Part shown: one piece after another, positions 1 through 64,000 of the stretch | Layout: every line of letters starts with the position of its first letter | How positions within the stretch are numbered: the stretch's first letter is position 1 | Position numbers and translations under genes: made by a program | Assembly: GCA_014860575.1 (NCBI GenBank) | Contig: JACZJK010000057.1 | Span: forward strand, 62,001 to 126,000 | Origin: Bacteroidales bacterium | Lineage (GTDB): Bacteria > Bacteroidota > Bacteroidia > Bacteroidales > JAAYJT01 | Length of the DNA: 64,000 nucleotides | Reading direction: 5' to 3' | The notes under the pieces: model-generated | Databases searched by the model: none | Seen by the model: only the letters and a program-made list of their open reading frames with translations | Told to the model about the DNA's origin: nothing

Positions 1-1
1 G

Positions 2-1354
2 GATTTGAGTGTGCAGGCACATGCCGCGCTGTTCGCATTTCTGCTTCAGAAACCGGTGAAACTAAGCATCAGCCGTGGCGAAAGCATCCGCCTGCATCCC
101 AAGCGGCATCCGGTTTTTATGGATATGGAACTTGCTGCCGACGAAAACGGGAAAATTATAGGATTAAAACTACTGGCCACCGGCGATACCGGCGCTTACG
201 CCTCGGTGGGAACCAAGGTGATGGAGCGCGTAGCAGGCCATGCTGCCGGTGGTTATTTTATCCCCAATGTTTCCATTGAAGCCCGAACCGTTTACACCAA
301 CAACATTCCCAGTGGCGCCATGCGTGGTTTCGGTGCGAACCAGGTGAATTTTGCGCTCGAAAGCTGTATTGATGATATTTGCTACCAGGCCGGCTTCGAC
401 CGCTGGAAGTTTAGGTATGACAACGCTTTGGTGGATGGTTTGGCTACTTCCACCGGCCACAAAGTGTATGGTGTGGGCATCAGGGCCTGCCTTGAAGCGT
501 TGAAAGAAGATTTTTATAAATCCAAATTTTCCGGGATCGCCACCGCCATCAAAAACTCAGGGGTTGGCAACGGGATGATTGACGAATCAAAGGTGATAAT
601 CGAAATTGTTTCGATTGATAAAGTCGTGATCAAACATGGTTGGACTGAAATGGGCCAGGGAGTTCACAACATGGCCATACAAACCCTTTGCACAGAAACC
701 GGCATTGATCCACAGATAATTGATGTAGTGGTTGATACAAATGCTGGAATTCCCACCGGCATGACTACTTCCTCACGCGCAACAGCTTTATTGGGTCTCG
801 CAATCATCAATGCTGCAAAACCCTTGATAGAAGATTTGAAATTAAAATCGCTGAAAGAGCTTGCCGGTAAAACCTACCGCGGGGAATTTGTATGTGACTG
901 GACCACAAAACCCGGAACGTCTGGCGTAGAGCAAATCACTCATTATTCTTATGGCTATGCCGCTCAGCTTTGCGTATTGAATGAAAAGGGAGAAATTGAA
1001 AAAATTGTCGCTGCCCATGATGGCGGTAAAATCATGAATCCCATGCTGTTTGAAGGACAGGTACATGGAGGCGTGCATATGGGGCTTGGTTATGCTCTCA
1101 CCGAAAACCTACCAATGAAAGACGGTTTTTTAGTAAGCGACAATATGCGCGACCTGAAAATCCTGCGTGCACATGAAACTCCTGAAATTGTGGTCAAAAT
1201 GGTGGAAGTGAAAGACCCTGTCGGGCCTTACGGCGCCAAAGGCATTGGAGAAATCGGGCTGGTTCCTACAGCTTCGGCTGTTGCAAACGCTTTTTATAAT
1301 TTTGACGGAATAAAGAGAACGAAATTACCTTTAAAACCGATAGAACGCGGATGA
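2..1354 (+). CDS. Molybdenum hydroxylase large subunit, xanthine dehydrogenase type (5' truncated)
   Basis: This is the C-terminal part, about 450 residues, of a molybdopterin-binding hydroxylase subunit; the N-terminus lies outside the window. The visible sequence follows the family order: a segment like 'KPVKLSISRGES', the cofactor-contacting 'GAMRGFGANQ', the 'EMGQG' loop, and near the end 'GAKGIGEIG', whose Glu (about residue 416 of the visible part) matches the catalytic base of xanthine dehydrogenases. The enzyme would hydroxylate purines such as xanthine or hypoxanthine in the cytoplasm. The neighbours SsnA, HydA, YgeW and YgeY are those of the selenium-dependent hydroxylase group; that this copy uses labile selenium is inferred from context only. 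No in-frame UGA is needed. The last residues (ERG) and the stop lie inside an intergenic inverted repeat, so the natural C-terminus may have been changed slightly. Confidence 0.88.
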   Translation, partial: DLSVQAHAALFAFLLQKPVKLSISRGESIRLHPKRHPVFMDMELAADENGKIIGLKLLATGDTGAYASVGTKVMERVAGHAAGGYFIPNVSIEARTVYTNNIPSGAMRGFGANQVNFALESCIDDICYQAGFDRWKFRYDNALVDGLATSTGHKVYGVGIRACLEALKEDFYKSKFSGIATAIKNSGVGNGMIDESKVIIEIVSIDKVVIKHGWTEMGQGVHNMAIQTLCTETGIDPQIIDVVVDTNAGIPTGMTTSSRATALLGLAIINAAKPLIEDLKLKSLKELAGKTYRGEFVCDWTTKPGTSGVEQITHYSYGYAAQLCVLNEKGEIEKIVAAHDGGKIMNPMLFEGQVHGGVHMGLGYALTENLPMKDGFLVSDNMRDLKILRAHETPEIVVKMVEVKDPVGPYGAKGIGEIGLVPTASAVANAFYNFDGIKRTKLPLKPIERG

Positions 1355-1422
1355 CGCGGATTGAACTGATGATCACAGATTAATCAGCGTAAATCCGCAT
1401 AATCTGCGTCATCTGCGTTCCA
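1343..1422. repeat. Imperfect inverted repeat, 'GATGACGCGGATT' family
   Basis: The left part (AACGCGGATGACGCGGATT) is answered on the right by AATCCGC...GCGTCATCTGCGTT, with 'cacagattaatcagcg' between. A partial copy of one arm (gatgacgcagattt) lies at 3487-3500. The left end supplies the stop codon of the upstream hydroxylase gene. It looks like a small non-coding dispersed palindrome, possibly also acting as an RNA hairpin. Confidence 0.65.
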
Positions 1423-1434
1423 ATTATAAACATT

Positions 1435-2709
1435 ATGGCAATTCTACTTAAAAATGCAACATTCATCAATTGGGAAACTCTCAAATTCTCACAAACCAAT
1501 ATTCTTGTTGAAGAAGGTGAAAGAAAGCAACTGAAGTCTTTTAAAAATTCAGACCAGGTTCAAACTGACTCACATGATGAGATCATTGACTGCACCGGCA
1601 AATATGTTACCAAATCCTTTGCCGTTGGGCATCACCACGTATATTCCGCGCTGGCGCGAGGTATGCCTGCCCCGGCAAAATCCCCACAGAACTTCAGGGA
1701 AATTCTTCAATACATCTGGTGGAACCTCGACAAAGCATTGGATAAGGAAAGCATTGAAGCCAGCGCTTTGGCAACTGCCATGGCCTGCGCCAAAGCCGGC
1801 GCTACCTTCGCCATTGACCACCACGCTTCTCCAAATTGCATTGAAGGCTCACTTGAGATCATTGCCAATGCTTTTGAAAAAGTGGGTGTGAGCCATTTGC
1901 TCTGTTATGAGATCACCGACCGTGACGGCAAGGATAAAGCTGAACAGGGTTTGGATGAAAATGAACGCCATCTGGAAAACAATCAGGGGTTGGTAGGAGT
2001 GCATGCCTCTTTCACCGTAAGCGATGAAACCCTTGCAAAAGCAGCGAGCCTGTCCGAAAAATACAATACCGGTGTGCATATGCACATTGCTGAGGATCTT
2101 TACGATCAGGAACATTGCATTGCGCATCATGAGAAAAATGTGACTGAACGACTCAGGGATTTTGGCTTGCTCAACTTCGCCAAAACCATCCTGGTGCATG
2201 GATTGCACCTAAGCGAATCTGAGCGGAAAATTATCAGTGAAAGTAAAGCCTGGATGGTCCAGAACATGGAAAGCAACCTCAAAAATAAAGTAGGTTACTT
2301 CAATGGTGAAGGTTTGGATCCGAACAGTATCATGCTTGGAACCGACGGCATGCACAGCGATATGCTGCAAAGCTCAAAAGCCGCTTTTTTTGCCGGACAA
2401 AAGTCTGATAACATCAATTATGCATCTGCTTATCAACGGTTCAGGAATGTGCACCGATACCTGAACACAAATGGGTTCAAAGGCGACGGCGAAAACAACC
2501 TGGTGGTAATGGATTACGACTCCCCTACCCCATTCAAGCAGGAAAACTTCTTGGGGCAGTTCATCTTCGGTTTACATTCGAACCATGTGCAGCATGTGAT
2601 CAGCAACGGTAAGCTGATTGTCAAAGACCGATTGCTACAAAACATTGATGAGCAGGAAGCGTTAAGTTTTACCAGAGAGCAGGCGGAGAAGTTGTGGAAG
2701 AAGCTATAG
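1435..2709 (+). CDS. ssnA: SsnA-type amidohydrolase (purine/selenium cluster aminohydrolase)
   Basis: A 424-residue metal-dependent hydrolase of the amidohydrolase superfamily, resembling SsnA and guanine deaminase-like enzymes. Visible metal ligands are HHH at 66-68, HMHIAE at 215-220, a further HGLH at 255-258 and Asp304 in 'GTDGMHSD'. SsnA genes accompany xdh, ygeW, ygeY, hydA and ygfK in anaerobes that degrade purines; the exact substrate is not settled, and deamination or ring opening of a purine intermediate is an inference. It lies 80 bp after the hydroxylase on the same strand, separated by an inverted repeat, so co-transcription is plausible. Length fits the family and the ATG start is upstream of a normal N-terminal beta strand (MAILLKNATF). 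Confidence 0.83.
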   Translation: MAILLKNATFINWETLKFSQTNILVEEGERKQLKSFKNSDQVQTDSHDEIIDCTGKYVTKSFAVGHHHVYSALARGMPAPAKSPQNFREILQYIWWNLDKALDKESIEASALATAMACAKAGATFAIDHHASPNCIEGSLEIIANAFEKVGVSHLLCYEITDRDGKDKAEQGLDENERHLENNQGLVGVHASFTVSDETLAKAASLSEKYNTGVHMHIAEDLYDQEHCIAHHEKNVTERLRDFGLLNFAKTILVHGLHLSESERKIISESKAWMVQNMESNLKNKVGYFNGEGLDPNSIMLGTDGMHSDMLQSSKAAFFAGQKSDNINYASAYQRFRNVHRYLNTNGFKGDGENNLVVMDYDSPTPFKQENFLGQFIFGLHSNHVQHVISNGKLIVKDRLLQNIDEQEALSFTREQAEKLWKKL

Positions 2710-2853
2710 TTCAAGGTTCCGGGTTTAAAGTTCAAGGTTAATGGGCCCTAGAGTATTTCGAAGAGCTAACTTAAGGAACCTTTTATCAATCCCGATATCT
2801 GAACCTGAAACTTTGAACTTTGAACTTTGAACAATCATAAATTGTAAATCTCA
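2710..2853. repeat. TTTGAAC-type periodic spacer
   Basis: This gap contains 'gttcaaggtt' copies and ends with three consecutive 7-nt units 'tttgaac' (about 2812-2832). Similar strings ('tttggac', 'ttcaaag', 'aagtccaa') fill the spacers at 3570-3605, 18695-18740 and 35710-35745. I see no coding potential in it. Confidence 0.5.
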
Positions 2854-3477
2854 ATGGATATTGTCACACTACAATGGATTGGTTACATCGCTTCGGCGAT
2901 CATCGCTATTTCGATGACCATGAACTCAATCCTGAAATTCAGGTGGATCAACCTCGCCGGAGCAACTACCTTTGCTGTTTATGGCTTCCTGATCGGAGCA
3001 TGGCCGGTTGGGTTTTTAAATTCTTTCATTGTACTGGTGGACGTTTATTACCTTGTAAGTATCTATTCAAAAAAAGAAATTTTTGAGATCCTGGAAGTCA
3101 GGCCTGAAAACCGCTATCTGATCCGCTTTCTTGAATTTCATAATGAGGATATTCAAAAATTCTTTCCCGGATTCAGCTATAAGCCGGAAATGAATACTGT
3201 AAGTTTCTTTACTTTGCGAAACATGGCTGTGGCAGGTGTTTTCCTTGCACATCGTAAAGAAGACAATACATTGAGCGTGGGACTGGATTTTGTCCTTCCT
3301 GAGTATAGGGATTTTAAGAATGGGCGGTTTATTTACGGACAACTGAATACCAAATTCGCAGATGCCGGATTCAGGAAAGTGATAGCCGATGGAAAAAGTA
3401 AAAAGTATGCAGGATACCTCAGAAAGATAGGCTTTGTGGAGAATGCAGATGGCTTGTTTGAGAAAACACTGAAATGA
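2854..3477 (+). CDS. YgjV-family membrane protein with C-terminal GNAT-like domain
   Basis: A 207-residue protein. Residues 1-70 hold about three hydrophobic segments of the YgjV type (IGYIASAIIAISMTMN, INLAGATTFAVYGFLIGAWPVGFLNSF and the next stretch). Residues 75-205 are soluble; their end, 'ADAGFRKVIADGKSKKYAGYLRKIGF', looks like the last helix and strand of a GNAT N-acetyltransferase. Bacteroidota proteins of this two-part type are known but, as far as I know, not functionally characterised. It sits between ssnA and hydA on the same strand, 144 bp after ssnA, so it may belong to the same transcription unit. Whether the GNAT part is active, and what it would acetylate, cannot be told from the sequence. 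Confidence 0.68.
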   Translation: MDIVTLQWIGYIASAIIAISMTMNSILKFRWINLAGATTFAVYGFLIGAWPVGFLNSFIVLVDVYYLVSIYSKKEIFEILEVRPENRYLIRFLEFHNEDIQKFFPGFSYKPEMNTVSFFTLRNMAVAGVFLAHRKEDNTLSVGLDFVLPEYRDFKNGRFIYGQLNTKFADAGFRKVIADGKSKKYAGYLRKIGFVENADGLFEKTLK

Positions 3478-3611
3478 TGGAACACTGATGACGCAGATTT
3501 ATAGGATTTTCGCAGGTTATTAGTTGGATTAATACGACTGCCGCTGCCTACTGCCACTGCCTACTTTTTCTTTGGACTTTGAATTTTGGCCTTTGGACTT
3601 AAGACTTACTC

Positions 3612-4991
3612 ATGAAAACAATCATCCGCAACGGAACCATCGTTACTGATAAGCAGACATATCCTGCTGATATCCTCATTGAAAAAGGGACGATCAGCCG
3701 GATCGTTGAAAATCTGCCTTCTGAACCAGGCAGCGCCCAAGAGATTGACGCCAAAGCTTGTTATGTTCTGCCCGGCGGAATTGATCCACATGTACATATG
3801 CACTTGCCGGCTCCAGCCGGTTTTTCGTCTGATGATTTTTTAAGCGGCAGCCGTGCTGCTCTTATTGGAGGTACAACTACCATCATTGATTTTGTGACCC
3901 CAATGCGCGGCCAATCCATCACCGAAGCGCTTGATATCCGAAAAAAAGAAGCTGGTTCAGCGCTCACCGATATTATGTTTCATGTCAGCCCTGTTGAGTT
4001 CACTGAAAACACCGAAAAGGAACTGGAGCAATGTATTGAAATGGGCATCCGGTCCTTCAAGGTTTACATGGCCTATAAATCCAATATCGGGCTGAATGAT
4101 GATGATTTGCTGAAGGTTCTGAAAATTGTTGGAAAAGCCAACGGAATCGTTGCCGTGCATTGTGAAACCGGCGATGAGATTGAGGTTTTACGAAACAAAT
4201 ATTTTGAACAGGGAAAAATTGAACCTAAATATCATGCCCTTTCCCGTCCACCTGAAACTGAAGCAAGAGCGGTTCGCAAATTGCTTGAAATGGCGAAGGA
4301 AGCTGGTTGCGCAGTTTATCTGGTGCATATTTCTTCTGCTTTATCACTGGAACACATCAGAAAAGCCAGGGAAGCCGGTCAGGAAGTATTTGCTGAAACC
4401 TGTCCCCAGTATCTCCTGCTGGATGATTCACTGTATGAAGGGGATTTTAGTCAGACCGCAAAATTTGTGATGAGCCCGCCGCTACGTAAAAAAACAGATA
4501 ATGAAGCGCTTTGGAAGGCTCTTTCGGAAGGCTTGATACAATCTGTTGGAACCGACCATTGTCCGTTTACACTGGCTCAAAAAAAAGCCGGCCTGAATAA
4601 TTTCCGCAAGATTCCAAACGGAGCCGGAGGCGTTGAGCACCGACTAGCTTTGCTTTACACTTATGGAGTGTTGGAAAACAGGATCACTTTGCAGCAATTT
4701 GTGAATCTGACCGCTGCGATGCCAGCAAAAATCTTTGGTCTCTATCCCCGTAAAGCCGCAATTGCCGTTGGCTCCGATGCCGACCTTGTGATCTGGAATC
4801 CAAACACCAAAAACATCATTTCAGCCAGCTCGCATCATCAGCATTGCGATCTCAATATTTACGATGGATTCAAAACAACTGGCAGCCCGGAGTATGTGAT
4901 CAAAGGAGGAGAAATTGCGGCTCGAAAAGGGGAAATTAAAGTCCAAAATCCAGGATGCTATCTTGCAAACCCAGCCCGTCGGGGTTTCTAA
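3612..4991 (+). CDS. hydA: Dihydropyrimidinase / D-hydantoinase-like cyclic amidohydrolase
   Basis: A 459-residue cytoplasmic cyclic amidohydrolase. The binuclear metal site is complete: H60 and H62 (HVHMH), K150 in 'SFKVYMAY' (the lysine carboxylated in this family), H183, H239 in 'LVHISS' and D315 in 'GTDHCPF'. The family opens dihydropyrimidine or hydantoin rings; in the cluster with xdh, ssnA, ygeW and ygeY it probably opens a ring derived from purines (inference). It is co-directional with the preceding genes. Its last residues, 'PARRGF', and its stop are encoded by a copy of a CCCGTCGGGG-type repeat, so the C-terminal tail is probably not native to the family. Confidence 0.87.
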   Translation: MKTIIRNGTIVTDKQTYPADILIEKGTISRIVENLPSEPGSAQEIDAKACYVLPGGIDPHVHMHLPAPAGFSSDDFLSGSRAALIGGTTTIIDFVTPMRGQSITEALDIRKKEAGSALTDIMFHVSPVEFTENTEKELEQCIEMGIRSFKVYMAYKSNIGLNDDDLLKVLKIVGKANGIVAVHCETGDEIEVLRNKYFEQGKIEPKYHALSRPPETEARAVRKLLEMAKEAGCAVYLVHISSALSLEHIRKAREAGQEVFAETCPQYLLLDDSLYEGDFSQTAKFVMSPPLRKKTDNEALWKALSEGLIQSVGTDHCPFTLAQKKAGLNNFRKIPNGAGGVEHRLALLYTYGVLENRITLQQFVNLTAAMPAKIFGLYPRKAAIAVGSDADLVIWNPNTKNIISASSHHQHCDLNIYDGFKTTGSPEYVIKGGEIAARKGEIKVQNPGCYLANPARRGF

Positions 4992-5028
4992 AAACCTGAC
5001 GGGGTTTTAAGAACCCGTTGGGGTTTCA
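4974..5028. repeat. CCCGTCGGGGTTT repeat at a convergent gene end
   Basis: Three related units follow each other: 'cccgtcggggttt', 'cctgacggggtttt' and 'cccgttggggttt'. A related unit recurs as a palindrome at 36437-36467. The block overlaps the end of hydA and lies between two convergent genes, where it may also serve as a terminator. Confidence 0.55.
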
Positions 5029-5031
5029 CAG

Positions 5032-6498
5032 CTATTCCACCACCAGTTTTCCCGATCCCAGCGCTTCTTTTTCATTTACGATCTGGTAAAAATAAAGCCC
5101 GGGTGTTAGTTGTTGAAGGCTGATTTGCTGATTGGTTTCCATTAACACGAATTCTTTCAGCAAACTTCCCATAACATTATAGATTTCAATTTTTGCAGGT
5201 AAAGCCGATTCCTTAAGTTCTACACTTAGATAATCCTTAACAGGGTTGGGGTACACCTTTACATCAGACGATAATTTTGCCTCTTCTAACCCAACGATAA
5301 CCAGCGGGGTTCCCCATTCCACATCGCCTTTTTTATAATATACGAGGCTACGATAACTTTCTCCGAACCACCAGCACCAAAGGTATGGCCCGCCCAATCC
5401 TTTGTAGTATGCATAATCTGACATACAGCCATCATAAATCGCTGTATGCCAACATGTGTCACCATAATTAAAGAACCAATAATTTTCCTCCGGGATTATT
5501 TTGGCGAGATGTGTACCTGAGTACATTTTCAGCGAGTATGCAATTAGTTCCGAACCATAAGTAATTGTATCAATCCCCACTTCTCCAGGCAATTTATCAA
5601 AAATTGGATTAGGATGGATAATCTCAGGAATGGTATCGTGGATAAAAGTAAAGGTGTAATTGCCCTGATTTTTGTAATCCCTGCTGAAAATCCGCTCTGC
5701 ATGATATACAATCGAATCAGGATAGTCAGTCCGCTCAAGATACCGCAAAATGAGTAGCTGGATGTCGGTTTCCTGCATAGTTTGTGACCAGTAACGTTTC
5801 ACATGAATTTCATCTCCCGGCTGAAAATCATAAATATCCATCCAGGTAAAATCCTGAATCCCGGTTACAGGATCAGATAAACCTGAAATATCAAACTCAA
5901 CTAAGTTTTCAAACTGTACCGGCGGATAAGAAGTGGGAAGCAGATCTGAGAAAATGGTATAATTCAAGGTTCTGACAAAGCCATAGTTTTTGCTTAATTT
6001 AATTGTGTAATTATTGATTAGATGATTCATTGGGTTCATTAATTCGTTATAAACCTGAAAGCCAATTGTTTTAACGGAATCTTGCAACCCCAGAAAACTC
6101 ATTGTATCATGGTTAATCACAGTTGAAATTATGGATAGTTCCCCCTGGCGGTGAAACGTCGTCCAACTGTCATTCAATGAAGCTGCAGTATTGATGTAGA
6201 TGCTATCACCGTCTCTGTTTAAGAAGATGTTAAAGCCGTCTTCACGGATGATAATCTTATCGCCAAGCCAGTGTGCCCCGTTAATGGTATAACACCAATA
6301 ATCAACATCCTGAATGTTCCGGAATGGGATCAGGATTGAGTCAGTATCATAAGCAACCGAATCTATCCTCACAAAGCCATGATCGCCATTATACTGAAAA
6401 GAAGCAACCCTGTCCGAATTAACAGTCTGATAATTCTGCGATGCAACCTGGAAAACCAGGCTGAGAAATAAGATGGATAACAGGAATGGTTTTTTCAT
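5032..6498 (-). CDS. Secreted protein with T9SS C-terminal sorting domain, unknown function
   Basis: A 488-residue protein. It begins with a signal peptide (MKKPFLLSILFLSLVFQVASQ) and ends with a type A T9SS sorting domain (about 415-488: 'VYPNPVKDYLSVEL...IYNVMGSLLKEF...GLYFYQIV'). The body (about 22-400) is rich in Tyr, Trp and Asp with no domain I recognise; four Cys occur in about 345-378. It should cross the outer membrane through the type IX system and be released or anchored at the surface. It lies on the opposite strand between hydA and ygeW, breaking the purine cluster in two. No role in purine use can be inferred from the sequence. Confidence 0.8.
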   Translation of the reverse strand: MKKPFLLSILFLSLVFQVASQNYQTVNSDRVASFQYNGDHGFVRIDSVAYDTDSILIPFRNIQDVDYWCYTINGAHWLGDKIIIREDGFNIFLNRDGDSIYINTAASLNDSWTTFHRQGELSIISTVINHDTMSFLGLQDSVKTIGFQVYNELMNPMNHLINNYTIKLSKNYGFVRTLNYTIFSDLLPTSYPPVQFENLVEFDISGLSDPVTGIQDFTWMDIYDFQPGDEIHVKRYWSQTMQETDIQLLILRYLERTDYPDSIVYHAERIFSRDYKNQGNYTFTFIHDTIPEIIHPNPIFDKLPGEVGIDTITYGSELIAYSLKMYSGTHLAKIIPEENYWFFNYGDTCWHTAIYDGCMSDYAYYKGLGGPYLWCWWFGESYRSLVYYKKGDVEWGTPLVIVGLEEAKLSSDVKVYPNPVKDYLSVELKESALPAKIEIYNVMGSLLKEFVLMETNQQISLQQLTPGLYFYQIVNEKEALGSGKLVVE

Positions 6499-6834
6499 GA
6501 TGAATGGGGGTTAATTTAAATCAACAAGGGGCTCGAAATATGTGACAGCTAACTTTGGCTTTACCCCTAGTCTGTCAGTAAAATTTTTCAATGAAGCCTA
6601 ATATTGGTGAATGCTTACAAATATAGACCAGATCACCATAAATTGATGTAATAAATTCTCACAAATTCTTTGATTAGCAGTTTTCAAATTGATTTATAGA
6701 GTTCCAGAAAGCTTTTGAACTTGTGCCTCACCTTGTATTTTGTAATGAATAATCTTTACAAAGTGTATTCAATTATTCGTCAGACCGCTCGAAGCGGTCG
6801 GACGGGTAAGGTAGGCATAAAATCAGCCAGAAGT
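6499..6834. other. Intergenic region with one short palindrome
   Basis: This 336-bp AT-rich gap between ygeW and the T9SS protein gene has no convincing small gene. It holds the perfect palindromic unit at 6783-6799 (see next entry). No clear promoter box was found for the T9SS gene. Confidence 0.6.
6783..6799. repeat. Palindrome GACCGCTCGAAGCGGTC
   Basis: A short hairpin-forming unit. A near-identical unit (gaccgcttcgagcggtc) lies at 28232-28248 and related fragments at 27321-27375, so it is a REP-like intergenic element with several copies in the window. Confidence 0.6.
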
Positions 6835-8016
6835 TTAAACCAACTGCCTCTCCTTGTTGCTGTCAATTATTTTGCCAAGCAACTCAGCTGGATTCGCCAA
6901 GCAGTTCGCCAGCATCATAGCGGCAATGATATAAGGTTTAAAACCGGCTTCCTGGTAAGTTAGCAGGCGGTATTTGTCAAACACAGCAGCGCTGACTTCG
7001 CCATGTTTGCACGAAACGTCTGAAATATCAGCCGGCAGACAATGCATGTACAGGGCTTTGCCATCGCGGCTAAGGCGCATCATTTCCTCATTGCATTCCC
7101 AATCCTGGTGTTTTGCATTATGAATAAGGCATTGTTGCTCAAGCTCGTGGAGGCCGTTCTTATCTGCCAGCTTCAGCAGTTCGGTGCGTTGCTGCATCAC
7201 ATGAAAAGGCGCCCAGCTTTTCGGGTAAACGATATCGGCATCCCTGAAAGCATCTTTCATGGAATGGCTGATATTAAAACTACCACCATGCTGGTTTGCG
7301 AACCCGGCTGCTGTTTCAGTGATTTCAGGGATCAGACCATAACCATCCGGATAAGCAAGTTCAACATTCATTCCAAAGCGGGTCATAAGTGCTATAATGC
7401 CTTGAGGAACGGAAAGCGGTTTGCCATAACTCGGCGAATAAGCCCAGCTCATTACAAGTTTTTTACCTTTCAGGTTTTCTACCGAACCAAAATGATTTTT
7501 CAGAAACAACAAATCGGCCATGCTTTGGGTGGGATGATCCATATCGCATTGCAAATTAACTATTCCGGGTCTGACTGGAAGTACGCCTTTTGCGAACCCT
7601 TCATCCAGCGAAGCCGCCACTTCGCGCATGTATTTGTTGCCTTCGCCAAGGAAAATATCATCACGTATGCCGATGAAATCGGCGAGAAATGAAATCATCT
7701 GGGCCGTTTCCCTCACGGTTTCTCCATGCGCAATCTGCGATTTTTCTTCATCCATGTCCTGAACCGCAAGCCCGAGCAAATTGGCTGCTGAAGCAAAGGA
7801 AAAGCGTGTTCGTGTTGATTTATCCCTAAAAATGGAAACAGCCAAACCTGAATCAAAAATCCGGGGTGAAATATTTTGCTGGCGCATCAATTTCAATAAA
7901 TCGGCCAGTTCGAGGATCATCAATAAATCATCCTGGCTTTTTTCCCAGGTAAGCAGGAAGTCCTTGCCGTAGAGACTGGTATTGAGTTGGCTTAATCTTT
8001 CGATTCTTGTTTTCAT
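6835..8016 (-). CDS. ygeW: YgeW-type carbamoyltransferase-like protein (knotted transcarbamylase)
   Basis: A 393-residue protein of the aspartate/ornithine carbamoyltransferase fold, YgeW group. Visible are the carbamoyl-phosphate loop 'FRDKSTRTRFSF' (64-74), the long insert 'DMDEEKSQIAHGETVRETA', 'DMDHPTQSMADL' and the 'HCLPAD' motif near the C-terminus. YgeW needs neither ornithine nor aspartate in known cases and travels with ygeX, ygeY, hydA, ssnA and xdh in uric-acid or purine fermenters; its precise reaction remains uncertain. I chose the ATG at 8016 because the 21 codons upstream in the same frame lie in a dispersed intergenic repeat, whereas MKTRIERL begins the conserved protein. It is divergently placed from hydA but co-directional with ygeY, 238 bp downstream of it. 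Confidence 0.85.
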   Translation of the reverse strand: MKTRIERLSQLNTSLYGKDFLLTWEKSQDDLLMILELADLLKLMRQQNISPRIFDSGLAVSIFRDKSTRTRFSFASAANLLGLAVQDMDEEKSQIAHGETVRETAQMISFLADFIGIRDDIFLGEGNKYMREVAASLDEGFAKGVLPVRPGIVNLQCDMDHPTQSMADLLFLKNHFGSVENLKGKKLVMSWAYSPSYGKPLSVPQGIIALMTRFGMNVELAYPDGYGLIPEITETAAGFANQHGGSFNISHSMKDAFRDADIVYPKSWAPFHVMQQRTELLKLADKNGLHELEQQCLIHNAKHQDWECNEEMMRLSRDGKALYMHCLPADISDVSCKHGEVSAAVFDKYRLLTYQEAGFKPYIIAAMMLANCLANPAELLGKIIDSNKERQLV

Positions 8017-8024
8017 GTTCTTTT

Positions 8025-8215
8025 CGTTGTTGTGATGCTGTGAAGCAGTGGTTAAGTAGTCAAGTAACCAAGTAGTCAATTAGTTTATTGGTTTATTGGT
8101 AGAGTGATGGAGTAATGGAGTAATGGAGTATTAGAGAAATGCAATGTTGGGATTTTATGAGAACACTTGCAAAGAGCGAGTCCCTCTTGTCGAAGGGGGT
8201 TAGGGGGATTGATAT
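8025..8215. repeat. Composite intergenic repeat, copy 1
   Basis: The first part contains 'gtgatgctgtgaagcagtg', 'aagtagtcaattag' and short direct repeats (tttattgg twice, agtaatgg twice); the second part is 'gaagggggttagggggatt' (about 8195-8213). Both parts reappear in inverted orientation and in the same order at 18780-19082. The element occupies the ygeY-ygeW spacer. Confidence 0.6.
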
Positions 8216-8254
8216 TGTCGTTGTATCTTTGAACATCAAATAAGTCCTAAGCTG

Positions 8255-9442
8255 CTACAAACAATAAGCAAACGCCGCATAAAACGCCGAGGCTGCCACT
8301 AGATCTTCTATGGGTACTTTTTCGTTCGGGGCGTGGGCCATGACTTCATTGCCCGGCCCGAAGCCAATCACCGGAATTCCATAAAGGCCGTTGATTGTAA
8401 CTCCGTTGGTTGAGAAAGTCCATTTATCAATATTCGGATGTTTATTGAAAAGTTGTTGAAACGCTTCCACTCCCACTTTCACAATTTCATGGTCTTCAGG
8501 AATTTTCCAGGTTGGATAATACTTCTCCATTCCATATTTCAAGCCGGTGTATGCAGTTTCTTCGTAATGCAACAGTTCCACCTTTGCATCTGTTCCGGCA
8601 ATGAGCTCTTCAATTTCCTTTACAGCAGATTCTTTGGTTTCGCCCCAGCTAAGGCGGCGATCGAGATGAATTCGGGCGTAATCAGCAACCGCGCATAGCG
8701 AAGGACTTCCTGAGATAATTTCTGAAATTGTAATGCTACCCTTGCCTAAGAAATCATCACCAGGTAAGTTTTCATTCAGTTTTTCAATTTCCAGCGCAAT
8801 TCTTGAGGCCATATAAATTGCATTCTTCCCTCGTTCGGGTGCGGAACCATGAGATGAAACGCCGTAAAAATGTACATGCATTTCCATGCGACCGCGTTGC
8901 CCCCGATAAATTCCCAGGTTGGTTGGTTCGGTACTGATTACAAAATCAGGTCTGATGCCTGTTTCCTCAACAATGTATTTCCAGCAGAGGCCATCACAAT
9001 CTTCTTCCATCACGCTGCCGACAAAGTAAATTGTCAGGTCTTTATTAAAACCCAGGTCTTTCAAAATACGACCGGCAGTTACAAACGCAGCCACACCGCC
9101 TTTCTGATCTACTGTTCCGCGTCCATGAACATAACCATTGCTGATTTCTCCACCCAACGGATCGAAATCCCAATTTTCGGTTCGCCCAAGATCAACTGTA
9201 TCCATGTGGCCATCAATTGCCAGAATTCTTTTACCATTGCCAATGCGCCCAATCACATTGCCGAGGCCATCAATTATCACTTCATCAAAACCCGCTTCTT
9301 CCATCTGGCGTTTGAGTTCAAGCTGAACATCCTTTTCTTTAGCGCTGAGCGATTTTATGCGAACCAATCTGGAAAGGTTCTCAGCGGTATAAGCGCTGTA
9401 TTTTGCTGCTGCATTGTTTATTTTCTGGTAAATGGTTTCCAT
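8255..9442 (-). CDS. ygeY: YgeY-type M20 family hydrolase
   Basis: A 395-residue metallohydrolase of the M20/ArgE/DapE family. Metal and catalytic residues are all visible: H79 and D81 in 'IDGHMDTVD', D112 in 'GRGTVDQKGG', the catalytic and metal-binding EE at 146-147 and a late His in 'HAPNEKV'. The family removes an acyl or carbamoyl-type group by amide hydrolysis. In ygeW-ygeY-xdh clusters it is annotated as a selenium-metabolism hydrolase and is linked by recent studies to anaerobic purine breakdown; substrate assignment here is inference. It is transcribed ahead of ygeW on the same strand and probably co-expressed with it despite the repeat between them. The ATG start gives a normal-length protein. 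Confidence 0.85.
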   Translation of the reverse strand: METIYQKINNAAAKYSAYTAENLSRLVRIKSLSAKEKDVQLELKRQMEEAGFDEVIIDGLGNVIGRIGNGKRILAIDGHMDTVDLGRTENWDFDPLGGEISNGYVHGRGTVDQKGGVAAFVTAGRILKDLGFNKDLTIYFVGSVMEEDCDGLCWKYIVEETGIRPDFVISTEPTNLGIYRGQRGRMEMHVHFYGVSSHGSAPERGKNAIYMASRIALEIEKLNENLPGDDFLGKGSITISEIISGSPSLCAVADYARIHLDRRLSWGETKESAVKEIEELIAGTDAKVELLHYEETAYTGLKYGMEKYYPTWKIPEDHEIVKVGVEAFQQLFNKHPNIDKWTFSTNGVTINGLYGIPVIGFGPGNEVMAHAPNEKVPIEDLVAASAFYAAFAYCL

Positions 9443-9559
9443 GATAAAGGGGTCAGTTTAAAAATGAGAATGATTGTACTAATTCAAAGCTTACGATCCA
9501 GCAAAATTAGAAATATTAAGACTCCTGTCATTGGGTATTGGCGAAGATCTAAAACAAAA

Positions 9560-9579
9560 AAGCTCCCGTGAAGGAGCTT
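9560..9579 (-). terminator. Rho-independent terminator after the HU gene
   Basis: The arms AAGCTCC and GGAGCTT (7 bp) enclose a 6-nt loop. On the minus strand the hairpin is followed by a T-rich tract (complement of aaaacaaaaa, 9551-9560). It lies 22 bp past the stop of the HU gene. Confidence 0.8.
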
Positions 9580-9601
9580 CCAGAAGTATGAGGGATCTTT
9601 T

Positions 9602-9871
9602 CTAAACTGCACCAGCTAGTTCAGCGCCAGCTTTGAACTTAACAACCGATTTAGCTTTGATGTTGATTTCTTTACCAGTTTGAGGGTTGCGTCCTTTGCG
9701 GGCAGCCCTTTTGGCTACTGAGAAAGATCCGAATCCAACGAGGGCAACGCGATCGCCTTTGGCAAGTGCACCGGTGGTGGCTTTTACGAAAGCTTCCAGG
9801 GCTTTCTTTGAATCGGCTTTGGTCAAGCCAGCTTCTGCTGCAATAGCATCAATTAATTCAGCTTTGTTCAT
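9602..9871 (-). CDS. hup: HU family DNA-binding protein
   Basis: A 90-residue histone-like protein that bends DNA as a dimer. The sequence is typical: 'MNKAELIDAIAAEAGLTKADSKKALEAF', then 'VGFGSFSVAKRAARKGRNPQTG', the beta-arm with its proline, and the closing 'KSVVKFKAGAEL'. The start was placed at 9871 because the 27 in-frame codons upstream contain the promoter and are not conserved protein. It is monocistronic: a TAnnTTTG promoter lies upstream and a strong hairpin terminator follows. The product is abundant in Bacteroidota cells. Confidence 0.95.
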   Translation of the reverse strand: MNKAELIDAIAAEAGLTKADSKKALEAFVKATTGALAKGDRVALVGFGSFSVAKRAARKGRNPQTGKEINIKAKSVVKFKAGAELAGAV

Positions 9872-9922
9872 TTTTTTAAATTTTAAATTAATACTCAATA
9901 ATATCTGTGTGAAAAGTAAACG

Positions 9923-9956
9923 CAAATATACGCTATTTAGCGCCGAAATCAACTTT
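9923..9956 (-). promoter_or_regulatory. Bacteroidota-type promoter of the HU gene
   Basis: On the minus strand the -7 box TATATTTG (9923-9930) matches TAnnTTTG. A TTG lies 19 nt upstream (9950-9952), where the -33 element is expected. The start codon is about 50 nt downstream. Confidence 0.7.
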
Positions 9957-10069
9957 TAAGTGTCTGCAACCCGCGAAAATGTTAGTAAAAACATGGATTT
10001 GTTAATAAAAACCGTCGCTTTTGCCCGGCTTTTCATTCTAATCCTTATCAGGCGCAGCTTGTAGAAGGG

Positions 10070-11047
10070 CTATTCTACCTTCCACCCAGAATCAATTTTA
10101 AAGCCGTTGAGAAAGTTTTTTGTGTTCATGCGAGCCCTTCCGGCAAGCTGTACCTCCAATAATTCAATTGAGCTATCTTTAACAGCAACAAAAACCTGAT
10201 TTTGGGAATTGACAAAGATATCACCCGGTTCGCATGGAGAAAATTCTTTGGCTGGCCGGGCACTGAATATTTTCATCTGAAATGTAGTCCCATCGGGCGA
10301 TTTTAAGAAAGTAAATGCAGCAGGGTGCGGACTTAATCCCCTGATGCGGTTAAAAACAGCATCAGCATCCTGGCTCCAGTTGATATGGCAATCTGCCTTT
10401 AAAATTTTGGGAGCCTTTTTTAACGCCGGATAGTCCGGAATAAGCACTTTCTGATCCAGCAGTTTTATGCTGCCTTCACGAATTGCATCTACGGTTTTCA
10501 GCACCAGGGCAGCACCTTTTTCCATCAAACGATCATGCAGTTCACCTGCAGTCTCGGACAGAGCTATATGCGTTTCTTCCTGCATCAGAATTTTGCCGGT
10601 GTCAATTTCGCGGTCAATTAAGAAGGTAGTGATCCCGGTTTTAATCTCACCGTTAATAATGGCCCAGTTAATGGGAGCTGCGCCCCGATACTGAGGGAGC
10701 AGAGAAGCGTGTAGATTAATAGTCCCATGCTCAGGAAGGCGCCAAACCATTTCAGGAAGCATCCTGAAAGCAACAACCACAAACAGATCGGCCTGAAGGG
10801 CTTTCAAAGATTCGATGAAGGAATCTTCTTTCAACGATGTCGGCTGGAACAAGGCCATATTGTGTTTTTGAGCAAATTGCTTTACAGCCGAGAACCTCGG
10901 CTGTAAGCCACGACCGGCTGGTTTATCAGCTGCCGTAACCACGCCCACGACAGAATACCCCGCTTCATGCAATTCCTCAAGGGTTCGCACGGCAAACGGT
11001 GGGGTTCCCATAAAAACAACACGGAATAATTGGCGGGGTTTCATCAT
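10070..11047 (-). CDS. fmt: Methionyl-tRNA formyltransferase
   Basis: A 325-residue enzyme that formylates initiator Met-tRNA. The N-terminal Rossmann part starts with 'VVFMGTPPFAVRTLEEL'; the catalytic segment 'INLHASLLPQYRGAAPINWAI' carries the Asn, His and Asp-region residues of formyltransferases, followed by 'ITTFLIDREIDTGKIL'. The C-terminal OB-like tRNA-binding domain covers about 215-325. Length agrees with the family. Two ATG codons in a row occur at the start; either could be used. It follows the TPR gene on the same strand but a strong terminator lies between them, so it probably has its own promoter. Confidence 0.95.
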   Translation of the reverse strand: MMKPRQLFRVVFMGTPPFAVRTLEELHEAGYSVVGVVTAADKPAGRGLQPRFSAVKQFAQKHNMALFQPTSLKEDSFIESLKALQADLFVVVAFRMLPEMVWRLPEHGTINLHASLLPQYRGAAPINWAIINGEIKTGITTFLIDREIDTGKILMQEETHIALSETAGELHDRLMEKGAALVLKTVDAIREGSIKLLDQKVLIPDYPALKKAPKILKADCHINWSQDADAVFNRIRGLSPHPAAFTFLKSPDGTTFQMKIFSARPAKEFSPCEPGDIFVNSQNQVFVAVKDSSIELLEVQLAGRARMNTKNFLNGFKIDSGWKVE

Positions 11048-11057
11048 TGCTTTATAT

Positions 11058-11084
11058 AAAAAAACCTGCCGCCAGCGACAGGTT
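11058..11084 (-). terminator. Rho-independent terminator after the YfgM-like gene
   Basis: On the minus strand the arms AACCTGTCG and CGGCAGGTT pair (one G-T wobble) around the tetraloop CTGG and are followed by seven T (11058-11064). It lies between the TPR protein gene and fmt. Confidence 0.82.
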
Positions 11085-11108
11085 CAGAATATTTTGCTGT
11101 GAATTAAT

Positions 11109-11795
11109 CTATTTCATCTTTGCCTGGGCATGGGCGATAAACTTCTCAGCTTCGCGTCCTTCCTGGGTCTCGAAATGATCTTTTTTGAGCCTTTGGTAAA
11201 TATCAATCGCTTTGTTCCATTCGTCCATAATCTCATACGTTTGTGCAGCTTTCATGAGATAAACAGGGGTAGAAAAATCGTTGACGTTGCTTTTAGAAGC
11301 TTTCAGATAATAACTTACAGCTTTTGATGGTTCATTAAGCTCAAGATAAGCATCGCCGATTGCTGCAGTAGCCATGTTGTTGACAAGGAAATCCTTACTA
11401 CGGAATTTTTTCAGATGACTGATAGCCTCTTCATACTCCCCTGTTTTCAGGTAAATAACCCCGGCATAATAATTTGCAAGACGGGCTGTTTTGGTCCAGG
11501 AGTATTCGTCAATAATTTCTAGAAAGCCAGGGTAATTGCCATCGCCATTCAATGCCAGGTTGAGTGAATCACTGGCAAAATATTGTTCAGCTTTGAAAAT
11601 AATTGCTTTTGCTTCATCTTCCCTGGGTTCGATCACAAATTTTCTGATGCCGAAAAACGCAAGCACAATCAGAATAATCACACCAATAACGATGGTAAGT
11701 GTTTTCTGGTTTTTCTCAATAAAAAGCTCGGATCTGCTCAAAGCTTCTTCAACTGCAGTGATGTTTTCTTCTGTTTTATCTTTCTTCTTGGCCAT
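11109..11795 (-). CDS. YfgM-like single-pass membrane TPR protein
   Basis: A 228-residue protein. A charged cytoplasmic N-terminus (1-28) is followed by one membrane helix (about 31-52, 'TLTIVIGVIILIVLAFFGI') and then by a periplasmic part built of tetratricopeptide-like helices (about 65-225, e.g. 'NYYAGVIYLKTGEYEEAISHLKKF' and 'AIGDAYLELNEPSKAVSYYLKA'). The arrangement matches YfgM, a periplasmic chaperone-network partner of the Sec translocon in proteobacteria; that role is an inference here. It has its own TAnnTTTG promoter and terminator. Confidence 0.75.
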   Translation of the reverse strand: MAKKKDKTEENITAVEEALSRSELFIEKNQKTLTIVIGVIILIVLAFFGIRKFVIEPREDEAKAIIFKAEQYFASDSLNLALNGDGNYPGFLEIIDEYSWTKTARLANYYAGVIYLKTGEYEEAISHLKKFRSKDFLVNNMATAAIGDAYLELNEPSKAVSYYLKASKSNVNDFSTPVYLMKAAQTYEIMDEWNKAIDIYQRLKKDHFETQEGREAEKFIAHAQAKMK

Positions 11796-11813
11796 GGTTT
11801 TTTATTTAGCGTG

Positions 11814-11844
11814 CAAAAATAGATTATTTTTTGTTTAACAAAAG
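11814..11844 (-). promoter_or_regulatory. Promoter of the YfgM-like gene
   Basis: On the minus strand the -7 box TATTTTTG (11814-11821) matches TAnnTTTG. A CTTTTG with the -33 core TTTG lies 17 nt upstream (11839-11844). It is 18 bp from the start codon. Confidence 0.6.
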
Positions 11845-12077
11845 CAATTGGTTCAATTAATAAGCAGTGTTTGTTGAAACTTTCTTGCAAAACAGAAACA
11901 TATTCCTTCACAGCTATTCAGTTCCTGCATCGGTTGCTTATGTGAGCCCAGACCCGGATATGAACCTGCTTTCAGCAACAACTCATTTTGTTTCAAGTTT
12001 TACCGATGAAACACAGGTTTATAAAGTTTATAACTATAATTTTGCAACCGTTAGCAATTAAAAACCAGCGGCTCAGC

Positions 12078-12899
12078 ATGAAAAGAAATGGTGCGATTTT
12101 ACTGATGTCTTTGGCATTCAGCATTACAATGGATGCCGCTGAGCCGCGTTGGCTGATACAGCAACGAACCATTATTCCTTATAGCAGCGTAAGTACCAGG
12201 CAGCTTCACATTTCAGGGCAAAAAATAAGGCTGCAGGAACAATCGCATACGCTGATCCTTGATTTGAAAAGCCTTGAATTATTTTTCATTTTGAACCCTC
12301 ACGAATTATACTGGCAAGGTACGGTTGATGAATTCAGGCAAGGTTTTTCAACTCTGACACCAGGCCAGATAGCTGAGGCTGTCAGAGCAATGCCGGAATC
12401 AGAACGAGAACGCTTTAAAGAGTTCTTACTTGAATCCAGCAATCAGTTTAGCGAAGATGAGGATTTCTCAATTCATCGTGCAATCCCTGACATCATCAAA
12501 ACCAATGATCTTGAAAGGATTGCCGGATACCGCTCATTCAAATACAGGGTTGTTTTTGAAGACGAAGTAGTTGAAGATATCTTTATTGCCCCAGCGGTTA
12601 AGCCAGGTTCCGCGTTCAGCATGAGCAGGTTTTATGAATACCTCCATAAACTTGCCATGCCCTCTGCCAGCAGTGCGTATGTTTTATCATCAGAGTATCT
12701 TAAATTACTTGAAATTGGCTTTCCGATGAAGTCAATCAAATACAACGGTTATGTGACAGAGATCAACGAGGTAACAGAAATCAAAAAACTTGTGCATTAC
12801 CCGGCTTTGTATCTTCCACCGGTTAATTTCACAAGCACTTCATTGTCCGAAATCCTGCTGTTACAAATGAAAGACAGCATGGAAGAAAACGAGGAATAG
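12078..12899 (+). CDS. Exported protein of unknown function
   Basis: A 273-residue protein. An N-terminal hydrophobic segment (MKRNGAILLMSLAFSITMDAA) looks like a signal peptide. The mature part contains no motif I can name; beta-strand-rich stretches such as 'HTLILDLKSLELFFILNP' and 'YRSFKYRVVFEDEVVEDIFIAPAV' recall periplasmic beta-sheet proteins that are checked by DUF4412-like models, but this is weak. The start at 12078 is preferred over upstream codons because it begins directly with the signal sequence. The trmH-type gene follows 25 bp downstream on the same strand, so the two may be co-transcribed. Confidence 0.65.
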   Translation: MKRNGAILLMSLAFSITMDAAEPRWLIQQRTIIPYSSVSTRQLHISGQKIRLQEQSHTLILDLKSLELFFILNPHELYWQGTVDEFRQGFSTLTPGQIAEAVRAMPESERERFKEFLLESSNQFSEDEDFSIHRAIPDIIKTNDLERIAGYRSFKYRVVFEDEVVEDIFIAPAVKPGSAFSMSRFYEYLHKLAMPSASSAYVLSSEYLKLLEIGFPMKSIKYNGYVTEINEVTEIKKLVHYPALYLPPVNFTSTSLSEILLLQMKDSMEENEE

Positions 12900-12924
12900 T
12901 GATCCATCAGCATAACTTTCCATA

Positions 12925-13623
12925 ATGAATGACGTGGTTCAAAATACAAAACTTCTTAACTACCTGCTTGAATTTATTTCTGATAACAAAAGAAACAAAT
13001 TCGACGAGATAATCCGGCACCGTACGCGCTACCTCACCATTGTGCTGGAAGATATTTTTCAACCTCACAATACGAGCGCTGTGTTGCGCTCCTGCGACTG
13101 TTTCGGCATACAGGACATTCACATTATTGAAAACAGCAACAAATATCAGGTAAATCCTGATGTAGCTTTAGGTTCGAGCAAATGGCTCAACCTTGTTCAA
13201 TACAATTCGTCAGAACACAACACGCGCAATTGTCTTGAGCAACTAAAATCAAAAGGCTACAGAATAGTCGCTACCACGCCACATAAGAATGGCTTTACAC
13301 TTGATGAACTGCCATTGGATCAGAAAACAGCACTTGTGTTCGGAACCGAAATGCGCGGACTTACTACTGAAGCGTTGGAGATGAGCGATGCTTTCGTTAA
13401 AATTCCGATGTATGGGTTCACAGAAAGCCTGAATATTTCTGTTTCGGCTGCATTATGTCTCTACCATTTGACAGAGAAACTGCGAAGGTCGCCCGTTCAA
13501 TGGCAACTTGATGAAACTGAAATCATTGAAACCAAACTTGAATGGGTCAGACAGGTAATAAAAAATGCATACTTGATTGAAACAAGGTTTCTTAAGGAAC
13601 AATATTCCTGCAACTCCGGTTGA
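12925..13623 (+). CDS. SpoU/TrmH family tRNA or rRNA 2'-O-methyltransferase
   Basis: A 232-residue SPOUT methyltransferase. All three family motifs are visible: motif 1 'NTSAVLRSCDCFGI' with the catalytic Arg, motif 2 'LVFGTEMRGLT' and motif 3 'IPMYGFTESLNISVSAAL' that forms the SAM-binding knot. A helical N-terminal extension (1-45) precedes it. The overall layout is closest to TrmH, which methylates the ribose of G18 in tRNA; an rRNA target cannot be excluded. It is followed by the bTHX gene on the same strand after 66 bp. Confidence 0.85.
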   Translation: MNDVVQNTKLLNYLLEFISDNKRNKFDEIIRHRTRYLTIVLEDIFQPHNTSAVLRSCDCFGIQDIHIIENSNKYQVNPDVALGSSKWLNLVQYNSSEHNTRNCLEQLKSKGYRIVATTPHKNGFTLDELPLDQKTALVFGTEMRGLTTEALEMSDAFVKIPMYGFTESLNISVSAALCLYHLTEKLRRSPVQWQLDETEIIETKLEWVRQVIKNAYLIETRFLKEQYSCNSG

Positions 13624-13689
13624 GAGGTTCACTTTATTTTGTACTTTTACGCCAGCAACTTATTTCGATAATTATAAAACATTGATTGT

Positions 13690-14151
13690 ATGGGAAAAGG
13701 AGACAAAAAAACCCGCAGGGGTAAGATAATTGCCGGTAGTTTTGGTGTAAGCCGCAAGAGAAACAAGGGCAAATATAAGAAACCGGCAGTAGCAGAAGCT
13801 GAGGAAAAGACTAAAGCAGAGGCTAAGATAGAAGACAAGGTAAAGGAAAAGGTTGATGTTAAGGTTGAAGAGAAGGCTAAGGCTAAGGCTGAGGCTAAGG
13901 TAGAGGAAAAGGCAGAAGAAAAGACTAAGGTAGAGGAAAAGGCTGAGGCTAAGGCTGAAGACAAGGCAAAGGCAAAAGCTGAAGACAAAGCAAAGGAAAA
14001 GGTAGAGGAAAAGCCGGAGGCTAAGGAAAAGGTGAAGGCCGCGCCGGAAGCCAGTGAGGAACCAGCGAAAAAACATGATGCTAAAAAAGCTGCCGCCAAG
14101 CCTAAGGCAAAGAAAGAAGAAGAGGCAGAAGAAACTCCTGAAGCTGAGTAG
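13690..14151 (+). CDS. Ribosomal protein bTHX with long Lys/Glu/Ala-rich tail
   Basis: A 153-residue protein. Residues 1-30 ('MGKGDKKTRRGKIIAGSF', then GVSRKRNKGKYKK) match bTHX, a roughly 25-30-residue basic peptide of the small ribosomal subunit head in Thermus and Bacteroidota. Residues 33-153 are a tail built almost only of Lys, Glu and Ala with some Asp and Val, in short units such as KAEAKVEEKAEEK; it should be a long charged helix or disordered. The coding strand is strongly purine-rich there. Such a tail is several times the length of the ribosomal part; whether it is displayed on the ribosome or cleaved is unknown. The ATG start is fixed by the bTHX match. A hairpin terminator follows. 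Confidence 0.72.
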   Translation: MGKGDKKTRRGKIIAGSFGVSRKRNKGKYKKPAVAEAEEKTKAEAKIEDKVKEKVDVKVEEKAKAKAEAKVEEKAEEKTKVEEKAEAKAEDKAKAKAEDKAKEKVEEKPEAKEKVKAAPEASEEPAKKHDAKKAAAKPKAKKEEEAEETPEAE

Positions 14152-14178
14152 CTGCTGATTTTTACTGTTGAAAACTTA

Positions 14179-14214
14179 AAAGATTAAGAATTCCGGGTTC
14201 TTCGTCTTTTTTTT
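14179..14214 (+). terminator. Terminator after the bTHX gene
   Basis: The arms AAAGATTAAGAA and TTCTTCGTCTTT pair with one G-T wobble and one mismatch around TTCCGGG, followed by T8. It separates the bTHX gene from the convergent murD-like gene. Confidence 0.65.
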
Positions 14215-14231
14215 GTGAACCCCCGTAAAAG

Positions 14232-15626
14232 TTAAAGATTTTCTAGCTTGGTAAAGTGAGTTTTTATTATTTCCCTGAACCGCTTGCCACGATGCTCGAA
14301 ATTCATAAACCTATCGTAGCTGGCGGCTGCCGGCGATAAAAGGCATGAGCGGCCTTTGGCAGTTGATGTAATGGCTGCAGAGATCATTTCGTCGAAATCG
14401 TCGAACCATTGATAGTTATGTTGGCCCGGGAAACCGGATTCAAGCTCACTTTTAAGTCTTTTGCCGGCGTTGCCTGTCAGGAAGATATTCTTTGAAGAAA
14501 TCTTGCCCAGATAAGTCGTTAGTTTGCTGTAATCAATGCCACGATCAAACCCACCTAGAATAAGTGTATCCACATCACCAATGGTTTCCAGCGCATAGAT
14601 TACTGCTTCGGGGATGGTAGCAATGGAATCATTATAAAATTTGATCCCGCCAAACTCGCCTACAAACTCCATCCTGTGTTGTAATCCTTTAAAAGTATCC
14701 AGTGCGCTGCAAAAATATTTGCTTTCCACACCGGCGGTATGACAGGCAGAAAGTGCAGCAAGTAAATTCAACTGGTTGTGGTCGCCATTAAGAAATGTTT
14801 TACCGTTCAGATTGCAAATCTTTTCAGGCACAATACTTTTTTTCGCATACACCTCCCCTTCTGAAATAAAGGTGTGAACCCCTAATTCTTCATGCAGAGC
14901 ATATGGCAGCAGATTTGAAACCGGCATTATTTCATGGATCAAAGCGGGGATCTCCAAATCATTGTAATGATATATAAAGAACTCGCCGGGTTTTTGCCAC
15001 CTGGCAATATTGTATTTGGCCATTTGGTAAGCCTGATAGCTGGCATAATGATCGAGATGCTCCTGGTAAATATTCAGCAGTACGGAAATATGCGGTGAAA
15101 CCTTTACCGCCTCAAGTTGATGTGATGACAGCTCAAACACAATCAACGTGTCATCTTTTATACGATCCAGCACATCAAACGGAGGCACTCCGATGTTTCC
15201 GATCAACAAAGTGTCCTTTCCGGCGGCAGTAAGCAAATGAAAAATAAGGCTTGCTGTCGTGCTTTTGCCTTTTGTTCCGGTAATACCAATGGTGCGATCA
15301 CGAAAAACCTCAAGGAAAAAAGCGGTTTGTGAAGTAAGCTTTTGCGATGGAACATTGGCTGGCAATTGGCTTAGAGAAATTCCAGGACTTTTGATGATCA
15401 GGTCAAAGGAACCAAGGTTGGCAAGATAAGCCGGTCCCAATTGAAATTTAGTTGCGGCGTGTTTGAGTTCTTTGTCATTTGCCAATTCCTCCCGGCGATC
15501 AACAAGTGTGAAGATTTGTTCAGGAAAGAGTCTCCGAAGAAGCTTGTATGTGGATCTACCTTCGGCTCCCAGCCCCAGGATCACAACCTGTTTTCCTTCG
15601 ATCCTGCTGTTAAGAAATTCTTTCAT
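14232..15626 (-). CDS. murD2: MurD-type ligase, probably MurD2 (UDP-MurNAc-L-Ala--L-Glu ligase)
   Basis: A 464-residue Mur ligase. It has an N-terminal Rossmann-like domain ('VVILGLGAEGRSTYKLLRR'), the ATP loop 'GITGTKGKSTTASL' (113-126), a central ligase domain ('HLDHYASYQAYQMAKYNIARW') and a C-terminal domain with 'LQHRMEFVGEFGGIKFYNDSIAT'. Taken alone it would be called MurD, which adds D-Glu to UDP-MurNAc-L-Ala. However, its start overlaps the end of a murL gene by 17 bp. In Xanthomonas the partner of MurL is MurD2, which adds L-Glu, and MurL then epimerises it. The MurD2 call rests on this context; the ligase residues alone do not decide it. Confidence 0.78.
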   Translation of the reverse strand: MKEFLNSRIEGKQVVILGLGAEGRSTYKLLRRLFPEQIFTLVDRREELANDKELKHAATKFQLGPAYLANLGSFDLIIKSPGISLSQLPANVPSQKLTSQTAFFLEVFRDRTIGITGTKGKSTTASLIFHLLTAAGKDTLLIGNIGVPPFDVLDRIKDDTLIVFELSSHQLEAVKVSPHISVLLNIYQEHLDHYASYQAYQMAKYNIARWQKPGEFFIYHYNDLEIPALIHEIMPVSNLLPYALHEELGVHTFISEGEVYAKKSIVPEKICNLNGKTFLNGDHNQLNLLAALSACHTAGVESKYFCSALDTFKGLQHRMEFVGEFGGIKFYNDSIATIPEAVIYALETIGDVDTLILGGFDRGIDYSKLTTYLGKISSKNIFLTGNAGKRLKSELESGFPGQHNYQWFDDFDEMISAAITSTAKGRSCLLSPAAASYDRFMNFEHRGKRFREIIKTHFTKLENL

Positions 15627-16992
15627 TCAGGCGGATTTTTAGCGTTTGAAGGAAATGATCAGGAATAAAATGCCGGGAATTGAATTGAGTTAGTAAATCC
15701 CTGAAAGTACTATCATTATCTGTTGTGTAGTTACGGCTCTGCTTGTAATGTTGCAGCAGAACCGGGAGATTATCAACGCGGTATTTTTTGAATGCGGCGC
15801 GAAGCGCCGCATTCACCTCATCAATGGTGCCGATGCAATCAAATGGTTTTTCCTCTTCCAGTCCACAAAGCTGATCGAAGTAGAACGACAAATTTGGATC
15901 ATCCAGTAAAATGCTGCCAAAAATTTCAACAAGTTCAGCCGGCTCAAGAAAAGGGGAAAGGATAATAAAGGTAAAAAGGCATTTTGGGCATTTCCCGCAC
16001 CAGATCCCAGTTTTGCTTCCTGCGTTGCAGCTTCTGAAAGCCGGATGATATTTATTGAAACCTGAAAAAAGCGCTGCAATCTGCAATTCGTTCAGCGGTC
16101 TGAGGAAACTGAAATAAGTGAAATCATCACTGATATAATTTGCACAATATTCCCTGAAATCCTTTTCAAAGTCATAGCTTTTAGAATACTGATGGTTGAT
16201 CTCTGTTCCGGGAATAGTTGGCTCATTGGCGCTGCTTTCGTTGCTGAGCACAATGTTTTTCGATCCCGTCAAAGCAGCAGGGATCAGCGAATAAAAAGCC
16301 AATATAGCCGAAAAAGGCGTATGGCCGTTCATGAATCCCTGATCATTCAGTCGCAACAATTCCGGGTCAATGTTTCGTTTGATAATGATGGTTTGATCCT
16401 CTTCGAACCCAGCTACCCGGGCGACTTCCAGAGAAGCTTTGGTAGGGTTCAGAAAGAAAGGAATCACAGCTTTGTTTGCGCTTTGCAAAATTTCAAGCGT
16501 TACAACTGAATCTTTTCCGCCACCAATAGGGAGCAGGCTGGTGTCAGCGAGATCAATTGAATACTTTTCAGGACTTGAGAGAGGTTCACATACAAATGTC
16601 AAAAAATCATCAAATTGGGGCTTAATACCGTTGATGTGGAAAAATTCCCCCAGGCCATGATAATACAATTTCTTCCACCAGGCCAGCGCATTGGGTTCGA
16701 GGTAAAAAGATTTGATAATTATTTCAGGTGAGCAGCTTGCTTTCCAATAGCTGATCATTTCCACCATGCCAATATGAAATACAAGATTATCAAGGAATTC
16801 CTGAGGTATTGATTTTGAACAAAGACTGTTCAAAACTAGGCTAAAACTGGGTTCGAACCTGATTTTCCCGGAAAGGTTAAATGAGTATGTTACCTGAATT
16901 GTGTTCGCAGCATGCTCAATATGATAGCCTTCGTTCACAAAGTATGGAAATTCATGGCGTAAATGATCATAATTATTTTGAAGGTGCTTCAT
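15610..16992 (-). CDS. murL: UDP-MurNAc-L-Ala-L-Glu epimerase MurL
   Basis: A 460-residue protein matching my memory of MurL, the ATP-dependent epimerase that converts the terminal L-Glu of UDP-MurNAc-L-Ala-L-Glu to D-Glu with release of AMP and PPi. Visible are a PP-loop-like 'LPIGGGKDSVVTLE' (154-167), 'NGHTPFSAILAF', 'LSNESSANEPTIPGTEINHQ', and a Cys cluster C322, C332, C335, C338 ('WCGKCPKC'). The N-terminal 150 residues are family-specific. The start at 16992 (MKHLQNNYDH) is chosen because 38 upstream in-frame codons contain a promoter-like box. It precedes and overlaps the murD-like gene, so the two are translationally linked. The Cys cluster could bind zinc. Confidence 0.82.
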   Translation of the reverse strand: MKHLQNNYDHLRHEFPYFVNEGYHIEHAANTIQVTYSFNLSGKIRFEPSFSLVLNSLCSKSIPQEFLDNLVFHIGMVEMISYWKASCSPEIIIKSFYLEPNALAWWKKLYYHGLGEFFHINGIKPQFDDFLTFVCEPLSSPEKYSIDLADTSLLPIGGGKDSVVTLEILQSANKAVIPFFLNPTKASLEVARVAGFEEDQTIIIKRNIDPELLRLNDQGFMNGHTPFSAILAFYSLIPAALTGSKNIVLSNESSANEPTIPGTEINHQYSKSYDFEKDFREYCANYISDDFTYFSFLRPLNELQIAALFSGFNKYHPAFRSCNAGSKTGIWCGKCPKCLFTFIILSPFLEPAELVEIFGSILLDDPNLSFYFDQLCGLEEEKPFDCIGTIDEVNAALRAAFKKYRVDNLPVLLQHYKQSRNYTTDNDSTFRDLLTQFNSRHFIPDHFLQTLKIRLNERIS

Positions 16993-17041
16993 ACAGAAAT
17001 GGTATAATAATTGTTTACTTTTACCCTTGACAAACGAAATG

Positions 17042-17049
17042 CAAAAATA
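17042..17049 (-). promoter_or_regulatory. -7 box upstream of murL
   Basis: On the minus strand the sequence is TATTTTTG, matching TAnnTTTG, 50 bp ahead of the chosen murL start. A TTTG lies upstream at about 17063-17066 but the spacing (14 nt) is shorter than usual. Confidence 0.42.
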
Positions 17050-17096
17050 ACAATTGCATAGCGCAAACGTTAAATAAACGATAGTTGACCTTAGCC

Positions 17097-17681
17097 ATGT
17101 CAGCAAAAAAAGAAAATAAAAAAATCAGCCATATTCCTCCGGCAGTGGGTCGTATTCTTATTTCCGAACCTTTACTTCAGGATTTTTATTTCAGGCGTTC
17201 GGTGGTTTTGCTTGCCGATCACAGCGATGAAGGCACTTTTGGCCTGATCCTGAATAAACCGGTTGACGTGCGTTTCAATGATGTGATCAAAGGATTCCCA
17301 AATTTCCATGCACCGCTTTACCTTGGTGGGCCGGTTCAAACCAGTAACCTTTACTTTATCCATACCCTCGGCGATAAAATCGAAGGCAGCATGAAAATCC
17401 TCGACGGACTTTATTGGGGAGGAGATATAGAACAGATCAAGGAAATGATGACTTTGGATCAGCTAAATCCCTCCAATATTCGTTTCTTCATCGGCTATGC
17501 AGGTTGGGTAAGCAAGCAACTTGACCGTGAACTTGATGAAAACTCATGGGTAGTTTCATCTGCATCAACTGAGCAACTAATTCTTGCCAATCCTGATAAT
17601 TTATGGCGCGATATAGTGAGGACTCTTGGTAAAGATTTCGTGCTATGGGCTAATTATCCACCAGATCCTTTGCTTAACTAA
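17097..17681 (+). CDS. YqgE/AlgH family protein
   Basis: A 194-residue protein of the YqgE/AlgH (DUF179) family. Typical segments are 'VGRILISEPLLQDFYFRRSVVLLADH', 'GTFGLILNKPV', 'LYLGGPVQTSNLYFIHTL', 'FFIGYAGWVSKQLDRE' and the ending 'RTLGKDFVLWANYPPDPLLN'. The family is widespread and has no firmly known activity. The start at 17097 (MSAKKEN) follows the divergent murL promoter region by about 50 bp, so both genes share one control region. Confidence 0.88.
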   Translation: MSAKKENKKISHIPPAVGRILISEPLLQDFYFRRSVVLLADHSDEGTFGLILNKPVDVRFNDVIKGFPNFHAPLYLGGPVQTSNLYFIHTLGDKIEGSMKILDGLYWGGDIEQIKEMMTLDQLNPSNIRFFIGYAGWVSKQLDRELDENSWVVSSASTEQLILANPDNLWRDIVRTLGKDFVLWANYPPDPLLN

Positions 17682-17704
17682 GGGCTTGTCAGTTTCGAAT
17701 GATG

Positions 17705-17742
17705 GTTTTCCGCTGGCTTCAGCGTTTTCCGTTGGCTTCAGC
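17705..17742. repeat. Tandem 19-bp repeat, 'CCGTTGGCTTCAGC' family
   Basis: Two adjacent copies of GTTTTCCG(C/T)TGGCTTCAGC. The core is the reverse complement of the GAAGCCAACGG units at 39944-39985, so this is another dispersed intergenic repeat. Confidence 0.6.
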
Positions 17743-17832
17743 AATCGAAAATTGGAATATAGCAGTTTGTGAGGCTTTAGCCACATTAAACATCTTTTCG
17801 GACAAGCCTCAAATATCCATTCTCACTCTACA

Positions 17833-18633
17833 TTATTCAACAAGTGTATGGTCAATTTCTGAACCAAGCATACTGTGCGGGATCATGTAAACTGCCAGTA
17901 ATACCACGAAGGCAATAATGACCCATAATCTTTCTGCCCGGTTTTTATACAACCGGTAAAGCGCTATAAGCCAGAATATAAATGAGACAGCTGTTTTATT
18001 GTCGGTGAGGTCAGTTCCAAACGGCCAGCCGGTCCAGTAAGCGCCAAAAGCAAATTTTTGCACAAACGGGCCGAGAACAATACCCCCGAAGAATAAGAAA
18101 ATCACAGTTAACCAGGCTAGTTGATAGGTATTTTGACGTCTGAACAGGGCTTCAAAGCCTGTGCGCATGGAAAAGATCATGGCAAAAATCATACACAGGA
18201 CATGCGGAATTAGTATACCTTTTGGTACAGCGCCTTTGTAGCGCATAACCACATGCTCGGCATTGAGTTGGGTCCGTTTTAGATTATGAACAAGAAATAC
18301 ATCGTACATCACCTTGCCGGCCGATGGTTGCTCCGGAATGTAGGCAACGAGGCTATCCCCGGCACGAACCATTGGGACCTCACTCCATGCGTCGTAACTT
18401 TTGTAGCGACGGTATTTTAATGCTCCGCCTATTTCAGGATTTTCAACTTTGACCCAAATTGCGGCATCGGCGCCGGTTTCATGGGTACGGATCAGGCGAT
18501 ATTTTATGGTTTCACCGGCAATTTCAACCTTGCCCCTTACAGGCTTGGTGGGGCCGGTGCGGCGCTGATAGATAAAGGTTGTAGTGGTTAAAATGATCGT
18601 AAGAGTCCAAAGTATGAAGGAGTTGACTTTCAT
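17833..18633 (-). CDS. Polytopic membrane protein of unknown function
   Basis: A 266-residue protein. An N-terminal hydrophobic helix (about 5-22) is followed by a periplasmic domain of about 110 residues ('RGKVEIAGETIKYRLIRTHETGADAAIWVKVENPEIGGALKYRRY' style, beta-rich) and then four to five membrane helices (about 140-255: 'ILIPHVLCMIFAMIFSM', 'LAWLTVIFLFFGGIVLG', 'AVSFIFWLIALYRLY', 'LWVIIAFVVLLAVYMIPHSMLGSEID'). The start at 18633 was chosen because it begins right before the first helix. I do not recognise the family; the form suggests a conserved Bacteroidota inner-membrane protein. Confidence 0.68.
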   Translation of the reverse strand: MKVNSFILWTLTIILTTTTFIYQRRTGPTKPVRGKVEIAGETIKYRLIRTHETGADAAIWVKVENPEIGGALKYRRYKSYDAWSEVPMVRAGDSLVAYIPEQPSAGKVMYDVFLVHNLKRTQLNAEHVVMRYKGAVPKGILIPHVLCMIFAMIFSMRTGFEALFRRQNTYQLAWLTVIFLFFGGIVLGPFVQKFAFGAYWTGWPFGTDLTDNKTAVSFIFWLIALYRLYKNRAERLWVIIAFVVLLAVYMIPHSMLGSEIDHTLVE

Positions 18634-19082
18634 TGGTTGCTTATTAATATTGATTTTTAATTGAGGGCAAATATAGGTAAAAGACCCAATTACCAAATTC
18701 AAAGTTCAAAATCCAAAGTCTAAAATTCAAAGTCCAAAATAATGAGGCAAAGTGCTGAACTGGATGTCATAGGCACGGAGCCATTCCCCCTTAGAAAAAA
18801 GGGGGTTAGGGGGATTTGTCAGTAATTGGCTGGAAAGTTTGAAGCGAACAACGGAACAATAGAACATTTGAACATGTGAACATCCGAACAATTGAAGTGA
18901 GAAAAGGTCAATCCCCCTGGCCCCCTTTTCCAAAGGGGGACGCGGCCAAAACAAGCATTTCAGCAAAACTGCTTCACAGTATCACTACAGCACAAATAAC
19001 AATACATTACTCCATCATCCCACCAATTGACCAATTAACTAATTGACTACTAAACCACTGTAACAGCATCACTGCATCACAA
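18634..19082. repeat. Composite intergenic repeat, copy 2 (inverted)
   Basis: This 449-bp gap is filled with repeats. 18695-18740 holds 'ttcaaagtt/agtccaaa' strings. At 18785-18817 and 18910-18940 lie oppositely oriented arms of 'AAAGGGGGTTAGGGGGATT' type, forming a roughly 155-bp element with terminal inverted repeats. Between the arms six GAACA units sit exactly 8 nt apart (from 18846), then GAAGT. From 18966 on comes the 'ctgcttcac...actaattgactac' block also found inverted at 8025-8130. I see no gene. Confidence 0.65.
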
Positions 19083-22000
19083 TCAACGAATAACCTCAAC
19101 CCACCGTCCTCTACCATTTGAATGAATACTGCGGTCGTACATAGCCTCGAGCTGGGGAGCGGGAAGATAGAATTTGCCCAGGTAAGCCGCGGTGAGCGAG
19201 ACTTTAAAAGTTTTCTTTTCCCTTGCGCCCAGGTCAAAATAAGTCATCACACGATCGTCGCGGATGTCCTGATAAGTGAAATGGGATGGATTAGAACCAG
19301 CCTGATCGAAAAGGCGGAGATTGCCAATTTCCCAACCCGAAGGGAAGACCTGTGTTAGCGCTATATCGGTGATGTTGCGGGTGTGCGAAGGATTGGTGAC
19401 TGAAATCTCTGCCACAACATAATAGCCTTGCCGCAGCTGACTAACTTCCAGTGTTTTTCCGGCAGCATCGGTGTAGCGTATGCTTACCTGGATGTTGCTT
19501 TCGGAAGCAATTTCATCGCCGGGCGCGGGAATGCCCACAGCTAAAAGCCTGGCAAACAACACCGCTTTGCTGCGGTTTTCTATTTGTATTTTCCCTTGTA
19601 GGTTCGCAGTAGAAAGGCTAACGTCAAAAATCTTGGTTATTTCCTTAATATTCTTCTTTGCTTCATCATCCTGTTTTATACTTGCATTGATTTCATGTGA
19701 GGTTTTATCCCCACCAAGGAATTTCGATACTGCTAGCAGCGAATAAGCCGTGGTTTGTGTGCTCATCCACATATTGGAACTCAGCGCTTCGCTGAGTTGC
19801 TGCAATATCTCATATGCTTTTTCGCGTTCATTCAAATAGATCAGGGTTTCGAGGATCATCGCCCAATCGCGTTCCCTGGAACCATAAGTGTTCGAAAAAT
19901 CAGTGTATTCTTTGATCTCCTTGTCCAAGCCCCGAATCATATTTTGTGCAACGCTTTGCTGGCCTATTAAAGCATATGCGGCAGCCAGTCGCCAGGTGGC
20001 GGCCAACGACAAGCCAGCACGTTCACGCAGGCGGTTCATGGCACCGGTTTCAGGGGTCTGCGCAAGCGCCAGCGTGAAAAGGCGGTAAGCCTGCACAAGA
20101 TCGCTTTGGCGGTAGGCATAACGGGTTGCGGGTGTGGTCTGACCCCAGGCACGGGCTGCCAATTGCTGATAGCTGATCCACTGATTTTTGATTCCCGGAG
20201 AAATGGCATAGCCCAGCGCTTCGGCTTCCAGCATAAAATGGCCGGCATAACTGGTTGACCATTCATCGGTATAATTGTGTCCCGGCCAGGAAGTAAAACT
20301 GCCATCGGGCAACTGGAAAGAGCGAAGGCGCTGCAGCCCGTCTTTCACATTGATCTCAATGCGTTTTTTCTCCAGATCGTTCAGTGTGATCACCGATGAA
20401 ATAAACAATTGCGGGAAAGCGCCCGACACGGTTTGCTCAAAACAGCCATGCGGATATCGCAACAGATATCGCAAGCGATTTGTGAGATCAATAGGCGGAA
20501 TGGTGCTGAGTTCCAGGTTCAGACTGTTGGTTCCGGGCAAACCGAAAAGTTTATAATCCATTTCTTTGCTTTCAATGGCTTCAAGCAATATTTTCGTTGA
20601 AACGGTTTGTGTTGTGTTCGGATTGCGGATGCCGATCTCAATATCATGGGCAGCGCTGTGATTCCCCGAAACTGCCTTAACCTGAACAGCGCCGATACCG
20701 GTCTGCCTTTTGGTTCCAAACTCAAAAAAGATGGTTTGATCACCAGGCTCTTCGAAAAGAACGGTTTTCGTGAGCGAGCCGGAACTGAAAATATCACTTA
20801 GCTGAATGCTAACTTCCACGCTTCGTATCGCAGGTTCCATCGCAAAAACTGTTACAGGCAGGCTGAAAGTTTCGCCGGGGCCAAGCATACGAGGCAAGGT
20901 AGCCAGTAGCATCAAAGGTTTGCGCACAGGCGTTTGCTTATGAGCGAAACCATATGCTTTGGTGTTGCCGGCTATGACCATGGTTCGCACTGAACCCACG
21001 TACTGGGGCAGCTCGATCCTGAGTTCCTTCATTTCATTGGGTTTGATGGTGAAGGGGCCGAGGAATTTCACCACCGGTTTAAAACGGTTGGCCAGGTTCG
21101 CATCTTCTCCTTGTATAAACTCATCGTCGCCGCCGATGCTGAACATTTGTTCGAACCTGCCGCCGAAAGCGCCGATCACCTGATCGTACAAATCCCAAGT
21201 TTTCACACCGAGGGCTTCGCGGGCAAAGAATTTCTCCCAGGGATCAGGGGTTGCGAAGCGCGTGAGGCTGAGTAGTCCCTCATCTACGATAGCAAGGGTG
21301 AAGGTCATTTCCTGGTTGTTTTTTTCGCTGACTGTGACCTTGAAAGGCTTTTCCGGTTCCAGCACATCGGGCATTGCAATGACTGGTTGCAGGCGTGTGT
21401 CCGGGTCTTCCACCATCATGGGCAGGATGCCGTAAAGCCGGATAGGCAAATCATTGACGGTTTGCCCGTGAGGCTGCAACAAGCTTATGTGCACGTAAAC
21501 ATTGGGGATCATTTCACCGGTAACAGGTACTTCAACCACGGTTTCTTTCTCCTGGGTTCCCACCCTGAAAATATCAAGAATGCGCGAACCGTTCTCGATG
21601 CTTATAATGGCTGCACTGCCCGCTGCTGAAGGGAAAGTGACAAGTGCAACATCGCCGGGATTGTATTTCTCCTTGTCGAGGGTGAAGGTAAGCATGCTTG
21701 AACCTTCGGGTGCCGCACGGCGTGCACGACCTGCCATTGAAGGCCAATCGAAATAACGGATGAACCCTGTGCTATGGCCGCTGAGGTTATCGCTTGCCTT
21801 TACATAATACTGACCCCACAAACTATCGGGAATGTTAATGTTGCAGGAACCGCGGCCATTTGTTGCCACAACGTTATAACTAAATACAGGCACCCTGCTT
21901 TGCTGACGCATATAATGAGCCAGGTTGCGATCGTAAGTGCTCCACCACCAGTTCCAGTCTATTTTAAAAACTTCAACATAGAGGTTGCGCTCACTCCGCG

Positions 22001-24686
22001 GGTTTCCATCAAGATCAACAGAAGCTAGTTCAATGAGATGGTCGCGCCCGGTTTCGAGCATGCCGTACTGGGTTGTGGGCGGTGGTTTCAAACCCACATA
22101 GCTGTCGTAAGGTGAGAAGGGCGCTTCAAAGCCATCAATGCTGAAATCCCCGCCTTCTTCAAATACCCGGGTCGCAAAAAATGCAGATAACATGCCGGGG
22201 GCATTGCTGCTGCCAGGCATATCCACCATGAAACTTGTATTGCCTGTTTCGTCGAGCGTGCCATCAAAAAGGGTCTTTTCTTCTGTTATAAAAATTTTGG
22301 TAGGATCGGTAAATTGATAAGCGTTCCATCCAGAAAATTGAGTTCTGGCGGGGCTTAGCTTTACTTTTACATCAGCTTTGAGGTTTCGGGCTGTGGCGCC
22401 GTGCAGCCATTCGGCTTTGAGGGTGGCACGGGTAGCAGGCGCCTGTGTGATAATCTTGCGGTTAAAATCCAGCTCAATCTTGAGGCGGTTGGGTTTGATG
22501 CTTTCGATTTTGATCCGCTGCCTGAACTCAGCGCCGCCCACGCGTACCACTGCAGTCCAGTTGCCGGTGGGTGCATCATGGGCCGTACGGGTCGTAAAAG
22601 TATAAAAGCCATTCATGCCCTGGGTTTTGGTGATGCGGTCGTAGGTCTGACCCATGGGGTTGAGCAGCTCGAAGCTGACCGGATGGTTCTGCGGCAAAGT
22701 TTTCTGTCGGTCTTCGAGGATGAAGGTGAGGAAGAGCGTATCGCCGGGCCTCCACACCCCGCGTTCGCCATACATAAAGCCTTTAAGACCCTGCTGTACC
22801 ACATCCCCTGAAACGTCGAAATTGCTCACGGGCAACGACAATCCTTCACCCACACGCAGGTAGGCGCGCTGTTTGGCGTGCTTTGCGATCACAAGAAAAG
22901 GCAAACCTTCGGGTTCGAGCACAAGCATGCCCTGATCGTTGGTGCTGCCTTCGGCGATAGGGCGGTTCTGAAAATTACGAACCTCCACCGATATGTTTTG
23001 CATGGGCCTGGCGCTGATGAGGTCAGTAACCAGCACGGTGAGCTTGCCATCGTTGCCCTGCTTGGCGATCACACCCAGATCGGAAGCGAGGATATTACGC
23101 GAAACATTGTGTTGACTGCCAAAATATTGCGGATAGCAGGGATCGCTGCGCCGCTGGTACCAGGTGTTATAATCACCTTCGTAATCCCAGTATTCATAGT
23201 AATAATCGTCATAATACCAGTACGTTTGACTGAAGTCATAAGCTTTGACTTCGCGCTCAAAATCGGCTTTATCCATAGCATCAATTTCCGACTGTGTGGG
23301 CAGTTCTTCCGATGTCGCACAGGGATAGGCGGAATGTATTTTTTTGAAACCCATCTCGATGCGGTAAATCGCGCCGGGGTCAGGCTCGATGAGGTTGGCG
23401 AGGTCAAGCGAAAAAGTATTCCAGCGGCCCAGATCAACGGGGGTGTCTTTGCCAAGCAATATGGTTTTTTTTAGTATCAGGCGGCCGGCGCGCTTAAGTT
23501 CATTGTTACCCCCCAGGTTGTTGGATTGCAGGAAATACGGAATGTTTTCCTCGTAGAGTTTTACAACACGTACTTCCACTGCCCGCAGGCTGATGGCTTC
23601 GAAAGGCAACAAGAGGCTGCCCGAATTCGGGAGGATAACGCCTTTGCCCGGCAGGCGCACTTCGGGTTTGGCGGGTTCAAAATTGATGCTTTCGCTGTGT
23701 TGTTTTGTCAGCTTTTGCCCAGCATAATTTCGCAATGCAGCGTCTATTACCATGTTGTGCGAACCGGTGAGGGGCGATGCAGGATGTATGGTGAGAATGT
23801 TATGGTTGATGGTGAAGAGTATGTTTCTTTGATCAACAATTTGTATCAGGCCGTCGAGGTTTTGCTTTTCGTCGAGCGGGTCGGAAAAGCGGCAGATGAT
23901 GCTTTGGCGGGGGAATTGCTCCACCGAAATGTTGATGATGTCGAAAACATCTTTTGGGGGGATGTCAACGTCGTGGGTTTGGTTCACATCAAGGTCCATG
24001 GGTTTGCCACTGAATTGCAGGCGGAGTTTATAGCCCTGGTTTTGGCGTGGGACGCTGTCCACTTCAAAGCGGTGGATGCGGCCATCCGCTTCATGCATCC
24101 AGGTAACAGGCAGGGCATTGCCTTCGGCATTGACTTCCAGCATTTTTTGAATAATATCAGGACTGGTGTAATCTGCAGTTCGCAGCAGACCGCGGAGCAG
24201 GTAACAATCACTGCGGTTTTTGTGTTTGGAAACCAGTCCCTCTATTTCATGAATAAAACCCTGGCTTATGGTCTGGAAGCTGAAATCAAATGTTTTGGCA
24301 TCCGCATCAATTCCCGGCAGCTCAGCCAGCAAAAAGCTTGCCTGGTAAATGGTGGAAGGCGGCAATGTTTTGGCCGGTTTGAACTCGATGGTGCGACTGT
24401 CGGCCCAAAAAGCCTCGCCCTCAATGTCAGGCTTAAAGCGGAAAACCTTTTTACCAACCGGTGTATTGGGCGCCAACAACTCAGGATAATCCTCAGCCAG
24501 CACCACACGAATGGCAGACTGCCCGGAAATAGTCCCAGAAGTAAAAGCCGCGATGGCGGGGTTAAAGACGGGGGTTTCTGGGGTTGCTTCTGTCGTTTCT
24601 GTTGGCGATTGCTTGCAAGTGGCAAATAATAATATCATTGCGATGGCAGCCAGGATGCTGAGGGAGGTAGGGAAGTGGGGTTTCAT
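19083..24686 (-). CDS. Bacterial alpha-2-macroglobulin lipoprotein
   Basis: An 1867-residue envelope protein. A lipoprotein signal ends at C24 (MILLFATC). MG-type beta domains follow over about 60-1180, including 'YGERGVWRPGDTLFLTF' and 'YNPGDVALVTFPSAAGSAAIISIENG'. Then comes the thioester domain, with C1415 in 'GCFEQTVSG' and an alpha-toroid after it ('PDGSFTSWPGHNYTDEWSTSYAGHFMLEA'). The CxEQ thioester motif is intact, so this is the protease-trapping type, thought to act as a bait for proteases that breach the outer membrane. Such genes usually adjoin pbpC; here pbpC starts about 6.8 kb away. A stretch around 480-500 is rich in Tyr and Asp. The size fits the family. Confidence 0.92.
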   Translation of the reverse strand: MKPHFPTSLSILAAIAMILLFATCKQSPTETTEATPETPVFNPAIAAFTSGTISGQSAIRVVLAEDYPELLAPNTPVGKKVFRFKPDIEGEAFWADSRTIEFKPAKTLPPSTIYQASFLLAELPGIDADAKTFDFSFQTISQGFIHEIEGLVSKHKNRSDCYLLRGLLRTADYTSPDIIQKMLEVNAEGNALPVTWMHEADGRIHRFEVDSVPRQNQGYKLRLQFSGKPMDLDVNQTHDVDIPPKDVFDIINISVEQFPRQSIICRFSDPLDEKQNLDGLIQIVDQRNILFTINHNILTIHPASPLTGSHNMVIDAALRNYAGQKLTKQHSESINFEPAKPEVRLPGKGVILPNSGSLLLPFEAISLRAVEVRVVKLYEENIPYFLQSNNLGGNNELKRAGRLILKKTILLGKDTPVDLGRWNTFSLDLANLIEPDPGAIYRIEMGFKKIHSAYPCATSEELPTQSEIDAMDKADFEREVKAYDFSQTYWYYDDYYYEYWDYEGDYNTWYQRRSDPCYPQYFGSQHNVSRNILASDLGVIAKQGNDGKLTVLVTDLISARPMQNISVEVRNFQNRPIAEGSTNDQGMLVLEPEGLPFLVIAKHAKQRAYLRVGEGLSLPVSNFDVSGDVVQQGLKGFMYGERGVWRPGDTLFLTFILEDRQKTLPQNHPVSFELLNPMGQTYDRITKTQGMNGFYTFTTRTAHDAPTGNWTAVVRVGGAEFRQRIKIESIKPNRLKIELDFNRKIITQAPATRATLKAEWLHGATARNLKADVKVKLSPARTQFSGWNAYQFTDPTKIFITEEKTLFDGTLDETGNTSFMVDMPGSSNAPGMLSAFFATRVFEEGGDFSIDGFEAPFSPYDSYVGLKPPPTTQYGMLETGRDHLIELASVDLDGNPRSERNLYVEVFKIDWNWWWSTYDRNLAHYMRQQSRVPVFSYNVVATNGRGSCNINIPDSLWGQYYVKASDNLSGHSTGFIRYFDWPSMAGRARRAAPEGSSMLTFTLDKEKYNPGDVALVTFPSAAGSAAIISIENGSRILDIFRVGTQEKETVVEVPVTGEMIPNVYVHISLLQPHGQTVNDLPIRLYGILPMMVEDPDTRLQPVIAMPDVLEPEKPFKVTVSEKNNQEMTFTLAIVDEGLLSLTRFATPDPWEKFFAREALGVKTWDLYDQVIGAFGGRFEQMFSIGGDDEFIQGEDANLANRFKPVVKFLGPFTIKPNEMKELRIELPQYVGSVRTMVIAGNTKAYGFAHKQTPVRKPLMLLATLPRMLGPGETFSLPVTVFAMEPAIRSVEVSIQLSDIFSSGSLTKTVLFEEPGDQTIFFEFGTKRQTGIGAVQVKAVSGNHSAAHDIEIGIRNPNTTQTVSTKILLEAIESKEMDYKLFGLPGTNSLNLELSTIPPIDLTNRLRYLLRYPHGCFEQTVSGAFPQLFISSVITLNDLEKKRIEINVKDGLQRLRSFQLPDGSFTSWPGHNYTDEWSTSYAGHFMLEAEALGYAISPGIKNQWISYQQLAARAWGQTTPATRYAYRQSDLVQAYRLFTLALAQTPETGAMNRLRERAGLSLAATWRLAAAYALIGQQSVAQNMIRGLDKEIKEYTDFSNTYGSRERDWAMILETLIYLNEREKAYEILQQLSEALSSNMWMSTQTTAYSLLAVSKFLGGDKTSHEINASIKQDDEAKKNIKEITKIFDVSLSTANLQGKIQIENRSKAVLFARLLAVGIPAPGDEIASESNIQVSIRYTDAAGKTLEVSQLRQGYYVVAEISVTNPSHTRNITDIALTQVFPSGWEIGNLRLFDQAGSNPSHFTYQDIRDDRVMTYFDLGAREKKTFKVSLTAAYLGKFYLPAPQLEAMYDRSIHSNGRGRWVEVIR

Positions 24687-24936
24687 AGTGGGGAGGAATT
24701 GGTTTAGTTTTCACGGTAAAATTAATGAAAATGGAATAGCAGACTCGATTTTCGGGAAATTGCAAATATCCTGTCGTTAATCTGGGAAGAGTTTCTAAAT
24801 TTGGGTTTTCAAAATTAAGCTTAGAGTCCAATCTAATTTACCTTTTGAGATAATACAATTATAATGCATTCATCCTGAATCGAAATTATTACCTTTTATC
24901 GCCACAGAGTAAAATCCGCCAATAAGGAGGGGGTTA
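24687..24936. other. Intergenic region upstream of the A2M gene
   Basis: AT-rich, with no gene seen. It probably holds the promoter of the alpha-2-macroglobulin gene, but only an imperfect -7-like ATATTTG (minus strand, about 24767-24773) was found. Confidence 0.5.
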
Positions 24937-25350
24937 GTGCATGTTTTGCACAATAAATTTCCAGATGCCGTCCCTGCCTCTTTCTTTAACATGCATCTCA
25001 AACATATAATAAATAATGCTTTTCGTGAAGGTGAAATCCAAAGGATCAGTTGTCGCAACATTTGCGACGACTTTGATGATGGCAAAGTTTACCAGGTGGA
25101 GCATTATAACCTGAATGTATAATTTAAGTAGGTTATCGGGTAAATCCATTCGTGGCGCCCAATTCCGCATCTGGGCAACGAAAGTGGTGAAAGAGAAGTT
25201 GCTGGAACTGGTGAACGTGGTGAGGTATATTGGAAGGATCACCGAAGGGAAAGCGCTGGAAAAAGAGGAAGCGGTTGGATTACTGCATTTTATTAATGAT
25301 TACAGCCATGCGCTTGAGATATTGGATCAATATGAACAGACCCAAGTTCC
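24937..25350 (+). pseudogene. Decayed RhuM-family gene
   Basis: Pieces of a RhuM (virulence RhuM/DNA-binding) protein can be read in succession only by changing frame: 'HLKHIINNAFREGEIQR', then 'GSVVATFATT', then 'DDGKVYQVEHYNLNV', then 'II*VGYRVN' with an in-frame stop, then 'SIRGAQFRIWATKVVKEKLLE' and finally 'EEAVGLLHFINDYSHALEILDQYEQ'. At least three frameshifts and one stop are needed. The loop between 'KEKLLE' and 'LVNVVRYIG' looks shortened, and the C-terminal Fic-like part that follows in many RhuM proteins is missing. RhuM genes are mobile accessory genes in Bacteroidota, so this is probably a dead acquired gene. Confidence 0.82.
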
Positions 25351-25589
25351 AAGACTCAAGCTCCAAGCCCTAAATTCCAAGGTTTGTTCTAAGAAAGATT
25401 TTGCTTGCCTGCAGGCTGGAGATTTCTATGTGGGTTTTTCTATTGTGATCTACTGTTGCTACTGGGGTGAAGAAAAGTTCCTTGCCCCAAATCAAAAGGA
25501 CATTTAAAGAAAGCTTATGCTTTAGCAACCAAACTTATCCTCCTTGTTATTTTTGGTAATTTTGCCCTTCTCAACTAACGATCAAACAA
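25351..25589. other. Intergenic region between the RhuM remnant and the methyltransferase gene
   Basis: It begins with 'ccaag' strings (ccaagttccaagactcaagctccaag, about 25341-25366). No gene is convincing. Just ahead of the methyltransferase, TATTTTTG and TAATTTTG boxes (about 25548-25564) could serve as the -7 element. Confidence 0.5.
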
Positions 25590-26192
25590 ATGCAAAAAGA
25601 ATTCTGGGATGAGCGGTTCTCAGTCGAAGAATATATTTATGGTGAAGAGCCCAGTGAATGGTTCAGGCAGATTATTGATGGCATGAAACCAGGCAGAATA
25701 CTGATACCCGGCGCCGGAGAAGGCAGGGATGCCGTTTATGCAGCAAAACTTGGTTGGGAGGTTTACGCTTTTGATCAGAGTGAGGCCGGCAGAAACAAGG
25801 CCATGAAGCTGGCAGAAAAACACAAAGTAGCCATACATTATATTGTGACCGATGCAGCGGAATATGATCCGGGCAAGAATCAATTTGATCTGATCACAAT
25901 GGTTTTCTTTCATTTGCCTTCGGATTTTCGTTCAGATTTTCATACCAAACTCATCCAATGGCTTAGACCCGGAGGAACAGTGCTGATTGAGGCATTCCAC
26001 CTTCGACAGTTGAACAATACTTCCGGAGGGCCAAAAAACCCTGATCTACTGATTACGGCCAACCATCTTGCCAATGATTTCAAATTGATTGAGATCACAG
26101 AAAACCTGGAATTAACAGTTGAATTGAATGAGGGAACGCATCATCACGGACAGGCGGAAGTTGTCAGGTTCACAGGAATAAAAAGAAATTAA
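25590..26192 (+). CDS. Class I SAM-dependent methyltransferase (small-molecule type)
   Basis: A 200-residue Rossmann-fold methyltransferase. It has motif I 'ILIPGAGEGRDAVYAAKLGWEVYAFDQS' (about 36-63), an Asp after motif II, 'FDLITMVFFHLP' and 'LRPGGTVLIEAF'. The GxGEGRDAVYAA form is that of the thiopurine/tellurite-resistance (TehB-like) group; the substrate is unknown. The end 'EGTHHHGQAEVVRFTGIK' is typical of this group. The next gene, glutaminase, starts 11 bp later on the same strand, so they form an operon. Confidence 0.82.
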   Translation: MQKEFWDERFSVEEYIYGEEPSEWFRQIIDGMKPGRILIPGAGEGRDAVYAAKLGWEVYAFDQSEAGRNKAMKLAEKHKVAIHYIVTDAAEYDPGKNQFDLITMVFFHLPSDFRSDFHTKLIQWLRPGGTVLIEAFHLRQLNNTSGGPKNPDLLITANHLANDFKLIEITENLELTVELNEGTHHHGQAEVVRFTGIKRN

Positions 26193-26203
26193 AACCGGCT
26201 CGC

Positions 26204-27118
26204 ATGAATTACCAGGAAATCATAGATAAGATAGCGCTTGACGTTGAACCATTGCTATCGCAGGGCAAAGTGGCTGATTATATTCCTGCTTTGGCTAAGG
26301 TTCCGTTTGATCAGTTCGGGATGGCTGTTTGCACGGTAAGCGGTGAACTATATACTAGCGGACTGGCATTCAAACCATTCAGTTTGCAAAGTATTTCAAA
26401 GCTCTTCACCCTTACCATGACAATGGATCGCATCGGCGATGCACTCTGGCAACGTGTGGGCCGTGAACCTTCCGGAAACCCTTTCAACTCACTGGTGCAA
26501 CTGGAATATGAGCATGGTATTCCCCGCAACCCATTTGTAAATGCAGGAGCGTTGGTAGTTACCGACTGCATTATTCTCGAGAACCATGATCCAAAGAATG
26601 ACCTGCTAAAGTTTGTGAGAAGTTGTTCATGCAATCCAGGAGTTGAGTACGATGAAGGAGTGGCGCAATCAGAAAAAGCAAGTGGCCACCGCAATGCAGC
26701 CCTGGCTCACTTTCTGAAAAGCTACAACAACCTTGTAAACGAAGTTGAAGAGGTTCTTGATTTGTATTTCCACCAATGTTCTCTCAGTATGAACAGTCAC
26801 GACCTTGCCCGTGCAACACTCTTTCTTGCCAACAATGGTGTTGACCCATGCACAGGCAACACCATCTGCGGACCACGACAAGCTAAACGCATCAATTCCC
26901 TGATGCAAACCTGCGGATTATATGACGAAGGCGGTGACTTCACATACCGGGTAGGACTGCCGGGAAAGAGCGGCGTTGGGGGTGGCATTATAGCCATCAT
27001 GCCCGGGGAACTCACTGTTGCTGTTTGGTCGCCAGGGTTGAATGCAGCGGGAAATTCACTTGCCGGGATCATGGCGCTGGAGCTATTTACAACTTATACA
27101 GCCAAGTCAATTTTCTGA
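26204..27118 (+). CDS. glsA: Glutaminase
   Basis: A 304-residue serine-dependent glutaminase that hydrolyses Gln to Glu and ammonia. It has the beta-lactamase-like fold motif S63-x-x-K66 in 'FSLQSISKLFTL', 'RNPFVNAGALVV', the 'SLSMNSHDLARATLFLANNGVDP' segment and 'GLPGKSGVGGGIIAIMPG'. Length is as expected. It lies 11 bp downstream of the methyltransferase gene, and an inverted-repeat element follows it. Confidence 0.95.
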   Translation: MNYQEIIDKIALDVEPLLSQGKVADYIPALAKVPFDQFGMAVCTVSGELYTSGLAFKPFSLQSISKLFTLTMTMDRIGDALWQRVGREPSGNPFNSLVQLEYEHGIPRNPFVNAGALVVTDCIILENHDPKNDLLKFVRSCSCNPGVEYDEGVAQSEKASGHRNAALAHFLKSYNNLVNEVEEVLDLYFHQCSLSMNSHDLARATLFLANNGVDPCTGNTICGPRQAKRINSLMQTCGLYDEGGDFTYRVGLPGKSGVGGGIIAIMPGELTVAVWSPGLNAAGNSLAGIMALELFTTYTAKSIF

Positions 27119-27433
27119 TCAGGATTATTTTCTTGGAAAACAGACCATTCTTTTGCTTCTTACGTGGCCATATGAAAGCTTCTGATTTTACTGTTTTTTT
27201 GTCATCCTGAGTGTAACGAAGGATCTGATTTTGAAGCTTAGAAGAGATCCTTCACTGCGTTCAGGATGACAAGATACGAACTTTAGAGACATCCTTGGTT
27301 CTCGCTCCTTGGTTCGACAGCTTGGAGCGGTCAGATCGTTTGCGGCTTTCCGATCCGACCACTTCGATCGGTCTAATCGGTATTAATGAAAATCTTTGTT
27401 CATTATAACTTGTGAACCGAATGAGACAAAGCT
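27119..27433. other. Intergenic region with palindromic elements
   Basis: No gene is seen. It contains the long hairpin at 27201-27270, which may terminate glsA transcription, and at 27311-27380 fragments of the 'GACCGCTTCGAGCGGTC' family. Confidence 0.6.
27201..27270. repeat. Inverted repeat GTCATCCTGAGTG...
   Basis: Arms of 26 nt (27201-27226 and 27245-27270; GTCATCCTGAGTGTAACG against CACTGCGTTCAGGATGAC) with a few mismatches and an 18-nt loop. It belongs to the 'GTCATCCTGAGCGAAGCGAAGGATCT' palindrome family that I know as scattered in many Bacteroidota genomes; one copy lies in this window. Confidence 0.7.
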
Positions 27434-28192
27434 TTACTTTTCATCAAGTCCGGGTCGGATAAAATCCATTGCATCCGGAAACAGTTCGTTACAACTGCGC
27501 CTGACTTTTTCGAGCCTGGTCAGAAACCAAAGCAGGCTGTCTTCTTCTTCGGGCATGTGATTGAGTATGATAGAGTATGCTGCAATTGACCTTTCAGTTG
27601 CAATAATGGCTATCTTGGCCGAACCAAGCATATCGTATCTTTCAAATTCATCGTCCGGATCGTCTTTGCCTATTGCGCGGCTTAGTTTTACCGCAATAAA
27701 AAACAAATACCAGCTAACTACGTCAACTGAATCAATAAACTTGCTTGCCTCATCCTCCGAGATCGCAGCTAGAGTTTCTGCGGTTTGCCTGATATTTTCC
27801 CTTTTCTGATTTAACCATTCATGAAGTTTCCTACCGTATTGGTCAGCGATTTCAACCACAGGATGTTTCAGCCTGTCACCCCTGGTCCGGGTTTTTGCTT
27901 CCTTCTTAATTTCATCAAGATCAATTCCCATCTCCACAGCATTCTTTTCAATCATTTGACTTATCTCGCCAAAAATGTGCGAGAGATGGGCGAAAAAAGC
28001 ATCCGCATCATCATCTTCGTAAGGATGTTTTTCTTTGTATTTCTGTTCACTGTAATAAACCCTGCAGCGCTCAGTAAAACGGCATCTTTCGCACCATCGG
28101 TCGCAATAATTGTGAATGCCGGAGATAAATTTGGGCTTTTTCTTTAGCCTGGATTTATCCGATGGTTTAGATTTTTCAGGTTTTGGAGTCAT
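27434..28192 (-). CDS. Uncharacterised protein with N-terminal Cys cluster
   Basis: A 252-residue soluble protein that I do not recognise. It starts with a basic, Lys/Pro-rich stretch (1-22). A Cys cluster follows: C30, C34, C37 and C43 in 'HNYCDRWCERCRFTERC', suited to binding zinc or an Fe-S cluster. The rest (50-250) is predicted mostly helical and acidic, with 'SVDVVSWYLFFIAVKLSRAI' as a hydrophobic core. No signal peptide is seen. It could be a conserved Bacteroidota hypothetical; a role in regulation is only a guess. It lies between two palindromic-repeat spacers. Confidence 0.6.
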   Translation of the reverse strand: MTPKPEKSKPSDKSRLKKKPKFISGIHNYCDRWCERCRFTERCRVYYSEQKYKEKHPYEDDDADAFFAHLSHIFGEISQMIEKNAVEMGIDLDEIKKEAKTRTRGDRLKHPVVEIADQYGRKLHEWLNQKRENIRQTAETLAAISEDEASKFIDSVDVVSWYLFFIAVKLSRAIGKDDPDDEFERYDMLGSAKIAIIATERSIAAYSIILNHMPEEEDSLLWFLTRLEKVRRSCNELFPDAMDFIRPGLDEK

Positions 28193-28228
28193 TGGTTGTT
28201 GGTTAGTGATTTATATCTTTTCTTCCGA

Positions 28229-28300
28229 TTCGACCGCTTCGAGCGGTCAGACCGTTGTAGCTTATCGGTAGGATCGCTTGGAGCGATCCGATCGAAGCGG
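28229..28300. repeat. Palindromic element of the GACCGCTTCGAGCGGTC family
   Basis: GACCGCTTCGAGCGGTC (28232-28248) is followed by a second palindrome GGATCGCTTGGAGCGATCC (28271-28289). The first is the same unit as at 6783-6799 with the centre changed. Confidence 0.58.
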
Positions 28301-29080
28301 TTAATATCTGCTACAAATATCAAAAAGCTTTTTCACACTGGCCTCATCACTCATATATCTGCAATCAGTTTTCTGCCGGTGTTCAAAGTATTTTTCTGTG
28401 ATCCCATCCACTTCCTGTGAAAGTGCGAGCCAAACCGGAGTATCAGCGCCTTGTTCCGGTGTTTCATGGCCACCATATCCCAGGTTGTTGCTCAGCTTTG
28501 AGTTCACATCGCCGGGATGGCATGCATTCACGCTTATGTTTTTGCCTTGGTGCATTTCGGCAAATGAGCGTGTAAGCATCCGATCCGCCTGCTTGCTCTG
28601 ACGGTAAACAGTATCGTTGTGATAATTGCGGCGTTTGAATTCAGGATCGCTTAGATCAAGGTCGCCCGCCCAATAACTTGCCACATTCACAACACGGGCG
28701 CCAGCGGCTTTTGCCAGATGTGGTGTAAAAGCATGGATCATACGAAAGTAAGCCAGCACATTTACCGCCCATTGCATTTCAATGCCTTCTTCAGTTTCGA
28801 GCCTTTGACGCGGTGTTGTGGATGCATTGTTTACCAGGATATGAACCGGTTCCGAAATCGTTTCTGCAAATGCTTCGATGTTCTTTTTCAACGAAAGGTC
28901 AAGCAAGCCTTCAATTATTTCAGTATTGCCGGATTGTTTTCTGACATCCTCAGCGGCATTCCGGAGCATTACCGGATCACGGCCAAGCATAATAACTCTA
29001 TAGTTGAGCGTTTTGGCGATGCCATTTGCAATGGCTTTTCCGATGGTGCCGTAAGCGCCGGTAACGATTGCTATTTTCAT
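28301..29080 (-). CDS. Short-chain dehydrogenase/reductase
   Basis: A 259-residue NAD(P)-dependent oxidoreductase. It has the cofactor loop 'VTGAYGTIGKAIA' (6-18), 'NNAS' (about 88-91), a Ser in 'VNVASYWAG' and the catalytic 'YRQSK' (YxxxK). It resembles retinol-dehydrogenase-like SDRs acting on hydrophobic substrates; nothing in the neighbourhood tells which. A repeat-filled spacer separates it from the Cys-cluster protein downstream. Confidence 0.82.
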   Translation of the reverse strand: MKIAIVTGAYGTIGKAIANGIAKTLNYRVIMLGRDPVMLRNAAEDVRKQSGNTEIIEGLLDLSLKKNIEAFAETISEPVHILVNNASTTPRQRLETEEGIEMQWAVNVLAYFRMIHAFTPHLAKAAGARVVNVASYWAGDLDLSDPEFKRRNYHNDTVYRQSKQADRMLTRSFAEMHQGKNISVNACHPGDVNSKLSNNLGYGGHETPEQGADTPVWLALSQEVDGITEKYFEHRQKTDCRYMSDEASVKKLFDICSRY

Positions 29081-29120
29081 GGGCTTAGTGTGTTAAGGCT
29101 CAAAAATACAAAATCCGGGT

Positions 29121-31499
29121 TTATTCCGAACCCTGGGCAACAGTGAACTCCTGTTCAAGCCTGTATCCACTTTCATCAACCAACACCACTTTTCTTTTTC
29201 CAGGAGCCGGGCTGATTGCAAGATAATGTTCAGTATGCGTAGCGCCAATATATTCCCCATCTATGTGCCAGAAGATGACTGCTTCCGCATTTCGATGCGC
29301 CGCCTGAAGTACAAGTTTTCCTTTGTCGCCTCCAAGCTCACGGGGGATGCTCACTGTAACATTTCCGGCAGGGTAAATCAATTGCATGGGGTTGCGGCCT
29401 AGTGTGGCATCACATCCGGCGTACCAAGGTGGTAGCGGACGGTAATCAGGGTTGTGTGCACGGTAAAACCATTCCATGGCTGGAGGAAGAATAAACCATG
29501 ATTTTTTTTGCATGCGATGTACTTCGTAGCAATTGCTGTTTACCCGAAACCTGCCTGTTGCATCAAGATGCACCGCGGTGTGGTAAGGACAACTGATGGT
29601 TCGCAGCGTTTTGAGCGGGATCCAGACTGAATCGGTTTCGGTACAGAAAACACCGGCAATATGGCCGCTTTGTCTGCAGATGTTTGCAGCAACCAAATCG
29701 TCATAAGGCTGCGGGAAGCTGGAGGTGTGGGGCAGTAAGCCAAAAAGGTCGAATAAAACCGGTGCGGCAAAACCAACCCCGGTAAGGTTGGGCCGGCCTT
29801 CGCCGCTTGCATTTCCGATCCAGACTCCAATTGTGAATTCAGGTGTGGTTCCAACGGCCCAGGCATCGCGGTTGCCATAGCTTGTTCCGGTTTTCCAGGC
29901 TATGCGCCGGGCATTGTTAAAAATCTTCCAGCCCGATTCTTCTTCCGGGCGGTTCACCTCAAGCAATGCATTGTATGTGACCCAAATGGCTGATGCATCC
30001 AATACTCCTGTGGGTTCAAGCAATTGGCGGGTTTTTCCAATATCGGTATTTCCCACTGGTTCAGAAGGCAGCAATAAAATGGGCTCGAACATATCAGCGG
30101 GAAGATACAGGCCGTCATATTGCGAAAAATTTATCAAGGTCCTGGAAAGCCGCGCATACATAGCTGTAACATCCCACAGCGTTGATTCGGCTCCTCCAAG
30201 AATAAGGGAAAGGCCATAATGTGAAGGCGGCTGGTTGAGGGTTCGCATGCCAAGCTGCTGCATGAGAAAATAAAACTTTTCAACGCCAAATTGCTGCAAC
30301 ATGCGTACAGCAGGAACATTCAGCGAGCGCTGCAAGGCACGGTAGGCTGGCACAGCGCCATCAAAACGGCGGTCGAAATTCTGCGGATTGAAACCCGGAG
30401 TTTGAAAAGGGTAATCGGCTACCAGTGTTTTCTCGCTCATCAATCCTTCATGAAGCATGCCGGCAAACAAGAAGGGTTTGAGGATGCTGCCACCGCTGCG
30501 GGGCGCGGTTATCACATCAACCATTGCTCCGGGAACCATGTTCTGAGGGTCGAAAACATTACCGGTATAGGCTATCACTTCGCCGCTGCGATTATCAATA
30601 ATGAGGGCGGCAGCGTTGTGAACCTGATTGGAACGATATTGTGCAACGTAGTTATTCACAATTCGGTTTGCGTTGCGCTGCAAGCCGGCTTGCAGGGTAG
30701 AATGCACGATGGTGCCCGGCTGGGTAAGATGCATTCTTTCAAGAAGATGGAAAGCATCCATGGGCAGGCTCAAAGGCTGGCCGGGCAGCGTTTCAAGCAA
30801 GGCAAGTTCATAATCTTCGACTGAAATCGTTTTGTTCTTCATCAAACGCTCAAGCAGCAGATTGCGTTTTTGGATCAGCAATTCGCGGTTACGACCCGGA
30901 TGAATCATGGAAGGTGCGTTTGGCAAAACAGCAAGGGTAGCAGCTTCTGCCCAGGAAAGTTCAGTCGCATTGCGGCCAAAATATCGCCAGGCTGCTGCAT
31001 CTAACCCTACCACATTGCCACCAAAAGGGGCATTGGAAGCGTAAAGCGATAATATTTCTTTTTTGCTGAACCGGACTTCCAGCCTCAATGCCATCACAGC
31101 CTCCACAAGTTTTTCACCAATGGTTCGAGGCTTGCCTTTTCGTGAAAGCCTGATAACCTGCATTGTAATTGTGCTGCCACCGCTTACATTGGCTTTTGCT
31201 TTAATATTTGAACGCAATGCCCTTAACACAGCAATCGGATCTATTCCAGGATGGTAGTAAAATCGCTTATCTTCAAAAGCAATGAGGCATTTTTCAAACT
31301 TTTGCGGAACCAAATGATTGTGCGGGAAACGCCATTGTCCGTCGGCGGCGATTCTTGCACCAAGCAATTCATCATGCCGGTCAAGCAGAACTGTGGATGT
31401 TGGGTCGTCAAAAAGTTCGCCGACACGAATGCTCAGAAAGCTCAGCAACAACAACAAGGGCAACAGCAAAAGCAGGATTGGTTTAAACCTCCGATTCAT
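29121..31499 (-). CDS. pbpC: Penicillin-binding protein 1C
   Basis: A 792-residue bifunctional peptidoglycan synthase. An N-terminal membrane anchor (7-24) precedes the glycosyltransferase domain: E76 in 'FEDKRFYYHPG', 'GGSTITMQ' and 'RKGKPRTIGEKLVEA'. The transpeptidase domain follows, with S338-x-x-K341 in 'GGSILKPF' and 'KTGTSYGNRDAWAVG'. The C-terminal BiPBP-type domain (about 700-790) ends the protein. The start at 31499 is chosen because upstream in-frame residues are not family-like. It faces the M1 peptidase gene divergently. Its usual partner, the alpha-2-macroglobulin gene, lies 4.4 kb downstream on the same strand. Confidence 0.93.
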   Translation of the reverse strand: MNRRFKPILLLLLPLLLLLSFLSIRVGELFDDPTSTVLLDRHDELLGARIAADGQWRFPHNHLVPQKFEKCLIAFEDKRFYYHPGIDPIAVLRALRSNIKAKANVSGGSTITMQVIRLSRKGKPRTIGEKLVEAVMALRLEVRFSKKEILSLYASNAPFGGNVVGLDAAAWRYFGRNATELSWAEAATLAVLPNAPSMIHPGRNRELLIQKRNLLLERLMKNKTISVEDYELALLETLPGQPLSLPMDAFHLLERMHLTQPGTIVHSTLQAGLQRNANRIVNNYVAQYRSNQVHNAAALIIDNRSGEVIAYTGNVFDPQNMVPGAMVDVITAPRSGGSILKPFLFAGMLHEGLMSEKTLVADYPFQTPGFNPQNFDRRFDGAVPAYRALQRSLNVPAVRMLQQFGVEKFYFLMQQLGMRTLNQPPSHYGLSLILGGAESTLWDVTAMYARLSRTLINFSQYDGLYLPADMFEPILLLPSEPVGNTDIGKTRQLLEPTGVLDASAIWVTYNALLEVNRPEEESGWKIFNNARRIAWKTGTSYGNRDAWAVGTTPEFTIGVWIGNASGEGRPNLTGVGFAAPVLFDLFGLLPHTSSFPQPYDDLVAANICRQSGHIAGVFCTETDSVWIPLKTLRTISCPYHTAVHLDATGRFRVNSNCYEVHRMQKKSWFILPPAMEWFYRAHNPDYRPLPPWYAGCDATLGRNPMQLIYPAGNVTVSIPRELGGDKGKLVLQAAHRNAEAVIFWHIDGEYIGATHTEHYLAISPAPGKRKVVLVDESGYRLEQEFTVAQGSE

Positions 31500-31627
31500 G
31501 GCACAGCATTGAGTGATGGCGAAGGTAGGAGTTTTGTAATAAACGATAAAGGCGATTGGGTGGTGAGGAAGAAATAAATCAATTGCCGTTGACAATTGTT
31601 CATGCTAAGTGAAAAGCGGAAAAAATG

Positions 31628-31635
31628 TACGTTTG
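31628..31635 (+). promoter_or_regulatory. -7 box of the M1 peptidase gene
   Basis: TACGTTTG matches TAnnTTTG, 26 bp ahead of the ATG. No good TTTG is seen at -33. Confidence 0.5.
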
Positions 31636-31660
31636 CAATTCATAAATAAAAATCTACACA

Positions 31661-34261
31661 ATGATCCGATTATATATTCTCTCACTTATACTTATCCTAA
31701 TCTTGCCGGCTTGCCAGCGAACGCGCTCCTTTTACAAACCTGGGGTTTCCATTGAACTGGCACAATACCGCGCAAAGAATATTTCTGAAGTGCATTACGA
31801 TTTATGGTTCAATATACCTGAGAACCCTGAGGAAGCAATAACAGGAAAAGCTATTATTCACTTCAAACACCGCAAATCCCTGCACGGTATCAACCTCGAT
31901 TTTCAGCCAGGTGCCGATCAGGTAAGTAACGTGGTTGTCAATGGAAATGCATCTGATTTCACTTATATGAACCAGCATATTTTGATCCCATCCGATTATA
32001 TCATTCCGGCGAGGAACAAGATTGAGCTTGAGTTTATTTCTTCAAACCAGGCCTTGAACCGCTCGGATGATTTCATGTACACCTTGTTTGTTCCGGATCG
32101 CGCATCAACGGCCTTTCCCTGTTTCGATCAGCCTGATTTAAAGGCCACTTTTAACCTTACCCTTGACGTTCCGGAATCATGGACAGCCATCAGCAATGGA
32201 CCGTTAACTGGCGAAGAATCAGCCAACGGAAGAAAGGAGTTGCATTTTTCCATGCAGCAACCTATTAGCACCTACCTTTTTGCGTTCGCAGCCGGAGAAT
32301 TTCAAAGGCTTACCAACAGCAACGGAGAGAGGAGCATTACTGTGTTTCATCGAGAACCGGATCAGGAAAAACTGGAAAGAAATGCGGATAGGATTTTCCG
32401 GCAGCATTTTGAATCCCTGGCCTGGCTCGAAGAGTATACCGGCATCCCCTACCCATACCAAAAGTTTGATATTGCTGTAATTCCGGGATTTCAATACAGC
32501 GGCATGGAACATCCGGGCGCTATCTGGTACCGCGACGACAGACTGATGCTTGATGAATCTGCGCCACTTACGCAACAACTTCGTAAAGCAAGTCTCATTG
32601 CTCACGAAACCGCACACATGTGGTTCGGAAACCTGGTAACAATGAAATGGTTCGACGATGTCTGGCTTAAGGAAGTATTTGCCGGCTTTATGGCTGATAA
32701 AATGATTGAACCGCAGTTTCAGGAGATAAACCACGAGCTGCAATTTATGCTATCACATTATCCCAGGGCTTATTCCATTGACCGCAGCGCGGGAACACAT
32801 CCTATCAAACAGCAACTCCTCAATATGAACCAGGCAGGCAGTTTGTACGGCCCCGTCATCTATAACAAGGCTCCAATTATTTTCAGGCAACTCGAAGAGA
32901 TCATGCAGCCTGATAATTTCCGGGAAGCAGTGCAGGAATACCTGCTCAGTTTTTCTCATGCAAATGCTGACTGGATTGATCTCGCTGAGATTTTCGATAG
33001 CCATAGCGATAAAAATATTAGCAAATGGAGTCAGGCCTGGGTATATGGCAAGGGAATGCCCAGGATTGAGTATGAAATTGAGACCGAAGTGCGAACCCAG
33101 GAAAAGACACTGAAAATAAAACAGGTAAATGCTGCAGAAATGAATCCTTTTCCCTCGCAGCTCCTGAGCGCAGGAATGGTTTACGCTTCCGGCTCAGTGC
33201 AGCAGAATATCTGGTTCGATAAACCCGAACTTACGGTTTCAATGCCTGAAGCCAAACGGCTGCCGCTTTGCATCTCGCTCAATGGAGGGGGCATGGGCTA
33301 TGGATATTTTCCAACCAGTGATCAGGACAAAGAATTTCTTATGCAAAATATTAATGATATAAGCAATGAGAACCTTCGTGCAGCATTATTCATCAACATT
33401 CATGAGGACTTTCTGAATACCGGTCTTAGCAAGGAAGTTTACTTTGAACTCCTCTTCGAGGCACTGGATACTGAAACCAATGCTCAAATCCTGAATTATC
33501 TAACGAATAATTTAGTGATAATGCATAGGAATTTCCTGAACCGTGAAAATCATCATGTCTTCATTTCGCGCACTGAAGCATTGCTTTGGGAGAAATTGGT
33601 GACGGTTCCTAATGAAAGCAAACAGGTTTTTCTGGATGCCTGGCTTGTTGTTGCACGAAGTCAGGAAAGCATAAATCAGATGATTGGATTGTATAATAAA
33701 ACAACGGAAGTTCCTGGTTTTAGTATCAGTGATCAGAACCTCACAGTGTTGGCTTGCGAAATTGCTTTGCGTTCAGAAAACGGCAAGGAAATACTTGAGA
33801 AAGAATTACAACGCATTGAAAACCCCGATCGCAAAAAGAAATTGGAATTTATCATGCCTGCGCTTTCTGGTAACCAAGCTGAAAGGGACGGCTTCTTTGA
33901 GAGCCTGAAAAAGCCTGAAAACCGCAACCCTGAACCCTGGGTTCTTGAAGCGTTGAACTATCTGCATCATCCATTGCGCGATGGAGGAAGTGTAAAGTAT
34001 ATCGCTGAAAGCCTTGAAATGCTTGAAGAAATTCAACGCACTGGTGATATTTTCTTCCCGAAAAACTGGCTGGATGCTACTTTAAGCAACTACCAAATCG
34101 TTGAAGTTGCTGAACTTGTAAACAGCTACCTTGATAGCCATCCTGAGCTTTCGGAAAGCCTCACGTTAAAGGTGTTGCAATCAGCGGATTTACTGTTCAG
34201 GAATAATACTTTGTCAGGGAGATTACACTTTTGCAATACAATTAACCGACAATCTCATTGA
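31661..34261 (+). CDS. M1 family aminopeptidase lipoprotein
   Basis: An 866-residue zinc aminopeptidase. A lipoprotein signal ends at C18 ('LILILPAC'). The zinc motif HETAH (315-319) with E338 (HExxH-x18-E) is complete, and 'WLKEVFAGFMA' follows. The exopeptidase motif G-x-M-E-N appears as 'GMEHPGAIWY', with His in place of Asn. The C-terminal half (about 450-866) is helical. It should trim N-terminal residues from peptides in the periplasm or at the outer membrane. Its 3' end overlaps the convergent kinase gene by 20 bp. Confidence 0.9.
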   Translation: MIRLYILSLILILILPACQRTRSFYKPGVSIELAQYRAKNISEVHYDLWFNIPENPEEAITGKAIIHFKHRKSLHGINLDFQPGADQVSNVVVNGNASDFTYMNQHILIPSDYIIPARNKIELEFISSNQALNRSDDFMYTLFVPDRASTAFPCFDQPDLKATFNLTLDVPESWTAISNGPLTGEESANGRKELHFSMQQPISTYLFAFAAGEFQRLTNSNGERSITVFHREPDQEKLERNADRIFRQHFESLAWLEEYTGIPYPYQKFDIAVIPGFQYSGMEHPGAIWYRDDRLMLDESAPLTQQLRKASLIAHETAHMWFGNLVTMKWFDDVWLKEVFAGFMADKMIEPQFQEINHELQFMLSHYPRAYSIDRSAGTHPIKQQLLNMNQAGSLYGPVIYNKAPIIFRQLEEIMQPDNFREAVQEYLLSFSHANADWIDLAEIFDSHSDKNISKWSQAWVYGKGMPRIEYEIETEVRTQEKTLKIKQVNAAEMNPFPSQLLSAGMVYASGSVQQNIWFDKPELTVSMPEAKRLPLCISLNGGGMGYGYFPTSDQDKEFLMQNINDISNENLRAALFINIHEDFLNTGLSKEVYFELLFEALDTETNAQILNYLTNNLVIMHRNFLNRENHHVFISRTEALLWEKLVTVPNESKQVFLDAWLVVARSQESINQMIGLYNKTTEVPGFSISDQNLTVLACEIALRSENGKEILEKELQRIENPDRKKKLEFIMPALSGNQAERDGFFESLKKPENRNPEPWVLEALNYLHHPLRDGGSVKYIAESLEMLEEIQRTGDIFFPKNWLDATLSNYQIVEVAELVNSYLDSHPELSESLTLKVLQSADLLFRNNTLSGRLHFCNTINRQSH

Positions 34262-34757
34262 GAGCGGTTATTGCATTCTTAAGCCTTTCCTCCTGTTGGC
34301 CAGCAATAATACGGTATGGAAAATGCCGGCTCTCCAATTCATCTATATAAAGCTCCATAAAATGCTGCCGCATATGCGGATGTTCGCGCTGCGGATCTGG
34401 TTCCCACGGAAGGTCAATATCTGTCAATAAATAAAGGTCGAAATTTTGTTTGAGAATGTGCTCTTCGATCCATTGATGGCATTTTCCGTATTTAACCTCG
34501 CACCAGATTTTGGTAACGATAAGTTCGGTATCGCAAAACAAAAAGCGGTTTGCTAACTGAGTAGCTTCATTGTTCAAGCGAAACTGGTTCATGGCAATAA
34601 CAAGGATATCATCATAATTGTATGGCCTTCCGAGATCTGATAAATAGCCGCGTGCAAATTCAGGAACCCAGGTTGTTTCATAATGGGTTGCCAGTTCGCT
34701 GGCAAGTGATGACTTCCCGGTTGATTCCGGCCCGGTAATGGCAATTCTTTTGCTCAT
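34242..34757 (-). CDS. NadR-like P-loop kinase, probable nicotinamide riboside kinase
   Basis: A 171-residue ATPase with Walker A 'GPESTGKSS' (9-17), 'WVPEFARGYL' and 'FDLYLLTDIDLPWEPDPQREHP', the pattern of the NadR C-terminal kinase domain that phosphorylates nicotinamide riboside to NMN. The adenylyltransferase and HTH domains of full NadR are absent. Its start codon overlaps the stop of the Pnu-type transporter gene (ATGA), so the two are made together; the kinase would trap the imported vitamin. Thiamine is the alternative substrate because a thiamine-binding-like protein precedes them. The start is fixed by the ATG overlap. Confidence 0.8.
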   Translation of the reverse strand: MSKRIAITGPESTGKSSLASELATHYETTWVPEFARGYLSDLGRPYNYDDILVIAMNQFRLNNEATQLANRFLFCDTELIVTKIWCEVKYGKCHQWIEEHILKQNFDLYLLTDIDLPWEPDPQREHPHMRQHFMELYIDELESRHFPYRIIAGQQEERLKNAITALNEIVG

Positions 34758-35389
34758 GCTTCGATTTCCCTGTATAATCTCTTCCATTCAATATACCCTA
34801 ATACTGCAATCAGCAGGAATACAGCATACTGAAAACTTGTAAACACCAGGCCTTTCATAAAATATAGTGGTATTGAAACAATATCGCCGATAATCCAGTA
34901 AATCCAGTTTTCAACTTTTTTGCGCGCCATCAGCAACATACCAATCAGAAAAACAGAGGTCGTAAATGAATCCACATAAGGGATATAGGAGTTCATGTAT
35001 TCAGTGTCTTCCCGTTTGAAAACCCATATCAATCCTAAAATGGCAAAATAAGCCACAACGGTTGCTATAATGCCGATCCATTGTTCCTTTTTTGAATTCC
35101 ATGAAATACTGATCACCTTTTGGCCGGGCCTTTTCCGGGTCCAGTTATACCAGCCGTAAACGCTCATCACAAAATAAAAGAAGTTGATGCCCATATCGGC
35201 ATACAGCTTCGCGAAAAAGCAGATGTACACATAAATTAATACCGAAACAATTCCAGTGGGGTAAACAAGGATGTTTGCTTTTTTCGCATACCAGACACTC
35301 AGCAGGCCAAAAACAACTGCGATTATTTCGAGCCAGGTGGTTGCAAGTACGTTTTGATAGAAGAGATCAAAAAAGGAAAGTAGAATCAT
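34754..35389 (-). CDS. PnuC-family vitamin transporter
   Basis: A 211-residue membrane protein with seven or so hydrophobic segments and family landmarks 'SVYGWYNWTRKRPG' and 'NWIYWIIGDIVSIPLYFMKGL'. PnuC-type proteins facilitate uptake of nicotinamide riboside and depend on a cytoplasmic kinase for trapping. The translationally coupled NadR-like kinase supports nicotinamide riboside. PnuT, the thiamine relative, cannot be excluded by sequence alone, and the upstream gene is of the thiamine-binding type. No TPP-riboswitch-like CTGAGA was found ahead of the operon. Confidence 0.82.
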   Translation of the reverse strand: MILLSFFDLFYQNVLATTWLEIIAVVFGLLSVWYAKKANILVYPTGIVSVLIYVYICFFAKLYADMGINFFYFVMSVYGWYNWTRKRPGQKVISISWNSKKEQWIGIIATVVAYFAILGLIWVFKREDTEYMNSYIPYVDSFTTSVFLIGMLLMARKKVENWIYWIIGDIVSIPLYFMKGLVFTSFQYAVFLLIAVLGYIEWKRLYREIEA

Positions 35390-35451
35390 GTAGATTTTAT
35401 TAAGTCATTGCTTTGGAGATGGTAAGAAGCAAATAGGTTGTAGTTAGCTAA

Positions 35452-35700
35452 TTAAAAGGCGCTTTGGTCAACATTCACAATCTTTACTACGAACACCGAA
35501 TTGGGTATTTCAAATGATTTGTGGATTTCGTCTTTAACTGTATCCATCACCTTGTCAAAATCACCAAATACCTGTGTACTCAGTCCATTGGTTCGAACCA
35601 AAAGATCGTGATGGCTTTTGATCCGCTCAATAAAATCCAGGATCGGAGGAATGTGTTCACGGTTTAGCGGGTAATAACTGATGTCGAGGGAGATATTCAT
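35452..35700 (-). CDS. MTH1187/YkoF-type thiamine-binding-like protein
   Basis: An 82-residue protein similar to the MTH1187/DUF77 family: 'ISLDISYYPLNREHIPPILDFIERIKSHHDLLVRTNGLSTQVFGDFDKVMDTVKDEI'. Members are ferredoxin-like folds and some bind thiamine or related molecules. It is the first gene of a probable three-gene operon with the Pnu-type transporter (62 bp downstream) and kinase. The ligand is unproven. Confidence 0.7.
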   Translation of the reverse strand: MNISLDISYYPLNREHIPPILDFIERIKSHHDLLVRTNGLSTQVFGDFDKVMDTVKDEIHKSFEIPNSVFVVKIVNVDQSAF

Positions 35701-35810
35701 AGCAAATTTTTATAATTCAAGATTCCGGATTTGAGATTCAAAATTTTACAGACAAGATTGCCTTTGTCACCAAAATGGATTCAGGATTTGAATTTTGGAT
35801 CTGAAATTAT

Positions 35811-35850
35811 TTTGGTTTGCAAAAATAGCATAAAAAAGATGCTACCTTTG
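35811..35850 (+). promoter_or_regulatory. Promoter of the small lipoprotein gene
   Basis: The -7 box TACCTTTG (35843-35850) fits TAnnTTTG. TTTG cores lie at 35811 and 35816; the spacing (23 nt to the closer) is a little long. Confidence 0.45.
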
Positions 35851-35873
35851 GTGCAACCTTAAAACCCATTATC

Positions 35874-36425
35874 ATGAAGAAAATTTTTAGCATGCTTACA
35901 GCATTGTTCGTTATTTCTGTTCTCCTCGGTGGATGTCTGACTGTAGAGAAAAAGGAGTATGTATTTGAGTTCACAGGAGAGAATTCGGGCATACTCACCA
36001 TTCGTTATATCAACATTATGTCGGTGATGGATGAGGAAGCGGATGTTTCCGAAACGGATTTTGACGAGCTTGTCAATTCCTATTTGTATGGAAGCGAGCT
36101 GGAAGATGAATATCCAATGGCTGTTGTGACAGGTAAACGACTTTACGAGGAAAATGAGATGCTCTGCGCAGAAGTGATTATTGAATTCGCCGACCTTGCC
36201 GCTGCCAAGTTACATCAGTTTGATAAGGATTCGTATTATATGTATGCCCTTTGCCAATGCCTGAACTCTGAGAGTTTTTTTAGTTCAAATGGTAGTTTTG
36301 GAAGCGAGGAAGTTCCTGTAATCATCTGGCCTTCAAAGTTCAACAAGCTTGAATTAACCACACTAGTTACCGAACCCGACGAAACAACTATCAGCCTATT
36401 GCCTAATTACCAGGCCTGGGAATAG
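35874..36425 (+). CDS. Small lipoprotein, unknown function
   Basis: A 183-residue protein. A lipoprotein signal ends at C21 ('SVLLGGCLT'). The mature part is acidic with beta-strand character ('YVFEFTGENSGILTIRYINIM') and carries no motif I know. It is likely anchored in the outer or inner membrane facing the periplasm. It stands alone between divergent and convergent neighbours, with a palindromic element after its stop. Confidence 0.7.
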   Translation: MKKIFSMLTALFVISVLLGGCLTVEKKEYVFEFTGENSGILTIRYINIMSVMDEEADVSETDFDELVNSYLYGSELEDEYPMAVVTGKRLYEENEMLCAEVIIEFADLAAAKLHQFDKDSYYMYALCQCLNSESFFSSNGSFGSEEVPVIIWPSKFNKLELTTLVTEPDETTISLLPNYQAWE

Positions 36426-36436
36426 CTTAAATTTGA

Positions 36437-36467
36437 AACCCCGACGGGTCTTTCAGACCCCGTCGGG
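36437..36467. terminator. Palindrome CCCCGACGGGTC...GACCCCGTCGGG between convergent genes
   Basis: A 31-nt GC-rich palindrome lies between the stop codons of the lipoprotein gene and mpl. It belongs to the CCCGTCGGGG family also at 4974-5028. It could act as a bidirectional terminator, but it lacks a long T tract. Confidence 0.5.
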
Positions 36468-36504
36468 TTGCCTTGTTGCCAAAATATCTGGAATGGGAAT
36501 AATC

Positions 36505-37863
36505 TCAATCAAGAATTTTGTTTGCCAGTAAATTAAGGTCTATTCCATCGAAGTTTCCGGAGCTCATCATCAGCAGGTTGGCGTGGTTCCAGTTTTTGTT
36601 TTCCAGAGCGGACAACAACTTCTTCGAATCGGTATAAACCATTAATCCTTCCTTGGCAAACGCAGCTCGTACATCTTCCTCACTGATGGGAGGCAGTTTT
36701 TTCATGGCTATTGTATGTGGGTTAAAATACACGATGGCTTCATCGGCATGTTGCATACAATCTTTATACTCTTGCAGGAAACCACCACTCAAACTGCTGA
36801 AAGTGTGCAACTCCATGCACGCCACAAGTTTTGATTCAGGGAATTGCTCTTTTACAGCTGTTACTGTTGCTTTCAGTTTTGAGGGCGAATGGGCAAAATC
36901 CTTATAAATATGGGTTTGATCCTTCGCAGCAATTAATTCCAGCCGGCGTGCTGCGCCCTCATAAGTCTTTATGGCTTCCAGGAAATCATCGTCGCTTATT
37001 CCGCACTCACTGCAAACTTTCATGGCGCCGGCAAGGTTTTGCATATTATGCCTGCCAAAAATTTTAAGCCGGTAAACTTTATCGTTGTGTTGGAGGTGGG
37101 TCACACCATCCCTCACAAAGTATTCAGGAGTATTATAAGCAATGCGAACCATATCATGCAGTAAGTTCATAGCAATGTCGCGAACCAAAGGATCTTCCTG
37201 ATTATAGATCAGTGATCCGCCCGGCTCAATCATTCCGGCAAACAACCAGAATTGCTTAACATATTCGTCGAAATCGGGGAAAACATTAATATGATCCCAT
37301 GCAATTCCGCTGATCAGCGCCACATGCGGATGATACAAATGAAATTTGGGTCTGGGATCGAAAGGAGCCGTGAGATACTCATCTCCTTCAAAAACCATGA
37401 AGGGGGCGTTGTCGCTCACTTTCACCATTACATCAAATCCCTGCACCTGCGACCCAACAAGGTAATCGAACTCCAGGCCGAAATGCCGCATCACATGCAT
37501 GATCATGGCTGTGATGGTAGTTTTGCCATGACTTCCACCGATCACAATCCGCTTTTTATTGCGTGCATGTTCGTATAAAAATTCTGGAAAGGAATAAACC
37601 TTTACACCTGATCCAATTGCCGCCTGCAGTTCAGGATTATCATTCCGCGCGTGCATCCCAACTATGACGGCATCAAGATTTTGGTGGATTTTTTCAGGGA
37701 ACCAACCAACATCTTCCGGCAATAAGCCTAAAGCATCCAGCCGTGCTTTGGCAGGGTCAAAAATTTCATCATCCGAACCGGTAATTGCGTGGCCTTTATG
37801 ATGCAGGGCAATGGCCAGGTTATGCATCACGGCGCCGCCAATGGCAATGAAGTGATAGTTCAT
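36505..37863 (-). CDS. mpl: UDP-N-acetylmuramate:L-alanyl-gamma-D-glutamyl-meso-diaminopimelate ligase (Mpl)
   Basis: A 452-residue Mur ligase that recycles the murein tripeptide onto UDP-MurNAc. It has an N-terminal 'FIAIGGAVMHNLAIALHHKGHAITGSD', the ATP loop 'VIGGSHGKTTITAMI' (about 107-121), 'FMVFEGDEYLTAPFD' and 'RRLELIA...YKDFAHSPSKLKATVTA', which are Mpl features rather than MurC. It adds to the peptidoglycan functions in the window (murL, murD-like, pbpC). A TACTTTTG -7 box lies 30 bp upstream. Confidence 0.9.
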   Translation of the reverse strand: MNYHFIAIGGAVMHNLAIALHHKGHAITGSDDEIFDPAKARLDALGLLPEDVGWFPEKIHQNLDAVIVGMHARNDNPELQAAIGSGVKVYSFPEFLYEHARNKKRIVIGGSHGKTTITAMIMHVMRHFGLEFDYLVGSQVQGFDVMVKVSDNAPFMVFEGDEYLTAPFDPRPKFHLYHPHVALISGIAWDHINVFPDFDEYVKQFWLFAGMIEPGGSLIYNQEDPLVRDIAMNLLHDMVRIAYNTPEYFVRDGVTHLQHNDKVYRLKIFGRHNMQNLAGAMKVCSECGISDDDFLEAIKTYEGAARRLELIAAKDQTHIYKDFAHSPSKLKATVTAVKEQFPESKLVACMELHTFSSLSGGFLQEYKDCMQHADEAIVYFNPHTIAMKKLPPISEEDVRAAFAKEGLMVYTDSKKLLSALENKNWNHANLLMMSSGNFDGIDLNLLANKILD

Positions 37864-37892
37864 ATCTTTGTTTTAGCTTGATAAGCAGGCGA

Positions 37893-37936
37893 CAAAAGTA
37901 AGAAATGAACCGGGTTCATAGAAATCATTAAATTTG
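37893..37936. promoter_or_regulatory. Divergent promoter boxes of mpl and cysH
   Basis: On the minus strand TACTTTTG (37893-37900) and on the plus strand TAAATTTG (37929-37936) both fit TAnnTTTG and point away from each other toward mpl and cysH. The spacing suggests overlapping control. Confidence 0.5.
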
Positions 37937-37955
37937 CCACTGAAAATAAAAAAAT

Positions 37956-38672
37956 ATGAATCAACAGCAACTCATTTCAGACTGGAACCAGCTTTTCAAC
38001 TCAGCCAAACCCGAAGATGTAATTTCATGGGCCTTGAAATTTTTCGGCGATAAAATTGCATTTTCAACCAGCATGGGCGCCGAAGATCAGGCAATACTTC
38101 ACATGATTGCTGCAATTGATAAAACCGCGAATGTATTTACGCTCGACACAGGCAGACTTTTCCCGGAAACTTACGATTTGATTGATATCAGTTCGAAAAA
38201 ATACGGAATTCCAATCCGTTCATTTTTTCCTGACACTCAGCAAGTGGAAAACATGGTCAACGAAAAAGGCATCAATCTTTTTTATGAGAGTATTGCGAAC
38301 CGCAAGCTGTGTTGTAATATCAGGAAAATTGAACCTCTCAAAAGGGCATTCTCTGGACTGGATGCATGGATTTGCGGGTTGCGAAAAGAACAATCGGTAA
38401 CGAGGAATTGTGCAGCCATGTTTGAATGGGACAAGCAATTTAACCTGATCAAAATCAATCCGCTTATTCACTGGACTGAAGATCAGTTATGGGATTATCT
38501 AAAACGAAACAATGTGCCATACAATCGCTTGCACGACAAAGGCTACCCGAGTATTGGCTGCCAACCCTGCACACGGGCCATTGAGCCCGGCGAAGACGTC
38601 CGCGCCGGTCGCTGGTGGTGGGAAAACCCGGAAACCAAGGAATGTGGGTTGCATGCTGCAAAATTGAAATAA
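37956..38672 (+). CDS. cysH: Phosphoadenylyl-/adenylylsulfate reductase with Fe-S motif
   Basis: A 238-residue assimilatory sulfonucleotide reductase that reduces activated sulfate to sulfite. It has the 'FSTSMGAEDQAILHM' PP-loop region and the C-terminal active-site C230 in 'KECGLH'. It also carries CC at 119-120 and C202-x-x-C205, the [4Fe-4S] ligands of the APS-reductase type. This points to APS as substrate, although some PAPS reductases also carry the cluster. No other sulfate genes (cysD, cysN) are in the window. Confidence 0.88.
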   Translation: MNQQQLISDWNQLFNSAKPEDVISWALKFFGDKIAFSTSMGAEDQAILHMIAAIDKTANVFTLDTGRLFPETYDLIDISSKKYGIPIRSFFPDTQQVENMVNEKGINLFYESIANRKLCCNIRKIEPLKRAFSGLDAWICGLRKEQSVTRNCAAMFEWDKQFNLIKINPLIHWTEDQLWDYLKRNNVPYNRLHDKGYPSIGCQPCTRAIEPGEDVRAGRWWWENPETKECGLHAAKLK

Positions 38673-38780
38673 CATCTGTTGTGAGTAAGAATCCTGAATA
38701 GAGGGACTCTTGCAATCCAACTTTCCTGAATTTTTAATCCGGTTTTTTTACCTCGCTCTATTTTCAGTTTCCCCATAAGT

Positions 38781-39902
38781 ATGATGAGTGAAATAAATCT
38801 CAAATCCGGCTGCGTTAAGGAATGTCCTGCCTGTCCGCATCGTAACCTCCCGATGAATGAGAGCCTGGCGCAAAAGCAGCAATGGCTTGAAAAAAGGTTG
38901 GGTGAATTTGCTCAGCTGCTACATCCAATCAGAAGTGCTTCAGAAGAACAGCGCTGGAATTACAGAAAAAAAGTTTGTCTGGCGGCTGAATTCCATGAAG
39001 ATAGCTGGCGAATTGGGATCAGAAAAATAGATAGTGTAATTGCCATTCATGATTGCCCGGTTCAGAACACCATGGTAAACCGGAACATACAGTTGCTGTC
39101 CAAAAGCTTACCACCACCTGAACGCTTTCCACTTGCTTATTTTATTCAGTCAGGGGCACAAATTACGCTGGTAGTCAAGAGCCGGGAAATAGTTGATTTG
39201 ATCTGGCTTAATAAAGATCTTAGGTCAGCATTTGAAAGCAACGGGGTTGATGGGTTCTGGTTACACATGCATCCAAGCGCCGGAAAAAAGATATTTGGTA
39301 AAGGCGGCTGGCAGCTTGTTTTCGGAAAAAGTCGCTCAGTAACGGATGAAAACCTTGTTTACGGGCCTTCATCGTTTCAACAGGTCCTGCCAACATTGTA
39401 CAACGATTCATTGAAATCAGCATCAGATTTCCTGTCGTCTGCCAACAATCATGCAGTTATTGATCTGTATTGTGGTATTGGGGCTTCATTAAAAAAATGG
39501 TCGGAAACCGGGGCAACAGTTATTGGCGTTGAGCTGGGTGGAGAAGCCCTTGAATGTGCTAAGATCAACGTGCCGCAAGCAACACTTTTGCGTGGAACTT
39601 GCGCGCAGCGGATTCCGCAGTTAGACGAATTTTTATCCCAATCTGCTATGCAAGGAAAGGAAATATGCTTATATGCGAACCCACCCCGCACCGGATTGGA
39701 AAAAGAAGTTTCGGAATGGATCGCAGCACAGCTAAAACCCGGCAAAATGGCTTATCTATCATGCAGCGCAGGAACGCTTTACAGGGATTTGGTTTTTCTG
39801 AGCAAAAATGGATTTAAGGTTCATAGCATAATTCCGTACGATTTTTTTCCACAGACGCTGCATGTTGAGACGCTGGCGCTTATTGAAAGAAACAATAATT
39901 GA
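38781..39902 (+). CDS. TrmA/RlmD-type m5U RNA methyltransferase
   Basis: A 373-residue SAM-dependent RNA methyltransferase. An N-terminal Cys cluster C11, C15, C18 ('CVKECPAC') may bind an Fe-S cluster together with C near 92. SAM binding shows in 'VIDLYCGIGASLKKW'. 'YANPPRTGLE' and 'YLSCSAGTLYRDL' (catalytic Cys) mark the m5U family, and the ending 'PYDFFPQTLHVETLALIER' is typical. No TRAM domain is visible. The target (tRNA U54 or rRNA) is not decided by sequence. Confidence 0.83.
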   Translation: MMSEINLKSGCVKECPACPHRNLPMNESLAQKQQWLEKRLGEFAQLLHPIRSASEEQRWNYRKKVCLAAEFHEDSWRIGIRKIDSVIAIHDCPVQNTMVNRNIQLLSKSLPPPERFPLAYFIQSGAQITLVVKSREIVDLIWLNKDLRSAFESNGVDGFWLHMHPSAGKKIFGKGGWQLVFGKSRSVTDENLVYGPSSFQQVLPTLYNDSLKSASDFLSSANNHAVIDLYCGIGASLKKWSETGATVIGVELGGEALECAKINVPQATLLRGTCAQRIPQLDEFLSQSAMQGKEICLYANPPRTGLEKEVSEWIAAQLKPGKMAYLSCSAGTLYRDLVFLSKNGFKVHSIIPYDFFPQTLHVETLALIERNNN

Positions 39903-39943
39903 TAAAAATGTGGCTAGCCTTGATTGTATTTTTTTCCTTTTAA

Positions 39944-39990
39944 CCGTTGGCTAAAGCCAACGGCAATGGGATGAAGCCAACGGCAAATTG
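39944..39990. repeat. CCGTTGGCTAAAGCCAACGG hairpin and repeated units
   Basis: A perfect hairpin with arms CCGTTGGC/GCCAACGG (39944-39963) is followed by a second 'GAAGCCAACGGCAA' unit. Related to the tandem repeat at 17705-17742. Confidence 0.62.
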
Positions 39991-40020
39991 CTAATGCCAA
40001 CAGATAATGAAATGTTATAA

Positions 40021-40067
40021 AAAAAGATCAGCGGTAACGCCCTGGCGTTGCCGCTGATCTTTTTTTA
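40021..40067. terminator. Strong bidirectional terminator
   Basis: Arms AGATCAGCGGTAACGCC and GGCGTTGCCGCTGATCT pair with one G-T wobble around a 2-nt (effective 4-nt) loop, flanked by A5 and T7. It can stop transcription of both the RNA methyltransferase gene and the convergent surface-protein gene. Confidence 0.88.
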
Positions 40068-40114
40068 TTGCCAAACCAACCAACATTAATAATAGGCCGG
40101 TTTGAACCCTGTGT

Positions 40115-43100
40115 TTACTTTTTGATCAGTCTTTCAGTTCCAAACTTATCACCATGGAGGCAGCGAACGATGTAAATTCCGGGCGTTAAATCAGAAACAT
40201 TAAACTCATATTGCTGATAGCCGGACATTTCATTCATGAATAGTCTTTCGCCAAGCATGTTATAGATTTCAACCTTAAGCGCCGACTCATTTTCAACGTC
40301 CTCTAACTGCAGTATAAAGGAACCTGATGTCGGGTTCGGGAAAACTTTAAAGAAGCTTTCATTATTTATAACACTGGCAGGCAATTGGTCAGGTATAATC
40401 TCCAAATCCTTTGCTATTATTACAGGTACTGGGTTCACACAATAATTATCACCAATATACGCATGGAGATATCCCTGATTAAAGACCTTGAAACCCGGCA
40501 GTAAGTGAATAGATTCACCTGCGATCAAGGTCAGGCTACCATATACTGATAACCCGGATATGGTTATGGTTTGCGTTGCTCCATAACATACAATTTCCCC
40601 GGTTCTGATATGGCCTTTGTCAATGATCACGGTTTCCGGAACAGCACTGCCGCTATAAGTAACATTACATGCAGTAAAGTTGCCACAAACATCCGTGATT
40701 GTAAACTCATAGGTAAAGAACCATGATTGGTCAGAGTTCGGTCCTGTTGGAGAGCCTGCAGTTACTGATGAAACGATAGCTGTTACAGCGCCACCGCAAT
40801 TATCAGTGTACAATGCCTCCACTTGTCCTATCAGACTTGCGGGGTCAAACATTTCAGCTTCTGCAAGTGTAAAAGGTAGCCCATTTTGATTAAGACTTGA
40901 GCAATCAACATTTTCATCAACCAATTCGGGGCCTGTAGCAGGCAGTAAGGTGTAGGAATAGGTCCAGAAATAAGTTGCTCCAGCACAATCTTCATAAGTG
41001 GCCGTCCAAACAATTTCGCCAGCGCAACCTTCGGTGTTATCTGAGGTTTGAACCAGGCTCAGAAGTTCAAGGTCGCGTCCGCAATTGTCAGCAATTACAG
41101 GTGTATTTGGTGCAATGGCCAACGAAGGACAAGCAATTTCAGAAACTCCATTTTCAGGCATTACAACTACCGGTGTAAGCACGGTATAGGTGAAAGTCCA
41201 GAAATAAGTTGCTCCGTTGCATGCTTCATAGGTTGCGGTCCATACAATTTCGCCGGAGCAGCCTACGGTGTTATCAGAGGTTTGAACCAGGCTCAGCAGT
41301 TCCAGATTGCGTCCGCAATTGTCAGCAATTACAGGTGTATTTGGTGCAATAGCCAGCGAAGGACAAGCAATAACGGAAGCTCCGTTATCAGGCATTTCAA
41401 CTACCGGGGCCAATACTGTGTAAGTATAGACCCAAAAATAAGTAGTTCCGCTGCAATCTTCATAAGTGGCTGTCCATTCAATTTGGCCGGCACAACCTTC
41501 TGTGTTATCCGCGGTTTGAACCAGGCTCACAAGTTCAAGTTCGCGGCCACAGTTGTCAATAATTACAGGGTTGGTTGGCGCTACAGCCAGCGAAGGACAT
41601 GAAATATCCGAAGAACCGTTATCAGGCACCACAACAACCGGGGCAAGCACGGTGTAAGTGTAAGTCCAGAAATAAGTCGCTCCGCTGCAATCTTCGTAAG
41701 TTGCAGTCCACACAATTTCACCAACACAACCTTCGGTGTTATCCGAGGTTTGAACCAGGCTCAGAAGTTCCAGATTGCGTCCGCAATTGTCAGCAATTAC
41801 TGGTGTAGTTGGCTCAACAGCCTGCGAAGGACAAGAGATTTCCATTCCAGCGTTTTCCGGCATAACAACCACCGGGGCAAGCACCGTGAAAGTATAAGTC
41901 CAGTATGACGTATTATCAGATAAGTCGGTGTAGGAATAAGTATATGTTCTTGTTCCACTGCATAATAGTGGGTTCGGAACATCTAAAATATTAGACAGAA
42001 CCCCCGGAATGGAACCATCACAATTGTCCACAGCGTTTGGAACAACTGGTTCAATTGCAGAGGCAATACAATCAATTGTTGAAGTTCCATCAGCTTCAGT
42101 AACTGGGGCTTCAGTATCATTTACGGTGACACTAAAGCTGCATGAGGTTTCATTCCCTGACTCATCTGTAACAGTATAACTAACAGTGCTTATCCCAACA
42201 GAAAATGCTATACCACTGGCGTCATTTGTACCAATAATATTGTTTTCACTGTTTGGTGTTCCTATGATAATTATATCATCAATACGATTAGTGCCACCAC
42301 CTAAAATTGCTGAACCATTTACAGCAATATTACTGCTTCTCAGCCAGCGCAAATGTAAGGTCGGCTGGTTATTACATACTTCAGGAAGCGCCAGACCTGA
42401 CAATACACCTGAAGTAAAGTTGTTGGCCACCGTAATAGCAGAGCCTGGAATATTGACCCAAATTAAACCATCCAGGGAGTATTCCACCACAAAATCGCGT
42501 GGGCCGGTACTACTACTTTGTTGTTTTGAACCCAAGGTAAGGTTGTTGTACCCAAGGGTATTGATAACAATAGTCCATGCATTACTACCAGCGTTATGCC
42601 ATGTATTTGTGTTAGGGGCAAATGTGCCGGATCCACCTGCACCAGTAACCCATGTAGAAAAAATCGGTCCGCCCGTTAGATTAACAGTGGCAATGTTTGC
42701 ATTGGCCGGTATTCCTTCATCTGCTGTATATGGAAGGTTTCCGAGTAGTTTTGTTGCATCTTCGAAATCCCATGCGGCAATAATTTCTGGATCTGAAGGC
42801 CCTGTTGCTGGAAATGTCACTTCCCAGCTTATACTGGCAATTCCACAATTATCTGTTGCAGAAACCAAAGTGAGATCGCCTGCCTGACTTTGCCATTCGC
42901 ATTGACCGGGATCTGCAGGTTTTTCCAGATTATCACTACAGATTACTGCCGGGGCGGAAATATCTTCAACAACAACATCGAAACTGCAATCTACAGTTCC
43001 ACAAATATTTTCTGCGACTACAGTTACAGTTGTACTTCCAACCGGGAATAAATGGGGAGAGGTAATTATCAAACCATCAATCGAATAAGATACAATGGGA

Positions 43101-45001
43101 GTAGGAACACCTCCGGCAACTGCCGCAAAATCAACCCAGGCGTCGCATAATCCTTGATCATTGGAAACCTCAATATCTTCAGGACATATAATTGAAAGGG
43201 CTTCATTGATGGTTATTGAAGCAGTACATAGTGAGAGAAATTCTTCACTCGCATGGCAGTTATTTGCGTCAATAATATCTGTGACAACAATCTCATAAAC
43301 TCCTGAAGCATAAATCTGTGGTTCAGATAAAAAGTCTCCGGGATTTAGATTATATACTGTTGCAGGAACACCATCAAGTTCGTAGGTTACGGTATAAGGA
43401 GCAGTTCCTCCATACATTGCATAAATTGAAACTCCCACAGGAACTCCATAACAATAAGTAAAACTGGCATTATGTCCGGCTTCTACTCCGTTAAAACCAA
43501 AGCTAACCAAAGGCTCCTCTTCAATAACAATAGTAAACTTATAGTATGCAAGCGCCCCGGGTGAAAGTGTGCATTCATTGAAATCGCTCAATTCAGTAAC
43601 TTCTATAAAATAGGTGCCTGCTTCAATCTGACCTGGTAATTGGCCTTGTGGCAAATAACCAACAAGGTTGATGCTTGAACCGAACTGTATGTCGTTTATC
43701 ACAATGGGAGAACCACCGTTGATGGTAAATGTGACAGAAAATGGTGGTGTACCTGAAGCCTGTTCACCTCCTTGTTCATCCACCAGTTCCAGAGCTATAA
43801 GATCGGTATTGAAACAATATTCAATCATCTGAAACGGCACCAATGCTTGTCCATCAATGGTGAAGAAAACATCGAGCGGATCAGGATCAACAATTTGATA
43901 ATCTCCCAGGTGAAATGTACAAACTGGTTCTGATGCGTTACGGATGTTTAAAGTATATGTATCCGGTTCGAGATCAGTAAAACTAAACGTTCCATTTAAA
44001 GGATACCATCCGTCGCCAATATTGACTTCATAAGATGTTGCTCCTGAAGCGTTGCTGACAGTGATTGAACCATCTTTACTTCCAACGCAGGTTGGGTTCA
44101 CAACAGTAACATCTGCTAAGATTGGAGGACATGTAAGCACCCAGGCATCTTCATAATCTACATCAATTTCGTAGGCCTGGTTGTTGGCAACAACGCAATT
44201 TCCAAGCTGAAATTTCAGTTCGGTATCCGAAGCGCCCGTGTAATTAAATACCATGTTCAATAATAAGCCATCAGCCGTATATCCACCACCTAATGGGTCA
44301 GGGTTTACCCAGTCAACAATAAGCCTGGAAGGATTGCTGATGGTGTTCACAAAAACTGATCCTGCCGGCAATGCAACATCATCCAGTCCTGAAAATGTAA
44401 GCTTTGTGTTATCATAGATGATAAAAAAAGTGAACGATCCCACACCGTATTCGACCCCGAAAAAGTTTGCCATCAAAGGAACTTTCACCTCTCCGGGAAG
44501 CGCATACTGATCCAGCATATAAACAATTGCTTCAGGCTCCTCTTTAATACTTCCGTCTGTGGTTACGAGCTGAACCTCATTATACGCCGGCATTTTGAGA
44601 GCCGTACAATTGTTAACTATAAAATTCAGATCGCTTTCGTTTCCTGTATAATTAAAAACAATGTTGATCAGAACCCCATCAGGAATATTTATTCCCATAG
44701 GATTATTGGTCAGGTCGTTCCAGGTTAGGCTTAGCCAGTTTACACTACCCATATTTTGGGCGTTTACTACAAACCCTCCAAAAAGGTGGGGGTTCTGGAA
44801 GGACTGGTATTGCAGTATGGCCGGGTTGTAAGTGAAATCAAGGGTTATTGCGCTGATATTGGCAAAATCCTGAACCATTACTGGTATGACAACCTGTGTT
44901 CCTGCTGTGCCGTATTGGTCGGGCAAGGCAACTGACTGGGCCACTGCACTGTTGAACAATACCACTGCAAGAAGCAAGATGGAGAGTAGCATTTTTTTCA
45001 T
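40115..45001 (-). CDS. Cohesin-/HYR-type surface protein with T9SS sorting domain
   Basis: A 1628-residue secreted protein. The signal peptide is 1-21. Two cohesin-like beta-sandwich modules (about 22-155 and 165-290; 'ISAITLDFTYNPAILQY', 'NISAITLDF' and 'SLTWNDL' features) are followed by immune-type and PKD/SprB-like domains. HYR-like domains follow around 610-720 ('CPEDIEVSNDQGLCDAWV'), then a concanavalin-like region around 750-960. A block of four tandem 78-residue repeats covers about 1040-1351. The C-terminal T9SS domain ('VFPNPTSGSFILQL...GIYIVRCL') closes it. It is exported to the cell surface and likely acts in adhesion or matrix. A GC-rich terminator lies upstream of its promoter region. 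Confidence 0.86.
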   Translation of the reverse strand: MKKMLLSILLLAVVLFNSAVAQSVALPDQYGTAGTQVVIPVMVQDFANISAITLDFTYNPAILQYQSFQNPHLFGGFVVNAQNMGSVNWLSLTWNDLTNNPMGINIPDGVLINIVFNYTGNESDLNFIVNNCTALKMPAYNEVQLVTTDGSIKEEPEAIVYMLDQYALPGEVKVPLMANFFGVEYGVGSFTFFIIYDNTKLTFSGLDDVALPAGSVFVNTISNPSRLIVDWVNPDPLGGGYTADGLLLNMVFNYTGASDTELKFQLGNCVVANNQAYEIDVDYEDAWVLTCPPILADVTVVNPTCVGSKDGSITVSNASGATSYEVNIGDGWYPLNGTFSFTDLEPDTYTLNIRNASEPVCTFHLGDYQIVDPDPLDVFFTIDGQALVPFQMIEYCFNTDLIALELVDEQGGEQASGTPPFSVTFTINGGSPIVINDIQFGSSINLVGYLPQGQLPGQIEAGTYFIEVTELSDFNECTLSPGALAYYKFTIVIEEEPLVSFGFNGVEAGHNASFTYCYGVPVGVSIYAMYGGTAPYTVTYELDGVPATVYNLNPGDFLSEPQIYASGVYEIVVTDIIDANNCHASEEFLSLCTASITINEALSIICPEDIEVSNDQGLCDAWVDFAAVAGGVPTPIVSYSIDGLIITSPHLFPVGSTTVTVVAENICGTVDCSFDVVVEDISAPAVICSDNLEKPADPGQCEWQSQAGDLTLVSATDNCGIASISWEVTFPATGPSDPEIIAAWDFEDATKLLGNLPYTADEGIPANANIATVNLTGGPIFSTWVTGAGGSGTFAPNTNTWHNAGSNAWTIVINTLGYNNLTLGSKQQSSSTGPRDFVVEYSLDGLIWVNIPGSAITVANNFTSGVLSGLALPEVCNNQPTLHLRWLRSSNIAVNGSAILGGGTNRIDDIIIIGTPNSENNIIGTNDASGIAFSVGISTVSYTVTDESGNETSCSFSVTVNDTEAPVTEADGTSTIDCIASAIEPVVPNAVDNCDGSIPGVLSNILDVPNPLLCSGTRTYTYSYTDLSDNTSYWTYTFTVLAPVVVMPENAGMEISCPSQAVEPTTPVIADNCGRNLELLSLVQTSDNTEGCVGEIVWTATYEDCSGATYFWTYTYTVLAPVVVVPDNGSSDISCPSLAVAPTNPVIIDNCGRELELVSLVQTADNTEGCAGQIEWTATYEDCSGTTYFWVYTYTVLAPVVEMPDNGASVIACPSLAIAPNTPVIADNCGRNLELLSLVQTSDNTVGCSGEIVWTATYEACNGATYFWTFTYTVLTPVVVMPENGVSEIACPSLAIAPNTPVIADNCGRDLELLSLVQTSDNTEGCAGEIVWTATYEDCAGATYFWTYSYTLLPATGPELVDENVDCSSLNQNGLPFTLAEAEMFDPASLIGQVEALYTDNCGGAVTAIVSSVTAGSPTGPNSDQSWFFTYEFTITDVCGNFTACNVTYSGSAVPETVIIDKGHIRTGEIVCYGATQTITISGLSVYGSLTLIAGESIHLLPGFKVFNQGYLHAYIGDNYCVNPVPVIIAKDLEIIPDQLPASVINNESFFKVFPNPTSGSFILQLEDVENESALKVEIYNMLGERLFMNEMSGYQQYEFNVSDLTPGIYIVRCLHGDKFGTERLIKK
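40949..41884 (-). repeat. Four tandem 78-residue (234-nt) repeats in the surface protein
   Basis: The units begin 'VLAPVVVMPENA', each with 'CPS...P...PVI.DNCGR.LEL.SLVQT.DNT.GC' and end 'YFW.Y.YT'. The unit is 78 residues, the length is exact in all four, and the junctions were placed by base counting. DNA identity between units is high, so the array looks recent. Confidence 0.85.
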
Positions 45002-45225
45002 GTCATTCTGAATTTATGTTTAGACTTTTTGTGGATTGCACTGATTATGTATGAATATCTTGTATTAGGTTCATTTTCAGGTTAAAGTAATGAATATCTT
45101 CGTTGGTTCACCATAGTTTCTCCTGCGAAATTTACAGACCAGGTCGCTGTGATGCTAATTTGAAAATATTTTGTTGAGAATAAAATTCGGGCGGCGGCTT
45201 CGCCGCCGCCCGAATTTATCATCCT
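45002..45225. other. Intergenic region upstream of the cohesin-type gene
   Basis: Contains the terminator of the giant adhesin gene and presumably the promoter of the cohesin-type gene. No other gene seen. Confidence 0.55.
45183..45217 (-). terminator. GC-rich terminator after the giant adhesin gene
   Basis: Perfect 16-bp arms AAATTCGGGCGGCGGC and GCCGCCGCCCGAATTT enclose a 3-nt loop (TTC). It lies 9 bp past the stop codon of the adhesin gene; the stem is self-complementary so it may also work in the other direction. Confidence 0.82.
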
Positions 45226-48200
45226 CTATTCTACAAATATTACACTCGCTAACTTCGTGAAGCTTGTGTTTTCGGTTCTCACCTCCATCCGCACAAAATA
45301 CAATCCTTTTGAGAGGGTGTACTTACCGGCTGTGAAGCCAAGAATGTGATTGCCGGCTTCATGATGGTGATCGGCCAGTACAGTAACAACACTACCCAAA
45401 CTATTCACAACGCTGATTTTAACATCTCCGGGTTCAACCATTGAGTAGCCAATGCTCATAAAATCGTTGAACGGATTTGGATAGCATTGCAGTGCATATT
45501 CCATGCTGTTGTCAATACGGCTCATGCTCAGGTCATAATTCTGGATAACCTCACCTGATTTATCAGCAAATTCGGTTTCGCTGCTGAAGAAGAAAATGTC
45601 ATCGTCAGAACCAATAGGAGCATTGCTTGTTACAACCAGGGTTATAATAGCGTCACCGTTTTGCATAACTACTGGGTTCAGGTTATACCAACCAATGTTG
45701 ATGAATCCGTTAGCTACGTTATACTCAAGTCCGTTGATGTCGGATTTGATTCCAACAATACTGATTTTATCATCAGGATATGCAAGTTGCAGACTCAGCG
45801 CCGAGAACTCAATGGTTTTATCAACCCTGACAGGAATTTCAAACTGCATACCAGGAACCACCTTTGTGATCTCATCGTTATGGGCTGAGGTCAATGACTT
45901 GGCGCCACCGAAGTTGTAGCTGCCATTCACATCACCGAAACACAAAGCTCTGATGTCTAAAATATTGGAGTTCAAATCTGAATAATTAAATACAGCAGTG
46001 TTAAGATTGATATTGGTGAAGTTCATGCCAAGGTTCTTTGCATTGAACGCCCAATCTCCTGCCGGATAACTATCAATTGTGTAAATTGAACGGTTGCGCA
46101 CAAACAATGCATCTGTAGCATTTACAGCATTGTTTGAATTCACATCACCAACAAAATCAATGAAGTTTGAAGGAGTCCAGTATGCCGGTGGCAAACCAAC
46201 AGTTTTTAATTGTATGGCCAACGCATCGGTTGAGTTGTTACCTCCCCAGGGCAATGAAGTGGAAACTTCAATCCTGTCAATTTCACCTGGATTCTGCTCA
46301 ATAAATGTATACGCACCAGCAGCATCGGTAGTAGCAGTTGCCAAAACCTGCGACTGGTTATTAATCAGTTTAACAACAACATCCTGTATCGGAATATCAT
46401 TATTGTTCTTCCAATAAGACACCGTACCAAGCAGACTGAACTCAACAGTTAATTCACCATCGAAGTAAGTGATCAGATAGTTAGTCATCAACGTTCCGGT
46501 ATTTCCAACGGCATCGCTAGCAACGATCGGATAAACTCCCAGCGGAGCATTGGATGGAGTACCATCACTTACAAGGGTTATTGAAGCTATTGTTTCACCA
46601 TTTACCATTCCGGCTGACTCAAATTCAGTGCCTTCGAACACCAGGGTGTTGCCATAGGCTTTTGTAAGGTCATTGGCGGTGATAGACAAGGCTTTTGCAA
46701 GGATGCTGGCGTTTGCTGTACCATCCACTGTAAGAAGATGATAGTTGAACTGATCAGGGCCGCCAACGATGGCGATGTTCGTATAATTAACCGTTTTATT
46801 GGTTCCAACATTCTTATCTTCAAAATTGGCTTCAAACGAGAATGCAAGGATATCACCGGGTAAGCGGTTATCGAACCAACCGGTTCCAATCACTGTAGTG
46901 CTGCCGTCGTAAGTTTTGTTGGCTGCACCAAAGTCATACAAGGTCAACGGACGTGCTTCCACCATTAAAGTTCCGGCACTCGAATAAGTAATGTTGTAAT
47001 TAGAGAGCAGGAACCCTTGCGAACCAACTGCATTTGATGTGTGAATCGGGTACACGCCGGCATCAGCAAGTACTGGTGTTCCATCACTATTCAAAGTTAG
47101 CTCATCAATGGTTTCGGTAAAAGCCATGCCATCACCGCTGATGCTGAATTCTGTAGTGCCAAGCACCAGCAGATCACCATAGGTTTTATTGCGATTTTCT
47201 GCAGTGATTGTAAGCGGGCGCTCAGTAATAGTGAGCAGGTCACTGAAATAGCTGATGTTATAGTTGGTGTTATTAACAGTGTTCCTGTAGATGTTGTAGG
47301 AACCAACATTTTCGCCAGCGTTACGGTCAAGTTCACCACTAAACTCAATAATCAGATTGTTGGGTAAAGTGCTGCCTACAGCAGGATCAGAAACAAATGT
47401 TAAGGCCGGGTCTGCATTTCCGTAAACCTTGGTCTTGCTATCAGCTGTTACAGTAACTGCAAGCGGCGTGATTTCCAGTTCGTTCTCAACATAAGTGATA
47501 GTATAGTTGCTGTTATCAAGCGAGTTCCTGTTAATAGTGTAGGAACCTACTGTTTCACCGGCATCGCGGTTTAACCAACCTGTGAACCCGATCACTTCAT
47601 CGTTAGGTAAAGTATACCCAACAATAGGATTAGAAACAAAAGTGAGATCTGGATCGAGGTTTCCGTAAACCTTTGATTTACCATCAGCAGCTACTGTTAC
47701 AGCAAGTGGATCAATTTCAAGAGAATTGCCGGTAAATGAAATGTTGAAGTTGTTATTGCCGAGGCTTCCCTGGCCAATTTCATAAGAACCAACATCTTCA
47801 CCCATAGCACGGACGAGCGATCCGGTGTAGCCGATATAAATTCCATTATCAAGTTCGAAACCAACTGCAGGATCGGAGGTAAAGCTCAGAACTGGGTCAA
47901 GGTCACCATAAGTTTTGCTTTGGCTATGAGCAGTTACGCTTACATCCAGCTTGCTGATTGTAAGATCAGCTCCTGTGTAGGTGATTGTATAATTGGTGTT
48001 AGCAACCGAGTTTTGATAGATTGCATAAGCACCGACATCTTCGCCAGGTTCGCGCAATAATGCACCTGTGAATTCAATTACTTCAAAGTTTGCAAGTACA
48101 GCACCCACAGCAGGATCGGAAACAAAGGTAAAAGCTGGATCCAATTGGCCAAAAATCTTAACTTTTGGTTCGGCATTAACAGCAACGGCCAGAGGAATGA

Positions 48201-51200
48201 TTGTTAACTGCGCTCCGGTGTATACGATGTCATAATTGCTGTTCGCAACATTATTTTGCAAAATATTGTATGCGCCCACATCTTCACCGGCAACGCGGCT
48301 TAATTCACCTGTAAATGCAATAGCATCACCATTGTCCAATTCAGTGCCAACGGTTGGGTTCGATACAAATGTGAGTATAGGATCAATGTCACCATAGGTC
48401 TTACTTTGAACATCGGCAAAAACTTGAACCTGTAATTGGGTAATTACCAAATCAGCTTCATGATAGGTGATGTTGTAGTTACCGTTATCAACTGTATGCT
48501 GGTTGATGGTGTAATTTCCGACTGCTTCACCTAAGTCGCGGTTTAAGGCTCCGTTAAATCCAATTACTTCACCATTTGCCAGTTCGAAACCTACTTCTGG
48601 TTCAGATTCAAATGTGAGTGCGGGATCAACTTGTCCATAAACCTTACTCTTTGCATCAGCATAGACATCCACATCAAGCGCGTGAATTGTAAGGTTGGCG
48701 CCAGTGTAGGTAATAGTGTAGTTGCTGTTGTTAACTGTATTCTTCAAAATTGCATAATCGCCTACATTTTCACCTGTAATGCGGATCAGTTCGCCAGTGA
48801 ACGATATTGTAAGTCCGTTTTGCAATGTTGAGCCTACCGCAGGAACAGATACAAATGTGAGTAAAGGATCAAGATCACCATAAGTTTTCTCCTTGGCGTC
48901 AGCAGTTACCTGAACTGCCAAAGGTGCAATATTGAGTAAATCGCCAACATAGGTGATGGTGTAATTATCGTTGTTCAGCGAACCCTGATAAATCTCGTAG
49001 GATCCAACTGTTTCTCCCAGTTCGCGTATAAGTTCGCCTGAGAATGAAACAGCAATACCATTTGGCAGGACTGATCCATTTACTGGTGCTGAAACAAAAG
49101 TCAGGGCCGGATCATCATCACCATAGGTTTTGTTCTGCTCGTCGGCAGTGACAAGTACCGGCTTTTTGGTGATCTCAAAATCTCCGCCGATGAAGGTAAT
49201 GTTGTAATTGGCAGTTTTGTTTACCAATCCATCTTCATCATAGATCAGCAATGAACCCTGGTCAATTCCATAAAGTCCTACATCTTCGCCAATTTCACGG
49301 GCAAGCGCTCCTGTAAACTGATCGTTGTTCACGAGATTAAGCGCGGATGAAACAGTATAAGAGAAAATGGGGTCCATTTCACCATATACCTTGGCTTGCA
49401 ATTCAGGACTAACTTCTATTGTTATTGGCCTTGCAACAACGGTAAGTTTTCCTGCGGTAGAATAATTGATGTTATAGTAGGCGGGGTTGAACCCATTGAT
49501 ACCGGTAGCATTGCTGGTAACAATATCGTAGTCGCCAACGAAAGCTGCAGGATCGGTTCCATCACTTGCAAGTGTAACATTGGTAATTAATTCCGAGTTC
49601 GCGTAAATTTCAGCCTCCGGTTCAATACCACTGCTTACAGTAAACAAGTTGGTTCCCAGATCATAAGCATCACCATAGAAATATTTTACCTGGTGATCCG
49701 CAATAACATTGATCGGACGCTCAAGAACAATAATTTCGGTTTGAGCACCATACTTGGTTGGGTCGGCAAGATCAATAGCAGTTACCCACCATTCATCTAC
49801 CGGACTGAAGCTGCTTGGCTTGGTAAACAAAATGCTGGCAGGGAAGGTCATGATACCCGCATTGCCCAAAGTGAACTGGTAATCTGCCGGAGGAATAGCA
49901 TCAAAATCAGTAATTGAGAATGTGATACTGCCTGTATAATTGATCTTCCTGTTGTTAAACAAGTCGCGGGCTTCAACAGTAACGGTTTGAATATCTCCAT
50001 AATAATGCGGACTTTCAATTCCGTAAACCAGGAAGTCTTTCAACGCTGCAGGCCTTACTTCTATCAGATCACTGGCATCATTCACACCCAAATCTCCATC
50101 TGGAGCAACTGAGTTATCAGAAACCGTGATTGTGTGCATGCCGGTTTTTTCATCATAATACCAGAAATTGGCGCTGGTTGCTCCAGGCAATATATTGATG
50201 AGTGTGATGATGTTTCCACCGGTAGCGGCATCGCGGAATTGCTTGTTAGCGCCCGTTGAACTACTATAGAGATAAACCGGTTCATTGGCATCAGTATTAC
50301 CGACAACCTTATTCACTATATTTCCAAACTCATCATATCGCTTTACTGTGTAGGGAGCTCTTGCGCCACCTGCCATGATGAAGTTTGCATCAGTAATGGT
50401 ATAGTAAGCGGTAGCCGCGTGGTCAACCACGATCTGGCTTGAGATTGCATTTGAATTGCTCAAGTCGGTATCGCTGCTGTAAATCAGCGTAATGGTTTCC
50501 ATTTTTGTGTAATACAGGTCCGTAAAAGTGGCAATACCATCTGTTGCGGTTACTGTAACGGTTCCATAAAGCTGTTCGGTTCCAAGGTAACGGGTGGCTG
50601 TGACTTCGGTAGTATTATCACCTGAAACGAGGTTTCCAAACTGGTCTTCAATCCGAACCTGTGGCTGCGTTGCAAACGGTACACCTGCCATTGCGGTTGG
50701 CGATGGTTCGGTCAAAATAGTAAGCTGTGTGGCAACTCCATGAGTCACTGTTACTATTGCATCATCTGAAATGTTTCCATTTACTTCACCTGCTAAAGTT
50801 CCGGTAATTGTGGCCAGACCGGTTCCAAAAGCATTGAGGAAGAATGTAGCGTTGTATGTTCCATCAAGGTTGTCAGTAACGCTTGTCAGCGCACCAATCG
50901 GTGATGTAGAAAGCGCAATGGTTCCCCGGCTGCTTGTCAGGTTATTACCCCACTGGTCTTTGAGCTGAACCAAAATCAAACTGGTTCCGTCAGCCGTGAT
51001 GCTTTCAGGATCTGCTGTGATGCTGATCTGTGAAAGATTTGGCAAACCTTCAGTGATAATAACCTGGGCATCATCGTTAAATGCCTGTGGTGAACCTTCA
51101 TCGTCAATCACTATTGTTCCGGTTAAAGTAGCTATACCTGTTCCACTTTCGTTGCCGGTTAGGGTTGCTATGTATGTACCAGCTCCATCATAAGATGTAA

Positions 51201-54200
51201 CTGTGAGGACTCCCAGATCAGTTGATAATACAACTGTTCCCCTGTTGTTAACAATCAGGTTGCCAAACTGGTCCTTCAATTGAACAGTAACCACGCTCGA
51301 CGCATCAGAAGTCATCGTAATTGGTGAAGCGGTGATGGTTGAGGTAAGCACATTCGGCAAGCCTTCAGTAATCAGTACTGTGGCGTTGTCTGAAATATTT
51401 AGAACCGCACCTCCGCCATCAATTTGGATTGTGCCGGTAATTGTTGCCAGTCCAACACCATCGCTATTGCCTGATAAAGTGGCTGTGTAAATGCCATTTC
51501 CAACATAAATTACTCCTGTTAAAACTCCCCTGTCAGTGCTCAGTGCAACAGTAGCTCTGTCGTTAACAATCAGGTTTCCAAACTGGTCAATCAACTGAAC
51601 GCTGATCAAACTTGTCTGGTCAATGGTCATTTCACTTGGATCGGCAGTGATGATTGTTGTTGCTATTGCCGGCACTCCTTCAATGATCAGCACGGTTGCG
51701 TCATCAACAATTTGTAAGTGCGATCCTTCGCCATCAGCCTGGATGGTTCCTGTAATGGTAGCTAGACCAACACCCTGGTTGTTGCCCGAAAGGGTCGCAT
51801 GATAAACTCCGGCCTCGAAATAAGTCACCACAGTTAATACCCCGCGACTTGTATTGAGCTGCACAACAGCCCTATCGTTAACAATCAGGTTACCAAACTG
51901 GTCTTTCAACTGTACGCTGATCAAACTGGTCTGGTCAATCGTCATTTCAACCGGATCGGCAGTAATTGTTGTTGTTGCTACAACAGGCAAGCCTTCAGTA
52001 ATTTCAACTGTTGTATTATTAGCGAAATCTCCTTCAACTGTTTCAGCACTACCAGTACCATCAAATGAAGCGGTTATTTCGGAAATTCCTGTTCCGTTCA
52101 AACCTCTGGTATCGCCTGTTAAGGTTGCAGTATAGGTTCCATTAAAGTTATCAGTTACACTGGAGAGTAAACCAATGCTTGATTCCATGGTAACAATTCC
52201 ACGACTCGAAGTAAGTAGATTGCCCCACTGATCTTTCAGTTGCAGGGTAATTGTACTTGATCCATCAGTTGTCATAGTTTCAGCCGATGCCGAAATAGAA
52301 GACTGTGCCAGCGATGGCAAACCTTCAGTGATCAGCACTGTGGCATTGTCGGCAATATCAAGTGCCGGTTCTTCACCGTCAATCTGAATGGTTCCGGTAA
52401 TGGTTGCAATGCCGGTTCCACTGCTGTTAGCAGTAAGTGTTGCGGCGTATTGCCCATTTATTGTATAATTTGTGACACCGATAACCCCAAGATTGGTTGA
52501 TAGCACAACCGGGCCACGGTTAGTCACTATGGTATTTCCAAACTGGTCGCGCAACTGAACTGTGATGGTGCTACTTTCATCTGTAGTCATGGTGGTTGGC
52601 TCAGCAGTAATCTCAATAGTTGCAATTGCAGGCAAACCTTCGGTAATTGTTACCTGGGCATTGTCAATAATAGCAACAGCGTCGCCAATATCATCAATGA
52701 TAATTGTTCCGGTAATTGTAGCTACTCCAACTCCATCGGCGTTGCCATATAGCGTGGCTGTATAAAGCCCATTGCTAACGTAGCTTACTCCCAAGAGGTT
52801 GCCCCGATCGGTTGATAGCGCAACCGTTCCGCGATTGTTCACAATCATATTTCCAAACTGATCGTAGAGTTGTACGCTGATCAGACTGCTCTCATCGGTG
52901 GTCATAGTGAGCGGATCGGCGGTAATCTGGATCATGGCTACTGCCGGCAGGCCTTCGGTAATTGTTACCTGGGCATTGTCATCAATAGCAACAGCATCGC
53001 CACTATCATCAATGATAATTGTTCCGGTGATAGTAGCTACTCCTACTCCATCGGCATTGCCATACAGAGTGGCTGTATAAAGACCATTTTCAATGTAAGT
53101 TACTCCCGAAAGGTTGCCCCGGTTGGTTGAGAGCGCAACTGTACCGCGATCGTTCACGATTGTATTCCCAAACTGGTCGTATAGTTGTACGCTTATCACA
53201 CTGATTTCATCGGTAGTCATGGTAAGAGGATCGGCGGTGATCTGAATCTCGGCTACAGCCGGCAATCCTTCGGTAATCAGAACGGTTGCGTCATCATCAA
53301 TATCAATAATATCTGCAACAGTAATATCACCGATGATCGCGAAGCTGCCAGTAATCGTTGCAAGGCCGGTACCCTGGTCATTGCCCGAAAGCGTTGCAGT
53401 ATAGATACCGTTGTCAATATAGTTTACCGGGGTAAGAATGCCTAAATCAGTGAATAAGGACACTTCAGCCCGGTCATTCACGATCAGGTTGCCCAGCCAG
53501 TCTTTCAACTGAACGCTTATCAAACTGCTTTGGTCAATGGTCATTTCAACCGGATTTGCGGTAATGGTAGTCGTTAATCCGGAAGGCAGGCCTTCTGTGA
53601 TCTCAACAGTTGTATTATCAGCGAAGTTTCCTGAAACTGTTTCAGCAGTACCTGTACCTTCAAAGGAAGCGGTAATTAATGATAATCCTGTTCCATTTAG
53701 TCCACGAGTATCACCCGTGAGTGAAGCAGCGTAAGTTCCATCATTGTTATCAGTTACACTTGAAAGCAAACCGATGGTTGATTCCATCGTAACAACTCCG
53801 CGGCTCGAAGAGAGCAGGTTGCCCCACTGGTCTTTCAGTTGCAAAGTGATGTTGCTGGATTCATCGGTTGTCATGGTGAGGGGGAAAGCCGAAATTGAAG
53901 ACTGTGCCAGTGAGGGCAAGCCTTCGGTAATCTGAACCGTAGCAAAATCAACAATATCAAGTACTAGTCCTGAACCGTCAATCTGAATGGTTCCTTCAAT
54001 GGTTGCTGTACCGGTTCCACTGCTGTTAGCTGTCAGTATTGCTGCATATTGCCCGGCTGAGGTATAATCTGTATCTCCGATGACTCCGAGATCAGTCGAG
54101 AGCACAACTGGTCCACGATTGTTCAATATGAGATTTCCAAACTGGTCGCGCAACTGAACCGTGATCGTGCTGCTATCATCGGTTGTCATGCTGATTGGAT

Positions 54201-57200
54201 CAGCGGCAATATCAATTGTTGCAATTGCAGGCAGGCCTTCGATAATTTCAACCTGCGTAGAATTCACAAAATTACCTACAACGCCTGGCGCTGTTACATC
54301 ACCAACGAATGATGCAGTGATGATGGAAGATCCAGTTCCGTTTACTCCCCTGGTGTCGCCGGTTAAGGTAGCAGAATAAGTTCCATTTCCGTTATCTGTG
54401 ACACTTGAGAGCAAACCTATCGTTGACTCCATGCTGACAACGCCGCGGCTTGTTGTAAGGCTGTTGCCCCACTGGTCTTTCAGTTGCAGTGTGATGGTGC
54501 TTGAACCATCTGTAGTCATTTCGTTAGGATTGGAAACGATTGTTGACTGCGCCAGGTTGGGTAATCCTTCGGTTATCTCAACTTCAGCAGTATCGTCAAT
54601 TTCCTGCGGTTCGCCAATATTATCAATAACAATTGTACCGCTGATGGTTGCTATCCCTGTTCCTGAAACATTTCCTGTAAGGGTAGCTGAATATGTTCCG
54701 TTAAGATGATCGGTAACTATGCTGATTGCACCAAGACTTGTTGTCAGCGCAACCGTTCCACGACTGTTTACAATCGGGTTACCAAGATGGTCTTTTAAGG
54801 TAACTGTAATTATACTTGAACCATCTGTTGTCATTGTCAATGGATCAGCTTCAATCTGAATCGTTGCAACATCAGGCAAGCCTTCAGTAATGGTTACTGT
54901 GGCCGTGGAAAGCTGTGAAGGCGAACCACCGTCATTGAAAAATCCATTAACTCCGGAAGCTGAACCACTGCCTGCAAATGAGCCGGTGATATATGCTATA
55001 CCCACGCCATTCAAAGGCCTTACATCACCACTTAGGATCGCAATATATCTACCGTCATCATCGTATGAAGTAGCAGATAGTTCACCAAGCACATTGGAAA
55101 GCAAAGTAGCCTCGCCCCTGTTATTCTGAACCAGGTTGCCCAGATGATCCTTTAGTTGCAAAGTGATCAGAGATGTTTCATCAGTGGAAATAGATGTTGG
55201 ATCGGCAGAAATTGTGCTTGTTACCAGATTCGGCAAACCTTCGGTGATGCTCACAATTTCATTATCAACAATGCTTCCATCGGTTAGCAGTGGATCGGTA
55301 AAATCAATAACGCCGGTAATGGTTGCATTGCCTACGCCATGGTTTACAGCGTCATAGCTTGCATAAAGGCTGGCAATATAAATACCTGAACCTGTATAAA
55401 AAGCTTCGATGGAAACAGGTCCATTGTTAATTCCAAACCCTCCAAGTGTAGTATTGAGTGATACTTCTCCATCATTGGTGGTTCTGTTATTGTCAAATTC
55501 ATCTTTTAACTGAACAGTTAAAACCACATTCTCATCTGTTGTCATTTCGGGGCTGGCAGCAGTAATGAGCGTATTGGCAAGAGAAGGAGGAGCCGGATCA
55601 ACCATCACATCGCGGGTTTGGTTGAGCGTTACAGTATTTACAACTGCCGAAAATACATTCAGCCCGGTTTCCGTAACCCTTACATTGGTCACGTAGCTGC
55701 CGTTTCCTGTATTAATCAGCGCTGAAGATGGGATTGGAATCCATGTATTTCCAGAACCGGCCCTGTGTTCATCATCACCTTGTAAAAGGATCTGAACATC
55801 CTGGCAGGTACAGAGGAAGTTTCCAAAAGCATCGCGTGGGATAATGGTCACCTGCACATAATCGCCTGCAATAACAGGGGATGTATAACTGATAGTGAGT
55901 TCACTCAGGGATGCGTTTACCGGTCCCGGGCCAATCACTATATCCTTCAGCTCTCCGCTCTTGAATGCCTGTAAGGCATCTGCGGCACGCAGCCAGTATG
56001 ATCCAATCTGGTTTACCGTTATGGCATCATTAAAAGTGCGAACACCCTGATATCCGGCGAAAGAAGGCGTACCACCCGGAAACTGTACCAAAACATCGTT
56101 GGATGATTTGAATCGGATATTGCCGGCATAATCTCTGGCAATGTTGAAATACACATCGCGGGCTGTAACCTTCACACTGAAAGGAATACCGGCTTGCTTT
56201 CTCACTCCACCGATATTGTGACTTTCCACCGGAACAGGCTCTACAAGGAAATTGTTGAGCGGTGCATTGTAAACGATAATGGGTGCTGTAGTTCCAGGGC
56301 TGGAAGTTGGGCCATCTGTAATTGTAATAGTGGGTGTTTCCTGAGCATTATAAAATATAAATCCACCAACCACGGCAATACCCGCGGTAAAACCTTGCGG
56401 ACCATTGGCAGGCATCACCCTGGGATTGCCCCGTGGCGATGAAGATGCAGTAGTGGTCCAAAGCACGTCATTTTGCCCATCGTAATTGGTTTTGACATTG
56501 CCGAATTCATCGTATACGGTGGCAGTTACTGAGAACTCAGTGCCAGCTATTACTGAACCATTGGCTGCGAGTGTGAAATAATTGATTGGTGCAGGCGTAA
56601 CCTCAATATCGCCTTGCTGCCCTTCTTTTGAACCATCATTTACCTTCACATAAAATGCACCTGTTTCTTTAAGGTTAACTCCATTGATAAAGGTTTTAAC
56701 ACCTAAATCGGCAGTTAAGAATGTATAGCCATCTGGTAAAGTAGTAGGCTGAGCTGGGTTGTTGCTTACGTTATTGGTGCTAAACTCTATGGTTCCAGTA
56801 TAATCGTATTTCAGGTTATCGAATTCATCATACGCAGTAACCGTAGGTGATGTCGTAACCCCAGCCATATGCGGGCTTACTATTCCGGCAACAGTGAAAT
56901 ATTCAAGCGCGCCTGGAATTATATTAAAAGCCTCCGAAACCGGTTGAGTAATTATCGGACTACCTGCACTGGCAATCAGCGTATATCCATTGCCGGTTTT
57001 ATTGATCCATAAATCTGTAAAGGTGGCTACACCATTCACGGCATTCAAGGTAAGCGTGCCATTCAGAACTCCGGCCTCACCAATAGATGGATTGGTTTGA
57101 ATAGCCAACGTTACAGCTGCACTTGAATTTGTCATGGTATTGCCATAAGTATCAGTAATGCGAACCGAAACCGGAATATTCTGTCCGGCAGCTGTGTTCA

Positions 57201-59298
57201 CTGGTGAAGTGAGGAAAACCAGCCTGTTGGGCGCAAAGTTGGCTGTAACAGTAGTACTGCTTGTTACATTCAAATCGGTACGAGGATTATTGGTGCTTCC
57301 ATCGCTCCAATTAATGAAGTTATATTCAGTGTCAGGAACTGCGGTGACTGCTGTGCCATTGCCACCATTTGCAATCGTTTGCGGTGTTGTACCGCTGATA
57401 CTTCCGTCGGGTCCGGCAAGGTAAGTCAACACAGAATGGGTTCGGAAAGAAGATGATGTTAAGTAAGACGAATTTCCACAAAGGTTATTGGCATAAACCC
57501 TAAGGTAGTATGTGATGCTTTGGCTGAGTCCTGTGGCCACTGCAGAAGTGGTTGTGGTTGAACCCTGTGCAATTCCGTTGCCATAAGCAACTGACGAACT
57601 GGTTCCTACAACCCAATAATAGGTAATTGTTCCCGAACCGGTTGATCCGCCAAATGATAAGTTTGCTGCTGTGGTGCCTGTTGGCGTTCCTGAAGCCGAA
57701 GTGGGTGTTGAAGCCGGTTGGTTTACAGTTACTGTTGCAGACGCACAACCTGCACTAAACCCGGAAGCATTGTAATTTCTTGCGTAGTAGGTTGTAGTAG
57801 TGGTAGGATATACCGGAAAAGGATTACCTGTGCCAATGAATGTTGTACCACAACCACCCGTATACCAATACACAGTTCCCTGTGCATTGCTTACTGAAAG
57901 TTGGGTCGCACTGCCACTGCAAGTGGTCGAAGGGTTAGCGCTGGCACTTGAAGGGTTAGCGGGCTGAGTAATAAATGATAATTGTGAACCATATCCTGTA
58001 CCTGCTGAGTTGGTTGCATAGGCCCTCACATAATAGGTGGTATTGGAAGCTAATCCTGTAAGTGAGCTCGAATACGAACCGGTTCCAATACCATTGCTGG
58101 TAATACCGGTATAGCTTGATATCGTTGGTGAACCGCTAGTATTCCACACGACTCCTCGATTGTTTACAGTAGCGCCTCCTGTAGCGGTTACATTGCCACC
58201 AGATGAGGCAGCATTGGTGGTAACAGTGCTCACCGTTGTAGTTGATACAGAGGGGACAGATATGTTTGACGTACTGAATGATACTAGAGGCCCGTAGCCT
58301 GTTCCAATTGAATTGATTGCGTAAGCACGAACATAATATAGGGTTCCGGGATTTAATCCGCTCATGGATGCTGTGAACGAGCCGGTCCCAGCCCCGCTGA
58401 TTACCTTGGAATGAATGGTTATTGGTGGGTTGGTGGTGCTGTAAACAATTCCCCTTTCGATAACTGTTGAACCACCATCACTACTCACATTACCGCCTGA
58501 GTTTCCACTACTGCCGGTGATGCTTGTAACAGAATATGTTTGATTTACCGTAGGCGCAGCCTGAACAACCCCACCAGTAACGTCCCAACGCCAAACACCT
58601 GTTTGACTAATGTTTGAATTATACTGGTTCTGGTTAAAGTTGCTCTGGCCTGAGTAGGGAAGCAAGGCATAGGTTATCTGATTACCTGCCGACCACCCTG
58701 CAGTAGGCCATGCGGAGTTATTTCCTGATTTCCACCATCCAATATTATTATACCGAATTTCAATCTGGAAGTCCAGATTCGTAGATGAATAGCTTCCAGG
58801 TTTTCTCAAAACAACCTGAAACGTCACGCCATTTGTTCCAACCCCGCCTCCAACACTACTGTTGTACGGATAAACTGTATGCCAGGTTGCCACTACAAAA
58901 TTGCTACCTGTGTTCTGATCAAAATATACGTTTCCACCTTTTCGTGGATCAAGATCATCATACTGTGCTGCAATGATAGGCCCACTTGTATAGGCCTGGA
59001 TACCTAGTGGGCTGTATCCGCTATTGCCGTGTCCAAAGGTAATATACCCATTTGAGCCCACATAAACAGACGTATATGTATTTGCACCAAATCTCACTCC
59101 ATAAGGAAAAACAGAGGTAATACTCACGCTTTGATTACAGTCGTCGCACCCTGATAAAGTGGTCAGATTGTTGCTGTATGACAATAGGGATGCCTGGCCG
59201 AAAAGTTGGCTGCCAGATATAAGCAACGCGACCACCATCAGGAATTGACCTAACAAGCGGGTCAATCCATTTTTTTTGTTGTGTAAGTTATTTTTCAT
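45226..59298 (-). CDS. Giant T9SS surface adhesin with Big_1-like and MBG/YDG repeats
   Basis: A roughly 4690-residue (about 0.49 MDa) secreted protein. Domains in order by approximate base position: signal peptide (59298-59195); a NIDO-like domain with 'SVYVGSNGYITFG' and 'IIAAQYDDLDPRKGG' (59190-58570); FN3/Ig-like modules (58560-57440); an 'INWSDGS' repeat (57430-57245); filamin/Ig-like modules (57240-55600); about 15 Big_1-like repeats (55600-50745); more Ig-like modules to 49720; about 13 MBG/YDG repeats (49720-46430); then a carboxypeptidase-regulatory-like and dockerin-like region with 'GDVNSNNAVNATDALFVRN', a cohesin-like module and a T9SS sorting domain ('CYPNPFNDFMSIGYS', end at 45229). 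The start at 59298 has a good SD sequence (GGAGGT). A role in adhesion or biofilm is inferred. Confidence 0.88.
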   Translation of the reverse strand: MKNNLHNKKNGLTRLLGQFLMVVALLISGSQLFGQASLLSYSNNLTTLSGCDDCNQSVSITSVFPYGVRFGANTYTSVYVGSNGYITFGHGNSGYSPLGIQAYTSGPIIAAQYDDLDPRKGGNVYFDQNTGSNFVVATWHTVYPYNSSVGGGVGTNGVTFQVVLRKPGSYSSTNLDFQIEIRYNNIGWWKSGNNSAWPTAGWSAGNQITYALLPYSGQSNFNQNQYNSNISQTGVWRWDVTGGVVQAAPTVNQTYSVTSITGSSGNSGGNVSSDGGSTVIERGIVYSTTNPPITIHSKVISGAGTGSFTASMSGLNPGTLYYVRAYAINSIGTGYGPLVSFSTSNISVPSVSTTTVSTVTTNAASSGGNVTATGGATVNNRGVVWNTSGSPTISSYTGITSNGIGTGSYSSSLTGLASNTTYYVRAYATNSAGTGYGSQLSFITQPANPSSASANPSTTCSGSATQLSVSNAQGTVYWYTGGCGTTFIGTGNPFPVYPTTTTTYYARNYNASGFSAGCASATVTVNQPASTPTSASGTPTGTTAANLSFGGSTGSGTITYYWVVGTSSSVAYGNGIAQGSTTTTSAVATGLSQSITYYLRVYANNLCGNSSYLTSSSFRTHSVLTYLAGPDGSISGTTPQTIANGGNGTAVTAVPDTEYNFINWSDGSTNNPRTDLNVTSSTTVTANFAPNRLVFLTSPVNTAAGQNIPVSVRITDTYGNTMTNSSAAVTLAIQTNPSIGEAGVLNGTLTLNAVNGVATFTDLWINKTGNGYTLIASAGSPIITQPVSEAFNIIPGALEYFTVAGIVSPHMAGVTTSPTVTAYDEFDNLKYDYTGTIEFSTNNVSNNPAQPTTLPDGYTFLTADLGVKTFINGVNLKETGAFYVKVNDGSKEGQQGDIEVTPAPINYFTLAANGSVIAGTEFSVTATVYDEFGNVKTNYDGQNDVLWTTTASSSPRGNPRVMPANGPQGFTAGIAVVGGFIFYNAQETPTITITDGPTSSPGTTAPIIVYNAPLNNFLVEPVPVESHNIGGVRKQAGIPFSVKVTARDVYFNIARDYAGNIRFKSSNDVLVQFPGGTPSFAGYQGVRTFNDAITVNQIGSYWLRAADALQAFKSGELKDIVIGPGPVNASLSELTISYTSPVIAGDYVQVTIIPRDAFGNFLCTCQDVQILLQGDDEHRAGSGNTWIPIPSSALINTGNGSYVTNVRVTETGLNVFSAVVNTVTLNQTRDVMVDPAPPSLANTLITAASPEMTTDENVVLTVQLKDEFDNNRTTNDGEVSLNTTLGGFGINNGPVSIEAFYTGSGIYIASLYASYDAVNHGVGNATITGVIDFTDPLLTDGSIVDNEIVSITEGLPNLVTSTISADPTSISTDETSLITLQLKDHLGNLVQNNRGEATLLSNVLGELSATSYDDDGRYIAILSGDVRPLNGVGIAYITGSFAGSGSASGVNGFFNDGGSPSQLSTATVTITEGLPDVATIQIEADPLTMTTDGSSIITVTLKDHLGNPIVNSRGTVALTTSLGAISIVTDHLNGTYSATLTGNVSGTGIATISGTIVIDNIGEPQEIDDTAEVEITEGLPNLAQSTIVSNPNEMTTDGSSTITLQLKDQWGNSLTTSRGVVSMESTIGLLSSVTDNGNGTYSATLTGDTRGVNGTGSSIITASFVGDVTAPGVVGNFVNSTQVEIIEGLPAIATIDIAADPISMTTDDSSTITVQLRDQFGNLILNNRGPVVLSTDLGVIGDTDYTSAGQYAAILTANSSGTGTATIEGTIQIDGSGLVLDIVDFATVQITEGLPSLAQSSISAFPLTMTTDESSNITLQLKDQWGNLLSSSRGVVTMESTIGLLSSVTDNNDGTYAASLTGDTRGLNGTGLSLITASFEGTGTAETVSGNFADNTTVEITEGLPSGLTTTITANPVEMTIDQSSLISVQLKDWLGNLIVNDRAEVSLFTDLGILTPVNYIDNGIYTATLSGNDQGTGLATITGSFAIIGDITVADIIDIDDDATVLITEGLPAVAEIQITADPLTMTTDEISVISVQLYDQFGNTIVNDRGTVALSTNRGNLSGVTYIENGLYTATLYGNADGVGVATITGTIIIDDSGDAVAIDDNAQVTITEGLPAVAMIQITADPLTMTTDESSLISVQLYDQFGNMIVNNRGTVALSTDRGNLLGVSYVSNGLYTATLYGNADGVGVATITGTIIIDDIGDAVAIIDNAQVTITEGLPAIATIEITAEPTTMTTDESSTITVQLRDQFGNTIVTNRGPVVLSTNLGVIGVTNYTINGQYAATLTANSSGTGIATITGTIQIDGEEPALDIADNATVLITEGLPSLAQSSISASAETMTTDGSSTITLQLKDQWGNLLTSSRGIVTMESSIGLLSSVTDNFNGTYTATLTGDTRGLNGTGISEITASFDGTGSAETVEGDFANNTTVEITEGLPVVATTTITADPVEMTIDQTSLISVQLKDQFGNLIVNDRAVVQLNTSRGVLTVVTYFEAGVYHATLSGNNQGVGLATITGTIQADGEGSHLQIVDDATVLIIEGVPAIATTIITADPSEMTIDQTSLISVQLIDQFGNLIVNDRATVALSTDRGVLTGVIYVGNGIYTATLSGNSDGVGLATITGTIQIDGGGAVLNISDNATVLITEGLPNVLTSTITASPITMTSDASSVVTVQLKDQFGNLIVNNRGTVVLSTDLGVLTVTSYDGAGTYIATLTGNESGTGIATLTGTIVIDDEGSPQAFNDDAQVIITEGLPNLSQISITADPESITADGTSLILVQLKDQWGNNLTSSRGTIALSTSPIGALTSVTDNLDGTYNATFFLNAFGTGLATITGTLAGEVNGNISDDAIVTVTHGVATQLTILTEPSPTAMAGVPFATQPQVRIEDQFGNLVSGDNTTEVTATRYLGTEQLYGTVTVTATDGIATFTDLYYTKMETITLIYSSDTDLSNSNAISSQIVVDHAATAYYTITDANFIMAGGARAPYTVKRYDEFGNIVNKVVGNTDANEPVYLYSSSTGANKQFRDAATGGNIITLINILPGATSANFWYYDEKTGMHTITVSDNSVAPDGDLGVNDASDLIEVRPAALKDFLVYGIESPHYYGDIQTVTVEARDLFNNRKINYTGSITFSITDFDAIPPADYQFTLGNAGIMTFPASILFTKPSSFSPVDEWWVTAIDLADPTKYGAQTEIIVLERPINVIADHQVKYFYGDAYDLGTNLFTVSSGIEPEAEIYANSELITNVTLASDGTDPAAFVGDYDIVTSNATGINGFNPAYYNINYSTAGKLTVVARPITIEVSPELQAKVYGEMDPIFSYTVSSALNLVNNDQFTGALAREIGEDVGLYGIDQGSLLIYDEDGLVNKTANYNITFIGGDFEITKKPVLVTADEQNKTYGDDDPALTFVSAPVNGSVLPNGIAVSFSGELIRELGETVGSYEIYQGSLNNDNYTITYVGDLLNIAPLAVQVTADAKEKTYGDLDPLLTFVSVPAVGSTLQNGLTISFTGELIRITGENVGDYAILKNTVNNSNYTITYTGANLTIHALDVDVYADAKSKVYGQVDPALTFESEPEVGFELANGEVIGFNGALNRDLGEAVGNYTINQHTVDNGNYNITYHEADLVITQLQVQVFADVQSKTYGDIDPILTFVSNPTVGTELDNGDAIAFTGELSRVAGEDVGAYNILQNNVANSNYDIVYTGAQLTIIPLAVAVNAEPKVKIFGQLDPAFTFVSDPAVGAVLANFEVIEFTGALLREPGEDVGAYAIYQNSVANTNYTITYTGADLTISKLDVSVTAHSQSKTYGDLDPVLSFTSDPAVGFELDNGIYIGYTGSLVRAMGEDVGSYEIGQGSLGNNNFNISFTGNSLEIDPLAVTVAADGKSKVYGNLDPDLTFVSNPIVGYTLPNDEVIGFTGWLNRDAGETVGSYTINRNSLDNSNYTITYVENELEITPLAVTVTADSKTKVYGNADPALTFVSDPAVGSTLPNNLIIEFSGELDRNAGENVGSYNIYRNTVNNTNYNISYFSDLLTITERPLTITAENRNKTYGDLLVLGTTEFSISGDGMAFTETIDELTLNSDGTPVLADAGVYPIHTSNAVGSQGFLLSNYNITYSSAGTLMVEARPLTLYDFGAANKTYDGSTTVIGTGWFDNRLPGDILAFSFEANFEDKNVGTNKTVNYTNIAIVGGPDQFNYHLLTVDGTANASILAKALSITANDLTKAYGNTLVFEGTEFESAGMVNGETIASITLVSDGTPSNAPLGVYPIVASDAVGNTGTLMTNYLITYFDGELTVEFSLLGTVSYWKNNNDIPIQDVVVKLINNQSQVLATATTDAAGAYTFIEQNPGEIDRIEVSTSLPWGGNNSTDALAIQLKTVGLPPAYWTPSNFIDFVGDVNSNNAVNATDALFVRNRSIYTIDSYPAGDWAFNAKNLGMNFTNINLNTAVFNYSDLNSNILDIRALCFGDVNGSYNFGGAKSLTSAHNDEITKVVPGMQFEIPVRVDKTIEFSALSLQLAYPDDKISIVGIKSDINGLEYNVANGFINIGWYNLNPVVMQNGDAIITLVVTSNAPIGSDDDIFFFSSETEFADKSGEVIQNYDLSMSRIDNSMEYALQCYPNPFNDFMSIGYSMVEPGDVKISVVNSLGSVVTVLADHHHEAGNHILGFTAGKYTLSKGLYFVRMEVRTENTSFTKLASVIFVE
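46430..49720 (-). repeat. About 13 MBG/YDG-type repeats
   Basis: Nine units have the form 'VTADSKTKVYGNADPALTFVSDPAVG...LP...I.FSGELDR..GE.VGSY.I....V.N.NY.I.Y' and four are related longer units such as 'NKTYGDLLVLGTTEF' and 'NKTYDGSTTVIGTGWF'. Unit length is about 80 residues. These are beta-sandwich modules of MBG/YDG type, common in large bacterial surface proteins. Confidence 0.85.
50745..55600 (-). repeat. About 15 Big_1-like repeats
   Basis: Each unit carries a spacer 'TITEGLP' followed by 'ITADP.TMTTDESS.I.VQLKDQFGN.IVN.RG.V.LST..G....V.Y...G.Y.A.L.G...G.G.ATITGTI'. The unit is about 105 residues (315 nt) and 14 'EGLP/EGVP' spacers occur. They are bacterial immunoglobulin-like modules of the invasin/intimin kind. 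Confidence 0.85.
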
Positions 59299-59300
59299 GG

Positions 59301-59738
59301 TTACCTCCAATTTGCTTTGGTTTCGGAAACTGACCAGCTCGAAGCATTCTTTGCCAGGCTGAGCTTAATCTCATAAGCCTGGTATCCATTGCCCTGGTTT
59401 TTATTAAAGATCATAATCACATCAGCATTGCTGCCGCTTATTTCAAGTTTCTCGAACATGATGAATGCTTCAACATTCTTATTAAACATGTCGTCTTTTT
59501 CAAGAAAAATTATTCGTTGGCCAAACTTGGATACGGGTATATCAGTCGGAAAACTAACAGCATGTTGCATGATGTAAACAGCATTGGGATGGCCCTGGCT
59601 GTCGGTTGGGAACTGCTGCTGTATAGCAGGGGTGTCAAGACACTGTTTCAAAATTGCTGCCTGTTCGCTCAAGGCTTGTCCAAAAGCAAGAACAGCAGAA
59701 ATCAACAGCATGGCAAGGATGAAGAATTTTCTTTTCAT
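59301..59738 (-). CDS. Small secreted protein coupled to the giant adhesin gene
   Basis: A 145-residue protein. It starts with a signal peptide (MKRKFFILAMLLISAVLAFGQ), chosen at 59738 over upstream codons because of this. The mature part has 'VYIMQHAVSFPTDIPVSKFGQRIIFLEKDDMFNKNVEAFIMFEKLEISG', of no family I know. Its stop lies 3 bp from the adhesin start, and the adhesin SD sequence sits in its last codons, so it and the adhesin are translationally coupled. It may be an accessory of the adhesin (inference). No T9SS domain is present. Confidence 0.75.
   Translation of the reverse strand: MKRKFFILAMLLISAVLAFGQALSEQAAILKQCLDTPAIQQQFPTDSQGHPNAVYIMQHAVSFPTDIPVSKFGQRIIFLEKDDMFNKNVEAFIMFEKLEISGSNADVIMIFNKNQGNGYQAYEIKLSLAKNASSWSVSETKANWR
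59304..59310 (-). promoter_or_regulatory. Shine-Dalgarno sequence of the giant adhesin gene
   Basis: GGAGGT with about 6-nt spacing to the ATG at 59298. It overlaps the last codons of the upstream small gene. Clear SD sequences are uncommon in this phylum, so this one is notable, and it fixes the start at 59298 rather than 59310. Confidence 0.7.
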
Positions 59739-59802
59739 GGTTTGATATATTTTGTTGTTATTATTCATGATACTGTGTTTTAATATCTCGTATTTCAATT
59801 AC

Positions 59803-62800
59803 TTATTCGACCCCCGTGCAGGAATATGTATCCACACCTGACCATGGGTAGGTATCTCCTGCACCAGGGATCAGGTAATTCACAAACTGCACTTTTGTAG
59901 ATACAATGAGTAGTATCTCGTTGTAGTTGGCGGTTCCCCACCAGTTACAACTTGCGTCAATATTTGCAGAAGTCGTGCTTGTAATGCCGTGATTGGCATT
60001 ACTGGTAATGCTATTGCCATTGATTGAAATTCCAGGATCAGTACCCGTGTTTTCATCATTTTTCAGAACCCGGATACCAGCTGAGCTATTGCCTGCCGCA
60101 CCATTGCCAGAGATCAGGTTGTTTTCGATGCTAATACCGCTTGCACTAGCATTTGCCCTCGGACGTATAAGGATACCACCGCCATCATTTGCACCGGCAT
60201 TCTGGCCGTTGTTTGTGATCGTGGAGTTTTGTACGATGATATTAGAGAATGTTCCTTCACGCCAGGTAAAATATATACCCGAGCCTGGAGCACCGGAAAC
60301 ATTTCCGTTGCCATTAACCGTAATACCATTCAGGTTAACATTCTTTCCTTTGTTGAACATTAAACCAAAATACATATTGCCAGAGAAAGAAGTTCCGGTA
60401 ATGCTTACATTGTTTAGATCATCGCTGTTGTCATAATTATCGAGGGTAGCTGCAGTAGAGAATCCGAACAGGTTGCCGTCCATTTCACCATTGGTAATCG
60501 TAAGTCCGTCAACTTTGGCTTCAGCATCAATCTGTAAGCCGTTGCCGTTGATGTTCAACACAGTGTTAGTCAATGTAAGATTTGTTATATCCGAACCTGC
60601 ACTCACATGTACACCATACAGATGCTGGTTGGATATTACGTTAACAAGTGCAATCCCAGATAATATTCCATTGATATGAATACCACGGCTGGGCGGCGAA
60701 CTGCCTCCAGGGCCAACAATGGCTATGTCTTTAATGGCAACATTACTGGCTGTGATGCTCAAAATATTCGTGGAAAGTGCATTGCTGCTTTGTATCAAGG
60801 TGTTGACAGCGCCATAGCCTGAAATGGTAACACCCTTCGTCACATTTATAAGTTCATCATAATTTCCTGAAGCTACTGAAATGTAATGTCCGTTCACTGT
60901 GGTTTCGGCATCAATTGCCGACTGTATGGTCATATGTGTAGCTATAATTTCAGTATTTGGTTCTGAAGGATCATGATTGTAAACTATAACTGGCCCCATC
61001 ACCCCAAGAGTACCATTGATTAAGTTTATATCATAGTTGTCAGTAGTATTAGTATTACCAGCATCCTTAATCACTATATCAAATATTTCTACGAGGTAGA
61101 ACCCAGCGAGTGCATCTGCTTCTGCTCCTGCACTCGAAAGTGTTAGAGTCATGGTATGACTGCCAGCTAGAGATGTGCCATTTGTCAGAGTATATTCATT
61201 GTTTTCAAATGTATATATATTACCATAGGACTTGCTGACATTGTTGGCTGTGATCTCAAGCGGACGGGATGTTACCTCAAGATTTCCATTAACATAGGTA
61301 ATATTATATTTGGCTGTGACATTATTGCTTGAGCCGTCAAGAATTACTGCGGCGCTCGGAATATTGTCGCTCGTACCTACGGCGGCCTGAGAACCAGTCA
61401 AGGTAACTGCTTGCAGGGTATGCCCAACAAGTAGTGCACCGGCTGTAACCGAGTAACCGGCATTTGTCAACGGTATACCGTCATAGACCTTACTATCACT
61501 ACCTGCGGTGATGGTAAGCGGCGCAATACCTGTGCATGAATATTTATCCTCTTCTGACCACAGGTGTGTTTCACCTCCTGCATCCGGAATCAGGTAATTC
61601 ACAAACTCTACATTGACTGATACTTTTGGCAGGATTTCGCTAAAGTTTATTGTTCCCCACCAGTTGCAACTGGCGATGAGTGGTGCTTCTATAATATCAA
61701 GGTTGTTTACACCATATGGCTCAATACCATCACTTTGCCAGGTTGAAACATTATTATTGTAAATTGCATTATTTACAACAGTGCCTGTATTGGAACTGGC
61801 CATTACTACACCCTGTGCGTTGTCAAATATTGCGTTTTCATTAACATTGATACCGGTAGATGTTCCATAAGCATTGATACCTGCAACGTTGTTATAAATC
61901 TTATTGTTTTCTACAGTCCAATCCTTTGTGCTACTGAGGCGCATGCCTGAGGTAAGTGCAATGCTTTGGAATCTTCCTACGCCTGGTAAATGGCCATATA
62001 TTTCATTGTTAATAACAGAAACATTCTCCTCATTGCCATTGGCTGATATGCCTCTGAACAAGTCCTTGCCAGGCAAACCAATATTGTCAGTAGTCCCTCC
62101 ATTATTATAAATAGAATTGCCTTCAATGATGGTGTTTATATTGAATGGCCCGGGTCTGGGATCAGCGCCAAGATTATAGATTTCTGAATAATTCAGTTCT
62201 ATACCCATCAACTCATTGTTGTAAATTTCATTGTTTTTGATGGTTAGGTTACTTGTAGCCAGTAAAGGAGAACCGGATGAAACCTTATTTGCCAATGTCA
62301 TTGCCGGTTGTGAATACACTGATATTCCTTTGCCTGACCAAATGTTTATAACATCCTGTGTATTGGCAAAAATCTCATTTCCTTCAATTGTTATGTTCTG
62401 AGAATGGAATATAAAGATCCCATAACTGTTATTGGTAATCCGGTTGTTTTTAATGATGACATCCTGAACGCCGAAGCCCCACCAGGAACTGAAAGTAAAA
62501 TCAGTTGCTCCTGCTGGTTTTACTCCTAATATGTATTTATCGCCACCAACCATGATGCCTCCATTGGTTTTTCCATCAGCAGTACCTGACTGATCTTTAG
62601 CTCCCTGGATTGTAAATCCCTGAATAGTTACTCCACTGGAGATTATTTGGAAAACATCACGATCAACACCACCATCGGTTGGGGCATTCACGATTACATC
62701 CTCTGGAGTGTTCACATTTCCTGTTAGGATGATGGATTTATCAATTTTGATTGGAGCCAATAGATTGTATGATCCGTTAGCCACCTGAATTGCATCTGCT

Positions 62801-64000
62801 GCATTGGCTTCATCAATTGCAGCCTGTATAGTACTGTAGTATTTATTTTGTGTGGTGTTATGTACAGGCCAGATGCGAAGTGCACCATTTTCGAATGTAA
62901 TATTGTAGTTTTCACTGCTTAGGCCCTGAGGGCTGATCACGTAATCTCCAACTTCAGTGGCACTGATTGCTGTGCCAACAAAGGAAAGCACACCGCTAAG
63001 ATCGTCCTGATCTTCTCCCGTAACAATACCATCATAGGTGACCGTGTAGCTGGTATAGGGGAATACAAGTCCATCATAAACCTTGTCTTTGTCAGCGGCT
63101 GTTACAATCAAAGTTGCTTTGGTTATTTCCAACTCACCATCAATAAAGGCAATATCGTAGTTGCCGCTTGTCAGACCTGCTGGGGCGATTGTATAGTTGC
63201 CAAAATCAGTTGCATTGATTGCTGACCCAGCAAAAGTCAGTGTGCCGCCAAGTACACCTTCGTCTTCGTTCGAAACAAAACCATCGTAAGTGACAGTATA
63301 ACTTGCATAAGGGAATACCAACCCATCATAAGCCTTGTCCTTGTCTACGGCGATTACCATCAACTCTGCTCGATTAACAATCACTACAAGATCGCAACTA
63401 CTTGTACATCCATTTCCGTTTATAATTGTCAATGATAGCGTATAGCTTCCTGCGGCATCAGCATTCACATCAACAGTTTGCCCATTGTTTGCACCTATGA
63501 TGGTTCCATCACCAGAAATATTCCACACATAAGAGGTCATACCTAACGGTGCTGCGAACTCTGTCACATCAGCGTAGGTAACTGCATCAGGTCCTGTGAC
63601 TTCGCAAACGGGAAGTGCATAAACTGTAACAACATATTCTACTTCAACACCATAGCAATTGCCAAGGGTAGGAGCAATTACGTAAGTTACTGTCCCGTCA
63701 GTTGTCAGTGAATTGGTAAGTGTTTGAACAGGTATCGTTCCTGTTCCAGTTGCAACAGAGCCTGTGATTCCGGCTGAAGGATAGGCTATCCAACTCAGAG
63801 TAGCTCCAACAATGTCAGATGTAAGTTCCACAGCCGTGGTAGAACCTCCTGAGCAAATCGCCTGTGCCAGTTCAATATTTGTAACTGATGGTGTAGGATT
63901 AACTCCTATTGTTACATTTTGTTTATTGCTGCAACCATCAGCGGTGATAGTAAATTCATAAACCACATCAATAGAAGCATTGGTGGTGTTTGTTAAGACT
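59803..64000 (-). CDS. Beta-helix/MBG surface protein, 5' truncated
   Basis: The visible 1398 residues are the C-terminal part of a protein that runs off the window; the frame is open to the end. In order: PKD-like and Ig-like modules ('TYADVTEFAAPLGMTSYVWNISG'), two MBG units ('DKDKAYDGLVFPYASYTV', 'DKDKVYDGLVFPYTSYTV'), a first right-handed beta-helix with PbH1-type 'NNRITNNSYGIFIFHSQNITIEGNEI' runs, a linker ending 'CNWWGT...YSCTG', two further MBG units, and a second beta-helix ending with the same 'CNWWGT...YSCTGVE' and a stop. No T9SS sorting domain is present, unlike the neighbouring giant proteins. The small secreted protein gene follows 64 bp downstream. Confidence 0.78.
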   Translation of the reverse strand, partial: VLTNTTNASIDVVYEFTITADGCSNKQNVTIGVNPTPSVTNIELAQAICSGGSTTAVELTSDIVGATLSWIAYPSAGITGSVATGTGTIPVQTLTNSLTTDGTVTYVIAPTLGNCYGVEVEYVVTVYALPVCEVTGPDAVTYADVTEFAAPLGMTSYVWNISGDGTIIGANNGQTVDVNADAAGSYTLSLTIINGNGCTSSCDLVVIVNRAELMVIAVDKDKAYDGLVFPYASYTVTYDGFVSNEDEGVLGGTLTFAGSAINATDFGNYTIAPAGLTSGNYDIAFIDGELEITKATLIVTAADKDKVYDGLVFPYTSYTVTYDGIVTGEDQDDLSGVLSFVGTAISATEVGDYVISPQGLSSENYNITFENGALRIWPVHNTTQNKYYSTIQAAIDEANAADAIQVANGSYNLLAPIKIDKSIILTGNVNTPEDVIVNAPTDGGVDRDVFQIISSGVTIQGFTIQGAKDQSGTADGKTNGGIMVGGDKYILGVKPAGATDFTFSSWWGFGVQDVIIKNNRITNNSYGIFIFHSQNITIEGNEIFANTQDVINIWSGKGISVYSQPAMTLANKVSSGSPLLATSNLTIKNNEIYNNELMGIELNYSEIYNLGADPRPGPFNINTIIEGNSIYNNGGTTDNIGLPGKDLFRGISANGNEENVSVINNEIYGHLPGVGRFQSIALTSGMRLSSTKDWTVENNKIYNNVAGINAYGTSTGINVNENAIFDNAQGVVMASSNTGTVVNNAIYNNNVSTWQSDGIEPYGVNNLDIIEAPLIASCNWWGTINFSEILPKVSVNVEFVNYLIPDAGGETHLWSEEDKYSCTGIAPLTITAGSDSKVYDGIPLTNAGYSVTAGALLVGHTLQAVTLTGSQAAVGTSDNIPSAAVILDGSSNNVTAKYNITYVNGNLEVTSRPLEITANNVSKSYGNIYTFENNEYTLTNGTSLAGSHTMTLTLSSAGAEADALAGFYLVEIFDIVIKDAGNTNTTDNYDINLINGTLGVMGPVIVYNHDPSEPNTEIIATHMTIQSAIDAETTVNGHYISVASGNYDELINVTKGVTISGYGAVNTLIQSSNALSTNILSITASNVAIKDIAIVGPGGSSPPSRGIHINGILSGIALVNVISNQHLYGVHVSAGSDITNLTLTNTVLNINGNGLQIDAEAKVDGLTITNGEMDGNLFGFSTAATLDNYDNSDDLNNVSITGTSFSGNMYFGLMFNKGKNVNLNGITVNGNGNVSGAPGSGIYFTWREGTFSNIIVQNSTITNNGQNAGANDGGGILIRPRANASASGISIENNLISGNGAAGNSSAGIRVLKNDENTGTDPGISINGNSITSNANHGITSTTSANIDASCNWWGTANYNEILLIVSTKVQFVNYLIPGAGDTYPWSGVDTYSCTGVE

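Follow-up and report, generated by a model that had tools for sequence, protein, structure and literature searches.

A MurL-MurD2 gene pair and a candidate alternative route to peptidoglycan d-glutamate in Bacteroidales

Results

The murL-murD2 locus

The window, by which we mean the whole stretch of DNA that was analyzed, comprises 64,000 nucleotides from a Bacteroidales bacterium (GenBank assembly GCA_014860575.1, contig JACZJK010000057.1). It carries murL and a murD-like gene, murD2, overlapping on the reverse strand, with the following features.

14232–15626, reverse strand: murD2, 464 amino acids, matching the murD model TIGR01087 with 311 bits
14541–14543, reverse strand: codon of MurD2 Arg-362, equivalent to Lys-348 in an alignment with Escherichia coli MurD
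14622–14624, reverse strand: codon of MurD2 Ile-335, equivalent to E. coli Lys-319 in the same alignment
15060–15062, reverse strand: codon of MurD2 Glu-189, equivalent to E. coli Asp-182 in the same alignment
15610–15626, reverse strand: 17 bp shared by the end of murL and the beginning of murD2, from the ORF coordinates
15610–16992, reverse strand: murL, 460 amino acids from its ATG, matching model NF041275
15979–16032, reverse strand: SC(x)9CxxCxxC, candidate zinc site of MurL, from an hhalign alignment with the Cys motif of E. coli QueC
16507–16530, reverse strand: PIGGGKDS (residues 155–162), candidate PP-loop-like pyrophosphate-binding motif of MurL, with GGGKDS invariant in 47 homologues
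17085–17681, forward strand: YqgE/AlgH family gene, divergent neighbor of murL, found in the same place in most MurL-positive relatives

The murL reading frame is likewise open from a TTG 38 codons upstream of the ATG. A preliminary description of this DNA, made from the sequence alone, had reported that murL overlaps a murD-like gene by 17 bp, and the ORF coordinates give exactly that length; the annotated murL and murD of Xanthomonas sacchari overlap by 20 bp. Where both genes lay on a single retrieved stretch (53 genomes), murL and murD2 mostly overlap or abut. The two are fused as a single ORF of 876–937 amino acids in four genomes (G473, G574, G662, and G500) and as an ORF of 906 amino acids at a further locus (L127).

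Elsewhere in the window, a Mur ligase gene (36505–37863, reverse strand) scores 226 bits with MurC and 186 bits with Mpl, both below the cut-offs, and possibly encodes a peptidoglycan-recycling ligase. Two very large repetitive ORFs of 4694 and 1387 amino acids (45226–63966, reverse strand) look like genes for secreted or surface repeat proteins.

The 15610–16992 product is a divergent MurL homologue

The window protein matched NF041275 (MurL_Xanthmoales) over 384 residues with an E-value of 2.3e-77. Its score of 260 bits lies below the equivalog cut-off of 700 bits of this Xanthomonadales-specific model, which was reached by no genome among the 295 sampled from the order. Judged by sequence, the protein is a divergent homologue of MurL and not a member of the NF041275 equivalog. 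It shares 30% identity over 440 columns with the annotated MurL of X. sacchari, including 65 of 90 strongly conserved columns. The motifs from which MurL had initially been recognized are all present in the ORF: PIGGGKDS at residues 155–162, NHQYSKS at 266–272, and SCN...WCGKCPKC at 321–338. They are not chance occurrences, as 47 homologues all have GGGKDS, SNE, NHQYSK, and the cysteines. A sequence search of the PDB found no solved relative of MurL.

On two Pseudonocardia plasmids (L263:4764–6164 and L264:4959–6353), a MurL-like gene without a murD neighbor adjoins a WD40-repeat gene; its product is possibly a MurL-family enzyme with another substrate. As a plasmid-borne homologue of this kind outscores the window protein on NF041275 (323 against 260 bits), a high score for the family is not in itself proof of the reaction. 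We use the name MurL for the window protein on the combined grounds of gene linkage, partner residues, absence of MurI, and similarity.

MurL and MurI exclude each other in the order

The genome containing the window (4.4 Mb, ~95% complete) gave no match to MurI or the Asp/Glu racemase family, in line with the alternative d-glutamate route that had been suggested for it, although at this completeness a MurI gene may conceivably have escaped. Across the 295 genomes of the order, MurL was found in 96 and a strong MurI match in 181, and the two never co-occurred: strong MurI matches were present in 0 of 96 MurL-positive but 181 of 199 MurL-negative genomes (Fisher p = 1e-59, shared ancestry ignored). 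MurL occurs in 44 families, none of which has a strong MurI match.

Several weaker candidates for MurI appeared in MurL-positive genomes. Eleven MurL-positive genomes gave weak TIGR00067 matches (E-values of 1e-9 to 1e-12), and the two of these that were scanned both scored far better on amino acid (Asp/Glu-type) racemase models. PF01177 hits occurred in four MurL-positive genomes; the three that were scanned matched models of this kind, and the fourth appeared by eye to be of the same sequence type.

The MurL/MurI exclusion bears on a different reading, in which the substrate of MurL and MurD2 is a surface polymer or a different UDP-sugar peptide and peptidoglycan d-glutamate comes from an unrecognized racemase. 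MurL-like family members without a murD neighbor do indicate that the family is not confined to peptidoglycan. Nevertheless, we consider this reading very unlikely: mutual exclusion across 44 MurL-containing families points to the d-glutamate step, as does the decay of canonical MurD described below, which was seen in MurL-positive genomes and in only one further genome, G017.

The preliminary description had also proposed that MurL in a Bacteroidota member would extend the known range of the enzyme. The only groups listed in a review (PMC8788868) are Gamma- and Alphaproteobacteria and Actinobacteria, and we found no report of MurL in Bacteroidota in the open-licence literature. The extension holds, with the qualification that it concerns about one-third of the sampled genomes of one order rather than a single oddity. 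A wide spread across the phylum was not found: in a phylum-wide sample of 395 genomes, MurI was present in 334 and MurL in the window's genome alone. A collection scan returned at least 572 stretches encoding relatives; of these, 80 were retained, and almost all bear the titles of Bacteroidales or Bacteroidetes metagenome-assembled genomes.

The partner ligase carries l-glutamate-type residues

The preliminary assignment of the partner gene as MurD2 had depended on context. We compared three chirality-controlling positions, Asp-182, Lys-319, and Lys-348 in the literature numbering of E. coli MurD. These positions hold Glu, Ile, and Arg (Glu-189, Ile-335, and Arg-362 in the window protein) in 53 of 53 MurL-linked MurD2s and in X. 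sacchari MurD2, whereas Asp, Lys, and Lys occupy them in all 55 MurDs of the division (dcw) cluster, from MurL-positive and MurL-negative genomes alike, and in E. coli MurD. Changing the first and third positions has been reported to switch Xanthomonas MurD2 to d-glutamate, and K319T to make E. coli MurD accept l-glutamate (PMC8788868). In a quick MurD tree, X. sacchari MurD2, on a long branch, grouped with the Bacteroidales MurD2s (SH-aLRT 99), and E. coli MurD grouped with the dcw MurDs, apart from the MurD2 clade. By residues and phylogeny, the window partner is a MurD2, in agreement with the earlier call. Among the proteins compared, this three-residue rule separated MurD2 from MurD without exception.

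MurL is predicted to adopt a QueC-like fold

An AlphaFold2 model of MurL (pLDDT 94.4) gave its best structural matches with QatC (Z 18.2, 323 residues aligned), QueC (Z 12.9), and Cap9 (Z 12.3), and placed PIGGGKDS just behind strand one of the QueC-like domain. We base the proposed fold on this structure model, as an hhalign comparison with E. coli QueC, although aligned at the Cys motif, reached a probability of just 4%. No Pfam family, PF06508 included, matched MurL at 0.001. MurL is accordingly predicted to have a QueC-like fold and is not counted as a member of PF06508.

QueC signatures are SGGxDS and C(x)8CxxCxxC (PMC13329287). MurL is reported to use one ATP and to yield AMP, and those who discovered it suggested that the α-carboxylate is adenylated. 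The predicted QueC/QatC-like fold, together with the loop and the four-cysteine motif, fits this chemistry and the adenylation proposal. No paper linking MurL with QueC was found in the open-licence literature. MurL now has a predicted fold, which offers a testable ATP-dependent mechanism.

A canonical MurD persists in the window's genome

A second murD, the presence of which had been raised as a point to check, was found on another contig of the window's genome, in the division cluster between mraY and ftsW. Its product is full length with all canonical d-glutamate-type residues. The genome also encodes a class IV aminotransferase resembling d-amino acid transaminase (Dat; G000:C28, L265:436–1335); in the PDB, it best matches a predicted d-alanine aminotransferase. 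The full-length MurD may thus be supplied with d-glutamate, and the classical step could then persist in this organism.

Both routes might then operate, the canonical MurD with transaminase-made d-glutamate and the MurL-MurD2 pair in parallel or under particular conditions. Besides the intact MurD and the Dat-like gene, this possibility is favored by the company that the genes keep: strong Dat-like matches accompany 20 of 45 full MurDs but only 1 of 31 truncated ones, counts that come from MurL-positive genomes alone, ignore shared ancestry, and include proteins of which some were checked individually. On the other hand, the Dat-like protein scores 107.7 bits on TIGR01121, far below the cut-off of 277, and is close to other class IV enzymes, and no MurL-positive genome has a d-amino acid transaminase above that cut-off. 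We regard the operation of both routes as a possibility, though not the likelier one.

Many MurL-positive relatives retain only half of MurD

In 80 MurL-positive genomes, a full dcw MurD was found in about 45 (three of them seen solely as pieces at contig ends), and 31 have the C-terminal half alone, encoded between mraY and ftsW. Those seemingly without any dcw murD proved to carry diverged halves, and either the full gene or the half is kept in every one of the 76 genomes (of 80) with a determinable state. The halves are 176–187 amino acids long (199 in one, counted from the first start codon), and most begin near one shared residue shortly upstream of the C-terminal domain. Nine of ten halves tested matched Mur_ligase_C, the most diverged one weakly. 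The equivalent of Lys-348, which contacts d-glutamate, is present in 31 of 31 full MurDs of MurL-positive genomes, 7 of 22 recognizable halves, and 0 of 10 diverged halves. In a 60-genome set, wherever a murD match was found in a MurI-positive genome, the gene was nearly full length.

In G017, the interval from mraY to ftsW likewise encodes a C-terminal half of MurD (L227:2037–2609); MurI, MurL, and a full MurD were not found in this genome.

As dS was saturated in most half-MurD pairs, pN and pS were used in place of dN/dS. The half-MurDs are under purifying selection, since in eight pairs pN was 0.14–0.44 while pS was 0.72–0.86 (near saturation). Some copies are highly diverged, as decaying pseudogenes or assembly artifacts might be. 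That the halves are nothing else is most improbable in view of this selection, their near-constant length and unchanged operon position, the retention of a full gene or a half wherever the state could be told, and the presence of one half on a 5.26-Mb contig.

On a MurL tree, the well-supported branches require no fewer than three switches between full and half MurD, among them pairs within genera g35 and g49. If truncation is taken as the sole likely direction, this amounts to at least three truncations, barring regain of full genes by transfer. We found no literature on half-MurDs among open-licence papers. It is more likely than not that the takeover by MurL-MurD2 relieved the ancestral MurD of its catalytic duty and that MurD was then cut, more than once, to a conserved, non-catalytic C-terminal domain. 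This domain possibly has a scaffolding role with products of the same cluster. If so, the MurD C-terminal domain would have a second, ligase-independent job in wall synthesis or division, and the half-MurDs would be a natural experiment splitting the catalytic role of MurD from a possible structural one.

Discussion

Taken together, homology, gene linkage, l-glutamate-type residues, exclusion from MurI, and the predicted fold argue for the following route. MurD2 (14232–15626) would couple l-glutamate to UDP-MurNAc-l-Ala and MurL would act by adenylation chemistry, the window pair probably being active. Others have shown both reactions in Xanthomonas, where MurL uses ATP and forms AMP, as well as activity of orthologues from Micromonospora and Salinispora. 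MurL-MurD2 would make the dcw-cluster MurD dispensable as a ligase, and in many relatives it would have decayed to its C-terminal half, which would have no catalytic activity and be retained for a different job, probably a structural one. We hold this route, including the dispensability of MurD and its decay to a retained half in relatives, to be very probable.

The presence of a MurL-MurD2 route in the window's genome is well supported by the combination of genes observed: MurI was not found, a second murD exists, and the partner has MurD2 residues, all of which agree with the alternative route put forward in the preliminary description. "Alternative" need not mean "only", however, since this genome still has both a canonical MurD of full length and a gene resembling d-amino acid transaminase. 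The known range of a recently discovered variation on a textbook pathway now takes in a large, mostly uncultured group of Bacteroidales.

Like canonical MurD (TIGR01087), MurD2 is a Mur ligase that conserves the P-loop lysine, the carbamylated lysine, and the equivalent of His-183. It differs in having Glu/Ile/Arg instead of Asp/Lys/Lys at the chirality-controlling positions, in forming a separate clade, and in being encoded outside the dcw cluster. MurL resembles QueC, QatC, and Cap9 of the QueC family of PP-loop-type ATP enzymes in its predicted fold, an SGGxDS-like loop, a C(x)nCxxCxxC motif, and ATP-dependent chemistry, which for MurL was reported on homologues. Unlike QueC, it has GGGKDS in place of SGGxDS and a C(x)9 rather than C(x)8 spacing, lacks a Pfam match, and would have another substrate.

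The closest known system is MurL-MurD2 of Xanthomonas oryzae (XOO_1319/XOO_1320; Ogasawara and Dairi 2021, PMC8788868), with which the window shares adjacent genes, homologous proteins, and no detected MurI. The same l-glutamate-type residues are found in Xanthomonas MurD2, and the genes overlap as in X. sacchari. The window pair differs in its Bacteroidota host and in a MurL only ~30% identical to that of X. sacchari. Unlike Xanthomonas, MurL-positive Bacteroidales also keep the canonical dcw murD, full or halved, and some have fused murL to murD2.
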